Origin: Amphirosellinia nigrospora
Lineage: Eukaryota; Ascomycota; Sordariomycetes; Xylariales; Xylariaceae
Direction of reading: 5' to 3'
Length of the DNA: 64,000 nucleotides
NCBI GenBank assembly: GCA_004123355.1
Contig: SCHM01000002.1
Span: 6,793,569 to 6,857,568, forward strand
A model generated the notes under the pieces. It made no database searches. It was not told where the DNA came from and worked only from the letters and a program-made list of their open reading frames with translations. This document shows, one piece after another, positions 1-64,000 of this stretch. Numbering within the stretch: position 1 is the first letter of the stretch; each line of letters begins with the position of its first letter. Position numbers and translations under genes: made by a program.

Positions 1-3000
1 TTTTATATTAGCGCGTATAAATTTTGCTTTTATAATAAGAATCTGGCAAAATTATTTTTATATAAACTATTATAAGCTAGTAAGTATTTTTAATTTGCTT
101 TAAGTTTATATACGTTTTTTATTTTTTTTCCGTTAAAATTACGTTTAAGCTTAAAATAATAATTAAGATTTCTAAAATATCCGGATATTTAATAAAAGCA
201 AAGTTATAGCTATAATATATAATTATAATAACGTTTATTTTTACGATAAATTTTTTTTTAAAAGCTTAAATTTTAGTTGTATCCGCTTTAAATTGCGGTA
301 AAAATAGCGGGCTATTTTGGGGCAATTATAAAATATTGCTCGGGTTTTAATTTTTTCGTTATATATTTAATCGCTATCGATTTTTTTATTTTTAACTTAT
401 ATAATATTAGCTAGCGCGCTATTAAAATTATTACCCGTATTTAAATTGCTAAATATAATTATAGCTAAATAATAATAAAATAATTTAATTAAAAGTTTTA
501 AAAAAAAAAAGCAAAATTATAAATATAGCTTAGGTTATTTTATTAAATATATAAATAGTTTTAATTATATAAACAAAAATATATAAATTATTAGCTAGTT
601 TATAAATTATAAAAATAATATTAATTAAAATATAACCTTTATTTTTATTTATATATAAATTTTATTATTTTTTTTAAAAATTAGCTTTAAACATTTTATT
701 TATTAACAAAAATTTAGCAAATATATTTAACTAAAAACGTACCGGGCTAAAATAACTATTTATTATTATTATTATTTTATTTAACGTTATAAGTTAGCTA
801 GCAAGCTAGCTTTTTATAAAGCTTTTTAAAAAGCATATAATTATATTATATTAAAAATATATAAATATAATTTATTTAATTAATCTAATACTATAACAAT
901 TTTATTAAAAAAATTATTTTTATTAAACTTTTTTATTATTTATTTTATTTTATAGCCTAAAAATATAATTTATTATTTTTAAAAACTAATACGTTCCGTT
1001 TATTCGCGCTAATAATATAATAAATCTTAAGTTAACTGTTTTTTTTTTTCGTTAATTCCCTTTTTAAATATAAATAAACTAAAAAATAAAAATTAATAAT
1101 AGCTAATATTTACGCTTTTTTAAATAGTTTAGCGTAAACTACCCGTTATAAGTTTCCTATATAATATTTATCGCTATTTTTTAAAGCATAAATATTTTAC
1201 TTAAGCAACTTTTTTCGCCCGGTATAATTATTATATAAAGCTTTTTATATTATATAAATCTTAACTAGTACGTAATATAGTGCTATATAAGGTCCTACAT
1301 AAAGCTCGTTAAATATTACCTTATAAATAGAAGTTATTATAAATTTTAAGCAAATATTAAAGCTAAACTCAAACATTAAAATACTTGCTTTACCGGCTAT
1401 ATATTTTTTTTTCGGTCCTATAAAAGTTAATAAAGCTATAAAAAAAAAAAGAATTCTAAATATAAAAAAGTTATAAATTTTCTTTTCGAAAGAAAAAAAA
1501 CTTAAATCTATATAGCTTTTTTAATACTATAATTATTTATATTAATTTAAACTTTATTTTAAATTTTTAATTAAAGCTTTTATAAATTTTATATTATAAT
1601 TAATATATAATTTTTTTGCTAAAAATAAAGCATTTTTTTTTTTATAAAAATTATATATAGCCCTTTTAATTAAAAACTTTTATATTTTTAATATATTAAA
1701 GTTAAATTTTTTACTTATTACGGAAATTAATATTAAAAAAATATCTATTATTATAATACCCTTAAATTTTAACAGCGAAATTAACCTATTTATTAAAAGC
1801 TTTAACTTAAATATATTATTTAAAAAAAAAATAAAACTCCTTTATATACTTATTACGCTTAAAAAAAGTTTAAATTATAACTTATAGCTTAATAAATAAT
1901 TTAGCTAGCAGCTAAAATAATAATATTAATAGTTATTTTAATAATTAACTTTATAATTAGTTATAATAATTAAAAATAATAAAAAAATCGATATTTTTAT
2001 ATAAATATTATTTTTTATATACAACTAAACTTATATTAATAAGATTTTTAACTACTATAAAAATTCTTATTTTAATTATTTATATAAAATTATTCTTAAT
2101 AAATATATTAAATAGTTAATAAACTTTTAACTTAACTTTTAAAATCTAGTATATATAAATATAATTAGCTATTTAACTATAATAACTATAATATTATAAA
2201 ATATTTATAAATAACTATAAACTATAATTAAATATAATTAATAAAAAAATAAAAAATAATTTATATAATAAAACAACTTAAATAAACTTGTTTATTTAAA
2301 AGTTTTTATTAAAAAAGTTTATTAATTTAAACATATTTAAAACTAAAAAATAATAAATAAATTAATAAAAATGCTTTAATTATTTAAAACTTAAATTATT
2401 TTTAAAAATTAAAGTTAATAAAAATTAAAAAATTAACGTTTTATTAAAATAAATATATAGCTAAATAAATTATTTATAAATAAAATAAACCTTTTAAATT
2501 TTAACTTTAATTTTACTTATTTCTATTATTTTAAGACTATTTATATAGCTTTAAAAATATTTTTTAACTAAGCATAAAAAAATAAACAAGCTAATATTTA
2601 AATTATATAAACAAAAAAATTCTTCGATAATAATAACAATATATTTATTATTAATTAATAAAAATAATTAAATTTATATCTTTACTAATAAAAAATCCAA
2701 AAATACTCGTATAAAAAGACCTCGAAAGCTATAAAATTTTTAGCACTATTAGGTTAAACAAAGCAACTATATAAACTGCTACTTTTATAACTATTGTTTT
2801 TTTTTTTTTTTTCGTCTATTTTTTTATTATTTATTTTATTATAATTTACCTTATTATTATTTTATTATTATTAAAAAACATAATTGCTATATATCGTTTT
2901 TTTAAACTAAAGCTTAAATATTTTTATCGTATTTATTAACGCTAAAAATATTATTGTTGCGCTTTTTTTTCTTTAAATAAATAAAATCTAAACATTTTAA

Positions 3001-6000
3001 TTATTATTATTATAATCGTTTTCTTTATTAAAAAACGCTTATTATCGATAATTTAGCGTTTAATTTTATAAATATTAACTATTTTTAAATCTAATATTAA
3101 AAAAACTTATAATCGTTAAAAAATCAAATTATTTACTTTTAAATATTATTTAACTAAATCTTTAATTATCTTAATACTATTAAGCGCGCCAAATCATACA
3201 ATTCGCTAAACAACCGTTTTAAGCTCTATATTTAAATAAAACTTATATCCGAACATATTAAAAACTAATCACGGACATCAAAATAATAGTCTAAATATTG
3301 CCTAAAAATAACAAAAGCTATTAAAATAGCTGCTTATATATTACTTTAATACGTTTAAATATTAAAATAGCCCGCATATTTAATTAAACCTTTTATATAA
3401 AAAAAAAATATAATTACTCTTATTAAAACACTAAAAAATAGCCTAAAATCCTCTTAACAAATATAATTAATAGTAATAATAATAAATAATAGCAGCAATA
3501 ATAAATAATAATTATAATAATAATAACAACAATATAATAAATTAAATAATAATAATAAATAATAAATTTTTTAAAAAATAAACCTTAGGAAATAAAGCGC
3601 TATTTAATTTATAGCCCCTCTTATTTAAAAATAAAAAAAGCAACAATTAAAAACTTCAAATAAGCCAACTATTTAAAAATTTTATTTAAGTTCTATAATT
3701 TAAAAATATATATTTAATATAAATTAAACAACTTATCGTTAATAATATAAATTTAATACTATAGCAAATATAATAAAAATATTTTACTAACTATAAAAGC
3801 TTTCGCTAAAAAAAAAAAAAAAAAAAAAAATTTTATTTAAAATATAACTTAGACTTAAAATAATTTTTATTTAAATTTCGATAATATAAACTACGCCTTA
3901 ATATTTGCGTCTTTAGCTATATATTTTTTACTTCCGAAAATAAAACTTTTGTTTATTTTATGCTATTTATAAGCAGATATATATAAAAAACATAAAAAAA
4001 ATAAATTATATAAGCTAACAAATAGCTAAAAAAATAATTAATATATATTAATATAAACTAATATTATATAAATATTATAATAATATATATTATATTTAAA
4101 TAAATAATTATATTTAGTTTTTCGCCCGCTTATAATAATACGATATATTTTCTAAAAATAAATAGTTTTATATTTATATAATTTATAGCGTATTTTATAT
4201 CGGTAAAAATTAAATTAATTAAACTGTTAATTTATATTATATTTATTGCTTTTTTTATTGTTTAAATTAAATTTTATTGTTTAAATTTAAATCTTGTTTT
4301 TTTTATATTTTTTTTATTTTACTTTTTTTAAAAAATAGCCTTATTATATTGCAAAAAAATAGCTTAATAGTAATAATTTATTTATATTAAAAAATAGCTA
4401 AACAAAATATTTTATAGCTTTTTTTATTATGAAAAAAACTTTTTACTATTTATCAAAGCCTGATAATATTTGCTATAAATTAAAATCCGAAAATATTAAT
4501 ATAAATAATAAAAATAACGCCACGCTTTTATAAAGCCCGAGGTTATATTAAAACCAGTATCTTAATAATAGCTATAAAAAAATAGTATTATTAAATATTT
4601 ATTTTATCGTATAAATCGTAACCTTATAATAACTATTTAATTACTATAGCTAAAAGTTTTATTTTTATTTTAAGCAATATTACGGTTATTTAGCTAAATA
4701 TTATACTATATATTTAACTAAACTTTTTTTAAAATTTATATATATAAACAAACTTTTTAAATATCTCGGGCTTTATTTATTATAAATTATAATACATAAA
4801 GTTATAATTAATAAACGTATTAAAAATATTTTATTTAAAATAAATCGAATAGCTATTTTATATATTAAAAGTATTTTCGTTAAATATTATAAAAAAACTT
4901 AATATTTATAAAAAATACCGCTTATTTTATATTAAAAGCGTTTATTTTATGTAAGGACTGCTTAAAAGCGCTTAAAACAAATAAACAAAAATATAGCGCA
5001 GCTAGTTTTTAATTAATAAAGCAATAACTTCGGCCGATAAACCTACGCAAAACTTAACCTAAGCTAGCTCTTAATGTTCTATATTACAACTTAATTTATA
5101 TAAAATTTATAGTACTATAGCGCTACAATTAGCTAGCGATACTTTCCTTGCAGCAAAAATAAACCTTATTTACTATAAACTTTAATTCTTAAGTTTAGAA
5201 CTAAATTGTCTGCTATAAATACGCGCATTTATAATAATATATAATAAATAAGCCGCTCCCCGCCGCCGGAGTAACAAAAACTTCGAAAATACGCTATTTT
5301 TACTAAATAATATACTAAAATAAATAAAAAAAAAAGCTATACTTTTAAGCTAATCCTTTATATAGCGTTTTTTTAAAATCCTTAAACGTAATACCGGCTT
5401 ATTTTAGTTTATCGGCCATTCGTTTATAATAAATAGCTAAGCTATTTTATCTTTAAAAATATTGCTTAAAATTACTGCCTGCCGCATTTCTAATATTTTC
5501 CTAGTTATAACCACCTAAAGGCCTATAGTCTAATATAATTTTAAACTTTATATTTTAATTTTATTTATCGGTTTTTATCTCATTTTTACTGCGTAATATT
5601 TCGAAACAAAAATATTTTCGTAGTCGGGCTTATTCTTTTTATTGTTTACGCTATCGAAATTATTTGCTACGTCCTAATTAACGTTATATTCCTAACTAAA
5701 CGATTGCTTATTCGTAATAAATTCTAAAACGCCTTCGTAAACATAAAATTTATAAGCAGCTTAAAAACTGTTTTATCTAAAATATATTTTAATATTTAAC
5801 CTAATATACTATTTAAAGTTAAATAGTTCTAGTAGCACTAGCGAATATATATAATATTTAAGTTTAAAAAGCTGTTTTATAAACTTAACTAGACCGGATT
5901 TCTTACGATATAACAAATATAGTTATAAAAGCTAACGCCAAAAAACATCCGCTATAGCTTTTATAATAATATATAGTCCTAGCTCCGCTATAAGCTTTTA

Positions 6001-9000
6001 TTGTATCGATTTATTTTTTTTATATTTATTAATATATTTCTAAATTATTTTTTAATAAACCCTACTATTTTACATTTCGGGCAAATATATATCTTATATT
6101 TATCCTTAAAATCTTAGCTCTTTTATACTTTATTAAATAAACCCGGCGTACGTAAAAATAGTAAAAACGCGCTTATATCCGGCCAAACAAACAAAACCGC
6201 TCGGCGTTTAGGATTTAAAACCAAAGCAATTACGCTAATATAAATATAGTCGAAATTATAAACAAAAACATTTACAGCAGCAAAATATACCTTCATAGTT
6301 ATAAACAATAAAAAATTACTAAAAATAATAAATATAGGTTTTAAAATATAAAAATATATCCTAAAAAAAATACAACGTAATATTTTAAACTAATAAAAAC
6401 ATATTAAACAGCGCCGATCAAGCGTTAAATTATATAATAATCTTTTAAAATATTAGGGCAACCTACATTATTAATATATTTACTATTTTATAATCTATCC
6501 GCCATTATTATAACCGAAATAAATACGCGTTTATAAAACTAGCTTTTAGTATTTTTACCAAAATCTTAAATAGTCCGAAAATAAAAATTCGCCCCGAACA
6601 ATATAGTTTAACCTTAATAGCAATATTTTATTTTCTATATATTTTGTCTTATAACTCGGAAGCGAAAAATTATTGTTTATACCTTAAAAACTTATTATTA
6701 ACGCCTTAAAATAAATTTACTACTATTTAAGCTACTATTAATATAAAATATTAGCGAAAACTTAAACATATATTATTTATATTTTCGTTATAATAATATA
6801 ACAAACAAAGCTCCGCTAACGGATTACTAAGCTAGCTTTATTTTACTTATATTAATTTAAATTATAGCTGTATTAACTACGTTTTTAAAAAAACGCTAAT
6901 AACGTTATTTAATATATAATATATAGTACTAGCGGATAATCGCTGGATATATACTAAACTATTTTCCAGTAAATAAAATAAATACTTTAAACTTCTTTAA
7001 AATAATAAAAACGTAGTACGCTTATTTTTAATTAATATTAAAAAAATAAAGCATATAATCGAGCTAATAAATATGTAACTTTGCAGCGAAAACTTATTCC
7101 GGAACTAGCAAGCAAAATTTTTTTGCCGGTTCTTCGGCCCGCAGCTTAAAGCATAAAACTAAATAATAACCTAGGTCAAAGCAGACCGACCGTAATTCCA
7201 ATAAACAAATAACTTCTACTTTATGTTTAATAATCTTAACTATTTTAACAGCGCAGATAACTAGCAGCTTAAAATTCTAAATATAAGCAATATTTAATAT
7301 AAACTATTGTTTAGCCGCAAAATAAAATAAGCAAACATATGTATTATTAGCAGACCCGGGTAATCGAAAATACGTTTAAAGGATTTTATACAGTTTTTAA
7401 TAAAATAAACATATCTAAAGCGCTAAAAATATACCCGCTTACCCGCTAAATAAAAAAAAAAGCTTTAAGCTTAAAAAAACAAAAAAAACATATTTAAAAC
7501 AGTTATCATAGCATACTAACAAACTTATAATATTACCCTCCCCCTCTAAAAGTATATAAATAAGCTTTAATAAAGCTTATCCTCGAAACTACGCGATTTC
7601 TTGTTATAATTAAACATTTATAAGCCCAACTTTTCCGACTTCTTGCTTAATATTATTATTTCTAGCAAACACCTAAATTATAACAGCGTTTTATAAATTA
7701 TAATAAACTAAAAAGATCTTACGCTATTTTAATTATATATTTTATTAAAAATAAACTTATAAATTTTTTTTTTAAAAATAATAACCAAAAACCAAACGCA
7801 CAAGTTTAGGTTTATTAAGCACGTTTATAATATATAAAATTATATTATAACGCGTTCTTAAATACTATATTAAATAACTTATAGAAAAAAATTCTACGTA
7901 ACCTTATTATTCGCCAGCAAATATTAATTTAAACTAAAATACCAGGTATATAGCTATTTAATTTATAATTTAAATTTAATAAACTTTTAAAACTTTATTG
8001 TTTAAACCTATATACAAACTAAATATTATAGCATAAACGCTAGGCAATTTTATTTAAGCCGCTAGTTTTAATAAATATATTTATTAAAAAACAAAAATTA
8101 AAAAGTTAGCTATAAATAAACAAGCCGGATTAAAATAAGCTATAGCTTAATAATAAGATTTATAAGCTTTTATAACGTTTAATATAAACAAATAAAACTA
8201 TTAACGCAGCAAAACTACTAATAATATTAGTATATTATTTTATTATTTAGCGCTACTAATCTTTTACTGCTTACTAAAACGCCCCTTATTAAACCTAATA
8301 AAAGTTATAAAAATAAAATTATAATAATATAATAAAGTTAATCGTTCGTAATAAAATAATACTTAAGCAAAAAAAATATTATAATTAACGTTATAGTTTT
8401 ATAGCATAATTAAAATAAAAATAAATAGCAAATAAATCTAATAAATATATTAACTATTATATTAATCTTTAAAACTATAAAGCTAGCTTTATTAAATAAT
8501 AAATAAAAAAAGCTAAATAGCTTAAACAAGCAAATATTTTTTACAAACTATATAAAAAATAGCTTCGCTTAAACGTATAAAAATTATATAGTTAGGTTTT
8601 TTAGGCTTATATCCTAAAAAAAAAGTTTAAAATTTTAATAAAAAAATAAAACAATTTACGTAAATATAATAAAAAAAGTTTAAGCTATTTTATTAAATAT
8701 TTAATAAAAACAAGTTAAACAGTTATAAATTAGGCCATATAAAGTAATAAAACGCGCACTATTTTGCGCTAAAATTTAAATTGCTTAAAAGCTATTCGAT
8801 TATATTAAGAGCACTATCCGCGGAAAAGCGCTAACGTACTAATAGCCGAACTAATAATAGCTGTTCTTAACTATTATAGTAGTCTTACTATTCTTTTAAT
8901 CTAGCTTTAGCTATTAAATAAAACTTTTAAGCTAATTTAAAAACGCGGCGCTATTATATATAAAAATAAAGTTCAGGTTATAAAGCTTATAAAAAAATAT

Positions 9001-12000
9001 TTAATAAATAAACTAATAAAAATTATTTATTACCCCGTTAAATCGAATTAGCGCTACGTTTAAATTATCCGCTAAAAAAATATAATTTTACTACGCTTTA
9101 AAACTTACTATTTTAAATATTTTTAATAACGCCCGAAGCGTACTTATATACTGCTAAAGCTACTAAAAAACTTAGCTCCGCTTATTTTCGGCAGTAGCTA
9201 ACTAATACTTTTTTAGTTTTTATATAATATTATTATATTATTACGCAATATTTTAAAAAACAGCATATAAATAGTCCTTAAACGTTAATATATGTTTAAG
9301 CTCGCTAGCTACAAGCCTTAATATAAAACTAGACATAAACGGAAAGCTTTTATACTAGCTAGACTTTTTTATATAATACTATAAATTAGAATATTAATAT
9401 AATAGCCCTATAATATTAAAGTTAGGCAAAAAATAAAACTCTTTTCGGCGAAGCTTTTTATATCTATTATTATTCCAAATAATATATAAATCTAGTTTAA
9501 AAAAAAAATAATAAAACTAAATATCGCAAATAAATATATTAATATAATAAATAATTTAAAGCTCTGTTATTACTAAGACTAACGCTAATTCGATATATCT
9601 TTTTTTTTTTTTTTAGGACTTATCCGCTAAGCAAACAAATTAGAACGCTTTATTTAAAGTTATAAAGTTTAAAATTTTGTTCGAACCGTAAAAAATTTAT
9701 TTTCTTATTATATATTTTTTTATCGGTAATTTATTATTAATAAATAAGCTTTTTAAAGTTTTATTTATAAAAAATAATTAAATATATATAAACAGTAAAA
9801 AAAAATATATAGTTAATAAAAAAAATAAAAAAAACGCCCGCTATATAAAACAAAATATTAAACTATTAAAAAAACATAATATATATAAATATAGTTATTT
9901 TATATTATAATATTATAATTTATTTTTGGGTTAAAATATCGAGCAAACTATATAAAGCTTTTAAATTTTTAAAAATTATTTTTAACTTTAAATTAAATAA
10001 ACATTTAAAAATTAACCTATATATAAAATAAATATAAAAAAATAATAAAAATAATATTATAATATAAAACGTTTTTAATTCAATATTAAGCTAATATTTA
10101 TTATTATTATTATTATTTTATTTTATATATACGTATATATTTATAAAAATAAAAAAAAAAAAACATAATAATTAGTATAGTTAGCTTAAAATAGATATAA
10201 AGCAAGGAGGTAGCAATAATAATAGCAACAAAAAAATAAAACCTAATAATATTTTTAAGCTATAAAACATAAACAAAATAGCAAAAAAGGCGCATAATAA
10301 AAAAAGCACAAAAACGTAAAACTAAAATATAACAATTTAAAATAGCCGTTTATTAAAAAACAAGTCGCGCTTAGGTATATAGTCTTATAAATATTTAACT
10401 TAATTAGTTATAAAGTTTAGGTTTATATATTTAGCTAGTTAATATACTATTTATAGCTTTTTTTAAGCTATATTATTTATCCGCAAAAATAACCACTAAT
10501 TTTAGAACTATAAAAAATACGGCGTATAAAAGGCTAAAATAAACTAAAAAGAATAGCTACATAACGTACCAAAGGTTAATAATAAAAAAACAATATTCTT
10601 ACTATATAAATACTATACCGGATTAATTGCTATAAGCTATTTAACCTTGTTTATTTTAAATATTTATTTAACTAGTATATTTTGTATATATAAATGATTT
10701 ATTTATTATAAACAGCTTTTTATATATAATACTTAGTATTAATCTTTTCTATATATTTTAAATAAATACTAAAATAGTAATAATATATAAATAATTTTTT
10801 TTTATACGTATATAAAAACTATAAAATAAAACAATATAAAAATTTTTTTTAGAATAACTATAGATTATTTTATATTAATATTTATAACTTTAGGTTATAA
10901 ATAAAAAGTTATTTAATAAGCGCTATAAAAAATAGCTTAAATATATTATTTTTAATTATAAAATATATTTAAAGCTGCTTTAATAGCTTTTATAAACTTT
11001 TTAAACTATTAACCTAGCTTAAAAATATTTAAAACAAATTAATATAAAGCTTTAAATATTTAATAAAATATATTATAAACGTTCGATATATATATAAATA
11101 TTTATTAATAATACCCCCGAATAAGCGTAATAATTAAAACTTTTAATTTAAATTATATTTTATAGCTATAGTTTAATTTTTAACTATTTTTTTAATAACT
11201 TTTATAATAATTAATTGTTATAAAACTAGCGTTATAATATTATTGCTGCTATATAACAAACTAGCGCTAATAAAAAAACAAAAATAATAAAAATAATAAC
11301 AAAAGTAATAATAATAATAACAATAGTAATAACAATAATAACGTATAAATAATATATATCGTAAAAAAGTTTACTAAAACATAAAACATAAGAATAAAAT
11401 CGGCGATTACGCGCTAACTAAAATAATAACCGGAGCAAAAAGCTTAGCAAACAATAACGCGTAAAAAATCGCTTTAATAAAACAAAAGCTATACTTCTGT
11501 AGCTTTAAAATTACCGCTATCGAACGTCTTTATTTACATCGAAAAACTAACTAAAAATTAAATATAATAATACGCTTAAGAATATATAAACAATTATATA
11601 AGCTTAATTCGATTTAAATAATAAAGTTTTTAGCTTTAGCGTTTATAAACTAATTAAAATATTTATAATTATAACTTATTCGATTTTAGAAAAACTTTTA
11701 ATATAACTTACGTTTACGCTTAAAATAATATATTATATAATTTTTTAACCTAAAAATCGGACTATTTTTTTTAAAAAAAAAAAGTTATAGTTAAAAAACT
11801 AATTTAAATATATAGCTTTATACCCTATAATAAAAAAAACCAGCAAACAATATTAACCGGGGTTTTTTATTATTATATTAAACGGCTTTATTAATATAAC
11901 TATATTAAAATAGCTAACGCTATTATATTATATTAAGTTTTTTTACTTCTACTATTTTTTTATTACTAGCTTATAGTCTTTTTTTATAATAAAGTTTTCG

Positions 12001-12780
12001 CCGCTATAGTACCGAAAAAAACATACTTTTTACTTTAAAATTATAACCTAAACATTTAGGTTTATAGCTAGCCCCTACATATAATATAAATTACAAAGAA
12101 TATTTTCGGCCTATAAAATAAATATATAAAACCCCGCCGGACTTTCAGCTAGTATATTTTAAACACGGTTTTTAAAACTAAAACTTAAAAAAAAATTATA
12201 AAAAATATATAATTTTTTTATCGATACCTATTAGCACTTCGTCGAAAATAATTTGCTCCGCAAAAAATTTATTTAACAATTATTTATACTTTTTTTTTAT
12301 ATTTAGTATATTTGCTATCTTTTTAATCTTTAGCAAAATATCTTTTATATTTAATAATAAAACAAATCTTTTAAACCGTGCTTTCCTTAAAGTATTAAAA
12401 GCCGCTTTAAATAACAATACAAAAGCTTACAAAAAATAAAACAAAATACAATAATTACTATTTACAATATATACGTTTCTATTAATAAAATAACAAGGCT
12501 ACTAGCAAGCCTAATTAACCTTTTTAACTACGTAAGTATAAATAGTAGCTTATATAATTAAACACAAAGCGCTAATAATATTTGCAAAGCTTGCTAGCTT
12601 TTCTAAAATATACTTTTTAACCTAAAACATATCTTACGCAACTAAATAATATATTTCTTTTACTACTTAAGCACTCGCGACATATACCGGCGCGTTTTTA
12701 TATTCGGCGGCCCTAGGGCTAAAAAAAGCCAAGCAGCAAGACAAAAGAGGTATGAAAAAGTATACAAGAGCGCAGGCTTA
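1..12780. repeat. AT-rich RIP-degraded repeat block
   Basis: Extremely AT-rich DNA with long TA-rich tracts. TG and CA dinucleotides are conspicuously rare, so ATG codons are nearly absent and stop codons occur in all frames. This is what RIP leaves of duplicated transposon DNA. No ORF here is credible. A degenerate copy of the element seen at 37790-38157 lies at about 1232-1590. AAT-type microsatellite stretches lie at about 3465-3565 and 11265-11350. The stretch 5000-9500 keeps slightly more C and G than its surroundings, but no protein could be read from it. The block is inferred to be heterochromatin made of dead elements. Confidence 0.85.
1232..1590 (+). repeat. RIP-mutated copy of the 37.8-kb element
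   Basis: Aligning this stretch by eye with 37790-38157 gives long collinear matches in which most differences are C-to-T or G-to-A. For example, the island sequence GAACTCGAGTACCGAGACAC corresponds to a version with the same A and T positions. It lacks about 17 bases near the middle that the island copy has. It has the same orientation as the other two copies. Confidence 0.7.
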
Positions 12781-12980
12781 TATATGCGTGCTTGTCAACC
12801 TATATTAAATAACCTACGGGCCTTCACTATTGCGGTTTGGGCTATATAGATCAGGTCTCAATATACTAGGTTGGTTGATTAAATAAAGGGCTAAGTCTAG
12901 TTTTTATAGTAGGCTAAATACTTATAGCTGTGGGGTAGGGCTGGCTTATAGTGCCTGCCAGGGCTCTATTAGTCGCCACC
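12781..12980 (+). repeat. Left direct repeat (probable LTR)
   Basis: About 200 bp matching 18310-18510 in the same orientation. Most differences are C/T or G/A transitions, and here this copy is the less mutated one: TATGCGTGCTTGTCAACC against TATACGTACTTATTAACC. The two copies are about 5.5 kb apart, a normal size for an LTR retrotransposon, and the DNA between them is heavily RIP-mutated. The repeat may begin at the TGTCAACC motif and its exact ends are uncertain. Identity stops after CGCCACC. No target-site duplication was established. Confidence 0.6.
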
Positions 12981-15900
12981 CTAGAACTACAACTACTTTC
13001 TTCTTAAATAATTGCCCTTAGTTATTTATTTTAACTAATATTTTTATAATAAAACTATTTATAATCTAGCTACTTTATTATTGCTTTTAAACGCTTTTAA
13101 AATCTTTTTTAATATTATTTAACTAGTATATTATAAGCTTTATATAAAATAGCTATTATCGCTATACGCAAAAATAAATTAGTTCCGTTATATTTACTTA
13201 ATAATTAAATTTTACTAAAACTTTATAACTTATAAATATTACCGTAATAACAACTTATTATAGCTTATAATCCGTTATAAAAAAGTTCTATTTTATTATT
13301 ACGCTAGCATACTTATAATATTTAATCTTTAAATATATAAGTTTGGATTAATTTTTTTTCTTTTATAAATAAACTTTAATTTAATTTTTAAAAGCTTTTA
13401 AACTATTAAAATAATTCTTTATTATAAATATTTTATAATTTTTTACTAAGCTTTACTAAAATTTAACTTTTTTTTTTCGGTTAAATTTTTATATATTTAA
13501 AAACTTTAACAAATAACTATTATTAAAAAAACTAAATACTAAATAAAAAAAATAACTACTATAGCTATTTAGTTTTAATATCCGATTATAAATATTTATA
13601 GCTATTTATAATAAAATAGCTACGTTAAATATTTATATACTAAACTTTCTTATAATATAATTCGCTTAAAATCTTTATTTATTTTTTTTATTTTATTATT
13701 ATTTCTAAGTTTTTTAAATATAATAAGCTTAACTATAAATTTTTTACTTTAATACTATTAAATTATTTTATTACTTACAAACGCGCTTTTATTATCGCTA
13801 ATCTATTCTTTTAAATATTTAAAAGTTTTCCCGATTTTAATAATTAATAATATTATATTTAAAAATAATATATTAAATATTATAACTACTTTTACTTATA
13901 CTATAATATATTTTACGTATATTAATATTTTTAATTATATTATAAATATATAGTTTATTATTTAACGCGTTAATAAAAATAATAATACTATAAATTATAA
14001 ATTTAATAATATTATTAATAATAGCTTTATTAATTAATATTATTTATATTCTACTATAGCTTACTATACTATTAAGGTAATCTTTAAATATTAATATTAT
14101 TTATTAATTTCATATATTAAAGTACTAACTATAACGTGCTTTAAGTTAATATATATATTCTTAACTTTTTATAATAATTCTAATATTTTAAGGATTTTTA
14201 AAAGCATTACTGTTTAATATACCGTTCTTATAAAATATAAAAGGTTTCCAAAGGTCCGTTAATATTAAGCTATTTTATATAGTTCTTTTTTATATATAAT
14301 AAATGTTTAAATACTTATTAAGCTTTTAAATTTAATAATAATTTACTATTAAATTTTAAAAACTTAAATATAGCTTATAAGTTTATATAGTTTAATTATT
14401 ATAGCAGTTTAACTAACTATTTTTTTATATTTAATAATATCTACGTTTTAAAATTATATTTTACTATTAAAAAGTTATTTTAAAAAGTTTTAATAGCTAA
14501 TAACTAGTACGTTTAATTTGCTTATATAATATATAATTTATATATTATAGTGCTTAATAATATTAAAAATCGAACTATTTGTACTAATTATTTTAATTTA
14601 TTTTTTATTATAAATAATAACTCATAGTTAATACGTATAATTATTTTTCCTCTTTTTACTTAATATTTCTAATGTTATAATACTAATATAATAACTAAAA
14701 GTTCTTATTCTTATATTAAATAATATATTTAATAATTATTTAGCTTTTTAAAAAATATACTATTAAATAAAATACTATTTTCTTTCTATAAAAATACAGC
14801 TATATTAAACATACCCCAACGTATAATTAGCTAAAATTTATATTTATTATAAAAACAACCTTTAATTAAATACTTTAATTATTAATATCGTAATTATTAT
14901 ATTTTTAATTATTTATTAAGCTTTTTAAGCTTTTACGTTTAATATAACTAATTAGTTTTTCAGTTCTTTTATTAATACCGTAAATAATACTATAATTAAT
15001 AAATATTTATTAATTAAATATTTAAAATAGCTTACTATATTTATAAATCTATATATTTAATAATTATTCTTAGCATCGGTTTATCCTTTATTATAGCTAT
15101 TTTTGCTAAGTTTATTTTAATTCTTTTTTAAAATATAAAATCTTAAAAATATACTTTAATTAATAAACATTAAAGTTTTCGCAGGGTTAATTATTATATT
15201 ATACTACGCTAGTTATTTAAATAGTATATAATACTGTTAATATAGTTTTTTTTTCATTTTTCTTTAAATATAAATATTATTAAATAAACTTATTAGCTAT
15301 TTTTAAAAAGCTTTACGATTTTTTTTATTAAGGCCTAAAAAATAGCTAGTATATTATAAGTTTAAAAAATATAACTAGCTATTTATATATACCGAAAAAT
15401 ATTATAAATATTATTTTTTCGCAATAAAAGCTATATACTCCTATATACTAATATTTATTTTTAAAATCTATAAAAATATACTACTTATAATTTACGGCCT
15501 TTTATATTTAATCTATAGCGTTTAATAATAAATAAGCTTACTTTTTATAACTTTATTTAGTTTTTTATAATCGTAATAAAATCGCTATATAATATTTTTT
15601 TAATTACTAAAATTAAGCTTAATAGTTTTACTAAATTGCTTTTTTAAAGTTAATAATATTAGCGCGCTTTATAGTCTTATACCCTTTTTAATATAAATAT
15701 TTAAATATATTTTAATAAATTTTTTTATAGTTTTTTTTATATAAGCTATATTATAAAGTAATAGCTTTATTAATAAGCTATTTTTAATATTAATATAATA
15801 TTTTATATATATTATAATATCGGTATATTATTTAGCTAAATTAAATAAGCCGGAGAATTATTTTATTAGTTTTATTTATTTATTTATTATTTAAAGGTCT

Positions 15901-18309
15901 TTTGTATATTTTTATACTAAGTTATTTTTATTTTTTTTGTTTTTTTTATATTATAAGTTATTTTTATAGCTATATTAACTAATAACCATTTTAAAAGTTC
16001 AAGTAAAAATACTCCGTTAAATTTTATTAGTTTAATTATTTTAGTATTTTTTATATAGCCGAAAACGCTACCTTATTTATAAAAAATACGCTTTTTAAAA
16101 TTATATTATTAAAAAACGTACAGTTTAATATAACGCTTCTAATTATAGTCCAAAATTTTATAATGCTTTTTATTATTATAAACTATACTATAATTTCGCA
16201 GTTTTTTTAACTATTAGTTTAACCTTTTTAATATTATATATAATACCTTATTTTTATAATTTATAAAGCTAAAACTTTAAAACTAATAATTATAAATATA
16301 ATAGCTTATATAACTATAGTCCTAAAACATTATAAATATATTATTATTATTTAATTAAGCTTAAAACAAATTATAATAGTTATTATAACTATATTTTAAT
16401 TTATTTTTTTCTAAAGTTATTTTTACTTTTATTTAATCTAACTATATAAATAAAGCTATCTTAAGTTTATTAAATAAATTTTCTAATTCTTAGTTAATCT
16501 AGTTGTTTTTTAAGCGCTTTATAGCACTTTATTCGAGTTTTTTTAAGGTTTTTATTATTATTTTCCGTAAAATATACTTATTTTTACAGTTTGCTTTTAA
16601 AAAACTTATATTTAGTTTTAAATTTTTCGAACTTATTAGCTAAATTATTACGGTATAATATACCTTTAATTATAATAAATTAACCGGACTAACTTTATAG
16701 TTTTATTATTTTAAGCTATTATATTTTTTTATAACAATCTTTAGCTTAATAGCTAGGCTTACTATAGTTAAAATATATATTATTTACTACTTTTACTACA
16801 TATTTATCGTTATAAGTTTATTATTCTATATTACTATTAACTTTAATAATATAGCTAACTTTCCGGCTATTAATATAAAGGTTTAAAATAATAAGCATTA
16901 ATACTTTCGGGGTTATTTTTATATTATTAACTAGCTAAATTTAACCTATAATAATTTATTTACTATACCTTTAATAATATTATAATTATAATAAAAATAT
17001 TATTATATTTTAAAATTATATATAATTTTAAAAATACTATAAATTTTCGGTTTTATAAAAATTATAATAATTATTCTTAATATTTATATTATTTTTTTTA
17101 TAATTTAGCTTATATTTTATTCTTTACTAAACATTTATATTAATAAATATTTAAAAGCATATATAATAAGCTTATTAACTATAACGTTATATATTTACTA
17201 AATATTTCGAATATTTTTTAACAATTAATAAAAAACTTCTTATAGTTTTTAAAAATAGCTTATATATACTTCGTTTTAAATTAACAACAATCCTACAAAT
17301 ACTATTAAAAAGCTATACAATACGTTATAAATACTTAATACTTAAATTATTATTTCTAAAAAATCGATCTAAATAGCTATTATATTATTATTTTTATAAA
17401 TAGCGCTACTTATTAAAAATTATTTACTAATTTAAACATAATTTTTTTAGTCTATAATTCGTAGAACATTAAAACTTATACTAGTCATACCTAAATTTAG
17501 CGTACCTTATTTAATATAATATAATTAGCTCGAATTAAACATAATTAAATAATATAATTATTTTATTTTTATTTTTACATTTATTTAGTTTAATAATATC
17601 GCTCGCTAAAAATACGTTAAAAAAAATAGCTTAAACTCATTATTTTTATCAGGTCTAAATAAAATTTAAACTTTTATATTTTTATAAATTTAACGAAAAT
17701 CTTTTAATCGTTTTTAATTAATTATACTAATTAGTTATCATATATATACTTTATTTATTTTTTTAATATTTACAAATATATAAAAAGTTTACTATTATAC
17801 TTACTAATATACCCGCTAGCGCTAATAACGCTAAGGTTATTATTAATCTTATTATTATACTTATTAATATAGTTATAATATTATTATTTTAGTTTTATAA
17901 ACCTAGTTCTTAAAAACTTTTTTTTATTTTTTATTAATAGCTTTAAATTATAAGTTTATTTTCGTTTTTAATTAATCGATTCGCTTAACTATATTAATTA
18001 TTAATACGTTAATATAAATATTATAGCTTACTATATTTATAACTAATAAAACGTTTATTAAATTATTTAATATTAAGCTATTTATATCCGTTATAAAGCC
18101 GCCACTTTTTGCCTTAAAATAAGCTCCTATAAAATTTGCTATTATATATAAAATAAATATTATAAAATATACTTTTTAAAATAAGTTTTAATAAAATATT
18201 TAATTAGTATAATTATAAAGTTAAATCTTTATAAGTTAGTTAGCTATAAGGTTATTTATAATTATATAACTAATCTTAAATAAAAGCTATAAAGCTACAC
18301 AAATAACTA

Positions 18310-18510
18310 TTTATACGTACTTATTAACCTATATTAAATAACCTATAAAGCCTTTACTATTACAGTTTAAACTATATAAATTAGGTCTTAATATACTAGG
18401 TTGGTTAATTAAATAAAAAGCTAAGTCTAGTTTCTGTAGTGGGCTAAATACTTATAGCTGTAGGGTGGGGCTGGCTTGTAGTGCCCGCTAGGGCTTTGCC
18501 AGTCGCCACC
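18310..18510 (+). repeat. Right direct repeat (probable LTR)
   Basis: Second copy of the 200-bp repeat at 12781. Its 5' half is more heavily RIP-mutated than the left copy (for instance CTTGTCAACC became CTTATTAACC), while its 3' half keeps more G and C. A less mutated stretch continues past the repeat to about 18620, followed by a CAA-type microsatellite at about 18628-18668. Confidence 0.6.
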
Positions 18511-18627
18511 TGGAGCCATATGTAGTAACGGTATACCTACCTGTGTATATACAAGTACCCGGAATGTGTCTCACGCAAAGATTGGCTGGCGTGCCGGAGG
18601 AAGAATGCTTCACCAAACAATAGCTAT

Positions 18628-18668
18628 AAAAACAACAACAACAATAACAACAACAACAACAACAATAA
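18628..18668. repeat. CAA microsatellite
   Basis: A run of CAA units interrupted by AAT. It directly follows the less mutated sequence downstream of the right direct repeat. The Cys-rich short ORF on the reverse strand here is just the translation of this repeat. Confidence 0.8.
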
Positions 18669-21257
18669 GGCAATGTAGATATTTATATTATAACAGGAAT
18701 AAAAACAATTAACGCGTAGTTATTACAAAAAATACTTATATTAAATATATGTTTAGTTCACAAAAGTTAGCAGCATTTATACTACGCTATAAAAATCTGG
18801 TAAGCTTTTTAATAATTTAATATAAACGTATAAAAAATCTATTGCCGGCTTTTAGTATTATAGCTTGTTTTAAAACATAATAAGCTAAAAAAATATAAAA
18901 ATAATCGCTTAAAAATACTTTATTTAAGATTAATAATATATATTAATTTAATATTAATATATAACCTTTTAATATAATGCTATAATTAAAGCTTTATATT
19001 TTTTTTTTATTTTAAATTTTTAAACTTTATTATATTATAATAATAAACTTAATATAAAAATAAAATATTTCGAAATAAGTTCTAGCTATTTATTTTAAGC
19101 TTTAAATAAATAAACTATATAATTTTTTTAAGTTTATATATTATAGTAGCTTTAAGCTTTAAAAAAAAAACAAAAGCAAAAATAAAAAAAAAGCGGCTTT
19201 TTATTTACTAGTAAATAATCTTGCTTATATAAATTATAATTATATTATAGCTTTATTTAAAATTTATAGCTTTTATAGATTTAAATATAATTAAATAATA
19301 AAAAATATAATATAAATATTATTAATTATTTTTTTTTATATTTTAAACAAATAGACTTATTTCTACGTTTATTTAATTAATCTAAAAAAAGTTATACTAA
19401 TAATATTTATAAGCCTATAAAGCTATACGTATAACTCGGTTTTTTTTTTTTTTTTTTGTTTTTTTTTTTATTAACCAATATAAAACTATTAAAAACTAAC
19501 GATATGTTTTAAAGTATATATAAGCTATATAACCAATTAGTTATATATAAAAGTTGGTTTGTTTATCCCCCCCTCTCCCCTAAATAACAACTAATAAATA
19601 AGCCGTTACCAATTATAGTCCTTTCCCCCTAATCTTTCCGGAAGCATAGCTAGCTAGTTATAATAATAAATATAGTATAATAATATTAAGGTTATAAGTT
19701 AAAACTAAAAAGTAGCAAAAATAAACTATATAAAAGATTTGCTCGCTATTATAAAATAGCTATGTTATAAATAATATAGCCTAGATTTTTTTTATAATAT
19801 TTATAAAGTTATCCGAATTTTTATTTACGTTATTAATAATAATATTTAAATTTTTATCCTAGTATATATTTAGAATATATTAAGCAGTATTTAATAAATA
19901 ATAAAAGTTACTGTTTTTAAATCTAATTATAAAATTTTTCGAAATAAGCTTTTTAAAAGCAGTAATAAAAGCTTTTTCGATTTATAGCTATATAATAACT
20001 TAAAATATTAAGTCGGATAAATTATAATAGATTTTATTTAAAAGCTATTTAAGTTTTTTTTATTTAAACGTTTTAAATATAAATAAATAACGTATATATA
20101 TTGGATAAAAAACCGGTAAGCTTTTTAATACTATAAAATATGCCGTAATAAATTATTAAAAAAATTATAGCTTATATTTTTTAATAACTTTAATTAATAT
20201 TATTAATAAAAAGTTTAGTTTTTATTAATAAAATTATATTAAAACTAAATATAAAATTTATATAAATAGTATTAAAAAAATATATTTAAGTTTATAGCTA
20301 TAAAACTTTTAACTAACGTTAAAATAACTTTTAATTATAATAAAAATAATATTTAATAAATATTATATTTATATTTAATAAATATAAAATAAATATATAA
20401 AACTATAATATTAAAAAATATAGGATTATTAATTATTATTATTTTATAAAAATAAAGTATTTATTTTATTAAAATTTTAATTAATATAATTATTATTATA
20501 AAGCGTATAAATAATAAAGCAAGATTTCTATATATAGTTAAATAGCTTTATATAAATATTTTAAATTTTTATATATAGTTAAAATAGCTTCGCGTAAATA
20601 TTTTAAAAAGCTTGGTATAATTAAAAAGTTTATTGCTTTTATATACCTAGGATTTATAATAAATATTATATAAAAATAAAATAGTTATATAAATTTTATA
20701 TTAATTATATCTACTAAATATTATATTAAAAAAATATAATAAAAAAATATTTAAATATATATTAGCAAATTATAACTTAATAATACTAATTATTAAACTT
20801 ATACGTACTTATTTATTTTTAGTTTATTTATAAATTTTCGTACATAATTTAGCACTATTATTAAAGCCTTGTTTTTGCTTAAATATACTTATTATATTGT
20901 TTAAAGTATTTTATAATACTTAAATAATAAAAAGCTTTAAAATAACTATTATTTATTTTAAATATAATATTTAAGCAAATTATTTTTTGTTTTTTTTTAT
21001 TTATTATTTAAAAATTTATTTTTATTTTAAATAAAAAAAAAATATTTTTTAAAAAATATATAACTATTTATTTGCTATATTTTTTAAAAGCTAGGTATAA
21101 AAGCAACTAAAACTGCTAAACTAAAAATAAAAAAAGTTAAAAACTAATATAATTTAATATTATTAATACGTACTAAACAAAATAGTTAAAATTTCCTAAA
21201 CAAAAATAAAGAAAAAATCGCATTAAATTAACTTTACGTTATTTTTAAATATTATAA

Positions 21258-21890
21258 ATAAAATCCGGTCTATTATATAAACCTTAGCTAAACGCATAAT
21301 ATAATACCACACAGGGTTATATATAAAATTCGCTAAATATTATTTTATAAAGCTAAGGCGGTTGTATTATTATATAGATTTTTAGCCCTTAGCTATAGCT
21401 TATTTATTTATACTATTTTAGGTTATATTAGCTATATAAGCCTAATAGAAATCTGTTAAAGTAGCCTAAAATCTATATATATATAAGCTAGTTAAATCTT
21501 AAGCCTTTTAAAAAAAAATCTAAAAAATAAAAAGTCTTTTAATATTATAGCTAATTATTAGATCTAAAAAAATAAAACTATTCTTAAACCTTTAAACAAA
21601 GCCTTTATAATACATATAAAGTTATTATAAGTTTTAAAAACAAATATTAAGCTAAACTCGAATATTAAAATACTTGTTTTTTTAGCTATATAAGTTTTTA
21701 AATCTCGGTTCTATAAAAACCTCAACTATAAAAAAAAAAAAAATTCTAAATATAAAAAAGTATAAATTTTTTTTCGAAAAAATAAAAAACTTAAAAATAT
21801 ATAGCCCTTTTAGTACTATAGTTCCTTATTACTTAATTAAATTTATTCTAAGCTTTTTATTTAAGCTTTTATAATATAGTTAAATTTTAT
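21258..21890 (+). repeat. RIP-mutated copy of the 37.8-kb element, with extra DNA
   Basis: Collinear with 37790-38157 in two parts. About 21258-21370 matches the island copy up to its GTCGTACAA. About 21615-21890 matches from AGTTATCG to the island end near GGTGACACAAC. About 245 bp between these parts have no counterpart in the island copy. They are either an insertion here or a deletion there. Differences are overwhelmingly C-to-T and G-to-A. Confidence 0.7.
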
Positions 21891-22904
21891 AAAAATTCTT
21901 AAAATATAAGAATTCTTAAAAAAGTTTTTAATAAGTTCGATCTAAACAAATATTAAATAACGTTTATAAATCTTCCTATTAATAGCTATAAATTATAATT
22001 ACTATTATTAATACCACAATTATTAAAACGTACTATTATTATTACATATTATTACTATAATATATTATTATATTATTATTGCTATTTTTATTATTACTTT
22101 AATATATTATATAGCAAAAGCTACCTAGACCTATTAAGGCTTATTAAAGCTTATTAGGTCCTATATTTTAATATAAAATCAAAAGCAATTAAAAAAAAGA
22201 GTAACTAAAGTTATAATTAAAAACCAATATATAAATAAAAGTTTTATACAAATAAACCTAAAGGTTTAAAATACCTAATATTATATAATTAATCGTACGC
22301 TCGTAGCAACTAGCCTAGATTAATTAGATTAGTTTTTTTAACTTAATTTAATTAATCTTAATTTTTTAATATAGTTATAAAAGTTAGCAATATTAAGCAA
22401 AACTATTTAAGCATAAAAAAACTAACTATTATAAGCTTAAATAAGCAGAAAAAATAATATATATTAAATAAAAAACTAATAATATTTTATAATACTTTTT
22501 TAAACGTATAATTAATTATTATATAGTATTAAATATTACTTTAAACCTTTATTTAAAGCCCGAATAATAATAGTAGTTATACCGAATTATATTTTTTAGT
22601 TATATTAAATTAAAAAAATTAAAAAAACTAAATTAAAAAACAAAAATATTAATTTATTAAAATAATATTATAATATCGTATATAAAATCCTAACTATAAT
22701 ATATTTAATATTAAAAATTAGTATATAATTCCGGCCTAATAAAAATAGTAAATAAATAGTTAAGCTATACGTAATATTTTTGCTTTTTAGTTCGTTATTA
22801 TTTATAATTATTAAATAAGTTAAATATATTAAATAAATTATTATTAAATCTTATAACGAACGTTATAACTATATTAGTTAAATTTTTATTTTAAATAAAT
22901 ATTA

Positions 22905-23265
22905 CGTTTAAAATCGAAACTATATTTTAAATAAACGCTATATTTTTTTAGGCAAAAGCTTTGTTTTAAATAATAGCTATATTTTAAACAAACGTTATAT
23001 CTTTTTAGGCGGTATTTTCTTAAACAGTATTTTTTAAGCAATATTTTTTTTAGCAGAAGCTTCGTTTTAAATAATAGCTATATTTTAAGCAAACATTATA
23101 TTTTTTTAAGCTATATTTTTTTAGGCGGTATTTTTTTAGGCAGTATTTTGTTTTAAATAATAGCTATATTTTAAACAAACGTTATATTTTTTTCGGCGGT
23201 ATTTTTTTCGGCGGAAACTTTATTTTAAATAAAAACTATATCTTAAATAAAAACTATATTTTTTT
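22905..23265. repeat. Degenerate minisatellite in the AT block
   Basis: At least four imperfect repeats of a roughly 70-110 bp motif. It combines GTTTTAAATAATAGCTATAT, an ACAAACGTTATAT element and one or two copies of TTTTTTTAGGCGGTATT. The AGGCGG pieces survive RIP better than the rest. No function can be assigned. Confidence 0.6.
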
Positions 23266-24078
23266 AAGCAGCAAGCAAGAAAACTATAAAAAAACCGGCG
23301 ATAATAATAATAAGTGCTTGCTATATTAAGCCTACCTTTATAAGCTAAATAAATATTAAAAATAAAATAATTTTAAAAAATATTATAGCAATAGCTATAA
23401 TATTAAATAAACCCTATTATTATAACTATATTAAATATAGTTTAATTTTTATTTATAATTAGTAATATTTTTTATTAAAAATAATAAAAATAAAAAACTA
23501 ATTAAATATATATTTATAAAATATAATATAAGTTTTAAATAATTTTTCGATATATAAATAACTAAATATATAAATTTAATAATAACTAAAGTTAATTTAT
23601 TAAAATATAGCTATAAATTATTATAAAGCATATATTATTATTAATTTAAAATATATAATATTAATAAAAAATAAACCGTTTTTAAATTTAATAAAAAGAT
23701 TAAACAAACCTAAGAATTAATCCTAAATAAACAAAAAATATATTTATAACTATAAATAATATAAAAAATAAAATAAAAATATAAAAATAATATTTAAAGT
23801 TAAAAAATAATTTAAGTTTTTGCCGAGTTTAAATCTTGTTAAATAAACTATAATAATATTTTAGCTACGTTACTATAAAACGAATTTATTTTTTAATTAA
23901 TATATTATTTTAAAAATTTAAATTAAATATTTAATAAATAAAATAATTATAAGTTAATAAAAATAGTATAATATTTATATTTTAGTATAAAATATAATAT
24001 ATTTTATTTAAAGCTATAATTTTAGTTTAGTTTTTTTATTATAAAGCTTTAATATTTATCGGTTTTTTTTTTTAAAAT

Positions 24079-24080
24079 AA

Positions 24081-24114
<34 letters not shown>

Positions 24115-24285
24115 TTACTATATTTTATTATTAATATTATAAAAACTTTAATTTATATTTAATAAAATTTTTTTTTAATCGGGCTTTTATATTATATCGA
24201 TTTATATTAAAGCTTATTAAAGCTAAATATAAATAAATTAGCTAGTTTATTTTAATTTAATTTTTAAACGTTTTTAATTATTAAC

Positions 24286-24336
<51 letters not shown>
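24079..24336. repeat. Poly-A / poly-T inverted pair
   Basis: An A-run of about 26 bases (24079-24104) is followed about 180 bp later by a T-run of about 49 bases (24288-24336). The two runs are complementary and could fold back on each other. They could equally be tails of two oppositely oriented dead non-LTR elements. Run lengths in such a region are unreliable. Confidence 0.5.
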
Positions 24337-24339
<3 letters not shown>

Positions 24340-27300
24340 TTATTTTTTTTTTTTTTTTATATTTATTATTAAAAATTAAAAACTTAAGCGTTATTTTAAC
24401 CTATTTTTTAAATATTATTTATTATTATATATTTTTTATATAATAAATAAATATATTATAAATTAAATAGTTTTTAATATATAAAAATAAATAAATTTTT
24501 ATATAAGTTTTTATATATACGCTAAAATATATTTTCCGATTATATTAAACTAATATAATTTATTACTTTAGGAGCTAATTTATTAATATTTTATAATAAA
24601 CTAGCTATTACTTTTTAAAAATAAAACGATATAAATAAAAAATAAAATATTTATAATTAAAAAATAAATAAATAGCTTATAATAATTTTAACTCGTTATT
24701 TTTTAAAATTCTTTTTTTTATACGCTTAATAATTTAAATTTTTAAATATTTTATATTTTTAAATAATTATTTATTTTAGCTTTTAATTAATTTTAATAAA
24801 ATTCTAAATATTTTTATTATATTTTAAATAGTAAATAAAAAAAGCTTTTTTATAATATTTTTTACGTTAAAGTATATATTTAAGCGGCTAATTTTTACTA
24901 ATATTATTTAAGTAATATTATTTAAAAATAAAACTGCCTTGTTTTTTTAAATAATAATTTATTATTAGTTTTTATTATTAATAGTAATAATATTTAAACT
25001 TTTTATAAACTTTAAACTATTAAGCTTTTAAATCGTTTTAATAAACTTTTAAACTATTTTATTAAATAATTATATAATAGTATTATTTAAAGTAATATAT
25101 ATAATTATTAATATAAATTAAAGCTATAAAATAATATAGTTATAAAAAAAAAGTTTAAATTAGTTTATTATTTAAAAAAAACGCTTGTTTTATATTAATA
25201 TTTAACAAGTAAAAAACTATATAAACTATTTAAAAGCTAAATACCTAAGGTAATAAAAGCTATATTTAAATATTAAAATATACTAAATAAACAAAAAGCT
25301 TTATTATAAGCCCTAAGTTTTTTTAATTAAATATTTTTATATAAAATAATTTAATATTAAAAATTATACGGCTAAAAATATATTAAAACTAATATTGCTA
25401 TAATATAAAAATATTTTAAATTATACGTTTTATAGTTTAATAAACTTATTTATAAAATTTTTATTATTTAATTATTTAAACTATTTTTAAAACTAATAAT
25501 AAAAATATTAATAAATAAAATAAATTATTTTAAGCAAATTAACTGCTAGCTATTATTTATATTAATATTAAGCTAAATAGTTATAATTTATTGTTATATA
25601 AATTGCGCTTTTTTATTTAAAGCTTTAGCTAATATATATATGTTTTATTGTACTAAAAAACTAATTATATATAAAAAACGCTATTTAAATAAATATTACT
25701 TGTTTTTTTAAAAATAAGCACCGTTTTTTCGGTAGTGTAAAAGCTAGAATTAAAATCTAGTAGTTTAATTAAAAAGCTTATAAGATTTTATATTAGCAAT
25801 TAAAAAGCTAAATAAAAAAAATAAAAAATATATACTTTTAAACAAAGTTATAAAATTTTAAAATAATTAAAAATTAAAAAAAAAATAAAAAAATATTTAA
25901 AATTAAAAAACTAAATTAATAATTAAATAAAAGCTAAAAATAAAGCTAAAAAAAACTTATTATAATTATTATATCTTATAAAATAAACTAAAAATAAAAT
26001 TAAAATTTTTGCTAGCTTAAACTAATAAAGCTAATAATTATTATTATTATAATAAAATTAAAGCTTATAAAAAAAAGTTTAATAAAGCTAATAGAATAAT
26101 AAAAAATAAAAAAAATTAGCGGCTAACTTCGTTTAAAAATTAACGCGTTTTAAGCTAAAAAAAAAAACTTAAATAAAAATTAATTATATTTTTATAAATA
26201 AAAATATTATTATTATTTTTAAAGCGTAACTATAAATTAAATATTTTATTAAAAGTTTAAGTATATAAATATAAAAGCTAAATGTAAAAACGGAAAAAAA
26301 AAATTAAAATTTTTAAAATTTATAGCTAACTTTTAAAAAAAATTTTTAAAAGTTGGACCGAAATAAATATTCTTGAAAAAAAAAATAATTAACTTAAAAT
26401 ATTTGCTTATATTAATCGATTAAATTATAATACGTTTAAAAAAAAATATTTAAATTATAAGCTATGCTTAATAAAATAAAAAAAAAAAGCTATATTTAAA
26501 ATAAAATTAAAAAAGTAAAAACTTAAGCTTAAAATTAAAAAAAAGCATTAGTTTAAATAATAAATATAAAAAAAAAATTAAAAGTATTTTAAGTATAAAT
26601 TATTTATAATAAATAAAATAAAAACTATATAAAAAATATAATAAATAAACTTAATTTCGAAAATATTATAATAAATTAAAATAGTTTATTTAATTAAAAA
26701 ATACTAAAACTAAAATAATCTATAAAATAAACTATTAATAAAAAATAAATAATAAACTAATAAAAAAACTTAGCTTTAAATAATATTTTTAATTAAAAAA
26801 TAAAGCTATATTTTATCTTAAACTAAACAAAGTAAAAGTAAAAGCGGAAATAAAAATAGCGTTAAAATTAAAAATATTTAAAAATAAATATAAAAACGGA
26901 AATATTTATAATTAAAATTATAAATAAAGCTATTTATTATAAAAACTTATAACTAAAAGCTTAAAAATAAGTTTTAGTATTAATAATTATTATAATTAAT
27001 TTTAAAAGCTTAAATTAATAAGTTATAAATAAGTTTATTATTTAACTATAAAATATATTATAAAGATTTTTTTTATTATTTTATTTTTTACTTTTTACGA
27101 AAAAAGTAGTTTTTAGTTATAATTAAAAGCTTTTTATTTTACCTATTATCCTTAGTAATAGTTATAGGCTAAAAAAAAAAAAGGAGGATTATATTAAGCA
27201 ATAGTTTATTTAATTTTAATTTAAACGGGCTATTTAAATCTGCCGGCTTAATAGTATATCATACAACGTATAATAAAGCTTGCTTATATTCTTTAATATA

Positions 27301-28979
27301 CGTGTTTAAACCGACCTATTAAACTTATTAAATTAATAAAAAGAATAAAGATAATAATAAAAAACGTATATAAAGTTATTATATAATACTATTTTTCGTA
27401 CTTTTTTATATAAAAATAAATAAAACTAAAAAAGCCTTGCGTTAAAGTTTATATACTATAAACCGTTAGTTTTAATTACGCGGCAACTAATAATTAAAAA
27501 ATATATAAAAGTTTTATTAGTCTTTAAATAATAAGCCTTAATTTCCTCCGCTATATTCTTTAACTATATATTTAAAAGCTTTTAACCTTAAATAGCCCTC
27601 CGTACTATATTTTAATACTGCTTAACTTGTTTAAAAACTATATTAAGCTCCTTAGTATTTATTAAAACCTTTCCTTATAATTTAGCGCGCGCTATATTTA
27701 TTATAAAATAAAAAATTATTATAATTTAATTAATAAAATCTTTTTTATTTAGCGATAAATCTTATTTAAAGTCCGTTAAAGCATAAAATATACTTTTTAA
27801 ATTATTACTAATTAAATTATCACGTTTATAAAACAATAATAAGCCTTAGTTATATTACTATTAAATAAGCTAAGTTATAAAAACCTAGCATAAAAACTAT
27901 AAGTAAAATTCGAATAAACAATAATATAATAAACTATATTTATATTATATATAAAAAGGTATTATTCTTAGCTACCCTAGGCGTTTTTAAACAATAATAA
28001 TTACTTTACAAAGTAGTTATAAGCTTAATATAGCTAATTACGCATTTTTATAGCTAATATATTATTAAAGCAACAATAGCATAAGTTATAAATTCGCTTG
28101 CTTTCTTTTATAATAGCGTTAAAAATATTAGCTACTTTTAATAAACCGTCCTATATAGCCTTAGTTTTAAAAAAATAATTAACATTTTTATAGTTAAAGT
28201 TATAAATAATAAAAAAGTAAAATATTTTTAAAACTAACTATACGTAAATTATAAACTAATTATTAAAGTCATAAAAATCTTTCTTATAAACAATTTTTAA
28301 ATATAACGGATAAAATAATTAGCTAGCTTTAATTTATTAATTTTTAACTACCGGATAATTATAAACTTAGTATATATTATTATAGCATATAATAAACTAG
28401 CTTAATATATAATTACTATTAAAATATAATAGCAAAGCCAAAAATTTATTAAAAAAAAAAACGCTAAATATTATAACTAATAAATTTTAGTAAAAATAGC
28501 TTAGCTTATTCAGCATTAATAGTTCTATTTAAAATATTCAAAAACATTAATAAAATATTATTATTAATTCTATTAAAGCGAAATAAGCTTATATTATATA
28601 TTTATATCGAAGTATTAAAAAAACTAACGTATTAAAAAAAAAGAAAAAAAAAAAAAAAAAAGCTATAAAAATTAAAATACTCCTTTTCTTTATAAACTAA
28701 AAATAGGTTAAAAAAACATTTAAAAAAAAAGTTAAATAAGTAGCTACTATAAATATAAACTAAATATATTTAAAAAACTTCCGTAAATATATCTTATAAA
28801 CTTTTTAATAATTAATTTATTTAGATTTATTTAAAATAATAAATAATTATTATAAATATTAAAATAATATATTTTAGCGAATAATATAAAAGCGCTAGTT
28901 CTAATAGTTTAACTGCTATTTATAAGCTTATATTAAGCTTACCAGCAAAGCCTAGCTTTTTAAATCTATATAATGTTTT

Positions 28980-29265
28980 AACGGGCCGCTAAATATAATA
29001 TATAAGCAACAAAAGATTCGCTAGTCTTAATCCTATAACTTTCGTCAGTCGAACAAATACTTCGTAAGCTTTACGCGCCCGGTTACATAAAACCTAGCGC
29101 TCCTCTAAAAAACTAATGTACCGGCGTCCAAACAAACCTATACCGCAAATACCCTGCCTCCCATAGATCAAGTATGCTAAAACAGGCCTAAGCTTGCTTT
29201 CTTAGCAGGCCCGATTATAAAATCTCCCGGAAAGGCGAAAAGCCTGGCCTAGTTCTAAATATTAT
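28980..29265. repeat. Lightly RIP-mutated remnant
   Basis: A stretch noticeably richer in G and C than its surroundings, with recognisable non-AT words such as CCCTGCCTCCCATAGATC. It has no open frame and no recognised family. It is probably a younger or less mutated part of a transposon. Confidence 0.4.
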
Positions 29266-30605
29266 TAAGTAAGACTAATTATAAAAGTATACTAATAAAG
29301 ATAAATAGCATACTAGTATAAAAAAATATAAAAACGTTATAAAAATAGGGTACTATAAAGCGCACGCTCGTATAAGCTATAAACGAGCCAAAAATAGCTT
29401 AAAAAAACTATTATATAAATAAAGCTTATTAACATAGGTTATAAGCAAAAAAAATAATATTATAAAAAATTAGCAGCTAAATCAGCTTTTAAACCTTTTT
29501 TAGCGCTAAAAATAAAATATTAGTTTAAACAAGCAAATTAATTATAAAATAATAATTAGTTTTTTAAGCTAAGCGTATAAAATAATCTAAATTTTATAAT
29601 AATTCGATTTAATAAAACTTTTAAAATAATAAACTTAAAAAAACAAAAAAATACTATAAATTAAATAAAAATTCTTTTTTTTAAATTAATATAGCCTTAA
29701 TTTTATATTTAATTATATTTAGCTTTATATTTTATATTTAAAGCCGGCGATTATTTTATAAACACTATTTATCTTTTATAGTTTTATATCTATACTTTAT
29801 ATTAAATATTAAGCCTAAGTATAATAAATCTTAAGCTTAAATAAACGTAAAAAATAATATATATTAAATAAAAAACTAGTTAATATCTATAAATAAATAA
29901 AGCCTATATAGCCTATTTACTTAAGTAAAGGTACGTAGGCTTTTAGCTATATAGCTATATTATTACGCTATAATACCTAAGTATTTATTTATTTAATAAT
30001 ATAAGCAAGCTAAATTAGTTTTTTTAATTTTTTTTTTTATTTTATTAACTTAATTTAATAAAAATAATTTAGTAAACTATATTATTTTTTTTAAAAGTTA
30101 ATAATTATTTATTTTTAGTATTAATTATAGCAAACTATTTATATATAAAGTATACTTGCATAGCAAATTATTTTTATAAAAAAAAATAAAATATAGTTTG
30201 ATTTATATATATAATATAAGCTAAAAATTAAAGAAATAGCTTTTTATAATAATTCTAACTTTAATATAACCTTGTTTAAAGCTTTTTATTTATAAACAAA
30301 TTCTTAAGTTTTTTATTAAAGCTATTTTAATTAATATAATATATATTAGCTTATAATAATACTTTAAAATAGTGTTTATTTTTTAAGTTTTTTTAAAACT
30401 TTTTAAAAGTTTTTAAAATTTATATAGCTTTTATAGCTAAGTTTTATAGCTAGCTTAAAATAGTTTATATAATACTTTTAAAAGCATAATATAATAAAAA
30501 AAAATATAAACTACTGCTTTAAAATAAGTTTATAATAAAGTTTAGCTTTTTTAAATAGTTTACTTTATTATTTTTAAGTTTTTTAGCGAAGCTTTTTATA
30601 TTTAG

Positions 30606-30640
<35 letters not shown>

Positions 30641-32718
30641 AACCAAAAAAAAAACCTATATAACTAATAAAATAAATATTTTAATATTTAAGTTTAGTTT
30701 AATATTTATTTTAAAATTTATAAAAACTTTATATAATTACTTTAGCTTTATAAAATAATATTTTATAAGTTTTATATAAAACTTTATATAATATTATATT
30801 ACGTACTAATTAAAATCTATATAATAATATATAAAAATAAATAATAAATATTTTATAGTTTTTTAGCTAATAAAATAAGTTTTTAAATTAAAAGCTAAAT
30901 TAAAAACTAACTTTTTTTTTTAAATTATAATATTATATTAAAATATATATAGTTTAAACTATATTATAAAATAACCTAATATAATAAAACTTATAATAAA
31001 GTTTATATTAATTAATAATTTTTTATTTAAAAAAGTTTTTAATATTTTAATTTATTTTATTAAAAAGCTAGCAAACGTTTTTATTTAGCTTTTAGCTATA
31101 TAGTAACTAAAAGCTATTACTTTTTTTAAAATTAGCGTTATATAAACTTTTTTTTTTTATTTTCCCTTTTCCCCGGGAGCGCTCTAAAATACTTAATATT
31201 ATATAATTAATTATAAGTTCGGATTTTAATAATATAATTATTTAAAAATAAAACTATTAGTATAAAATAACTTTTAAACTTTTTTAATAATATTTTTAAC
31301 GAATAATAAATTTTAATATTTATTTTATTATAATAATATTATTAAATATTATTTATTTTAAACTAAATATTTTAAAAGCTTAAATTATATTTTTTAATTT
31401 TCGATTATACGTTTATATTATTAATATTAATAATTTTAACTAATACGGGCTAATATAAATATTAAGAATACTAAGTTTAAATAATAGGTTTATATTTTTT
31501 TGCTTATTAAAAAATAAGGTTTATTATTTTATTAATTTTTTATAGGTTAATTAACGTAATAATCCGGAATTATATATAAATATATTAATTTGTTTTTTTT
31601 AAGCTAATATTTCGACTAAAACTATAAAATTAAACTTGTTTTAAATAACGGCTAAGGTTATCCGCTATATAAAATATATTTAAAAAATAAAATAAATAAA
31701 TATTAATATATATATTTTAATAAAAAATAATTATTTATAAATAAAAATTAAAGCGAACTTAAACTATTTATAATAATAAAATCGATTGTTTAATAATAAA
31801 CTTTTAGCTATAATTAGTTTTAGTATATTTTTATTTAATTAATTTATTTAATTAATTGTTTTTTTTGCTAGCTTTATATTAAAAATATAAAATATAGCTA
31901 TTATAAAATTATTGTTTAAATATATATTAATATTATTATTATTTATAAAATATTAACTATTAAGTTTAAAGCTATAAAAATATTTAAATATTAATTACTT
32001 TTATTAAAAAAATTAATTATTTTATTAAAAACTTTTAAAGCATAATAATAAAATATTTATTTTTAATAATAGTTTAGTTACTAATACTATTATTACTATT
32101 TTATATTTAATAAAAAATAGTTAAAAAAATAATAAAATTAAAAAATAAATTTTATTAAATATATAAAAAATAAAAAAACTATTATATATATATATATTTA
32201 TATACTTAAAAGCTTAATATTCCCGATATTATATAAATAATTATATAACTATAGCGAACTATTTAGATTAAATTATATTAAGTTTTTCGATTTAATTTAA
32301 TTTAATTAATATTCGAAAAAAGTTTACGAACTTTTTAAATTTATAAAGTTTTTTTTATATTTATATTTTATAATAGCTTTTTATAATAATAGCTAAACTT
32401 TACCCCGGCTTTTTTATTTAAAGCCGGAATAAAATATTAATATGCTTTAAAAAAAAAAAAATAAAAAAAAAACGAGCTATTAATACAAAAATACGAAATT
32501 TTTAGTATTATAGTATTATTCGGTTAAAACGGTTAAAGCTTTATAAAAAAAAGCAACCTTTTTAAAAGGGAAAGATAAGCAATTAATATAAAAAGAAAAA
32601 AAAAAACAAAAAAAAAAAAGCGTAAAAAAACGTGCTTACTTTCGACCACTTTCGGCTACTTTATTTTTATGCTTCCTTTTCTAGAAGGGGAGGAAAAAAA
32701 TGAAAAATCAACATAATT

Positions 32719-32979
32719 TCACTCACGCGTTTCTGTGAGCGCTTCAATGCAGTCCCGGTGTAAACACCATATTCGATGTTTGGATTCATATCTCGACGGC
32801 CACAAGAAGAATCGATGGATGACAGGGGAGGCCTCCCACCTTTTTAGTGAGCTTTCCCAAGATGATGGTAGGCCCCTCCCTCCCCCAGGATTCTCGGGCA
32901 GCGCCTTGAAGATATCCTCACGGTTGATGGCAAGGCACCTGTGACAGAATTTATCAGATTGTTTACTAACCTTGGCCAA
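32719..32979 (-). pseudogene. Short Cys-containing ORF remnant at the island edge
   Basis: An open frame of about 86 codons on the minus strand, ending 90 bases inside the island. It has no convincing ATG; the frame simply opens near a GTTAGT that could be a splice donor. It reads a CHRC pair followed by LAINREDIF and, near the end, CLHRDC. A Cys-x-x-Cys pair near the start is reminiscent of the N-termini of fungal HET-type proteins, but no HET core follows. It may be the surviving end of a gene truncated at the boundary, or chance. Confidence 0.2.
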
Positions 32980-33234
32980 TTATTAATAATAGATACGTCA
33001 ATTGGTAGTGTAGAGAAGAGCTATCGAGGTTCCCCAAATTCTGCCCGAGTTGGTTGCGGGACCTAGGATCTGACCAGACCCCTGTATGGCCCACCGTCCC
33101 CCTGTTATTCGGGAGGATCCGAAAGATAGGGATCAAGACTAAGTAGCCAAATCCAGACAAGTAGATGGAGAGAAATCTAGCTAGGCACATACTCAGCCGC
33201 TCCTCGCCACTGCCTATTGCAAGTGGCAGATACT

Positions 33235-33240
33235 TATATA
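33235..33240 (+). promoter_or_regulatory. TATA-like box upstream of the membrane-HET gene
   Basis: TATATA lies about 75 bases upstream of the ATG at 33314. It is the only TATA-like box near this locus. None lies between the membrane segment and the HET segment, which favours one transcript for both. Confidence 0.4.
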
Positions 33241-33313
33241 GCTCGGCGTAGTCACTCAAGGAGACGCTGCTGAATCTACCCTCAAAGCATCAACTACAAC
33301 GTGAGCCGCCAGG

Positions 33314-34195
33314 ATGGAGCTCGGATACTGGATCGCATTTTGGATCTTCTTCGGAATTTCCGTATTATGCCAGTTTCACCCTGTATTCAGGATTTCCTTC
33401 CTCGTGTTGCTAGTGCTCATGGTAACGAGCAACAACCAGATGTCGCAATACTGCTGGGTCACCTTTTGGCTCAGTTTCGGCTTTGCGTACAAAGGCTTGC
33501 ACGATCACATCCCGGCACCCGCCGTAGGCATGGGCCTTGTATACGGGATCTTGGCTATAGCTCGCTTCTTCGTGACTGTGGATTATGAAATGCCGACTCC
33601 AGTCTTCTGGGTACTTGTCGTTCTCCTCGCGCTAACATACCACGGAAACACTGCGGGAAGCTTCCTACATTATGTCATTGTGATCTTTAGCATCCATTCT
33701 GCGGACGACGGTATCCGAATCCCGGGACTTCAGATCAGCTATCACATTATATCGGCCTTGATCATCACCCTGTTCGTTGTCGTGAACATTATGGCGCATG
33801 CCCAATACACGGCGTCGATCCTGCTCTGGGTCATCGCGGTTGGTGTGTTCCGCCACGAGATGTGGCCTAACAACAGAGAATTTGGCTGGAAGTGGATTGG
33901 TGCCTGGTATCTCCTGTTTCAAGCTTTGAATTTCGCCTTCGCGCCATATATGCCACCACCTTGGTACGTAATGTGGGCGGTCATTGTCGTCGGCTTGGGC
34001 TTCCAGTTCCACCCTGGCCAGTCCCTCGGGGATTCGCTCTCTGGGCTGCCACAATCCTTGTGTTGCGCTTTGTGTTATTCTTCATCTATGTTTTCTATTT
34101 CCTCAATGGTGCGAGGGCGGACCTTTTCCCTTTTAATCTCTTTAGCTCCACGTGGAGAAAAGGCAGGCCACGCTGGTTCCCGCTCAGCGCTATGA
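33314..34195 (+). CDS. Polytopic membrane protein segment, probably fused to HET
   Basis: This frame begins MELGYWIAFWIFFG and contains about nine to ten hydrophobic helices up to about 34030. I do not recognise the family. At the run GGGG (34028-34031) the frame changes. Read on in the present frame, the protein becomes non-hydrophobic and stops at 34195. With one extra G it continues as LGGFALWAATILVLRF, a clear further transmembrane helix, then an Arg/Lys-rich stretch. It then runs without a stop into the Cys-x-x-Cys start of the HET segment (34192). So the likely gene is a single membrane-HET fusion spanning 33314-36780. The overlap of the two reading frames at ATGA (34192-34195) is then an artefact. 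The start is chosen because it follows a TATA-like box and begins a strongly hydrophobic segment. A real frameshift or a hidden intron is possible, but no GT-AG pair of the right length was found. Confidence 0.6.
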   Translation: MELGYWIAFWIFFGISVLCQFHPVFRISFLVLLVLMVTSNNQMSQYCWVTFWLSFGFAYKGLHDHIPAPAVGMGLVYGILAIARFFVTVDYEMPTPVFWVLVVLLALTYHGNTAGSFLHYVIVIFSIHSADDGIRIPGLQISYHIISALIITLFVVVNIMAHAQYTASILLWVIAVGVFRHEMWPNNREFGWKWIGAWYLLFQALNFAFAPYMPPPWYVMWAVIVVGLGFQFHPGQSLGDSLSGLPQSLCCALCYSSSMFSISSMVRGRTFSLLISLAPRGEKAGHAGSRSAL

Positions 34196-36780
34196 AGCAA
34201 GACGACCACAACATAGCGACCTTATGCGAACAATGCAACAATGTTATCGAGAATTCAAAGCTTATCATCGGCTCCTCGTATCTCGCCCGACTTGTAGAGT
34301 CGCACGAATTCTCGACTAGAGTTGAGTTTGGTTCCAAGTTCAAAAAGCCTGACGCTGAACCAGGGACCAGCGATATCATTTCGGACTTCCCTACGTCATC
34401 TTGTCATCTCTGCTGTCTCATGTGGTACTCCATGAGCCCAACACGCCAGGACGAGATACAAGATGAAATACGCCGGAAAACAATCCAAGCGGGGTGCGAC
34501 TCACACGAGAGTACTGATGATGGCCGCTTCGGTCTATCTAAACCTCAGGATCCCGAGGCTGAACTGAGGATCAAGGTGTGGGAGGAGCGGCCGCTGTCAC
34601 CCTATACATACCTACAGCTTCATTGGGGCGAAATACCAATTGGGTCCCGACTCTTAGTTTGTCGGGAGTCCCAACAAACTCAGGACAAGCCTTTTGCTAC
34701 TCGTGAGTCTCTTTCCATGACACCTCCATATCGACTGCAAACAGTATCACTAATCACTATAACAGCATCGCCCGCTATCAGTTCCTTCAAGACCAACTCC
34801 ACAGAGCATTTCGAGCAAGCAAAGAAGTGGCTCGAGATGTGTAGAGCTGGTCATAAACTCTGCCAGGGTGTAGGAAACGCGAAGCTTGAGCTTCCAGCAT
34901 GAATGCTCTACGTATCTGGCGGACAAGACTGGACGATAGAAAAGCCACCAGCGGCTGTTAAGCTGATCCAAACGAACCTAATCGACCCGAATACTGCATA
35001 TTTAGCGCTAAGTCACTGCTGGGGTAAAACAGAGGAGATAGGATTTAAACTTACGTCGACTAACATTGACGCTTGCTTCGAGAGCATTGACTTTGGTAGT
35101 CTCTCTAACAACATGAAAGATGCTATTGTCGCTACAATATCTCTGGGCTTCTCATACATCTGGATTGATTCCCTATGCATTCTACAGAGAGACCACAGCA
35201 ACGAGGAAGACAATAACCCAGACGCTATTTGGAGGAAAGATTGGAAAGCCGAGGCTAAGAAAATGGGCAGTGTCTATTCCGGGGCGGCTTGTACCATAGC
35301 ATCGACAGGGTCGCCTAGTAGCGCTGGTGGATGCTTCCACAGACGGAACTGTAAGAGCCTTGAACCCTGCAAGATCGGCGTCTCTTCACCAGACGCGCTC
35401 TTACCTCGGTGGATTTATGCTCACAAAGACGATGTCATGGAGTTTGAGCGAAGCGTGGATATGGCGCCACTCAACACTCGAGGCTGGGTGATGCAAGAAC
35501 GGCTTCTGTCTCGTCGTATCCTCCACTTTGGGGCAGGCATGATATTCTGGGAGTGCTGCAGCCGGTCGGCCTCGGAGCTCAACCCGCATGGATATACTTA
35601 CAAGAAGATTTCGCAAGATTTCAAGGATCACTATGCGCCCGACCTCACTGGATATATCTCTAACCGTGCTGAAATGCAGCAGGCGGAAGCCCAGGGGCGT
35701 GGGTTCAGCTGGGCCACCGCAGAGCAGGTTCGCCGACGACCGCCGCCCGCAATGGTAGACCCAGATGCTCCACGTGATAGCCAGGCTGTGTGGCAGCATA
35801 AATTTGCCTTCTGGAGGAACGTTCTCAAACCCACAGCCGAAGCCTGGGAAGACGATGAGGGAGATACAATGACCGACCGTGCGCGTGCCGGGTTCAGAGC
35901 GGCGTTTGAACGGCTCCGTGGCAGCTCGAGTACGGAGCAGCTCTCAGGAGCAACACAAGTGGGCAGAGATAGCTTCAGCCAGACGTGGTATGATGTCGTC
36001 GAGTCGTATTCACGCGGAAAGCTGTCATGGCCGACGGACAAACTGATCGCGTTGAAGGGTGTTGAAGATGAAGTCGCCCGAGCGACGAAGTTTACATACC
36101 TTCGAGGGCTTTGGAAGGAACGGTTGGTGACGGATCTGCTGTGGTTTGCCATTGACGGCCCGGGCAAGCGTCTACTGGACAACGGAATCCCAGTGGCGCC
36201 GACTTGGTCGTGGGCGTCCATCGAGGGCGCCGTGTCAATTGACCTGCTTCCGGAAAACTCTCGTCTTGATATCAAAGAGGCCAAGGTACTTGTTACTATT
36301 GAAAACTCCAGCCCAAGCAGCGATAATCCCGGGGATATGATGGTAGTCTTGAATGGCCCCCTACTCCCTATCTCAGCGCCAGTGTCAGACGGCACTATGT
36401 GGACCATCAGCATCGGCACAGGCGACCACGCTTCGGCTAGATTCTTCCCCGATGTCCAATCTCTTGATATTGGTATGATGACCGACTTAGCATGTCTGAC
36501 CTTCCTGGTGCTGGATCGTCCGAAGGAAAAGTTAGCACTCAACTCGTCCAGTGAAGATGTTCAGGGGTTGGTTCTGCGGCTCATGAGCTCAAGCGAACGG
36601 GATGATGCTATATTGGATACATACGAACGAGTTGGCTACTTCACAACTAGCTATATGACTAAATCGCGAGCCACTCAGTTGGGTCGTAAGGCACTGAAGG
36701 AAGCGGAGGTCAAAAGTCTATGTATCACTGGGTGGTCTGCGGGGTTCTCCCACCGGTCTCCGCCGCAAGTCTATTCCTGA
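34192..36780 (+). CDS. HET domain (heterokaryon incompatibility) protein, interrupted
   Basis: HET proteins trigger programmed cell death when genetically different fungal cells fuse. The N-terminal part has LCEQC and later SSCHLCCL, the paired cysteines common before HET domains. An intron is likely at 34703-34765 (GTGAGT...CTAATCAC...ACAG, 63 nt). It keeps the frame open either way. The HET core has all three conserved motifs: YLALSHCWG (about 34999), SYIWIDSLCILQRD (about 35150) and RGWVMQERLLSRRILHF (35479). A C-terminal APTWSWASIEG follows, also typical. An in-frame TGA at 34900-34902 interrupts the chain at LELPA-stop-MLYVSGG. Family members usually have Arg here (LPxRLxxV), so CGA-to-TGA is likely. 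From 34903 to 36780 the frame is fully open (625 codons). Upstream the frame is continuous with the membrane segment if one base is added at 34028-34031. Status (pseudogene, sequencing error or read-through) is open. Confidence 0.85.
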
Positions 36781-37789
36781 ACAGCAGGGTTCGCAGTTGA
36801 TAGTCTCTTCCCTAGACGCAACTTCAAGCGACATACTCAAGAGGCACAACTAAAACAATCTCGTCCAGTTTCACAAGCCTCTGCTGCGACACATCAATGA
36901 ATCGTGTGGTCCTATGTAGCAACCTGGACTCAGGTGTAATAGACTGACAATCCGCTCGCGAACGCACTTATGAGCCCAAAGCCAGGCCTGCGGTGAGTCT
37001 GCCCATTTAGAGAAGACGCCATGCGCGAGCACGGGCTCTAATCTAAGCATTTCCCCGACACGTCGCCTCCGGGAATCCAGATGATCAGCATATAAGTTGC
37101 ATCCGAGTTGGCCAGGTACAGTCGTATCATTAAAATATAAAGTTTTTCCAATGTTAATTTTTGCAAGATTTAGTATGTATTTTCACCCCTTATTAATTTA
37201 CCCCTTTTTCTTCAAATCACTCGCCCTACTTCACTACTTAGGAAGTAACCTCAGTTGCGTATTTTTCAACTAACTATGTGCCCGTTAGGAGCGTTGCCGG
37301 CTATTATTAAGTGAAAGAAGGGCACAACAATGCATGATTGGGATCCGACTGTGTTTGACAGGGACCTCTATTCTTATTCGGCGAATAAATATCATATTTA
37401 ACGGAGCACACGAGAGTTTTCCAGCTGCCTACCCAGTATTCCTTAAAGAAGACTTTATTTAATAGGCGAATCAGTCAAAGATATCCCGACGAGACTGTAA
37501 GTTTTACGCCCCTATATGCTTTATACATAGCTATGACAATGTATATGAGTCAAGAATACTGTTAGTATCATATTAGTATACGTCATTGATCCTCCACCTT
37601 TGGACACCCGGTGTATATGATAGTCCAGAGACGAAAACCTGCTGATCACACTTCGTTGCCTCCGCCAGTGATACGTGACGGATAGTATATCTCGCATACT
37701 TCCCTCTATATCATGGGGCTGGTAACCTGTAGCAATCGACAATGTCTTGTCGCGTTCGTGATAGTAGACGGTACTACTGTCTTGAAAAC
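36781..37789. other. Intergenic, no gene seen
   Basis: 3' flank of the HET gene followed by unremarkable sequence with a local AT-rich patch at about 37130-37215. No ORF with family motifs, tRNA or clear repeat was recognised. Confidence 0.6.
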
Positions 37790-38157
37790 CGACACCAAGG
37801 ACAGAGCCCTTAGTGTCACACGAATCTGGCTGAGTGCGCAATACAGTGCCACACGGATCCCACACAGAGTTCGCTAAATACTACCCTACGAGGCTGAGGC
37901 AGTCGTACAAAGTTATCGTAAGTCGCAAGCAGACACCGAAGTTGAACTCGAGTACCGAGACACTCGGTTCTCCGGCTACACAGGTCTCTAGGTAGGTTGG
38001 CGGAGGTCCGCGAAGGAGAGGAGAATTCTGAGCATAAAAGGGCACGAATCCTCCCCTCAAGGGAATAAAGAACTTAGATCTATATGACCCCTTTGGCACC
38101 ACAGTTGCTTATTACTCAATTTGAATCCCATTCCAAGCCCTCTATCTGAGCCCTGGT
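37790..38157 (+). mobile_element. TE fragment (LTR-like) that escaped RIP
   Basis: Normal-composition sequence whose RIP-mutated relatives are at about 1232-1590 and 21258-21890. A TATA-like GCATAAAAG (38032-38040) is followed by AATAAAG (38064-38070). This is the order of promoter and polyadenylation signal expected in an LTR. The homology ends near GGTGACACAAC. It may extend some tens of bases to the left. At about 365 bp it is shorter than the duplication length RIP usually needs in Neurospora (about 400 bp or more), which could explain why it is not mutated. It could be a solo LTR or a truncated insertion. Confidence 0.6.
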
Positions 38158-41100
38158 GACACAACCTTAGAAGTCAGGGTGTGGGGTGTATATTGATATC
38201 TTTCGTTGCGCGAAGAGCCCAGTTCCCTCCGAGGGCTAGTCCCTAGGGTCTCAGGCTTCATGAAGCTTGACAAGGGAGGGGCTGAGGGGTCCGGGTGAGG
38301 GATCGTGAGATCAAGTGGTGTCTTGTGAATTTCGACGAGGTCACAAAATACACAGACTGGCTCTATGTTGACTATTCAGGACCTGTATTCAGCGGAAATA
38401 CCTCGGTAGACGCCATAAAAGCCTCCTAATAGCATACCACCAGTTCTTCGCAGTTTGATTTGGTCAGCAGTAGTGAGTGTATCGCGAAATTACTAAGACG
38501 TAGTGCAAAGATTTAAATGTATGCAAAACTGCTTATCAAGGTTCCATTCAGTTATTATGGATTGTATTAAATAGCTGAGATGGGTATAAACTCATTGAAT
38601 TTTCCTTGTCCTTGGGTCAGACACTCAAACGCAAGGTGGGCGAAAGGTCATTCAGTTGTCTCCTTCTTACAGACACGATGCTCTGACGACTACATTACCC
38701 AAGAGCAATCGATCAATGCGGCCACACCGGTCGAAGTGGATTTCTAGTAGGTTTTCAACAGTATAAAATCAGAGAATTCGGGGGACTAACTATCAAAAGT
38801 GCAATTTCCTGTCAATTATATTCGTGGCCGGCGAAGCGCCGGTCAACTTAAGTTCATGGTTGCTCTCACACAGGTGATTTACGAGCGTTTGGTCAGTTTC
38901 TAGCGCTGAGCTTGCTTATAATACGCTATACTGCAACTTTAATTAGTAATTATCGCGGCGTTACGCGTGTAAGCTGAATCTTATTGATACCCATAGCCTT
39001 CTAGGTGCCCTGGATCCGTTAGGGCCTCCTCAATACTAATTAATGTCGGTTTATGGAAACATGAATTAGATGCATTTTATATATTTGTGGAAATCTTTAA
39101 CTTAGCCATCTGGTCCCTACGGCCAGGAGGCCGCGAAAGATTTGATGAAGAACCCCAATGCCGTTGTGTCTAACTCTAGTTAATTTGCTCATCAGACTGA
39201 TGTTCAAGTCCAGAAATCAATTCCAGAGAATGTACAAAACCGCTGTTTTATGCTGTTTTATGCTGTTTAATAGAGAGCAGCTAGAATACGAGGTCTCAGA
39301 TGTTCAGGGAGTGGCGTGAATGTGTGGCGCTTCCATTAAATTCTATAGTGTCTTCATAGGGATAAGGCAACGAAAGACTGTCAATGGTACGTAAGGTCAT
39401 TGTTGTGGGAAGCTGCCACATAAGACCATCTAGAATCCATCTGACCGTATTGATGTCTCTGTGCAGAGTTGTTAGGAGGACGATAGTTGGTAGTTCAGCA
39501 GTTATGAATTCCTTGTTCGGGTTGTATTTATAATTATAGCTATGTTGAGCGTAGTGGGTTTTAAATTCATAAATATCTGTGGTTTATAGAAGCTCATTAT
39601 CCCATGTCAGACCAAATTCAGTAATTTCATACAGAATGCGCACGCGTGCTTTGAAAAGGGCGTAAAACTATGAAATCCTCAGTTTCGAATGAATCCGGAT
39701 ATCGTGTTGAGGGATTGCAGAAAGCAGACCTGCTCTTACGGGCTACGGGGATGTTGGGTATGTAAGTCGCCAACGTTTTAGTTACTGCAGGGAGCGGTTT
39801 CTAAGCCTCTATACTACGACGTACAAGGGAGGAGAAACGTGAAAGGGCGTATGTCAGAACAACCTGAGAAGTTGGTATCGTAGATCTAGCCTGGTCTATT
39901 TTGTAGAATAACCGACGACGCGACGTGCGATTTTAAATCAAGAATCCAGCAGGGTGGCGTAGCGAGATACTCGAGTCACTTGATGGAAATAGATCCTGAA
40001 TAAAGGGAGTTTTAGCATGTAGTTAAAGCAAATTGAAGTTGTTGAGCCGCATCCACTTGGGATATTGGCAATCATAATAACTATCGAGTGTATACACCTT
40101 ATTGATGTGATCGAAACTCTAAAATGTGATTAAAGTAAATGGAGGGACACTTCGATAAGCTAAGCTAGGGCAACATGAACTGAAACATTTGCCAGTAGCG
40201 TACGGGCGTCTAAGCGGGTACGTGACATTGATTCGGTAGGTTATCAAATTAGATGTATATCTATTTGACGAAGAGGCTGGCAAAGGTGCGAAACTAAAAG
40301 GATGGGCGATGAATTCTATTGGCCCGGTCCGCCAATCCAATAGGACCCTTTTTAGATCGGCATTGTCTCTAATACAATATGAAATATGACAACATATCAT
40401 GGCCTTATTGCTACTAGAAGTGGCCGAGGCTGGCAACTAGAAAGAGTCGGTGTCGCATAGGCCGGTCACAAGAAAGGTACACAAGGGTTTGGCACTAGGA
40501 ATGAGCATAATATACGTTAATTAAATAACAATCTGGGCCACCGTGCTTGACATACCTGGCGTTGGCGGTCTGGGTTATCCATCCATATCATCTTAAGCAA
40601 GTAGAAGAGGGGGCGTGAGCGCCATGCTTTCGCTGCAACTTCAGTGGCAAAAAGAGGATGACGTGTTGCCAGCTAGCTCTGGACCTCGGAGCCCTAAGAC
40701 AGTGTTGGGGGCTAAGTAGTTTCATAGATCATAATTTATTTGATAGGCTACTATGCGTCCAAGTAGGCACCTTAAGGCAGATACGTGCTAATGCTTAGGT
40801 AATAAGCTGTGCGATAGGAGGCTCTCTACCCGATTGAACATGAGTTATGGTTATTGCAAGAACACGCTGCAGTCACGGGATCGAGAGTACCAGCTTTTGC
40901 GTGTCCACACAACTTCGCTCCGAGGCCACGTGATTCCCACGTATAAGGAAGTGTAGCAACACATGAAGTATCTAGCTCCAATGTCCTTCCCCTAGTCGTA
41001 CACTATATTAGCTAGGTAAGCAACAGTTTTCGTTTTGGTCCCCATATCTTTGCACAAAGTTGGTACTAACACAAACGACAACTGGAGGACGGGGGACGTC

Positions 41101-42780
41101 TCGTTTGGCCACACATGCAATGACAACTCAGACGCTCCAGGCCAAGCTTCATCGCCACGGCGAGACGAAGGCATGCAAGTGGGTGGGATAGGGGCTTTAT
41201 GTGATGTGGTGTGTTGAATGAAGCCGCTTGCATCCCAAGAGCCTGCTAACGGAGTGTCCTTCGTGGAGGCTATGCAAGACATCACAGCCCACCCACTTTT
41301 GTATACCTTGGGTAGACTATGAGAATGAATTAGCCCTGATGCTTGACCGCCTGTGACCCTAATAGCGACCTAGCCCTCAGCGTATCTGGAACGGAAGAGG
41401 AAAGATTTGTACTGAGGCCGCTTAGCATGACTGCCTATAGAGATATGACGAGCCCAGACCTCAGTCCCAGGACTTGAGAAGGTTTTATGGATGGTCGTGG
41501 CGTCGGCGGCCAGGCCGGCTTCTCCTACATATGTATAGCTATCAGACCAATGTCTGAGTATGTCCATGGCTGACCGTAGGCGGCCATGCGCGTTTCCTAT
41601 GCTTGCCTAGTACATAAGTACTTAACAGCATCGCGTCGTGAGCTCCCTTGCAGGGCCTCGGTTGTTTCGTGGCCCACCACCATCTCGTCAGCAAGTATTA
41701 GGATTGACTGGCCACCGCATCCTCCCAAGCCAGACAAACATGCAGGATGAGGGCGGTTGAAAAGAAACCACGTCGACTGAGGAGATATCGCTAGTCCATC
41801 CCTTTTTCTCGGGCCCTCACCAAGAGCCAGTGTGCAAATGGTGTTTCGGACCCAGATCACAAGGGCGTCAGCTGTGCCAGATATGAGACATTGAAATAAG
41901 ATCCGAAGCTTTGGCCCCGGCCTGTCTTTCCTGGGATGATCTTCGTTCGATAGTCGATCACTGAGATTGCTTGGCAATAGTCAGTCAGTCAATGACATAG
42001 CTGCGGCTCGTTGCACTGTAGACCGACACGACACGACCGGACTTCCAGACTGGACTGGACTGGATTGGACTGGGAGGGAGGGAGGGTGGTTCGTCTTTAT
42101 GAACGCGAAAAGAGCGTGCATAATGTACAGGTAAGGTAGGCAGCGAGTGAGGCCCCTCGGCCGCCCATTAACGCGTGGAAACAGGAATCGTCGCGGCGTC
42201 GCTCGCTTGCTGCGGAGGTGAGTGCCTGATTGGGCTGGGCTATCGTAGGAATCGTAATAAAATGCCCGGACTGCCCTGTGCTCCCTGTGCACCCCTGTAA
42301 TGGCCCACTCCCCCACTCCCCGAATCTGGCTCGGCATCGATTTTGACGCGATGATTGGTTTTGTCATTATCTGTTCCAGTTGCAGCGCGCATAACTTCTA
42401 ATTTGTCCACTTTCTCCAGTGAGACCCATACCAGGTTCCATATGCTGCTAAGAGACATGACGAACCAATCAACATCTTGCTGCTGCTAATTAAAGCCCGT
42501 GTTTGTCCACCTTGGGTTAGGCGGGCCCAAGCTCCTTGCATTAGGTACTGTCAAGCATGTACACTACCTCCTTGCTTCTGCGCCGAGCCCGGTAGTTTGC
42601 CTACTGTATTTGAACTACCCAGCTCAGTGCCTGCTCAGTGCCTGCTTGATTTTGCCGAATGTCCGTCGTGAGCCCATTTAATCTCTGGGCCTCATTGGCC
42701 CGACGCCCTTTGCGCCCACGCCATCGCGCGTCCGACACGCCAATCACTCCCAGCGTGGTACAACATGCATTACAGCTCTG
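38158..42780. other. Gene-poor stretch of normal composition
   Basis: About 4.6 kb without any ORF that looks like a protein. Small features: a perfect 6-bp hairpin CCGGCG-AAG-CGCCGG at 38828-38842; three tandem TGCTGTTTTA-like units at about 39242-39270; and a GGACT/GGATT repeat followed by GGGA repeats at about 42050-42087. The stretch could hold old, unrecognisable repeats or non-coding RNA. The sequence itself does not say. Confidence 0.5.
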
Positions 42781-43740
42781 TACCTAGTGTTATATAGGTA
42801 TGCGAGTATAACACCCGCCTGTTTGAGGCCAAAGCGTGTGCGCACCTATCAGTTCTGCCATTGCCCACCCCATCAGAACCCCATCTCAGGCCCATCTCCC
42901 TCTCAAGTGTTTGCAGCCAGCGATTACACCGAACTCCATCTTCGGTCCAATCAATTCACGACCGCCACCTGCTTGTACTTGAAGTGTCTCTGCCCCTGCT
43001 TCTGCTTCCTCGCTCCCGTCCTCCTCCTGTCCTACATACATTGTACCTATACGCCCACCTGGCCTATCCCGTGACGCTGCGACAGCATCCGGCCATTCAG
43101 CTGCCTCGGTCGTGCCCCAGCAGTCCCGTCGGCTCGTCCACCTCTCGCTCGCTAACATCTGGCGCTTCTCGATACTGTCGCTGCTGCTAATTCCAACGTG
43201 CATGATTTAAGACGGCTACCCACTCGCTACCTGCTACCTGCTGCTTTCTCCCCTCGCGTCAAGTCCAAGTCCCACACCACACACGGCACCGCACCGCACA
43301 CAAGGCCTCTCACTTCGCGACCACCCTCCCTTTCGCCCACTGCCACCAGAACAGCCAAGTGCGCAATAAGACCTGTCCATTCCCTCCTGGCACACCCTTT
43401 CGCCACTTTTCCTCTTGCTTCCCCTCTTTCATCGATAGGCGAAACTGCTCTCACTCCTGGCATCTATCTGTTTGAGGTTATCAACTACCGCCGCCAACCC
43501 ATCGTCAAAATAAACAAACAGCCCGGGTTCCCAACTTACACACTCTATCGTCTCGTACCCTGGCTTCTCATCCAAGCGCTTCTCGTCTCGAATCAATCCA
43601 CTATCAATTGAACTGGCTTCTCATTAGCTGTATCGAATTGAGCTAGCTTCGTCGTCATTGAGAGGTTTGCTAGCCATCAATCATCCAAGTACTCATTGGA
43701 CATCAGCAACATCATCAATCAGACTGGACGACGCTTCGCA
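42781..43740 (+). promoter_or_regulatory. Pyrimidine-rich promoter/leader of the KEN-motif gene
   Basis: A C- and CT-rich stretch with many CTCC, CCTC and CACC words leads up to the ATG at 43741. CT-rich tracts are common around transcription starts in filamentous fungi. The open frames here are low-complexity by-products of the composition. Exact start sites cannot be placed. Confidence 0.4.
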
Positions 43741-45192
43741 ATGGCTACCATTACTGCTCGTCAGCCTTTCGCGCCACTCAATGAAGCACGCCTACACACA
43801 TTAACAAGTCTAAAGAATAGACAAAATGGTGAGTCAATCCAAATCTAGTTCGAATTGTACCCCGTATTGCTACCCGCCCTATGTATGGCATCAACCACGC
43901 TCTTGGGTTTGTGCCTAATCGGCTCTCTTCCCAACTGGTGATACCCCTCTTTCCAATTGAATACCCGCACAGCGATCATTCTAGTCGCAAATGTCGCCTC
44001 CGTAACATCGTATTATTCGCGTTCTATTAAGATAGTAAACTAAACGTCAAGTAGCCATTTCAAATACCTCACCCGTGAAAAGGAAGGTTTCTGAGGTGAC
44101 CGAGTCGGACAACTCGGAGAATGTCGATCCGGTGTCGTTCTCTAAGCGAGCCAAGGGCACCGATGGCTTCATTAAGCCGTCAACCTTTTTCCTAACCAAG
44201 TCTGCCAGTACTAATGACTTGCCTGTCTCCCATTCGCCTAAACCCGCCACTCCTCTTCCGCGGACCTTCTTGAACCCTGTATCACCGACCACTAGGCTTA
44301 ATAAGAGCATAGTTCGGCCTTCACCCCTTTCTGCGCCGGGTGGGCGATCTCTGACCCGCAAGCGCTCCGGCGGTCTTCGTTCGTCTCGGAGACGTACTGG
44401 AGGCTCTTTCACTCGGATTGACCCACCTGTCTTTGCGCTCCCCACTAGTTCCTCCGTAGCCCCATTCTCGCTTGACGCTGCGCTGAGAGGCACCATTCCC
44501 GGCTACACTCACGGCGATGTCTCATCCACAAAATCGTCTTCTGGTCTGTCCGAATTTAGCGGCTTGAATGAGCCTGAAATGAAGTCATCATGGTTCTTTG
44601 ATATTCATGAAGATACCGTGATTGAGGATATGACCCGGACTATGACCGACGGTACTTCCAACTTAGATTTCAAGACGGATGAAGAAAAGGAAAAAGAGGC
44701 AAGACAGAAGCAACTGGATGAATATGAGGAGGCCAAAGAAAACCACCCCCTCTAGATGATATATCCCAGACGTCTCAACCACGAGCTGCACGAGCTGTTA
44801 ACACCGACGATATGGTGTATGAGAAAGAAAGAAACCCCCTTGGTGAGATGGACCCCAAAGATTACTACTCCCAAGGCTGCCACGAGAACTCTATTATCAT
44901 AGTCCCTGGCGATGAGGATGAAGAGATTCCCGTGCAGAATAACCGTCAATTCATCCCAGAGGCGAACGCCTCGGTGCTTGTTGGAGATAAAACGGAGACG
45001 GATCCTATTGCTGGATCTGAACCTTTGGGAGAAGAGAGATATGCCTCAGTCGAAGAGCTGATGCAAAAGACGGAATATCCCGCGCCTGGTGCTGCGGTTC
45101 TTGAGCCACTGGAAGGCACTGGCGAGAGTTTTGAGGTTTGGGAAAGTAGTAGTGCAAAGGATGAGGCAGAAGTTACCGCGGAGTGTTCATAG
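43741..45192 (+). CDS. Nuclear-type protein with KEN motif, unknown function
   Basis: Two exons: 43741-43828 and 44055-45192, with an intron at 43829-44054 (GTGAGT...GTAG, 226 nt). Exon 1 encodes MATITARQPFAPLNEARLHT and nine further residues. Joining gives NRQNAISNTSPVKRKVSEV. The middle is Ser/Pro/Arg-rich with basic patches (KRK, RSSRRR), suggesting a nuclear protein. It then has WFFDIHEDT and an acidic C-terminus. At 44746-44750 the frame breaks: the present frame ends EAKENHPL-stop (44755). One extra C in the C-run continues it into DDISQT...MVYEKERNPLGEM to the TAG at 45192, and makes the total 1227 nt (408 residues). The layout resembles a conserved Pezizomycotina protein I know only as uncharacterised. 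KEN, plus an RxxL at RNPL, are motifs of APC/C substrates. A securin-like role is speculation. Confidence 0.75.
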
Positions 45193-46154
45193 GGATAGAA
45201 TAGTCTTCTCCCTTCACGATTGGTAAGATGATGATTTAATGGAAGCGGGAAAAAGGGTAATACGTGTTCAAATTTGGGAGCGAGGGGGCAGGCGTGGCTG
45301 GAGTTGAAGGCGTTTCAAGCGGTTTCCGTAAACGGGATTGGCACAAGCTATCGGGTTTGACTTGGGTTTGATTTCTGATACTTGTTTGCCTTGTTGTTAC
45401 TGTATATACACTTGTAGAACTCCTGGTTCCGCTGCAATGGAGAATGTTCTGTTCATCGTTGACGTATGAAGACCCAGCTAATTCAGCGGCTGTGAACAAG
45501 ACATGTATTGGTCCCCTGATAGATGCCAAAGTTTCCATGTTAGTTAGTCCAGTCTAATCTTCATAAGACAGAGTACTCAATTGCTAGAAAGAGTAAAGCC
45601 ACTCGCGAATCAGGCGCTTGTTGAATCTACTAAAGCATGCATGCATGATGTATCATGATGGTACTACGCGCTGCGCATGATAGGGGGCATTATAGGACCG
45701 GAGCCACCTTACATAAGCTGTCATAGGTGGGTTAAAGTGGGCTAGTTCTCTTTGACACTCCACTAAAGCGCGCCATTGGAAGTCGCTATGATCCGACCAT
45801 GATCGTGGTAAAATCAACCCATTACCATGCATCTCGGCTTGTCTTTGTGCTCCCCACCTGACATCCAATTGAACATTGCATGACTCCAGGATCTCCTGCC
45901 TGGCCCCGTGGACTGTCTCTCACCTTGCATCCAATCAAAGCTTCAGTTGTTACCGCACGCTTACTGTAGGGTTGGCCCCTTTACTCTAGATTAGCTCCTA
46001 TATTTATATATATTCCCAACTATATACATCGTCACTGGCCAGTCCCGTCACGTGAGAGGAGACGGGAGCAAACGGCGTGTGCACAAGATCGATCCTCTGA
46101 TCAGGCCAGCGAGGCGCTTACAACATAAGACGGGACGAGAGGACGCGTTTGAGA
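45193..46154. promoter_or_regulatory. Intergenic region with TATA-rich promoter of the kinase
   Basis: 3' flank of the KEN-motif gene, then sequence without a gene. A CATGCATGCATGATG patch lies at about 45635-45655. A strong TATA-like tract (TATATTTATATATATTC, about 45998-46014) lies about 140 bases upstream of the kinase ATG at 46155 and is the likely core promoter. Confidence 0.45.
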
Positions 46155-47709
46155 ATGGCGTCCATCAACGATCTCGCCACTGCTGCGACCATCGCCTCGT
46201 CGGCCGTTGCTTTGCACTCCTCGCCCAGGGAGCAGGCCGCACAACCAACTTCGCCCTCCTCTCCTCCTCCTCAGGAAGATCCACCATCACCGCCTTCACC
46301 CTCGCCCTCGGCACAGCTTCAGGCTCAGGCACAGGAAGCCCACGCTCAGCAAATCAAGTCGGCGCCCAAATCACCAGTGACAGTGCCAGAGACCGAGGCC
46401 CCAGACCCTACCCCAAGTACGCCACGCACGGCGACATCTAATACTGCGTCGCCGGGGCCGGATAGTAGCAGCATAACCGTCAACGTGGGCGTGAGCATTG
46501 CCGCCCCCAGTACGCCAACTCCCGTGCTAGCAGCGCCGCAGATATCGCCGCAGAACCCGGCGCAGGCTACTATTCCCCACAGCTGTCCCCGGAGATGACG
46601 TCGGGAAACGGTGATGTTTCACCCGAGAAGGAAGATGGTATGGTGGGCGTGGAGTATGAAAACGAGCAAAAGAAGCCGCCTGTAAGAGGCGCGTTCATAG
46701 TCTTCGAGGGTATGGATCGAGCTGGTAAAACGACACAGGCCAAATTATTGCAGCTGAGGTGCATTGAGAGCGGAAGAGAAGTCAAGTTTATGAGGTTCCC
46801 CGGTAAGTGTGATGTTGCATAAAACTAGGACTATTTCGCGACGTCGACTCAGACTCCTATCAATCTCGAGTTTTATGCGGGGTTTGCGGCGGTGTTGTCC
46901 CGTCCAACATGACTCCCAAGCGATACGCTAAAATGCAGTGCTAACTATTCATAGATAGGACGACACCTATCGGCCAGATGATAGATTCGTATCTAAAAGG
47001 ACAAGCCGAAATAGAAGATCACGTCATTCATTTATTATTCAGTGCAAACCGGTGGGAAGCAGCGTAAGTGTTATGTCTCCTAACGACTCCTTTTCTACGT
47101 TTCGTATCTTTATTGTCTTACTTACAGACTATACAGACAGAAAATCAAGACGGAGCTGGAAGCAGGTCACACTATCATCTGCGACCGATTCTATCACAGT
47201 GGCATTGTCTACAGCGCCGCAAAACAACTGCCTTCGCTTTCCCTGCCCTGGGCAAAAGCACCCGAGGTCGGGTTACCACGCCCAGACATGGTCTTATTCC
47301 TGGACCTGGAGGAATCGGTAGCCCGATCGCGTGGCGGCTGGGGTGGAGAAGTCTATGAGAAGGGCGAGATGCAGCGCCGCGTCCGGGAGCTCTTCTGGGG
47401 CCTTAGTATGGGGACCTAGGTACAGCTGTCAGTGCCAGCAAAGCTACTACTAATAATGGAAAGGGCCCCTCATCGAGGAATGAGAGAGCCTTGTTTGGGA
47501 ATGGCACAAATAGCAGTAACGCCAGAGATCGCGAGCGGGGAGACGCAGAGACAGAGGGCCCCTTTAGGCAGGAAGAGGAGGATATCCAGATTGTGGATGC
47601 CGACATCGGTGTAGAGGAACTTGCGGACAAGGTTTGGGAGGTTGTGCGTGGTCGCATTGATGCCGTTGAAAGGGGTGAAGAGGGGAGGACTGTTCGGACC
47701 GTGAGGTGA
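46155..47709 (+). CDS. Thymidylate kinase (dTMP kinase) with N-terminal extension
   Basis: Phosphorylates dTMP to dTDP in dTTP synthesis (yeast CDC8 family). Introns at 46803-46954 (GTAAGT, branch CTAAC, ATAG) and 47064-47127 (GTAAGT...TTACAG). Core motifs: P-loop FEGMDRAGKTTQ (about 46702), RTTPIGQMIDSYL, HLLFSANRWEA, CDRFYHSGIVYSAAKQ (about 47180) and the LID region RGGWGGEVYEKGEMQRRVRE. Two frame breaks are present. At GGGG 47410-47413 the frame stops at TAG 47417-47419; one extra G continues it to DIQIVDADIGVEEL and TGA 47707-47709. At CCC 46556-46558 one extra C joins the upstream frame, MASINDLATAATIASS (ATG 46155), to SPQLSPEMTSG and the kinase. With both, the length is 1341 nt (446 residues). 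If translation starts at 46595 (MTSGNGDVS), the product has 299 residues, still longer than the usual ~210-220. The Pro/Ser/Ala-rich extension has no recognised domain and could instead be a separate gene. Confidence 0.85.
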
Positions 47710-48607
47710 AAGAGCATACCAAAAGGTTCCCATACGCATCTCAACTCAGAGTAAATTCCATCTCTAGTGCGTTATTAATCATGCTAATCATGAGATAACT
47801 CACTTTATTAAGCTTCATGGAGTCATGACCTCGGTTGTTTGCCACTATCATGGATCGTGCAAGCAGCTTGCTAGCTGATATCTCTACTCGGTACTATGAA
47901 ACTAATTCACTACAGCTAGCTACTAAGCTTATTGACAAGCGAAAAAGGAGATGGCTCTTATTACATGTCGTGCGACGATTTCAATGACGGAAGCGTAGCT
48001 CTTAGCTACTGCAAACTACGTATCCTAACCGACTAATCTGATATCTTGGCTCAGCTAAACTTGGGATTTCAATAGTATTGTAGCTTGGATGTCGTGAAGG
48101 TACATGAATTTGGCGGATATAAGCCCTAAATCCGTCACGTTTGTCTGTGAGCGGGACAGGATAGGGGCTGAAGTCTAGATCGCTGGTAATTATCCGTGTC
48201 GTGTAATCTGGCAATTTTCCGTGTTCTGTAATCTGCTATCCTTCTAAGCTAGGCCGTGCTTATTAACCGATTCTTTATTTTCCGGAGTGAAGTTGAATGG
48301 AAGTAGATGGACTTAGCAAAGGATACATTCATCCTCGATCTCAAATCGACGCCAAAGGCCCACTCATACCCGATACACCCATGAGATCGGGCATCATGGA
48401 ATAGAATGCTGTTAGTAAGGTGTTCGTGGGGTTGTTTAGGGCTGATTGATCTATCGGAGATATCATGTTGTGTATTTTATCGCCGATTTTCATCATTCGC
48501 GAGAGCTTATAAAGGAGGGAGAGGAGACGACCATCATGCTATTAGAGTGCTGGGCAGGCAGCGTCGTCATAGACACTTATTAAAAACCCAAGGATTCAAG
48601 CTTCAAG
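47710..48607. promoter_or_regulatory. Intergenic region with TATA box of SDR gene 1
   Basis: No gene seen. TATAAAG at 48508-48514 lies 94 bases upstream of the ATG at 48608 and is the probable core promoter of the SDR gene. Confidence 0.45.
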
Positions 48608-49820
48608 ATGGATATCTCGGCTTTATTCAGAGTTGACGGCATGGTCGCTGTCGTAACCGGCGGTGGCAGTGGTATGCTGTGTTCAACCCATCCAATCCGA
48701 ACGAGAATACTAATAGTTGGGCGCAGGAATCGGACTCATGATGGCTAAAGCCCTCGCGAGTGCGGGAGCAAAAGTCTACATACTAGGGCGACGAGCGAAC
48801 ACCCTCGAAGCGGCGGCTGTAAGGAGTTTTTAAGATTCATGTTACTATATAATCTCCTCCCGGAGTTATAGTCATGTCTCCGCGTCTCTCATACTTATAA
48901 GCCACTTGTGAATCCTATTCCGATCAGCGATAACTAACTCGTAGAGGCGCAGTCAGCACACCCGAGCATCATCCCTCAAGTATGCGACGTCTGTTCCAAA
49001 GAGTCGCTGCAAAGCGCCGTCGACCGCATCACCGCCGAGGCCGGGTACGTGAATCTCCTGATCGCGAACTCGGGTATTTTCGGTCCCTACAACTCCTTCG
49101 ACCGCACCCTGAGCATCCACGAGCTGCGCAAGAACCTGTTCGACGGGGTCGGCGTGGCCGAGTTCACCGAGGCGATGCACGTCAACACCACCGGGGCGTA
49201 CTTCACCATCCTCGCCTTCCTGGAGCTGCTCGACGCCGGTAACAGGAACGCGCTAAAGGGCGGCTTCGGACGGCCCAGCAAGGAGGGGAGCAGGGTCCCC
49301 CTCGTCCAGAGCCAGGTGGTCGTCACCTCGAGCGTCGGCGCGTATAGTCGCGAGAAGGCCACGCCGCCCGCTTATGCGGCGAGCAAGGCTGCTGTTTCCC
49401 AGCTGGCGCAGCATGCTGCGACGAACTTGGCGCCGTATCAGATTCGCGTGAATACGCTGTCACCTGGATGTGAGTAGCCGTAGCGCCTTGTGTTGAATTC
49501 TCTTGATAATTTGCTCTTCCATTCGCATTGCCTCACCTCGACATGTTTCCGTTCGACTACTCGTCATGAGAAGCGCCACTAACTTTTGGAGCTCCATAGT
49601 CTTCATGTCCGAGATGGCTGAGTCTATCATCTTATCCCGCGACCCGGAAACAGAAAGCCTCGATGACCCTAACTTCATGCCTGCGAGGCGGTTCGGCACC
49701 GAGGAAGAGATTGCCGGCACGATCTTATATATCGCGAGCAGGGCCGGCGCGTACTGCAACGGTTCGATCTTCAATTTTGATGGTGGGAGACTTTCTGTCA
49801 TCCGTCTACGTATTAGATAG
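48608..49820 (+). CDS. Short-chain dehydrogenase/reductase, intact, four exons
   Basis: NAD(P)-dependent oxidoreductase of the classical SDR type; substrate unknown. Exons 48608-48671, 48727-48818, 48947-49469 and 49600-49820 (900 nt, 299 residues). Introns: GTATGC...GCAG (55 nt), GTAAGG...TAGAG (128 nt) and GTGAGT...ATAG (130 nt). The cofactor motif TGGGSGIG (residues 17-24) is split by intron 1. LLIANSG replaces the usual NNAG. HVNTTGAYF carries the structural Asn. The catalytic residues lie in VVVTSSVGAY (Ser about 180) and YAASK (Tyr195, Lys199). The end, FNFDGGRLSV, is typical of fungal SDRs. No signal peptide or membrane segment. It is the only protein gene in the island that needs no frame correction. 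It converges with the second SDR at 50531-51657, with a tRNA between them. That could hint at a small accessory pathway, but the families differ. Confidence 0.88.
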
Positions 49821-50100
49821 AAGATGTGAGTAGACAATCATTCGAAAATAGAGAATGATGCGCTGTTCAGGGTACTCAAATAGCTACCCCTCAGAAATTC
49901 CAAAGAAAGAAGTTATTGCGTCTTGATATATCTGGACTACTTGTGATGAGTATCTGCCGATCGGGACAACTTCAAAATCAGAGCGTTGAAATCTAGCGCC
50001 TCAAGATTGATTCGCAATAGCAAATTGGTCAAGTTAGACGGGAGCGCCTTACACTCTCTATGGTATAGGCTCCAAATTCTAATCATCCAATTAGAACAAA
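49821..50100. other. Short intergenic stretch
   Basis: Sequence between SDR gene 1 and the tRNA. Nothing recognised. Confidence 0.5.
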
Positions 50101-50191
50101 GCCTCTATGGCACAGGGTAATGCGTGTCACTCGTACAGTATGCACTTGCGATGTTATGACAAGATCCGCGGTTCGATTCCGCGTGGAGGCA
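50101..50191 (+). tRNA. tRNA-Thr(CGT) with 20-nt intron
   Basis: Complete cloverleaf. Acceptor stem GCCTCTA/TGGAGGC, with A at 50191 as discriminator base. D-stem GCA/TGC, anticodon stem TGTCA/TGACA, variable loop AGATC, T-arm CGCGG-TTCGATT-CCGCG. The anticodon loop reads C-T-CGT-A, followed by an intron at 50136-50155 directly after position 37, the normal place for nuclear tRNA introns, then A38. Anticodon CGT at 50132-50134 decodes ACG (Thr). The overall sequence resembles known fungal tRNA-Thr genes, which also begin with G-C-(C/T)-TCTATGGC. Confidence 0.92.
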
Positions 50192-50194
50192 ATG

Positions 50195-50199
50195 TTTTT
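50195..50199 (+). terminator. Pol III T-run after the tRNA
   Basis: TTTTT begins three bases after the tRNA discriminator base, as expected for RNA polymerase III termination. Confidence 0.75.
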
Positions 50200-50530
50200 A
50201 CTTTTGGTCTTCTCGGAAACCCAACCTTTGCCATTTGCTCGAGAATCTCACATGTGAGGTAGCCTGGTAACACTGTCTTCACAATGGCCAGCTTTTGAGG
50301 CAGTATGATTAAGGTGGTGTTGATAGCTCTCGCAAAGCAATCGGATCTCTATGGTCTTCTTGTTACCCATAGTTGGTTGTAGCTGTGGTAGCCCCTTTAA
50401 GAGCAAAGCCGAGACTATATCGAGGTAGAGATATGTCATTCATTATCTTTCAGCCATTCCATATTCTGTTTGCGGTATAGCGAAAACCTAAAGTACTAGA
50501 TACAAGCCGCCCCTTTACCCATTGATGATT
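50200..50530. other. Intergenic, 3' flanks
   Basis: Between the tRNA terminator and the 3' end of the minus-strand SDR. No feature recognised. Confidence 0.5.
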
Positions 50531-51657
50531 TTACATGTGCTTATTAAGTTGAGCCTCGCTCCATTCCCAAAATTCCCCCGCTGTGCCATCACCACCTTCT
50601 GCCTGGCTCTTTCCTGCCCTTATCATCTCCGGTGCCACGTTCCATAGTTGACCCCAAGGGCAACTGCTATGCTGTTAGTATGGCACTCCTGTTCCAAGTC
50701 GAGGATAAAAACTAACCATATGACCCGACTTTTCGAGTGTAATCTCGGCGAGAACGCGGCAAATAAGCATGTGTAGGCGCCGTATACAGAAGGGTGCAGC
50801 AGAGTCATGCGCATCAGCGACTTCACTAGAGAGAACTGCTCGCGCCATAGATCCGAGTCCAGCGCGCCGGGATTCAGCGGCACCGAGATGACGCCGTCTG
50901 CCTTGTACCGACTCGCATATTCGGCTGCGTGCAGATAGTTGCCGAGCTTCGAGGAGAAGTATTTCCCCACTTGTGTGAGTGATTCCGCGTTATCGACGGT
51001 CTGGACGAAGTTCCTCGTGCTGTACGATTCGGCGGCATTCGACGATACCCAGATGACGCGGACTCTGTCCGGGGCGAGGTCTTGGCGGTCGAAACGATGG
51101 TTGGCGTCAGGAGCTTGGTGAGGGCGAAGTTTCCCAGACAGTTTACCCCGATCTCGAGTGCGTATCCCTGTTTCGTCTTTGCGCCGCTTTGGGGAAACGC
51201 AACGCCGGCATTGTTGAAAAGGAGGTGTACCTGCGACTCTCTGCGGTGAAACTCGGCCACAGTGGTTTTTATAGTAGGTAGATCGGCGAGGTCGAGATGT
51301 AGATATATCAACTCCCCCCTTGAGTTTGGCACGGCAGCTTTGATGCTATCTATAGCCTGCTTGGTCTTCTCCTCGGACCGTGCTAACATATACACCTTGG
51401 CATTCTTGGAATAAAGGATTTGGCTGATCTCCTTTCCTAGGCCGGTATTTGAGCCAGTGACAATAGTAACCTAGAAGAGTCGTCAGCATGTCCATCTACA
51501 TTTCCTACCATTATAACATAAACCTAATCGCAAACAAGAGTCACATGTGTCGGAGCTAAGGAGAATTACTTTGCCCTGTAAGTCAGGCACGTCTTTTCAG
51601 TCAAGCGGGCTTTGATGGCCAGAGGAATTGATACGCGACGCTGAATAGCCCTGACAT
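50531..51657 (-). CDS. Short-chain dehydrogenase (retinol dehydrogenase-like), frame-broken
   Basis: Three exons on the minus strand: 51657-51570, 51470-50717 and 50671-50531. Introns are 51471-51569 (GTAATT...CTAG, 99 nt) and 50672-50716 (GTTAGT...TACTAACAG, 45 nt with a perfect branch site). It starts MSGLFSVAYQFLWPSKP. Exon 2 opens VTIVTGSNTGLGKE, the TGxxxGxG cofactor site. LLFNNAGVAFP, RVIWVSSNAAES (catalytic Ser) and YFSSK (catalytic Tyr/Lys) follow. It ends PWGQLWNVAPEMIRAG and then AQLNKHM, before TAA at 50531-50533. Four single-base gaps must be allowed, at plus-strand 51603-51604 (AA), 51594-51597 (TTTT), 51092-51094 (AAA) and 50747-50748 (GG). With them the gene is 987 nt, 328 residues, the usual length for this SDR subfamily. 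The frame pieces before and after each gap line up with family order, so one gene is intended. The substrate is unknown. Confidence 0.8.
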
Positions 51658-52797
51658 ACTGATTATAGTAGTGGTGCTAAGTGCAAGGATGTATCAACGA
51701 TCTTCTGGTTCCGACGCAGACACTGATATGCCACTATGGAAGTTAAGCTCTAGAAAGCCAGTTATCGAGGGTTTGGCAAAACAGATGCCTCGAAGAATAA
51801 ACAAACATACGATCCATTATATATATGTGTGTATCTTACGACGCAGAGTGCTATCTTATGGTGGAGTGACGACCTCTGTTCTGGCCAGGCATGGATCCCG
51901 TTCCACTGCCATGGGTTTCGGTATAACATCCCCTTAGGTTTAGACGATCGCTATCATCCCCGGTTGTGATTTGATGTGATATCTTGGCAAGGCTTTTTTT
52001 TTTCACCGGTTTTTTCACCGAACTCAACATGGAATCCCAGAGCATATGATGTGACTGAGAAGTCACGGCCATTTTGGTTCATGATGAATGAAAGTGTGGA
52101 GTTCAATGGTCGGAATGGTCCCGTTAGCCCTGTAGCTCGCTAATGTGTGAAGAGTGACGTGGATAACTACTAAACCGTATACAGCTTACGAGAATGGAGA
52201 TCCTACCTATCAACGGTCGTTAGCGTACCGGTCTAGGTGCTGTTTACGTGGTAACGAATAGCATTCTTCAATACTACCTACGCAAAAGAAGTGCCGGCAT
52301 CGTAAACCATAACATGCAGGCATTGATGGCCTCTAGACCTTGCAGCTTAATAGTTCATCTTGTATATCTACCTAGTATGCGAACTGTAGGAAAGTGATCT
52401 CCAAAAAACTCATCCACATGTACGCAGTTTGCTCCGCAGATGGCAGTTGTGCTGTTTTAGGCCATACTATACCGGTATCTTCCGGATTAGCTAGTGTGCA
52501 GCGGCAGCACCAAGTTAGTACATAGTAGCGGCGGGCAAATCAATGTTAGTGTAGGATTACGGCAATGCCCGTGCCGGGAAAAGGGATGGAATGAACATAG
52601 AGATAAGTCAGTAACCTTGTATTATTTGTTGTATTGAGGTTGCACCCTACATAGTATGGAAAAAGGTGTGGTGACTGCAAAATCCCCGGGTTGTGATTCT
52701 CGACGATCATGATATCTCGTAATGAAGTCTTTTTAGTCTGATTACGTAAATAACAACCCTTAACAATGTTACACCGCTATCTCTCGGCCGTTACCTC
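51658..52797. other. Intergenic between SDR gene 2 and phosphoesterase
   Basis: About 1.1 kb. It holds the 5' flank of the minus-strand SDR (near 51658) and the 3' flank of the minus-strand phosphoesterase. No conserved ORF, RNA or repeat was recognised. Confidence 0.5.
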
Positions 52798-54103
52798 TCA
52801 ATAGTCACAAGTTGGGCAGTACGTCATTGAGTCCTCCGTCGTCGGATAAATGTCTTGTCCGTATGTTGCGTTAAGTGAGACGCTTCCAACTATAGTTCCT
52901 GATTCCAGGCGAATCCAAGTGTGCGCCTCGAGTCTCGCGAGGCTTTCTTTTGATACCGAAACCTGACGGGATCCTCTCTCCCAGTTGCCATAACCGCCAT
53001 AACCTGTATGTTGTCCGAAGCATAGGCTTATGTTGTTTGCTGGCGTCACATCCATATCAGGCAGTAACCTATCCCACTTATAGCACCATGTGTCGCCATG
53101 GTCATGTCCAGAGAATAGCGCCATCATGCCCTCTGTATGAGATACGGCTTGCATGAACTCCGTATCCTGGGCGCCGTAGTCACAAGTCCCATCGTTACGA
53201 CCGTCTGGGCACCACCCTTGAGCTTGCGGAGCCAATGGTACGTCATCATTGATCCCTGGTTCCTTATTCGGATCTACCCCGGCTTCTTGGACAGCGTAAG
53301 AGGCAAACGGGGGGATATGAACGAAGCCTAACGACGGAATTGTCTGACCATACTGCTCCTTGAGACTGTTGCTCGTCTGCTGGAACCAATCGACCACGGT
53401 GGTGTCAACCCAGTTCGGTTGTCCTACCCTGTTACCTGAGGCATCCTTTTGCTGGTACTTGAACCCACCTCTACTGTCGAAGAACCAGAGGATCAACTGT
53501 GGAAAGCATACGATCTCATCCACACAGCCATGGTCGTAGACCGGAAGATAGTAATTCGACACGCCAGCATCGGGCGTCAACACCATGCGAGATGTCCTAC
53601 TATTCTTCCAACTCTTTTCGCGTTCGAGGATAGTGGCGCCGGAAATATTGAAATCGTAATCGTGATTTCCATATGTGGATGCCCAGGTCAAGTTGCGCGT
53701 AACAAGAGGGTTGACAATCTCATCAACGTACACAGTAGCATTCTCTAAGAATCCGTTTTCGCCTGTGATGAGATCTCCATTTAATACGACGAGACCTGGC
53801 GATTCCTTATCAAGGATTTTATTGATGACCTTGACCGAATTGATATCCTGTTGCGGACCCCATTGATCCCAAGCATCTGGTTTGCCTTTAGCGCCATGGT
53901 GGTGTAAGTGACGGGGAACATACTTTCACCAAAGTGTAAGTCTTCGAAAATGGCAAGTTGAAAGGTCCCGTCCGCCCGGAAAGTCAGGGGACCAAAAGTA
54001 CCTGACTGGTCGCCGACCAGGGTTTGTTAGCCAATGGTGCCGCCTCAAGTGGCACAGCCAGGAACAGCGCAGCACTAAAAAACACAACAGCAAACACAGA
54101 CAT
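52798..54103 (-). CDS. Secreted calcineurin-like metallophosphoesterase
   Basis: Fungal phosphatase of the calcineurin-like family (Dcr2/purple-acid-like secreted group); it hydrolyses phosphate esters using two metal ions. Exon 1 (54103-53924) begins with a signal peptide, MSVFAVVFFSAALFLAVPLE. Exon 2 (53885-52798) carries most of the domain. The intron at 53886-53923 (GTATGT...AAAG) is only 38 nt, unusually short. Metal-binding motifs in order: FEDLHFGE (D-x-H), VVLNGDLITGEN (GDxxxxxxN), YGNHDYD and SGHDHGDTWC. Several N-x-S/T sites (NATV, NLTW, NISG, NISL, NATY) fit a secreted glycoprotein. It ends with CPTCDY and TGA. Exon 1 needs one extra T at the T-run that reads AAAA on the plus strand (53994-53997) to join the signal peptide frame (SATSQVLFG) to GPLTFRADGTFQ. 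With it the gene is 1269 nt, 422 residues. Without it only the frame from inside exon 2 (311 codons) is open. Confidence 0.88.
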
Positions 54104-54993
54104 CTCGAAGTTGCCACAAACGTTGCGTACCTCAAAACGATATTTGCCGCACCCGCAAAATTTCCGGACGACACATGTCCTATATGTAGTTGTGCCATTG
54201 ACTTATAATCCTAACTTGATTCGACTTGAAAAGGTGAACTGGAGGGCCGACACCAAGTCGCATACACTGAGTTGAAGGCGTGAAGCCCAGAGCGTGCCCC
54301 TCACTCGGCACTCGACATGGACGAGTCGGGTCTTGTCCCCTGCAGTGATGGCTAAAAGTCTGCATATAACTGGTTCTCCCGCTTCCATACCCCTGGTAGT
54401 TTTTCCCTGCCCCTGGCAGACTACCAGGCACGTTCTCACCTCCAAGCAGGAACCTGCCTGAGTCGACGTTGCAGTATCGTAGTCACGTCGACTAATAGCT
54501 GACGTTTTGCCAGTACGTGTGATCTCAAGAAGATATCGGGGTTTATATTCAAGACATAGAGTCATCCTTGACCAGCTCGTGCTTTGGACTGCGACTCTGT
54601 AGATTTGATGCTAGCCCTCTGTCGCTGTTATTTGCCGCCTCAACGCCTGACATTAGGCCGAGGTAAACGCATACACTACAGTAAGGCGTCCGAGATTCTG
54701 CCCGAAGAATTTGTGCATCGTGAGAAATGGTGACTGTTTCCTTGGGAAATGACGGTGTGCATCACCCTGCTAGCATCTGATAGCTTGGTCTAAGTTTTAG
54801 GTGAAAGTAGGGCATGAAATAGAAAACACCGCCGTCTATGTGCGGACTTTAAGGCACCGTGCCTGCAGGGTCTGTGCAGGGGCGCTGAGCGGAGCCTGGG
54901 CGGGTGCCGGGCTCCAGGCTCCCATTGAACCCACCCCAGCTCTAGACGTTTTGTTTAGTGGATAGGTACCTATAGGGACCTAGTCAATCCGTC
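54104..54993. other. 5' flank of the phosphoesterase, no gene seen
   Basis: Upstream region of the minus-strand phosphoesterase. A GC-rich patch at about 54850-54950 (GTGCCTGCAGGGTCTGTGCA and following) has no recognised identity. Confidence 0.5.
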
Positions 54994-55362
54994 TGTAGAA
55001 TCACTTAATTCAGTTCACCGCTCGGCTACCTAGGGAGGTACTCTGATGTATAAGTTTTTGTTCGAACTCCTCTATTTATCTTCACTCTCGAATGCCTATA
55101 TAATCTCAACAGTAAATCGGCCGTTAGCAAACACTATTGCCTCTGAGATAGGACACATCTCTATTTCTGCCTTGATTGATTAAACATTTGACGTCATAGA
55201 CGCAGTGCTGGCTCCTCTCGGGAATAAAACGCACGGGCTTAACCCTACTTATTTGAGCAAACTCACTGTCAGCCATTACAGCTGACGCACACCTGGCAGA
55301 CCCCACTATAAGTAGCTCCTTGTACACAGTAGTTATAGTAGCTAGCCTCCATTACTTCTACA
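54994..55362 (+). mobile_element. Possible LTR at the island/AT-block boundary
   Basis: The 369-bp stretch begins TGTAGAA and ends TTCTACA, a perfect 7-bp terminal inverted repeat of the TG...CA type seen at LTR ends. It contains CCTATATAATC, a TATA-like site. The sequence downstream grades into RIP-mutated DNA, as expected if the internal part and other LTR lie in the AT block. No second copy was located in this window, so the call is tentative. Confidence 0.3.
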
Positions 55363-55493
55363 ACAACATACAGAGAAATACAAGCTCAGATCCTTGGTAC
55401 TGCAGCCGGACCAGCATTTTGCTACAATTGGTAGCTAGCGAATAAGATTATCGACCTCGTTTTCGTTTTTCAGTTCCCTTTTCTCTATTAGCA

Positions 55494-55589
55494 CGAACTC
55501 CCCAAGGTTGAGTTACTCACTTGCTTTTGCCCTTCCCCCTCTGCTTTACGACAATTATTACGAATCCCCAAGGTTGAGCTACTCCCTTG
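55494..55589 (+). repeat. Short direct repeat CGAA-(C)TCCCCAAGGTTGAG
   Basis: Two copies of about 29 bases, at 55494-55523 and 55561-55589, 67 bases apart. Both contain CCCCAAGGTTGAG followed by (T/C)TACTC and a pyrimidine-rich tail. Confidence 0.6.
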
Positions 55590-55726
55590 TCCCCTCCAGC
55601 AGGGTCCCCCTGCTTCTGCCCTCACCTTCTCTACGCCGGATCTGACCAATTAGCTTTTCTATACGCTCCTTAGCTTTATTATCTATAGAACGCACTTAAT
55701 TACTTGCTCGTTAGATATTTAGATTC

Positions 55727-56119
55727 TTGTTAATAGGCTATCTAAATACTTTTTTTTTAACTTTAGAAGATCGTGATTACGTAATTTCCTTAACTGCAGA
55801 CTTAAAAGTTGAGGATATTATTCCTTACCCTATAAAGTGGGCAGAATCGAGATCTAACTTTCGTCGCTTCTTCAACAGCTGGCGAAGCAAGTACTCACAA
55901 CAGGAAAGCACCTCCCACTTTAACAATTACCCCGCCCCTCACACTTCTCCTGATCCTAAATCTCCCAACCTAGTACCTCCCAACTCTAACCTAAACTCGT
56001 TATTATTTTTAGACTTATTAAGTCTAGAAAATATCTTTTTTCCTTTACCTAAATCTGCTTATAGCTTAGAGAAAAGCAGTTCTTACTTACTTAAATCTAT
56101 TTTAGACAACACTTTATAG
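55727..56119 (+). pseudogene. ORF of 130 codons in partly RIP-mutated DNA
   Basis: An open frame at the right edge of the island. It starts MLIGYLNTFFLTLEDRDYVI and has a Pro/Ser/Asn-rich middle. Codons are AT-rich and the frame lies where composition slides into the AT block. If 54994-55362 is an LTR, this would be the start of the element's first gene (gag-like), but no zinc knuckle or protease motif is visible. I do not recognise it. Confidence 0.25.
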
Positions 56120-59100
56120 CAGCTAGCTAAACTAACTATTTATTTTAAGTTATCGGATATACTAAGGCCTAGATTAACTATGTCCTAACTTCTAGTATTA
56201 TTATTAGCAAAAACGCTGCAAACTTTATTGCTATAGCTTTTAAAAAATATAAATCTAATATTATAAAGGTTATCGTTCGGACTGTTGCTTATATTTATTG
56301 TAAGTCCTTAGCCCCCGGCGGCAATAAATCGTTTTTTTTTAAAGCCGATAAAATCGGTTTTTTTAACTTATTTATAAAAAATTTTAATAGTTTAAGATTT
56401 ATCGCTTATAATAAGCAAACTATTTATATAAACGTTTAAATATTTATTAATAGATTTTTTTATTTTGCTATTATATATAATAAAAAAAAGTCCGGACTAT
56501 TTAAATAATTTATTTTTAAGCTATAGTACTAGTATAGCATACTATTAAGCTTATAAATCTAAAAAAAGCTAGCTTATATATAAAATCGGTTAACTTTATT
56601 TATAAATCTTTTTAATTTTATTTTAAAAAAAATTATAATAATATTTTTAATAACTTTTAGCAATAAAAATTCTTTATATAATTTATAGTAAAATAAATCC
56701 CTTAAATTTTTATTTAAAATATAATTTGTAATGTTAAGTTTTATAAATATACTATTAAAAACTAATTATTTATTGTTTTTAAAGCTTTTAACTTTTAAAT
56801 TTAAAAAAAATTAATTAAGCTTTTAAACAAAACTATACTAAAAGATTTTTAACTAATATCGATAATAAAAAAAACATTTTAATAAAAAAACCTGTTAATT
56901 ATTTTATTAAATATTTATTACCTTTTTTAATAAGTTTTTATTTACTATAGTAAATAATATTATTTTTATTACCCTATTTATACTTTATTTTTTTATGCTT
57001 AACGAATTAATAGCTTTTATTAGTTACTATATAATTAACGAGCTAAAAAACGTAGTTGTAGAAGTTTTAACCCTACTTTTTAAAAATACCGTCAGTTTAA
57101 CCTTTATTATTAGACCTTTTTCCTACCATAGAATTAAAGTTAAGTATAAAGATAAGCATAAGGTTAAAGTTATTTATAAGTTTAACTTTACTAGCTTTAT
57201 ATTTAGGGTCAGTCTTATAATTAAAGCTAACTTTAATAAAGCTAAAGTTAAGGTTAACGTTTATATAATTAAAATAATTAGCAAAAAAACCTTTAAAATA
57301 ATAACGTTTTTCCTCTACTATAGCAAAAATATCCTTAGAACTTTTTACTTTATTAAAACAATTAAAACAATTAAAACAATTAAAAAGCATATTATAAGAT
57401 AAGTTATCTAAAAAACGCTTAAAACTTTTTTTTATCCGAATACTATACTAAATAAATATCCTTAACAATAAACCTCATTATTTAAAAACTAACCTTAATT
57501 AATATAAAAACCTTATTTTTTTTATAAAAATATCCTTAATAATTTCGGCCTTTTTAATATTAAAAACAAATACTTATTTTTTAAAAAATACTTATTTTAA
57601 AATAATACTTTAAAAAAACAAAATATATTAAATTTATTATAAATTTTTTACTTTAAACAATTAACTATATTAATATATATAGTTAAAACATGTTAATAAG
57701 CTTAATAAGTTAAATATTTAGTTTTCTTTTCCAGTTATTTCTTATAACTTAATTTCCCTCCTAATTACTTTTTATAACTTAACTTTTTTTAGTCACTTTT
57801 AATAACTTTAAACACGCTCACGTCGTTATAAGATTAAATGTTACTAAAAAAGCACTTAAAAAGCTTAACTAAAGAAAAATAGCCTTATTTTTAGTTATAA
57901 AAAAAACTAATAAATTTAATATATTTATTATTTAATTATTTATTGATTTTAAGCTAAATATCGGCATAAAGTTTACTTATAAATTAAAAACTTATTTTAA
58001 AATATATTTTATAACTTTTTTTTATTTTAAGTATAAAAAAAATATATATAAAAATATTAATTATATTTATATTATTGTAAATAAAGCTTAAATTATTTAA
58101 AAATACTTAAAAATTTAAATACGCTAACGTATAACATTTATAATTATTAAAAAAATAGCTAAAAGTTAGTATAGTATTTTTAAATATATAATTATATTTT
58201 TTTTTTTAAAAGTATACGTAATAAAAAACTTTATATTATATTTTTTACGTAAAACGTCGCTTTTATTAAAAGCTTATAAGCTAAAATATTTATAAAAATA
58301 ATATATTAAATTTTAAATAATTCGATATTATTTTTTTAAAAAAAATAGCTATTATTTAATCCTATAAAATCGCTATATTATTATATTTTAACCGGATATA
58401 TAAAACATATTAAAGTTTACGCTAACTAATTTATTATTATTTTTAAACGGTTTTAAAAATAACTATTTGTTAGTTATATAGCTTTTTTCGGCTAAAACTT
58501 TATTTTTAAACTTATTATAGATTTAATTGTTTATTATATAACTATTATAAATAATATATTTAGCTATATTTTAATCTTTAACGATATAAATAATAATATA
58601 TATATTTTTAAATATATAACTTTAAAATATTTTTTTTATAAAAGCTAACTATAAAAATTATTAAATAATTAATATAAAATTTTTCGATTTAATTATTTAT
58701 TAACTTAAAAACTTATATTAAATTTTATTTAAGCTAAAAAAATTTATTATATTTAATTTTAATATTATTAAATATTTTTATAGCGTAACTATTTTTAAAA
58801 ACTAGCAACTAGAAATTATGTAAGCTTTATTTAATTTAATTACCGAATTCGAAAATATATTTAAAAATATAAGCTTTATAATAGTTTTTAAAAAAAAATA
58901 GCTTATATTTTACTTTAAACTTAGTTAAAAAAAAAATCTTAAAAAATATCGAATTTATTTTATTAATATAAAAAACTAAAAAATTATTTATAATATTTTA
59001 GTTAACTTTTAAGCTAAAAATCGGATATTTTATATTTAATAGCTTATTTTTTTAAGCTTTTTTATATTTATTGTTTAAAAATTAATTTTAAATTTTTAGA

Positions 59101-62100
59101 ATAAAAATAAAATATTATGTAAAAAATATATAATAATAAATATCCGGATATTTAATAAAATAAACTTAATAAACGCTTATTTAATAAAATCTTAAAATTA
59201 AATGCTTAGGAAAATAACCGGTAAATTTTATATTATTATATATAATATTATATTTTTTATTATTAATAACGGATATATTTTTCGATACGTTTAGCTTTAA
59301 CTATTATAACCGCTAAAAGTTAGTTTATGTTTAATTGCTTAATTATAGGTTATAAAAATAATAATATATATATTTAGTAGTAAATAAATATTATATTCGA
59401 ACTTATTAAAAATGTAAACTATTATTATAATAATATTTATATAGCTTTTAATAATTTTTCTGAACATTATAAAAATTTCCGGAATATTTTTATTATATTA
59501 TAATAAAAATATTTCTATTAAACTATTTAAAACTTTTATTAGTTTTTTTAATATAGTTATATTAGGTCGGAAAATTAATTTTTTTAGCTTAACTACTATT
59601 AAAAAACGTTTTAAAGCTATTAATCGCTTTTAGTTTTTTTTTTTTTAAAAAACTTAAAAACTTTTTTTAATATAGCAAAATATATAAAATTTAATATTTT
59701 ATAATATATTAAGCTAATAAAAGCCTTAAAAAGCTAAAAAACTAATATGTTTAAAAAAAACCTTTATAAAAGTAAAATAAAAAATCTACATAAGCGTTAA
59801 GCTTTAAATATATTAATCAACTAACCTATAAAAGTAAAAAAATAATTATTTTAGCTATTAAGTTAACTTTTATTAAATATACTATTTTATATTTTTTTCT
59901 TTAAACTATTTTTTTTATATAAACTTTAACGTTTTAAAAATTAAAATTAATATTATTATATATTATATAATATAATTTTATTATTATAATTATAATATTA
60001 TTTATATATAAAGTTAATATATCGGTATTAATTACGTACAATAGCTAATTATTAACTATAGTATTAGCTGTTTGTACGATAAAGTTAGGCTAGTATATTT
60101 GTTTAATTTAGTTATATAATATATTGTAATAAAATTTTTTCGTATAAAAAATTTTTTGTACAAAAGCTTAGTTTTTGTACGAATAATTAAATTAAATAAA
60201 ATAAATTAATATATATTAGTATTTATTTTATTTTTTATTATATACGATATTATATTTTTAGCTATTTAATATTAATTAATATTTTAGCTAAAGAATATAA
60301 ATTAATAAAAATAAAAATAGAATTTAAATTTAGTTATATAAGCCGCGTTTTTTATATATATTTTAGTTTTTTTAAATTATGCTAATAAAAAAAAAAATTA
60401 ATTATTTTAACGTATTTTAATATTATATTTTTATATAAAAGTTTAATTAATAGCGCGTAATTATATTATTTTTTAATTATTATTATATAAACTATATAAA
60501 GTTTATAATATAATTTAATAATTTTTTTTTATAATATTTTCAAATATAATAAAAAATAATAATTAATTGTATAATAATTAATATAAATAAATATATAAAA
60601 TATTATATTTTTAAAAAAATAGCTAAAATAATTTTTTTTTTTTAGCTAATATTTTATACGATAGTATAGCTAAAAAAATCGCTTAAAAAACTAGTATACT
60701 TTTAAATTTTATATAAAAAACTATTAATTTTTATATATAAAATATTTTATAAAATTTTAAAATAGTTATTATAAATAAATTAACGTATAAACAATATATT
60801 TATATAAAATATAATTATATTATATATAACGTAAAAAACTTTTAAAAAATATTAGTAAAAATTTTAAAATAATAAAACTTAAAATATTTAATAAAATTAA
60901 TATTTAAATTATTAAAAAAATTTATAACGTTTTTTATACGAAAAACGTTTTAAATTAAAAACTTATAAAATAGTTAAAAAAAAACCATATTGCGTAATTT
61001 ATAAAAAATAAATATTTTAGCGTATAAATTTTAAATTTTTATATAATTGTTTTAAATAATATTTATATTTTTTATATTAAATTAATAACTTTAAAGTTAA
61101 TAAAGTTTTTTTATATAATAAAGCAATTTTACGATTTTTTTTTTTAAATAAAAGAATAAATAAAAAAAAAAACAAAAAATAAATAAAAAAATAGCCGCGA
61201 AATAACTTATATATAATTAAAAATTAGCTTTTTAATTTTAAATAATAAAACATTATATAAAATAAAATATTAAAAATAAAGTTTTAAAAACTTTTTATAA
61301 CTATTAAACGTTATTTATTATTTATTTTAATTAATAATTTATTTTTTATAAACAAAAAATATATTATTTTTTAATATATAATAAAATATTTAGTTTTTTA
61401 AAATCTTTTTTAAACTTTAAAATAATTTATTTATTATATAATATTAAATATAAAATATTTTTATTTAAAATCTAGATTTTTTTATATATAATATTTAAAA
61501 TAAAGCTATTTTATTTATAAAGTATTAGATTTTTTTAAAAACTTAGCAAAAAAAAAAAATTATTTTAAAAAGCTATATAATTTATTTTATAATAAAATAT
61601 AATTTGTTAATTATTATTAAAAGCTTAAAATTATAAAAAATTAGTTTTATATTATATTTTTATAATATTAATTAATTATATAAAAATTATATATATTATA
61701 TTAGCTTTAATTATATATAAAAAAAAATATATAAATTATAAATATATATTTTAATATAATTATAAACTATAATTAATATTAAACTAATTAAACTAATATT
61801 ATTTTTATATAAATATATAAATAAAAAAAAACTTATTTTTATACGAAATATTAAAAGTTATAATTAATAAGCTATTTAAAGCTTAAAAAATATTTAAAGC
61901 AAAATATTTAAAAAAAATTTATTTAAATATAATTATTATATACGTATATAAAAATATTTTAGAATTTAAAACAGTATTTATTTTTTAAAAGCTTATATAT
62001 AAAAGATTTTTTTTAAACTTTTATTTATATTTTTAAGTTAAAAAAACTTAATAATTTAATATTTTATATAAAAAATAAAAAATTTTTATTATATAAATTA

Positions 62101-62586
62101 ATAGTATAACTAAATTAATTATTATTTTATATAGTATAAAAATATTATATAATATTTTAAAAATTTTTAGAAATAATATATTAGCTAAAATTATATAAAT
62201 ATTTATTTTTTAAAAAATTTATATACAAATAAAAAATATTTTATTTGCTAAAAAAAAAAATGCTAGTTAATTAATTATATTTTTTAAAAAAAGTTTTATA
62301 TAAAAAACTAATATTTTAATACGTACGAAATAATATTTAAAAATAAACTAACTTTTAAAGAATTTTTAATTTATTTAATTAAATATAAAAGCTATTTAAA
62401 TATATATAATAAAAAAAAAAAAAAATTTAAATATATAAAAAAAAATATTATATAATATATTATAAATAATATATTTATATATTATATAATAAAAAAAATA
62501 TCTAGTTAATAATTATAAATTAATTATTTAATTTATTTATATTTAATAACTAATATTATATAAATATTAAAATATTATTTAAAATA
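56120..62586. repeat. AT-rich RIP-degraded repeat block, right side
   Basis: Same signature as the left block. The open frame at 56995-57402 is Ile/Lys/Phe/Asn-rich. It ends in four tandem ATTAAAACAA-like units (about 57350-57385) and has no recognisable motif. It is best seen as RIP debris. No RNA gene was found. Confidence 0.85.
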
Positions 62587-62857
62587 TTGCTACGCGTAGG
62601 TAAGGGGACCCAGTGCCCCCTAGGGCACTGGGGTCACCCTGTGGCTGTACGTGGCTGTGACCAGTGGCTGTGGCACACCCCACCCAGGGGTGGGTCACGT
62701 GGCCACCCCACCCAGTGGGGTGGTCACCTGACCACTGGCTACAGCCCACGTATATAAGGTAGGTGTGGTGGCCGCGGGCCACCACCACTACCTTTATACG
62801 ACCACCAGACTTATAGATACTATAATATATACTCCTACCTTAGGCTACTTATGTTAA
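62587..62857 (+). repeat. GC-rich palindromic element, copy A
   Basis: About 270 bp, with a GC-rich, unmutated core of about 200 bp inside an AT-rich block. Nested inverted repeats: CCCAGTGCCC/GGGCACTGGG; an outer pair at 62648-62667 and 62732-62752 (TACGTGGCTGTGACCAGTGG against the reverse complement of its partner, with two differences); and inner ACCCCACCC/GGGTGGGT and CCACCCCA/TGGGGTGG arms. GTGGCTGT occurs three times. CGTATATAAGG directly follows the outer arm and looks like a TATA box. A direct second copy lies 1177 bp downstream. It could be an LTR or a terminal part of a non-autonomous element. Confidence 0.65.
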
Positions 62858-63763
62858 ATAGTATAGTAAGCTAAGTTTGTTGTACGGCGACGTAAAGCTT
62901 TTATTTAAGTTTTTTTTAAAGCAGTAAATATACTATTAAATTAACGTTAACGCTATAAATTAGCTGTTTTATAATTTTTAACTATAGTTAATTACGTTTT
63001 TTTAGTACTTTAAACGCTGTCCGAAGCTATATTTATATTGTTCTATAATTTTCGTTTATAGCCGAATATATATTTAAAAATATTATTAGCGTTTTATTCG
63101 TTATATATAACCGATTTATATTTTATGTATAAACGAAATATTATTAACGTTTTGTTCGTTTAATTTTATTAACGCTAAAACTATTTATTTTATAATTTTC
63201 GCTATAGCTGAATATAAATTTAAAATTATTTATTTAACTTATTAAAAGCTATATATAATTGATTTATATTTACGTATAAGCTAAACTATAGGATTTAATA
63301 TATTATTAACGTTCTTATTTTAAAACGTAGATTTCGAAACATAGACCTTAATATGTAAATTTATATAAACTTAGATACGTAGACCTAGATACGTAGACTT
63401 AGATATATAGACCTAGATACGCAGACCTAGATACGCAAACCTAGATATATAAACCTAGATATATAAACCTAAATACGTAAACCTATGTAGACCTTAACTT
63501 GCGTAGATTTATATAGATTTATACTTATATAGACCTTTATAGATCTATAGACCTTTTTATAGACTCCTTATAGGTTTATAAATTTTTGTAGATTTACAAA
63601 CCCTTTTATAAACCTCTGCAGACCTACGCAGACCTAGGTGTAAAAAGGTGGTATTGGTAATATAGGTAGATTTATAGCTAGTGTTTATAGCTAGGGTGTA
63701 TGGCTAGGCTAGGGCTAGGCTAAGGCTATTGAGGTTAATAGGATTTTTGTATGTGTGTGGCAT
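62858..63763. repeat. RIP-mutated spacer between the two GC-rich copies
   Basis: AT-rich DNA without ORFs that includes the 14-bp tandem array. If the flanking copies are LTRs, this is the internal region of a small non-autonomous element. If not, it is the spacer of a larger tandem repeat. Confidence 0.5.
63366..63490 (+). repeat. 14-bp tandem repeat
   Basis: About eight units of ACGTAGACCTAGAT, with RIP-type variants (GACTTAGAT, ATATAAACC). More degenerate GTAGACC/TATAGACCT units extend on both sides to about 63325 and 63640. Confidence 0.7.
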
Positions 63764-64000
63764 TTGCTACGCGTAAGTAAGGGGACTTAGTGCCCCTAGG
63801 GCACTAGGGTCACCTTATGGCTATACGTGGCTGTGACCAGTGGCTGTAGCACACCCCACCTAGGGGTGGGTTACTTGACCACTGGCTATAGCCCTACGTA
63901 TATAAGGTAGGTGGTGCCATGGGCTATTACCACTACTTTTACAACACTACTAAACTTATAGATACTATAATATACACTCTTACCCAGGCTTTTTGTGTTA
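63764..64000 (+). repeat. GC-rich palindromic element, copy B (cut by window end)
   Basis: Same orientation as copy A but with many C-to-T and G-to-A changes (for example GGACCCAGTG became GGACTTAGTG). It lacks about 29 bp. The missing part lies between two GTCAC words in copy A, which suggests deletion between short direct repeats. The TACGTGGCTGTGACCAGTGG arm and the TATATAAGG box are conserved. The copy may continue past the end of the window. Confidence 0.65.

Follow-up and report, generated by a model that had tools for sequence, protein, structure and literature searches.

The window, i.e. the whole 64,000-nucleotide stretch of Amphirosellinia nigrospora DNA analysed here, comes from an assembly of 11 contigs and 48.1 Mb and consists of a GC-rich gene island flanked on both sides by very AT-rich DNA. 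On the plus strand, the island carries a HET-domain gene with a hydrophobic region at the N-terminus (33314..36780), identified from its open frames and from a Pfam HET match in 34903-36777 (E 4.2e-25), a protein gene delimited by open frames at 43742..45192, neither long piece of which matched Pfam, and a thymidylate kinase gene (46158..47709) whose Pfam pieces follow one another in profile order. The same strand bears a short-chain dehydrogenase (SDR) gene (48608..49820), recognised by adh_short and adh_short_C2 matches in 48938-49474, with a weak Pfam signal below the cut-off in 49497-49817 and no Pfam match for its first piece, as well as a tRNA gene with an apparent intron (50101..50191), which was missed by ARAGORN though matched by Rfam. 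Finally, a second SDR gene (50531..51657), supported by Pfam, open frames and paralogues, and a metallophosphoesterase gene with a leading hydrophobic segment (52798..54103; Pfam Metallophos in 52801-53925, and frames) are found on the minus strand.

A previous sequence-only reading of this DNA had reported nine single-base frame changes in five of these genes, listing none for the first SDR gene, and the five genes that it named are those examined here for frame changes. The net displacement was computed from paired open frames, and the intervals were bounded by stop codons alone. The nine changes do exist in the sequence as given: one in the HET gene, one in the gene at 43742..45192, two in the thymidylate kinase gene, four in the second SDR gene and one in the metallophosphoesterase gene. 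The single sign attributed to them also holds, seven being -1 when computed from two open frames, while the stops and frames around the remaining two, which both fall within the 5' exon of the minus-strand SDR gene, require two successive -1 steps (nine of nine of the same sign, two-sided P = 0.004). The exact sites proposed are less secure. Five changes can be placed narrowly, namely those within 44728-44755, 47407-47419 and 53984-54026 and both 5' changes of the second SDR gene, whereas the other four are confined by stops alone to the wide intervals 33871-34195, 46469-46598, 50623-50989 and 50874-51345. Likewise, runs are indeed present at the sites where every loss had been ascribed to a run, but more than one run fits even at narrow places, the intervals 44728-44755, 47407-47419 and 53984-54026 each containing more than one candidate; since 43% of the island bases sit in runs of at least two, the assignment to a run is partly the choice of the reader. 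With codon usage learned from 47 conserved matches (26,361 bases), a frame finder that proved too weak for most genes still placed a switch of frame at 44752/44753 and recovered the thymidylate kinase frames lying downstream.

The two 5' changes of the second SDR gene are deduced as follows: a stop at 51603 ends the first frame, the last frame becomes open only once a stop at 51599 is passed, and the middle frame runs through both places without a stop, so that two successive -1 steps are needed. Two further -1 changes lie within 50874-51345 and 50623-50989, and the last exon is located at about 50531-50674. In the paralogues L072 and L073, the N-terminal motif of this gene falls within one frame.

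It is in this context that a part of the nine changes might be explained by misread gene models, i.e. introns or wrong starts, an explanation that is compatible with consensus error for the rest and that we consider unlikely. It finds some ground at the two changes for which no homologue was found (33871-34195 and 46469-46598), whose surrounding sequence has no Pfam match above the cut-off. More precisely, from 46505 onward the codon statistics point to the downstream frame of the thymidylate kinase gene, in which a start codon is present at 46595, so that the frame upstream of the unproven change within 46469-46598 may not belong to the gene. In addition, the second SDR gene would, by eye, accommodate at its 3' end either an in-phase 45-base intron or further losses, and a search of solved structures with its 3' piece gave no match. 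On the other hand, the intervals of 13, 28 and 43 bases hold no intron inside, longer introns having been judged by eye only, the two 5' changes of the second SDR gene are only a few bases apart with no intron between them, and the SDR motifs lie in one frame in the paralogues. Regarding the second thymidylate kinase change (47407-47419), the piece that ends there is 111 residues long and solved relatives align with it up to residue 107; in a solved-structure search, the 3' piece retrieved no more than a weak dTMP kinase match (E 0.55).

The losses are not the only irregularity: the HET gene also contains an in-frame TGA (34900-34902) that had gone unmentioned and that involves no loss, the frame being identical on both sides. 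Upstream of the domain, 4 of 30 HET paralogues carry the motif in its strict form (LP, any residue, R, hydrophobic) and 10 of 30, by eye, a looser P-any-R-hydrophobic version, which suggests that the TGA may stand where part of the HET relatives of this genome have an arginine. It is a separate matter, which could reflect a genuine nonsense mutation or else an erroneous substitution in the consensus. Paralogue checks within the genome returned only the gene itself for the HET N-terminus, and the gene itself together with one weak match for the phosphoesterase.

As far as the open frames of the other genes show, this TGA is the one nonsense substitution of the kind expected of a pseudogene, and the adjoining flanks carry a mutation signature, with TpA/ApT of 1.24-1.56 and a CpA+TpG index of 0.17-0.40 in 1 kb steps at 30-32 and 56-58 kb. 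Both observations would suit real decay of the island genes, for instance at the edge of mutated AT-rich blocks. However, the same two indices amount to 0.67-1.12 and 0.89-1.36 over 33-54 kb, unlike the flanks, all nine indels have one sign, and one of the broken genes is the only thymidylate kinase locus found in the genome. Conserved genes elsewhere in the assembly (Prp8, Rpb2-type, CCT, Hsp70) are broken alike, so that local decay at the edge of an AT-rich block was rejected; real decay of the island genes appears very improbable.

These conserved genes comprise CCT/Hsp60, Hsp70, the RNA polymerase second subunit and Prp8. A search of the genome itself for four families gave 56 matches, all used, in 24 clusters totalling 29,763 matched bases. 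Among 32 junctions, 23 are frame changes without room for an intron, defined as fewer than 40 spare bases (38 in one Hsp70 case). Nineteen of them are -1 and four are +1 or -2, two of these four falling in one messy cluster. The changes hit 13 of the 24 clusters, leaving 11 free of any; -1 changes occur on contigs C1, C4, C6, C7 and C8, and contig C5 carries a single +1/-2 change. The rate of breaks in the window does not differ from that of these controls: nine per about 9.1 kb of coding sequence, a length estimated from coordinates, versus 23 per 29.8 kb (expected 7.0, P = 0.28). In Prp8, the PROCN domain is split at profile position 251/252 and the stretches matched in the two frames overlap on the DNA; two more changes lie between pieces that are consecutive in a solved Prp8, one of them being -1 and the other best read as a single gain. 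The preference for runs in the control genes is weak, with a mean longest run of 2.95 versus 2.72, the former being reached by 38 of 500 control sets.

Besides protein genes, non-coding RNA genes are affected. The tRNA copy of the window has GGG in an exon run where both sister copies found (L037 and L038) have GGGG. For 5S rRNA, 31 of 33 dispersed copies were used, two rearranged copies of 127 and 132 bases being left out: 11 of the 31 measure 120 bases, 20 are shorter and none is longer. Counted against the longest common copies, a choice of reference that is biased toward losses, 12 of the 21 copies lying within three substitutions of a 120-base copy are short by one to four bases; of the 21 bases lost in total, 13 fall in runs of three to five. 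No gained base was found in these 21 close copies, and one diverged copy has two. Three identical copies have one shorter run in common and a given T is missing from three related copies; some of the 5S differences are thus probably real variation.

Since the tRNA and 5S rRNA runs are shortened too, explanations at the level of translation are excluded for the RNA genes. A common sign in many genes would be in keeping with the idea that the bases are truly absent from the DNA and either bypassed by ribosomal frameshifting or, in line with the shortened RNA-gene runs, restored by nucleotide-inserting RNA editing, but frameshifting is unable to act on tRNA or rRNA and copies of one RNA gene occur with and without the loss in the same genome, which makes this explanation scarcely credible. 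To our knowledge, nucleotide-inserting RNA editing is not known from fungal nuclei, and that such a nucleus would add DNA-missing bases back in mRNA, tRNA and 5S rRNA, as a nuclear counterpart of insertional editing, is extremely improbable. The published material on myxomycete mitochondria that bears on this point describes insertional editing of mRNA, tRNA and rRNA (PMC6141538).

Taken together, these data indicate, with a probability of roughly 95%, that the frame changes are errors in the consensus sequence of the assembly. The breaks are most likely missed letters, because similar breaks occur in conserved and RNA genes elsewhere in the assembly, and the preference already given by the sequence-only reading to consensus error over pseudogenes is thereby strengthened. 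What such errors lead one to expect is seen: breaks throughout the genome on six contigs, non-coding genes among those hit, and one dominant sign. Single bases would have been dropped at slightly less than one per kb of conserved coding sequence among the genes studied, frequently though not invariably within short runs. The living genome would then retain the missing bases, and error-prone long reads without polishing by accurate reads would be the probable source. Against this explanation stand the four of 23 control changes that are either a gain or two losses, the Prp8 change best read as a gain, the two gained bases of one diverged 5S copy, the HET TGA, the weak run preference of the control genes and the 11 clusters free of changes.

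The frame gaps are most likely an artefact, useful as a quality warning and of low biological interest. As 13 of the 24 conserved-gene clusters are split, gene catalogues, pseudogene counts and claims of gene loss based on this assembly would be in error for a large number of genes. Jumps in frame from one domain match to the next, combined with the length spectra of dispersed 5S rRNA copies, provide a screen that needs neither reads nor a relative and that could be applied to other eukaryotic assemblies.

Comparable errors have been described. A published study of deletion errors reports losses in runs of two to eight bases giving frameshifts that resemble pseudogenes, and recounts that Watson and Warr found such indels in human assemblies. 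That study deals with small genomes, bacteria among them, and relies on references and raw reads, whereas the present analysis concerns a fungal genome and is based on the assembly itself, and the run preference in our control genes is weaker than the one it describes. In the account of nanopore-only chromosome-level assemblies of the fungus Drechmeria coniospora, indels that lie mostly in runs disrupt conserved genes, and polishing also brought in long A and T runs (PMC7500977). The present assembly resembles the one so described in having long runs, its flanks holding A runs of up to 26 bases and T runs of up to 49, but differs in that losses dominate here, while the polishing reported there made more insertions than deletions (PMC7500977). 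The idea that every run is truncated, which would point to one platform, was rejected on account of these runs of up to 49 T, and the run-length tables show no sharp cut-off. Runs of four to six C are nevertheless scarcer in the 19 housekeeping loci than predicted by a first-order model (144 versus 199).

In the GC-rich island of the window (about 33-56 kb), Pfam searches assign a HET-domain gene, a thymidylate kinase gene, two short-chain dehydrogenase (SDR) genes (one at 48608-49820) and a metallophosphoesterase gene, next to a gene without Pfam match and a tRNA gene (50101-50191). The sequence-only reading had placed nine losses of one base in this region, and for seven of them the displacement could be computed from the upstream and downstream open frames, the interval of each change being the stretch without stops in both. 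The net displacement is -1, i.e. the loss of one base, at all seven places. Three of the intervals are narrow (44728-44755, 47407-47419 and 53984-54026), each of them holding more than one run of identical bases. The second SDR gene holds the two remaining places in its 5' exon, where the frame of the start codon ends at a stop at 51603 and that of the following motif opens only past a stop at 51599, so that two steps via the middle frame are required. Of the seven intervals, the other four are wide (33871-34195, 46469-46598, 50623-50989 and 50874-51345).

Protein comparisons agree with these frame changes. The pieces of the thymidylate kinase correspond, in order, to Pfam positions 1-38, 34-69 and 59-157, and the alignment with solved relatives reaches residue 107 of the 111-residue piece preceding the second change. 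Paralogues of the second SDR gene in this genome keep its motifs within one frame: L072 and L073 the motif of the 5' exon, L072 and L074 later SDR motifs. The last exon of this gene is found at about 50531-50674, more 3' than the open frame ending at 50623.

The four conserved families Cpn60/TCP1, RNA polymerase second-subunit domain, Hsp70 and a Prp8 domain were searched for in the same assembly, and all 56 matches were compared with their neighbours. Adjacent matches in different frames with fewer than 40 spare bases, leaving no room for an intron, were counted as frame changes (one pair has 38). The matches form 24 clusters with 29,763 matched bases and 32 junctions, 23 of which are frame changes: 19 of -1 and four of +1 or -2 (one base gained or two lost), two of the latter coming from a single messy cluster whose matches hold stops (C1:6115480-6116998). 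They are spread over 13 clusters, with none seen in the other 11; the -1 changes occur on contigs C1, C4, C6, C7 and C8, whereas C5 has a +1/-2 change. One RNA polymerase gene carries five -1 changes in a stretch of roughly 1 kb. The PROCN domain of Prp8 is split at profile positions 251/252, both matched stretches overlapping on the DNA, and two further changes in Prp8 fall between pieces matching successive parts of the solved protein 9l5r (chain residues 166-436, 438-538 and 526-776). The first of them is -1; the second is best explained by the gain of a single base, which suggests that gains occur as well. The coding sequence of the window, about 9.1 kb as estimated from coordinates, holds nine changes versus 7.0 expected from the control genes (P = 0.28), so that by its rate of frame changes the window does not stand out in the assembly.

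Shortened runs are also found in non-coding RNA genes. The tRNA gene has a GGG run where both sister copies elsewhere have four G, and measures 91 bases versus 93, the other absent base lying in the variable part of the intron. At least 33 5S rRNA genes were found in the genome search, of which 31 were used after two rearranged copies (127 and 132 bases) had been left out. None of the 31 exceeds 120 bases: eleven have this length and the other 20 fall short of it. Twenty-one copies differ from a 120-base copy by at most three substitutions; 12 of these lack bases (21 in all, 13 of which lie in runs of three to five) and none of the 21 copies has gained any, the reference being the longest copies, which biases the comparison toward losses. 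One diverged copy among all 31, L105, has two gained bases. Part of the 5S differences is probably real variation, since one shorter run is common to three identical copies and the same T is absent from three related ones. L107 and L108, two 5S copies in which there are internal insertions or the 3' part has been replaced, are probable pseudogenes.

In the light of the same breaks in the control genes and of the shortened runs in tRNA and 5S rRNA genes, the attribution of the losses to consensus error stands, and consensus error across the assembly is the best explanation; we strongly infer that the missing bases are present in the living genome. That long-read assemblies suffer gene-fragmenting deletion errors in short runs is well documented (PMC12007338), and PMC7500977 reports, for a fungus with chromosome-level nanopore assemblies, indels that broke conserved genes and polishing that introduced long A/T runs.

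The further claim that all damage consists of single losses in runs proved too strong. For 22 control junctions (the 23 without the messy cluster's two, and with one more that may also be a short intron), the longest run per junction interval averages 2.95, versus 2.72 for intervals drawn randomly from the same loci, and 38 of 500 control sets reach 2.95; losses in runs are thus a tendency here, not a rule. In addition, the HET gene contains an in-frame TGA (34900-34902), absent from the nine places, with the same frame open on either side; rather than a loss, it is either a substitution or a genuine stop. Arginine occupies this place in four of 30 HET relatives of this genome with a strict motif, and in 10 of 30 with a looser motif judged by eye. 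Possibly, this TGA is a real nonsense mutation, separate from the frame changes. The HET-domain family is large, with at least 151 matches genome-wide; its size, the HET domain itself and the presence of introns suggest a filamentous ascomycete.

Single-base runs in the flanks reach 26 A and 49 T, so simple truncation does not describe the run lengths. Both of these runs lie within 24079-24336, and one of 29 T at 30608-30636; such very long A/T runs could themselves be products of assembly or polishing.

The assembly comprises 48.1 Mb in 11 contigs, the window lying in contig 4. The island has a GC content of 43-56% between 33 and 56 kb (1 kb steps), versus 9-27% outside it (2 kb steps). The HET gene is separated from the next gene by some 6 kb (36900-42900) that are GC-rich and have no listed start-codon ORF above 128 amino acids; one ORF in this stretch, at 37524-37880, gave no match in the Pfam search. 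The flanks (1-32500 and 56200-64000) are very AT-rich. Next to the island, the four 1 kb steps measured in the flanks (30-32 and 56-58 kb) have TpA/ApT ratios of 1.24-1.56 and a CpA+TpG index of 0.17-0.40, a signature which we take to resemble that of repeat-induced point mutation in fungi.
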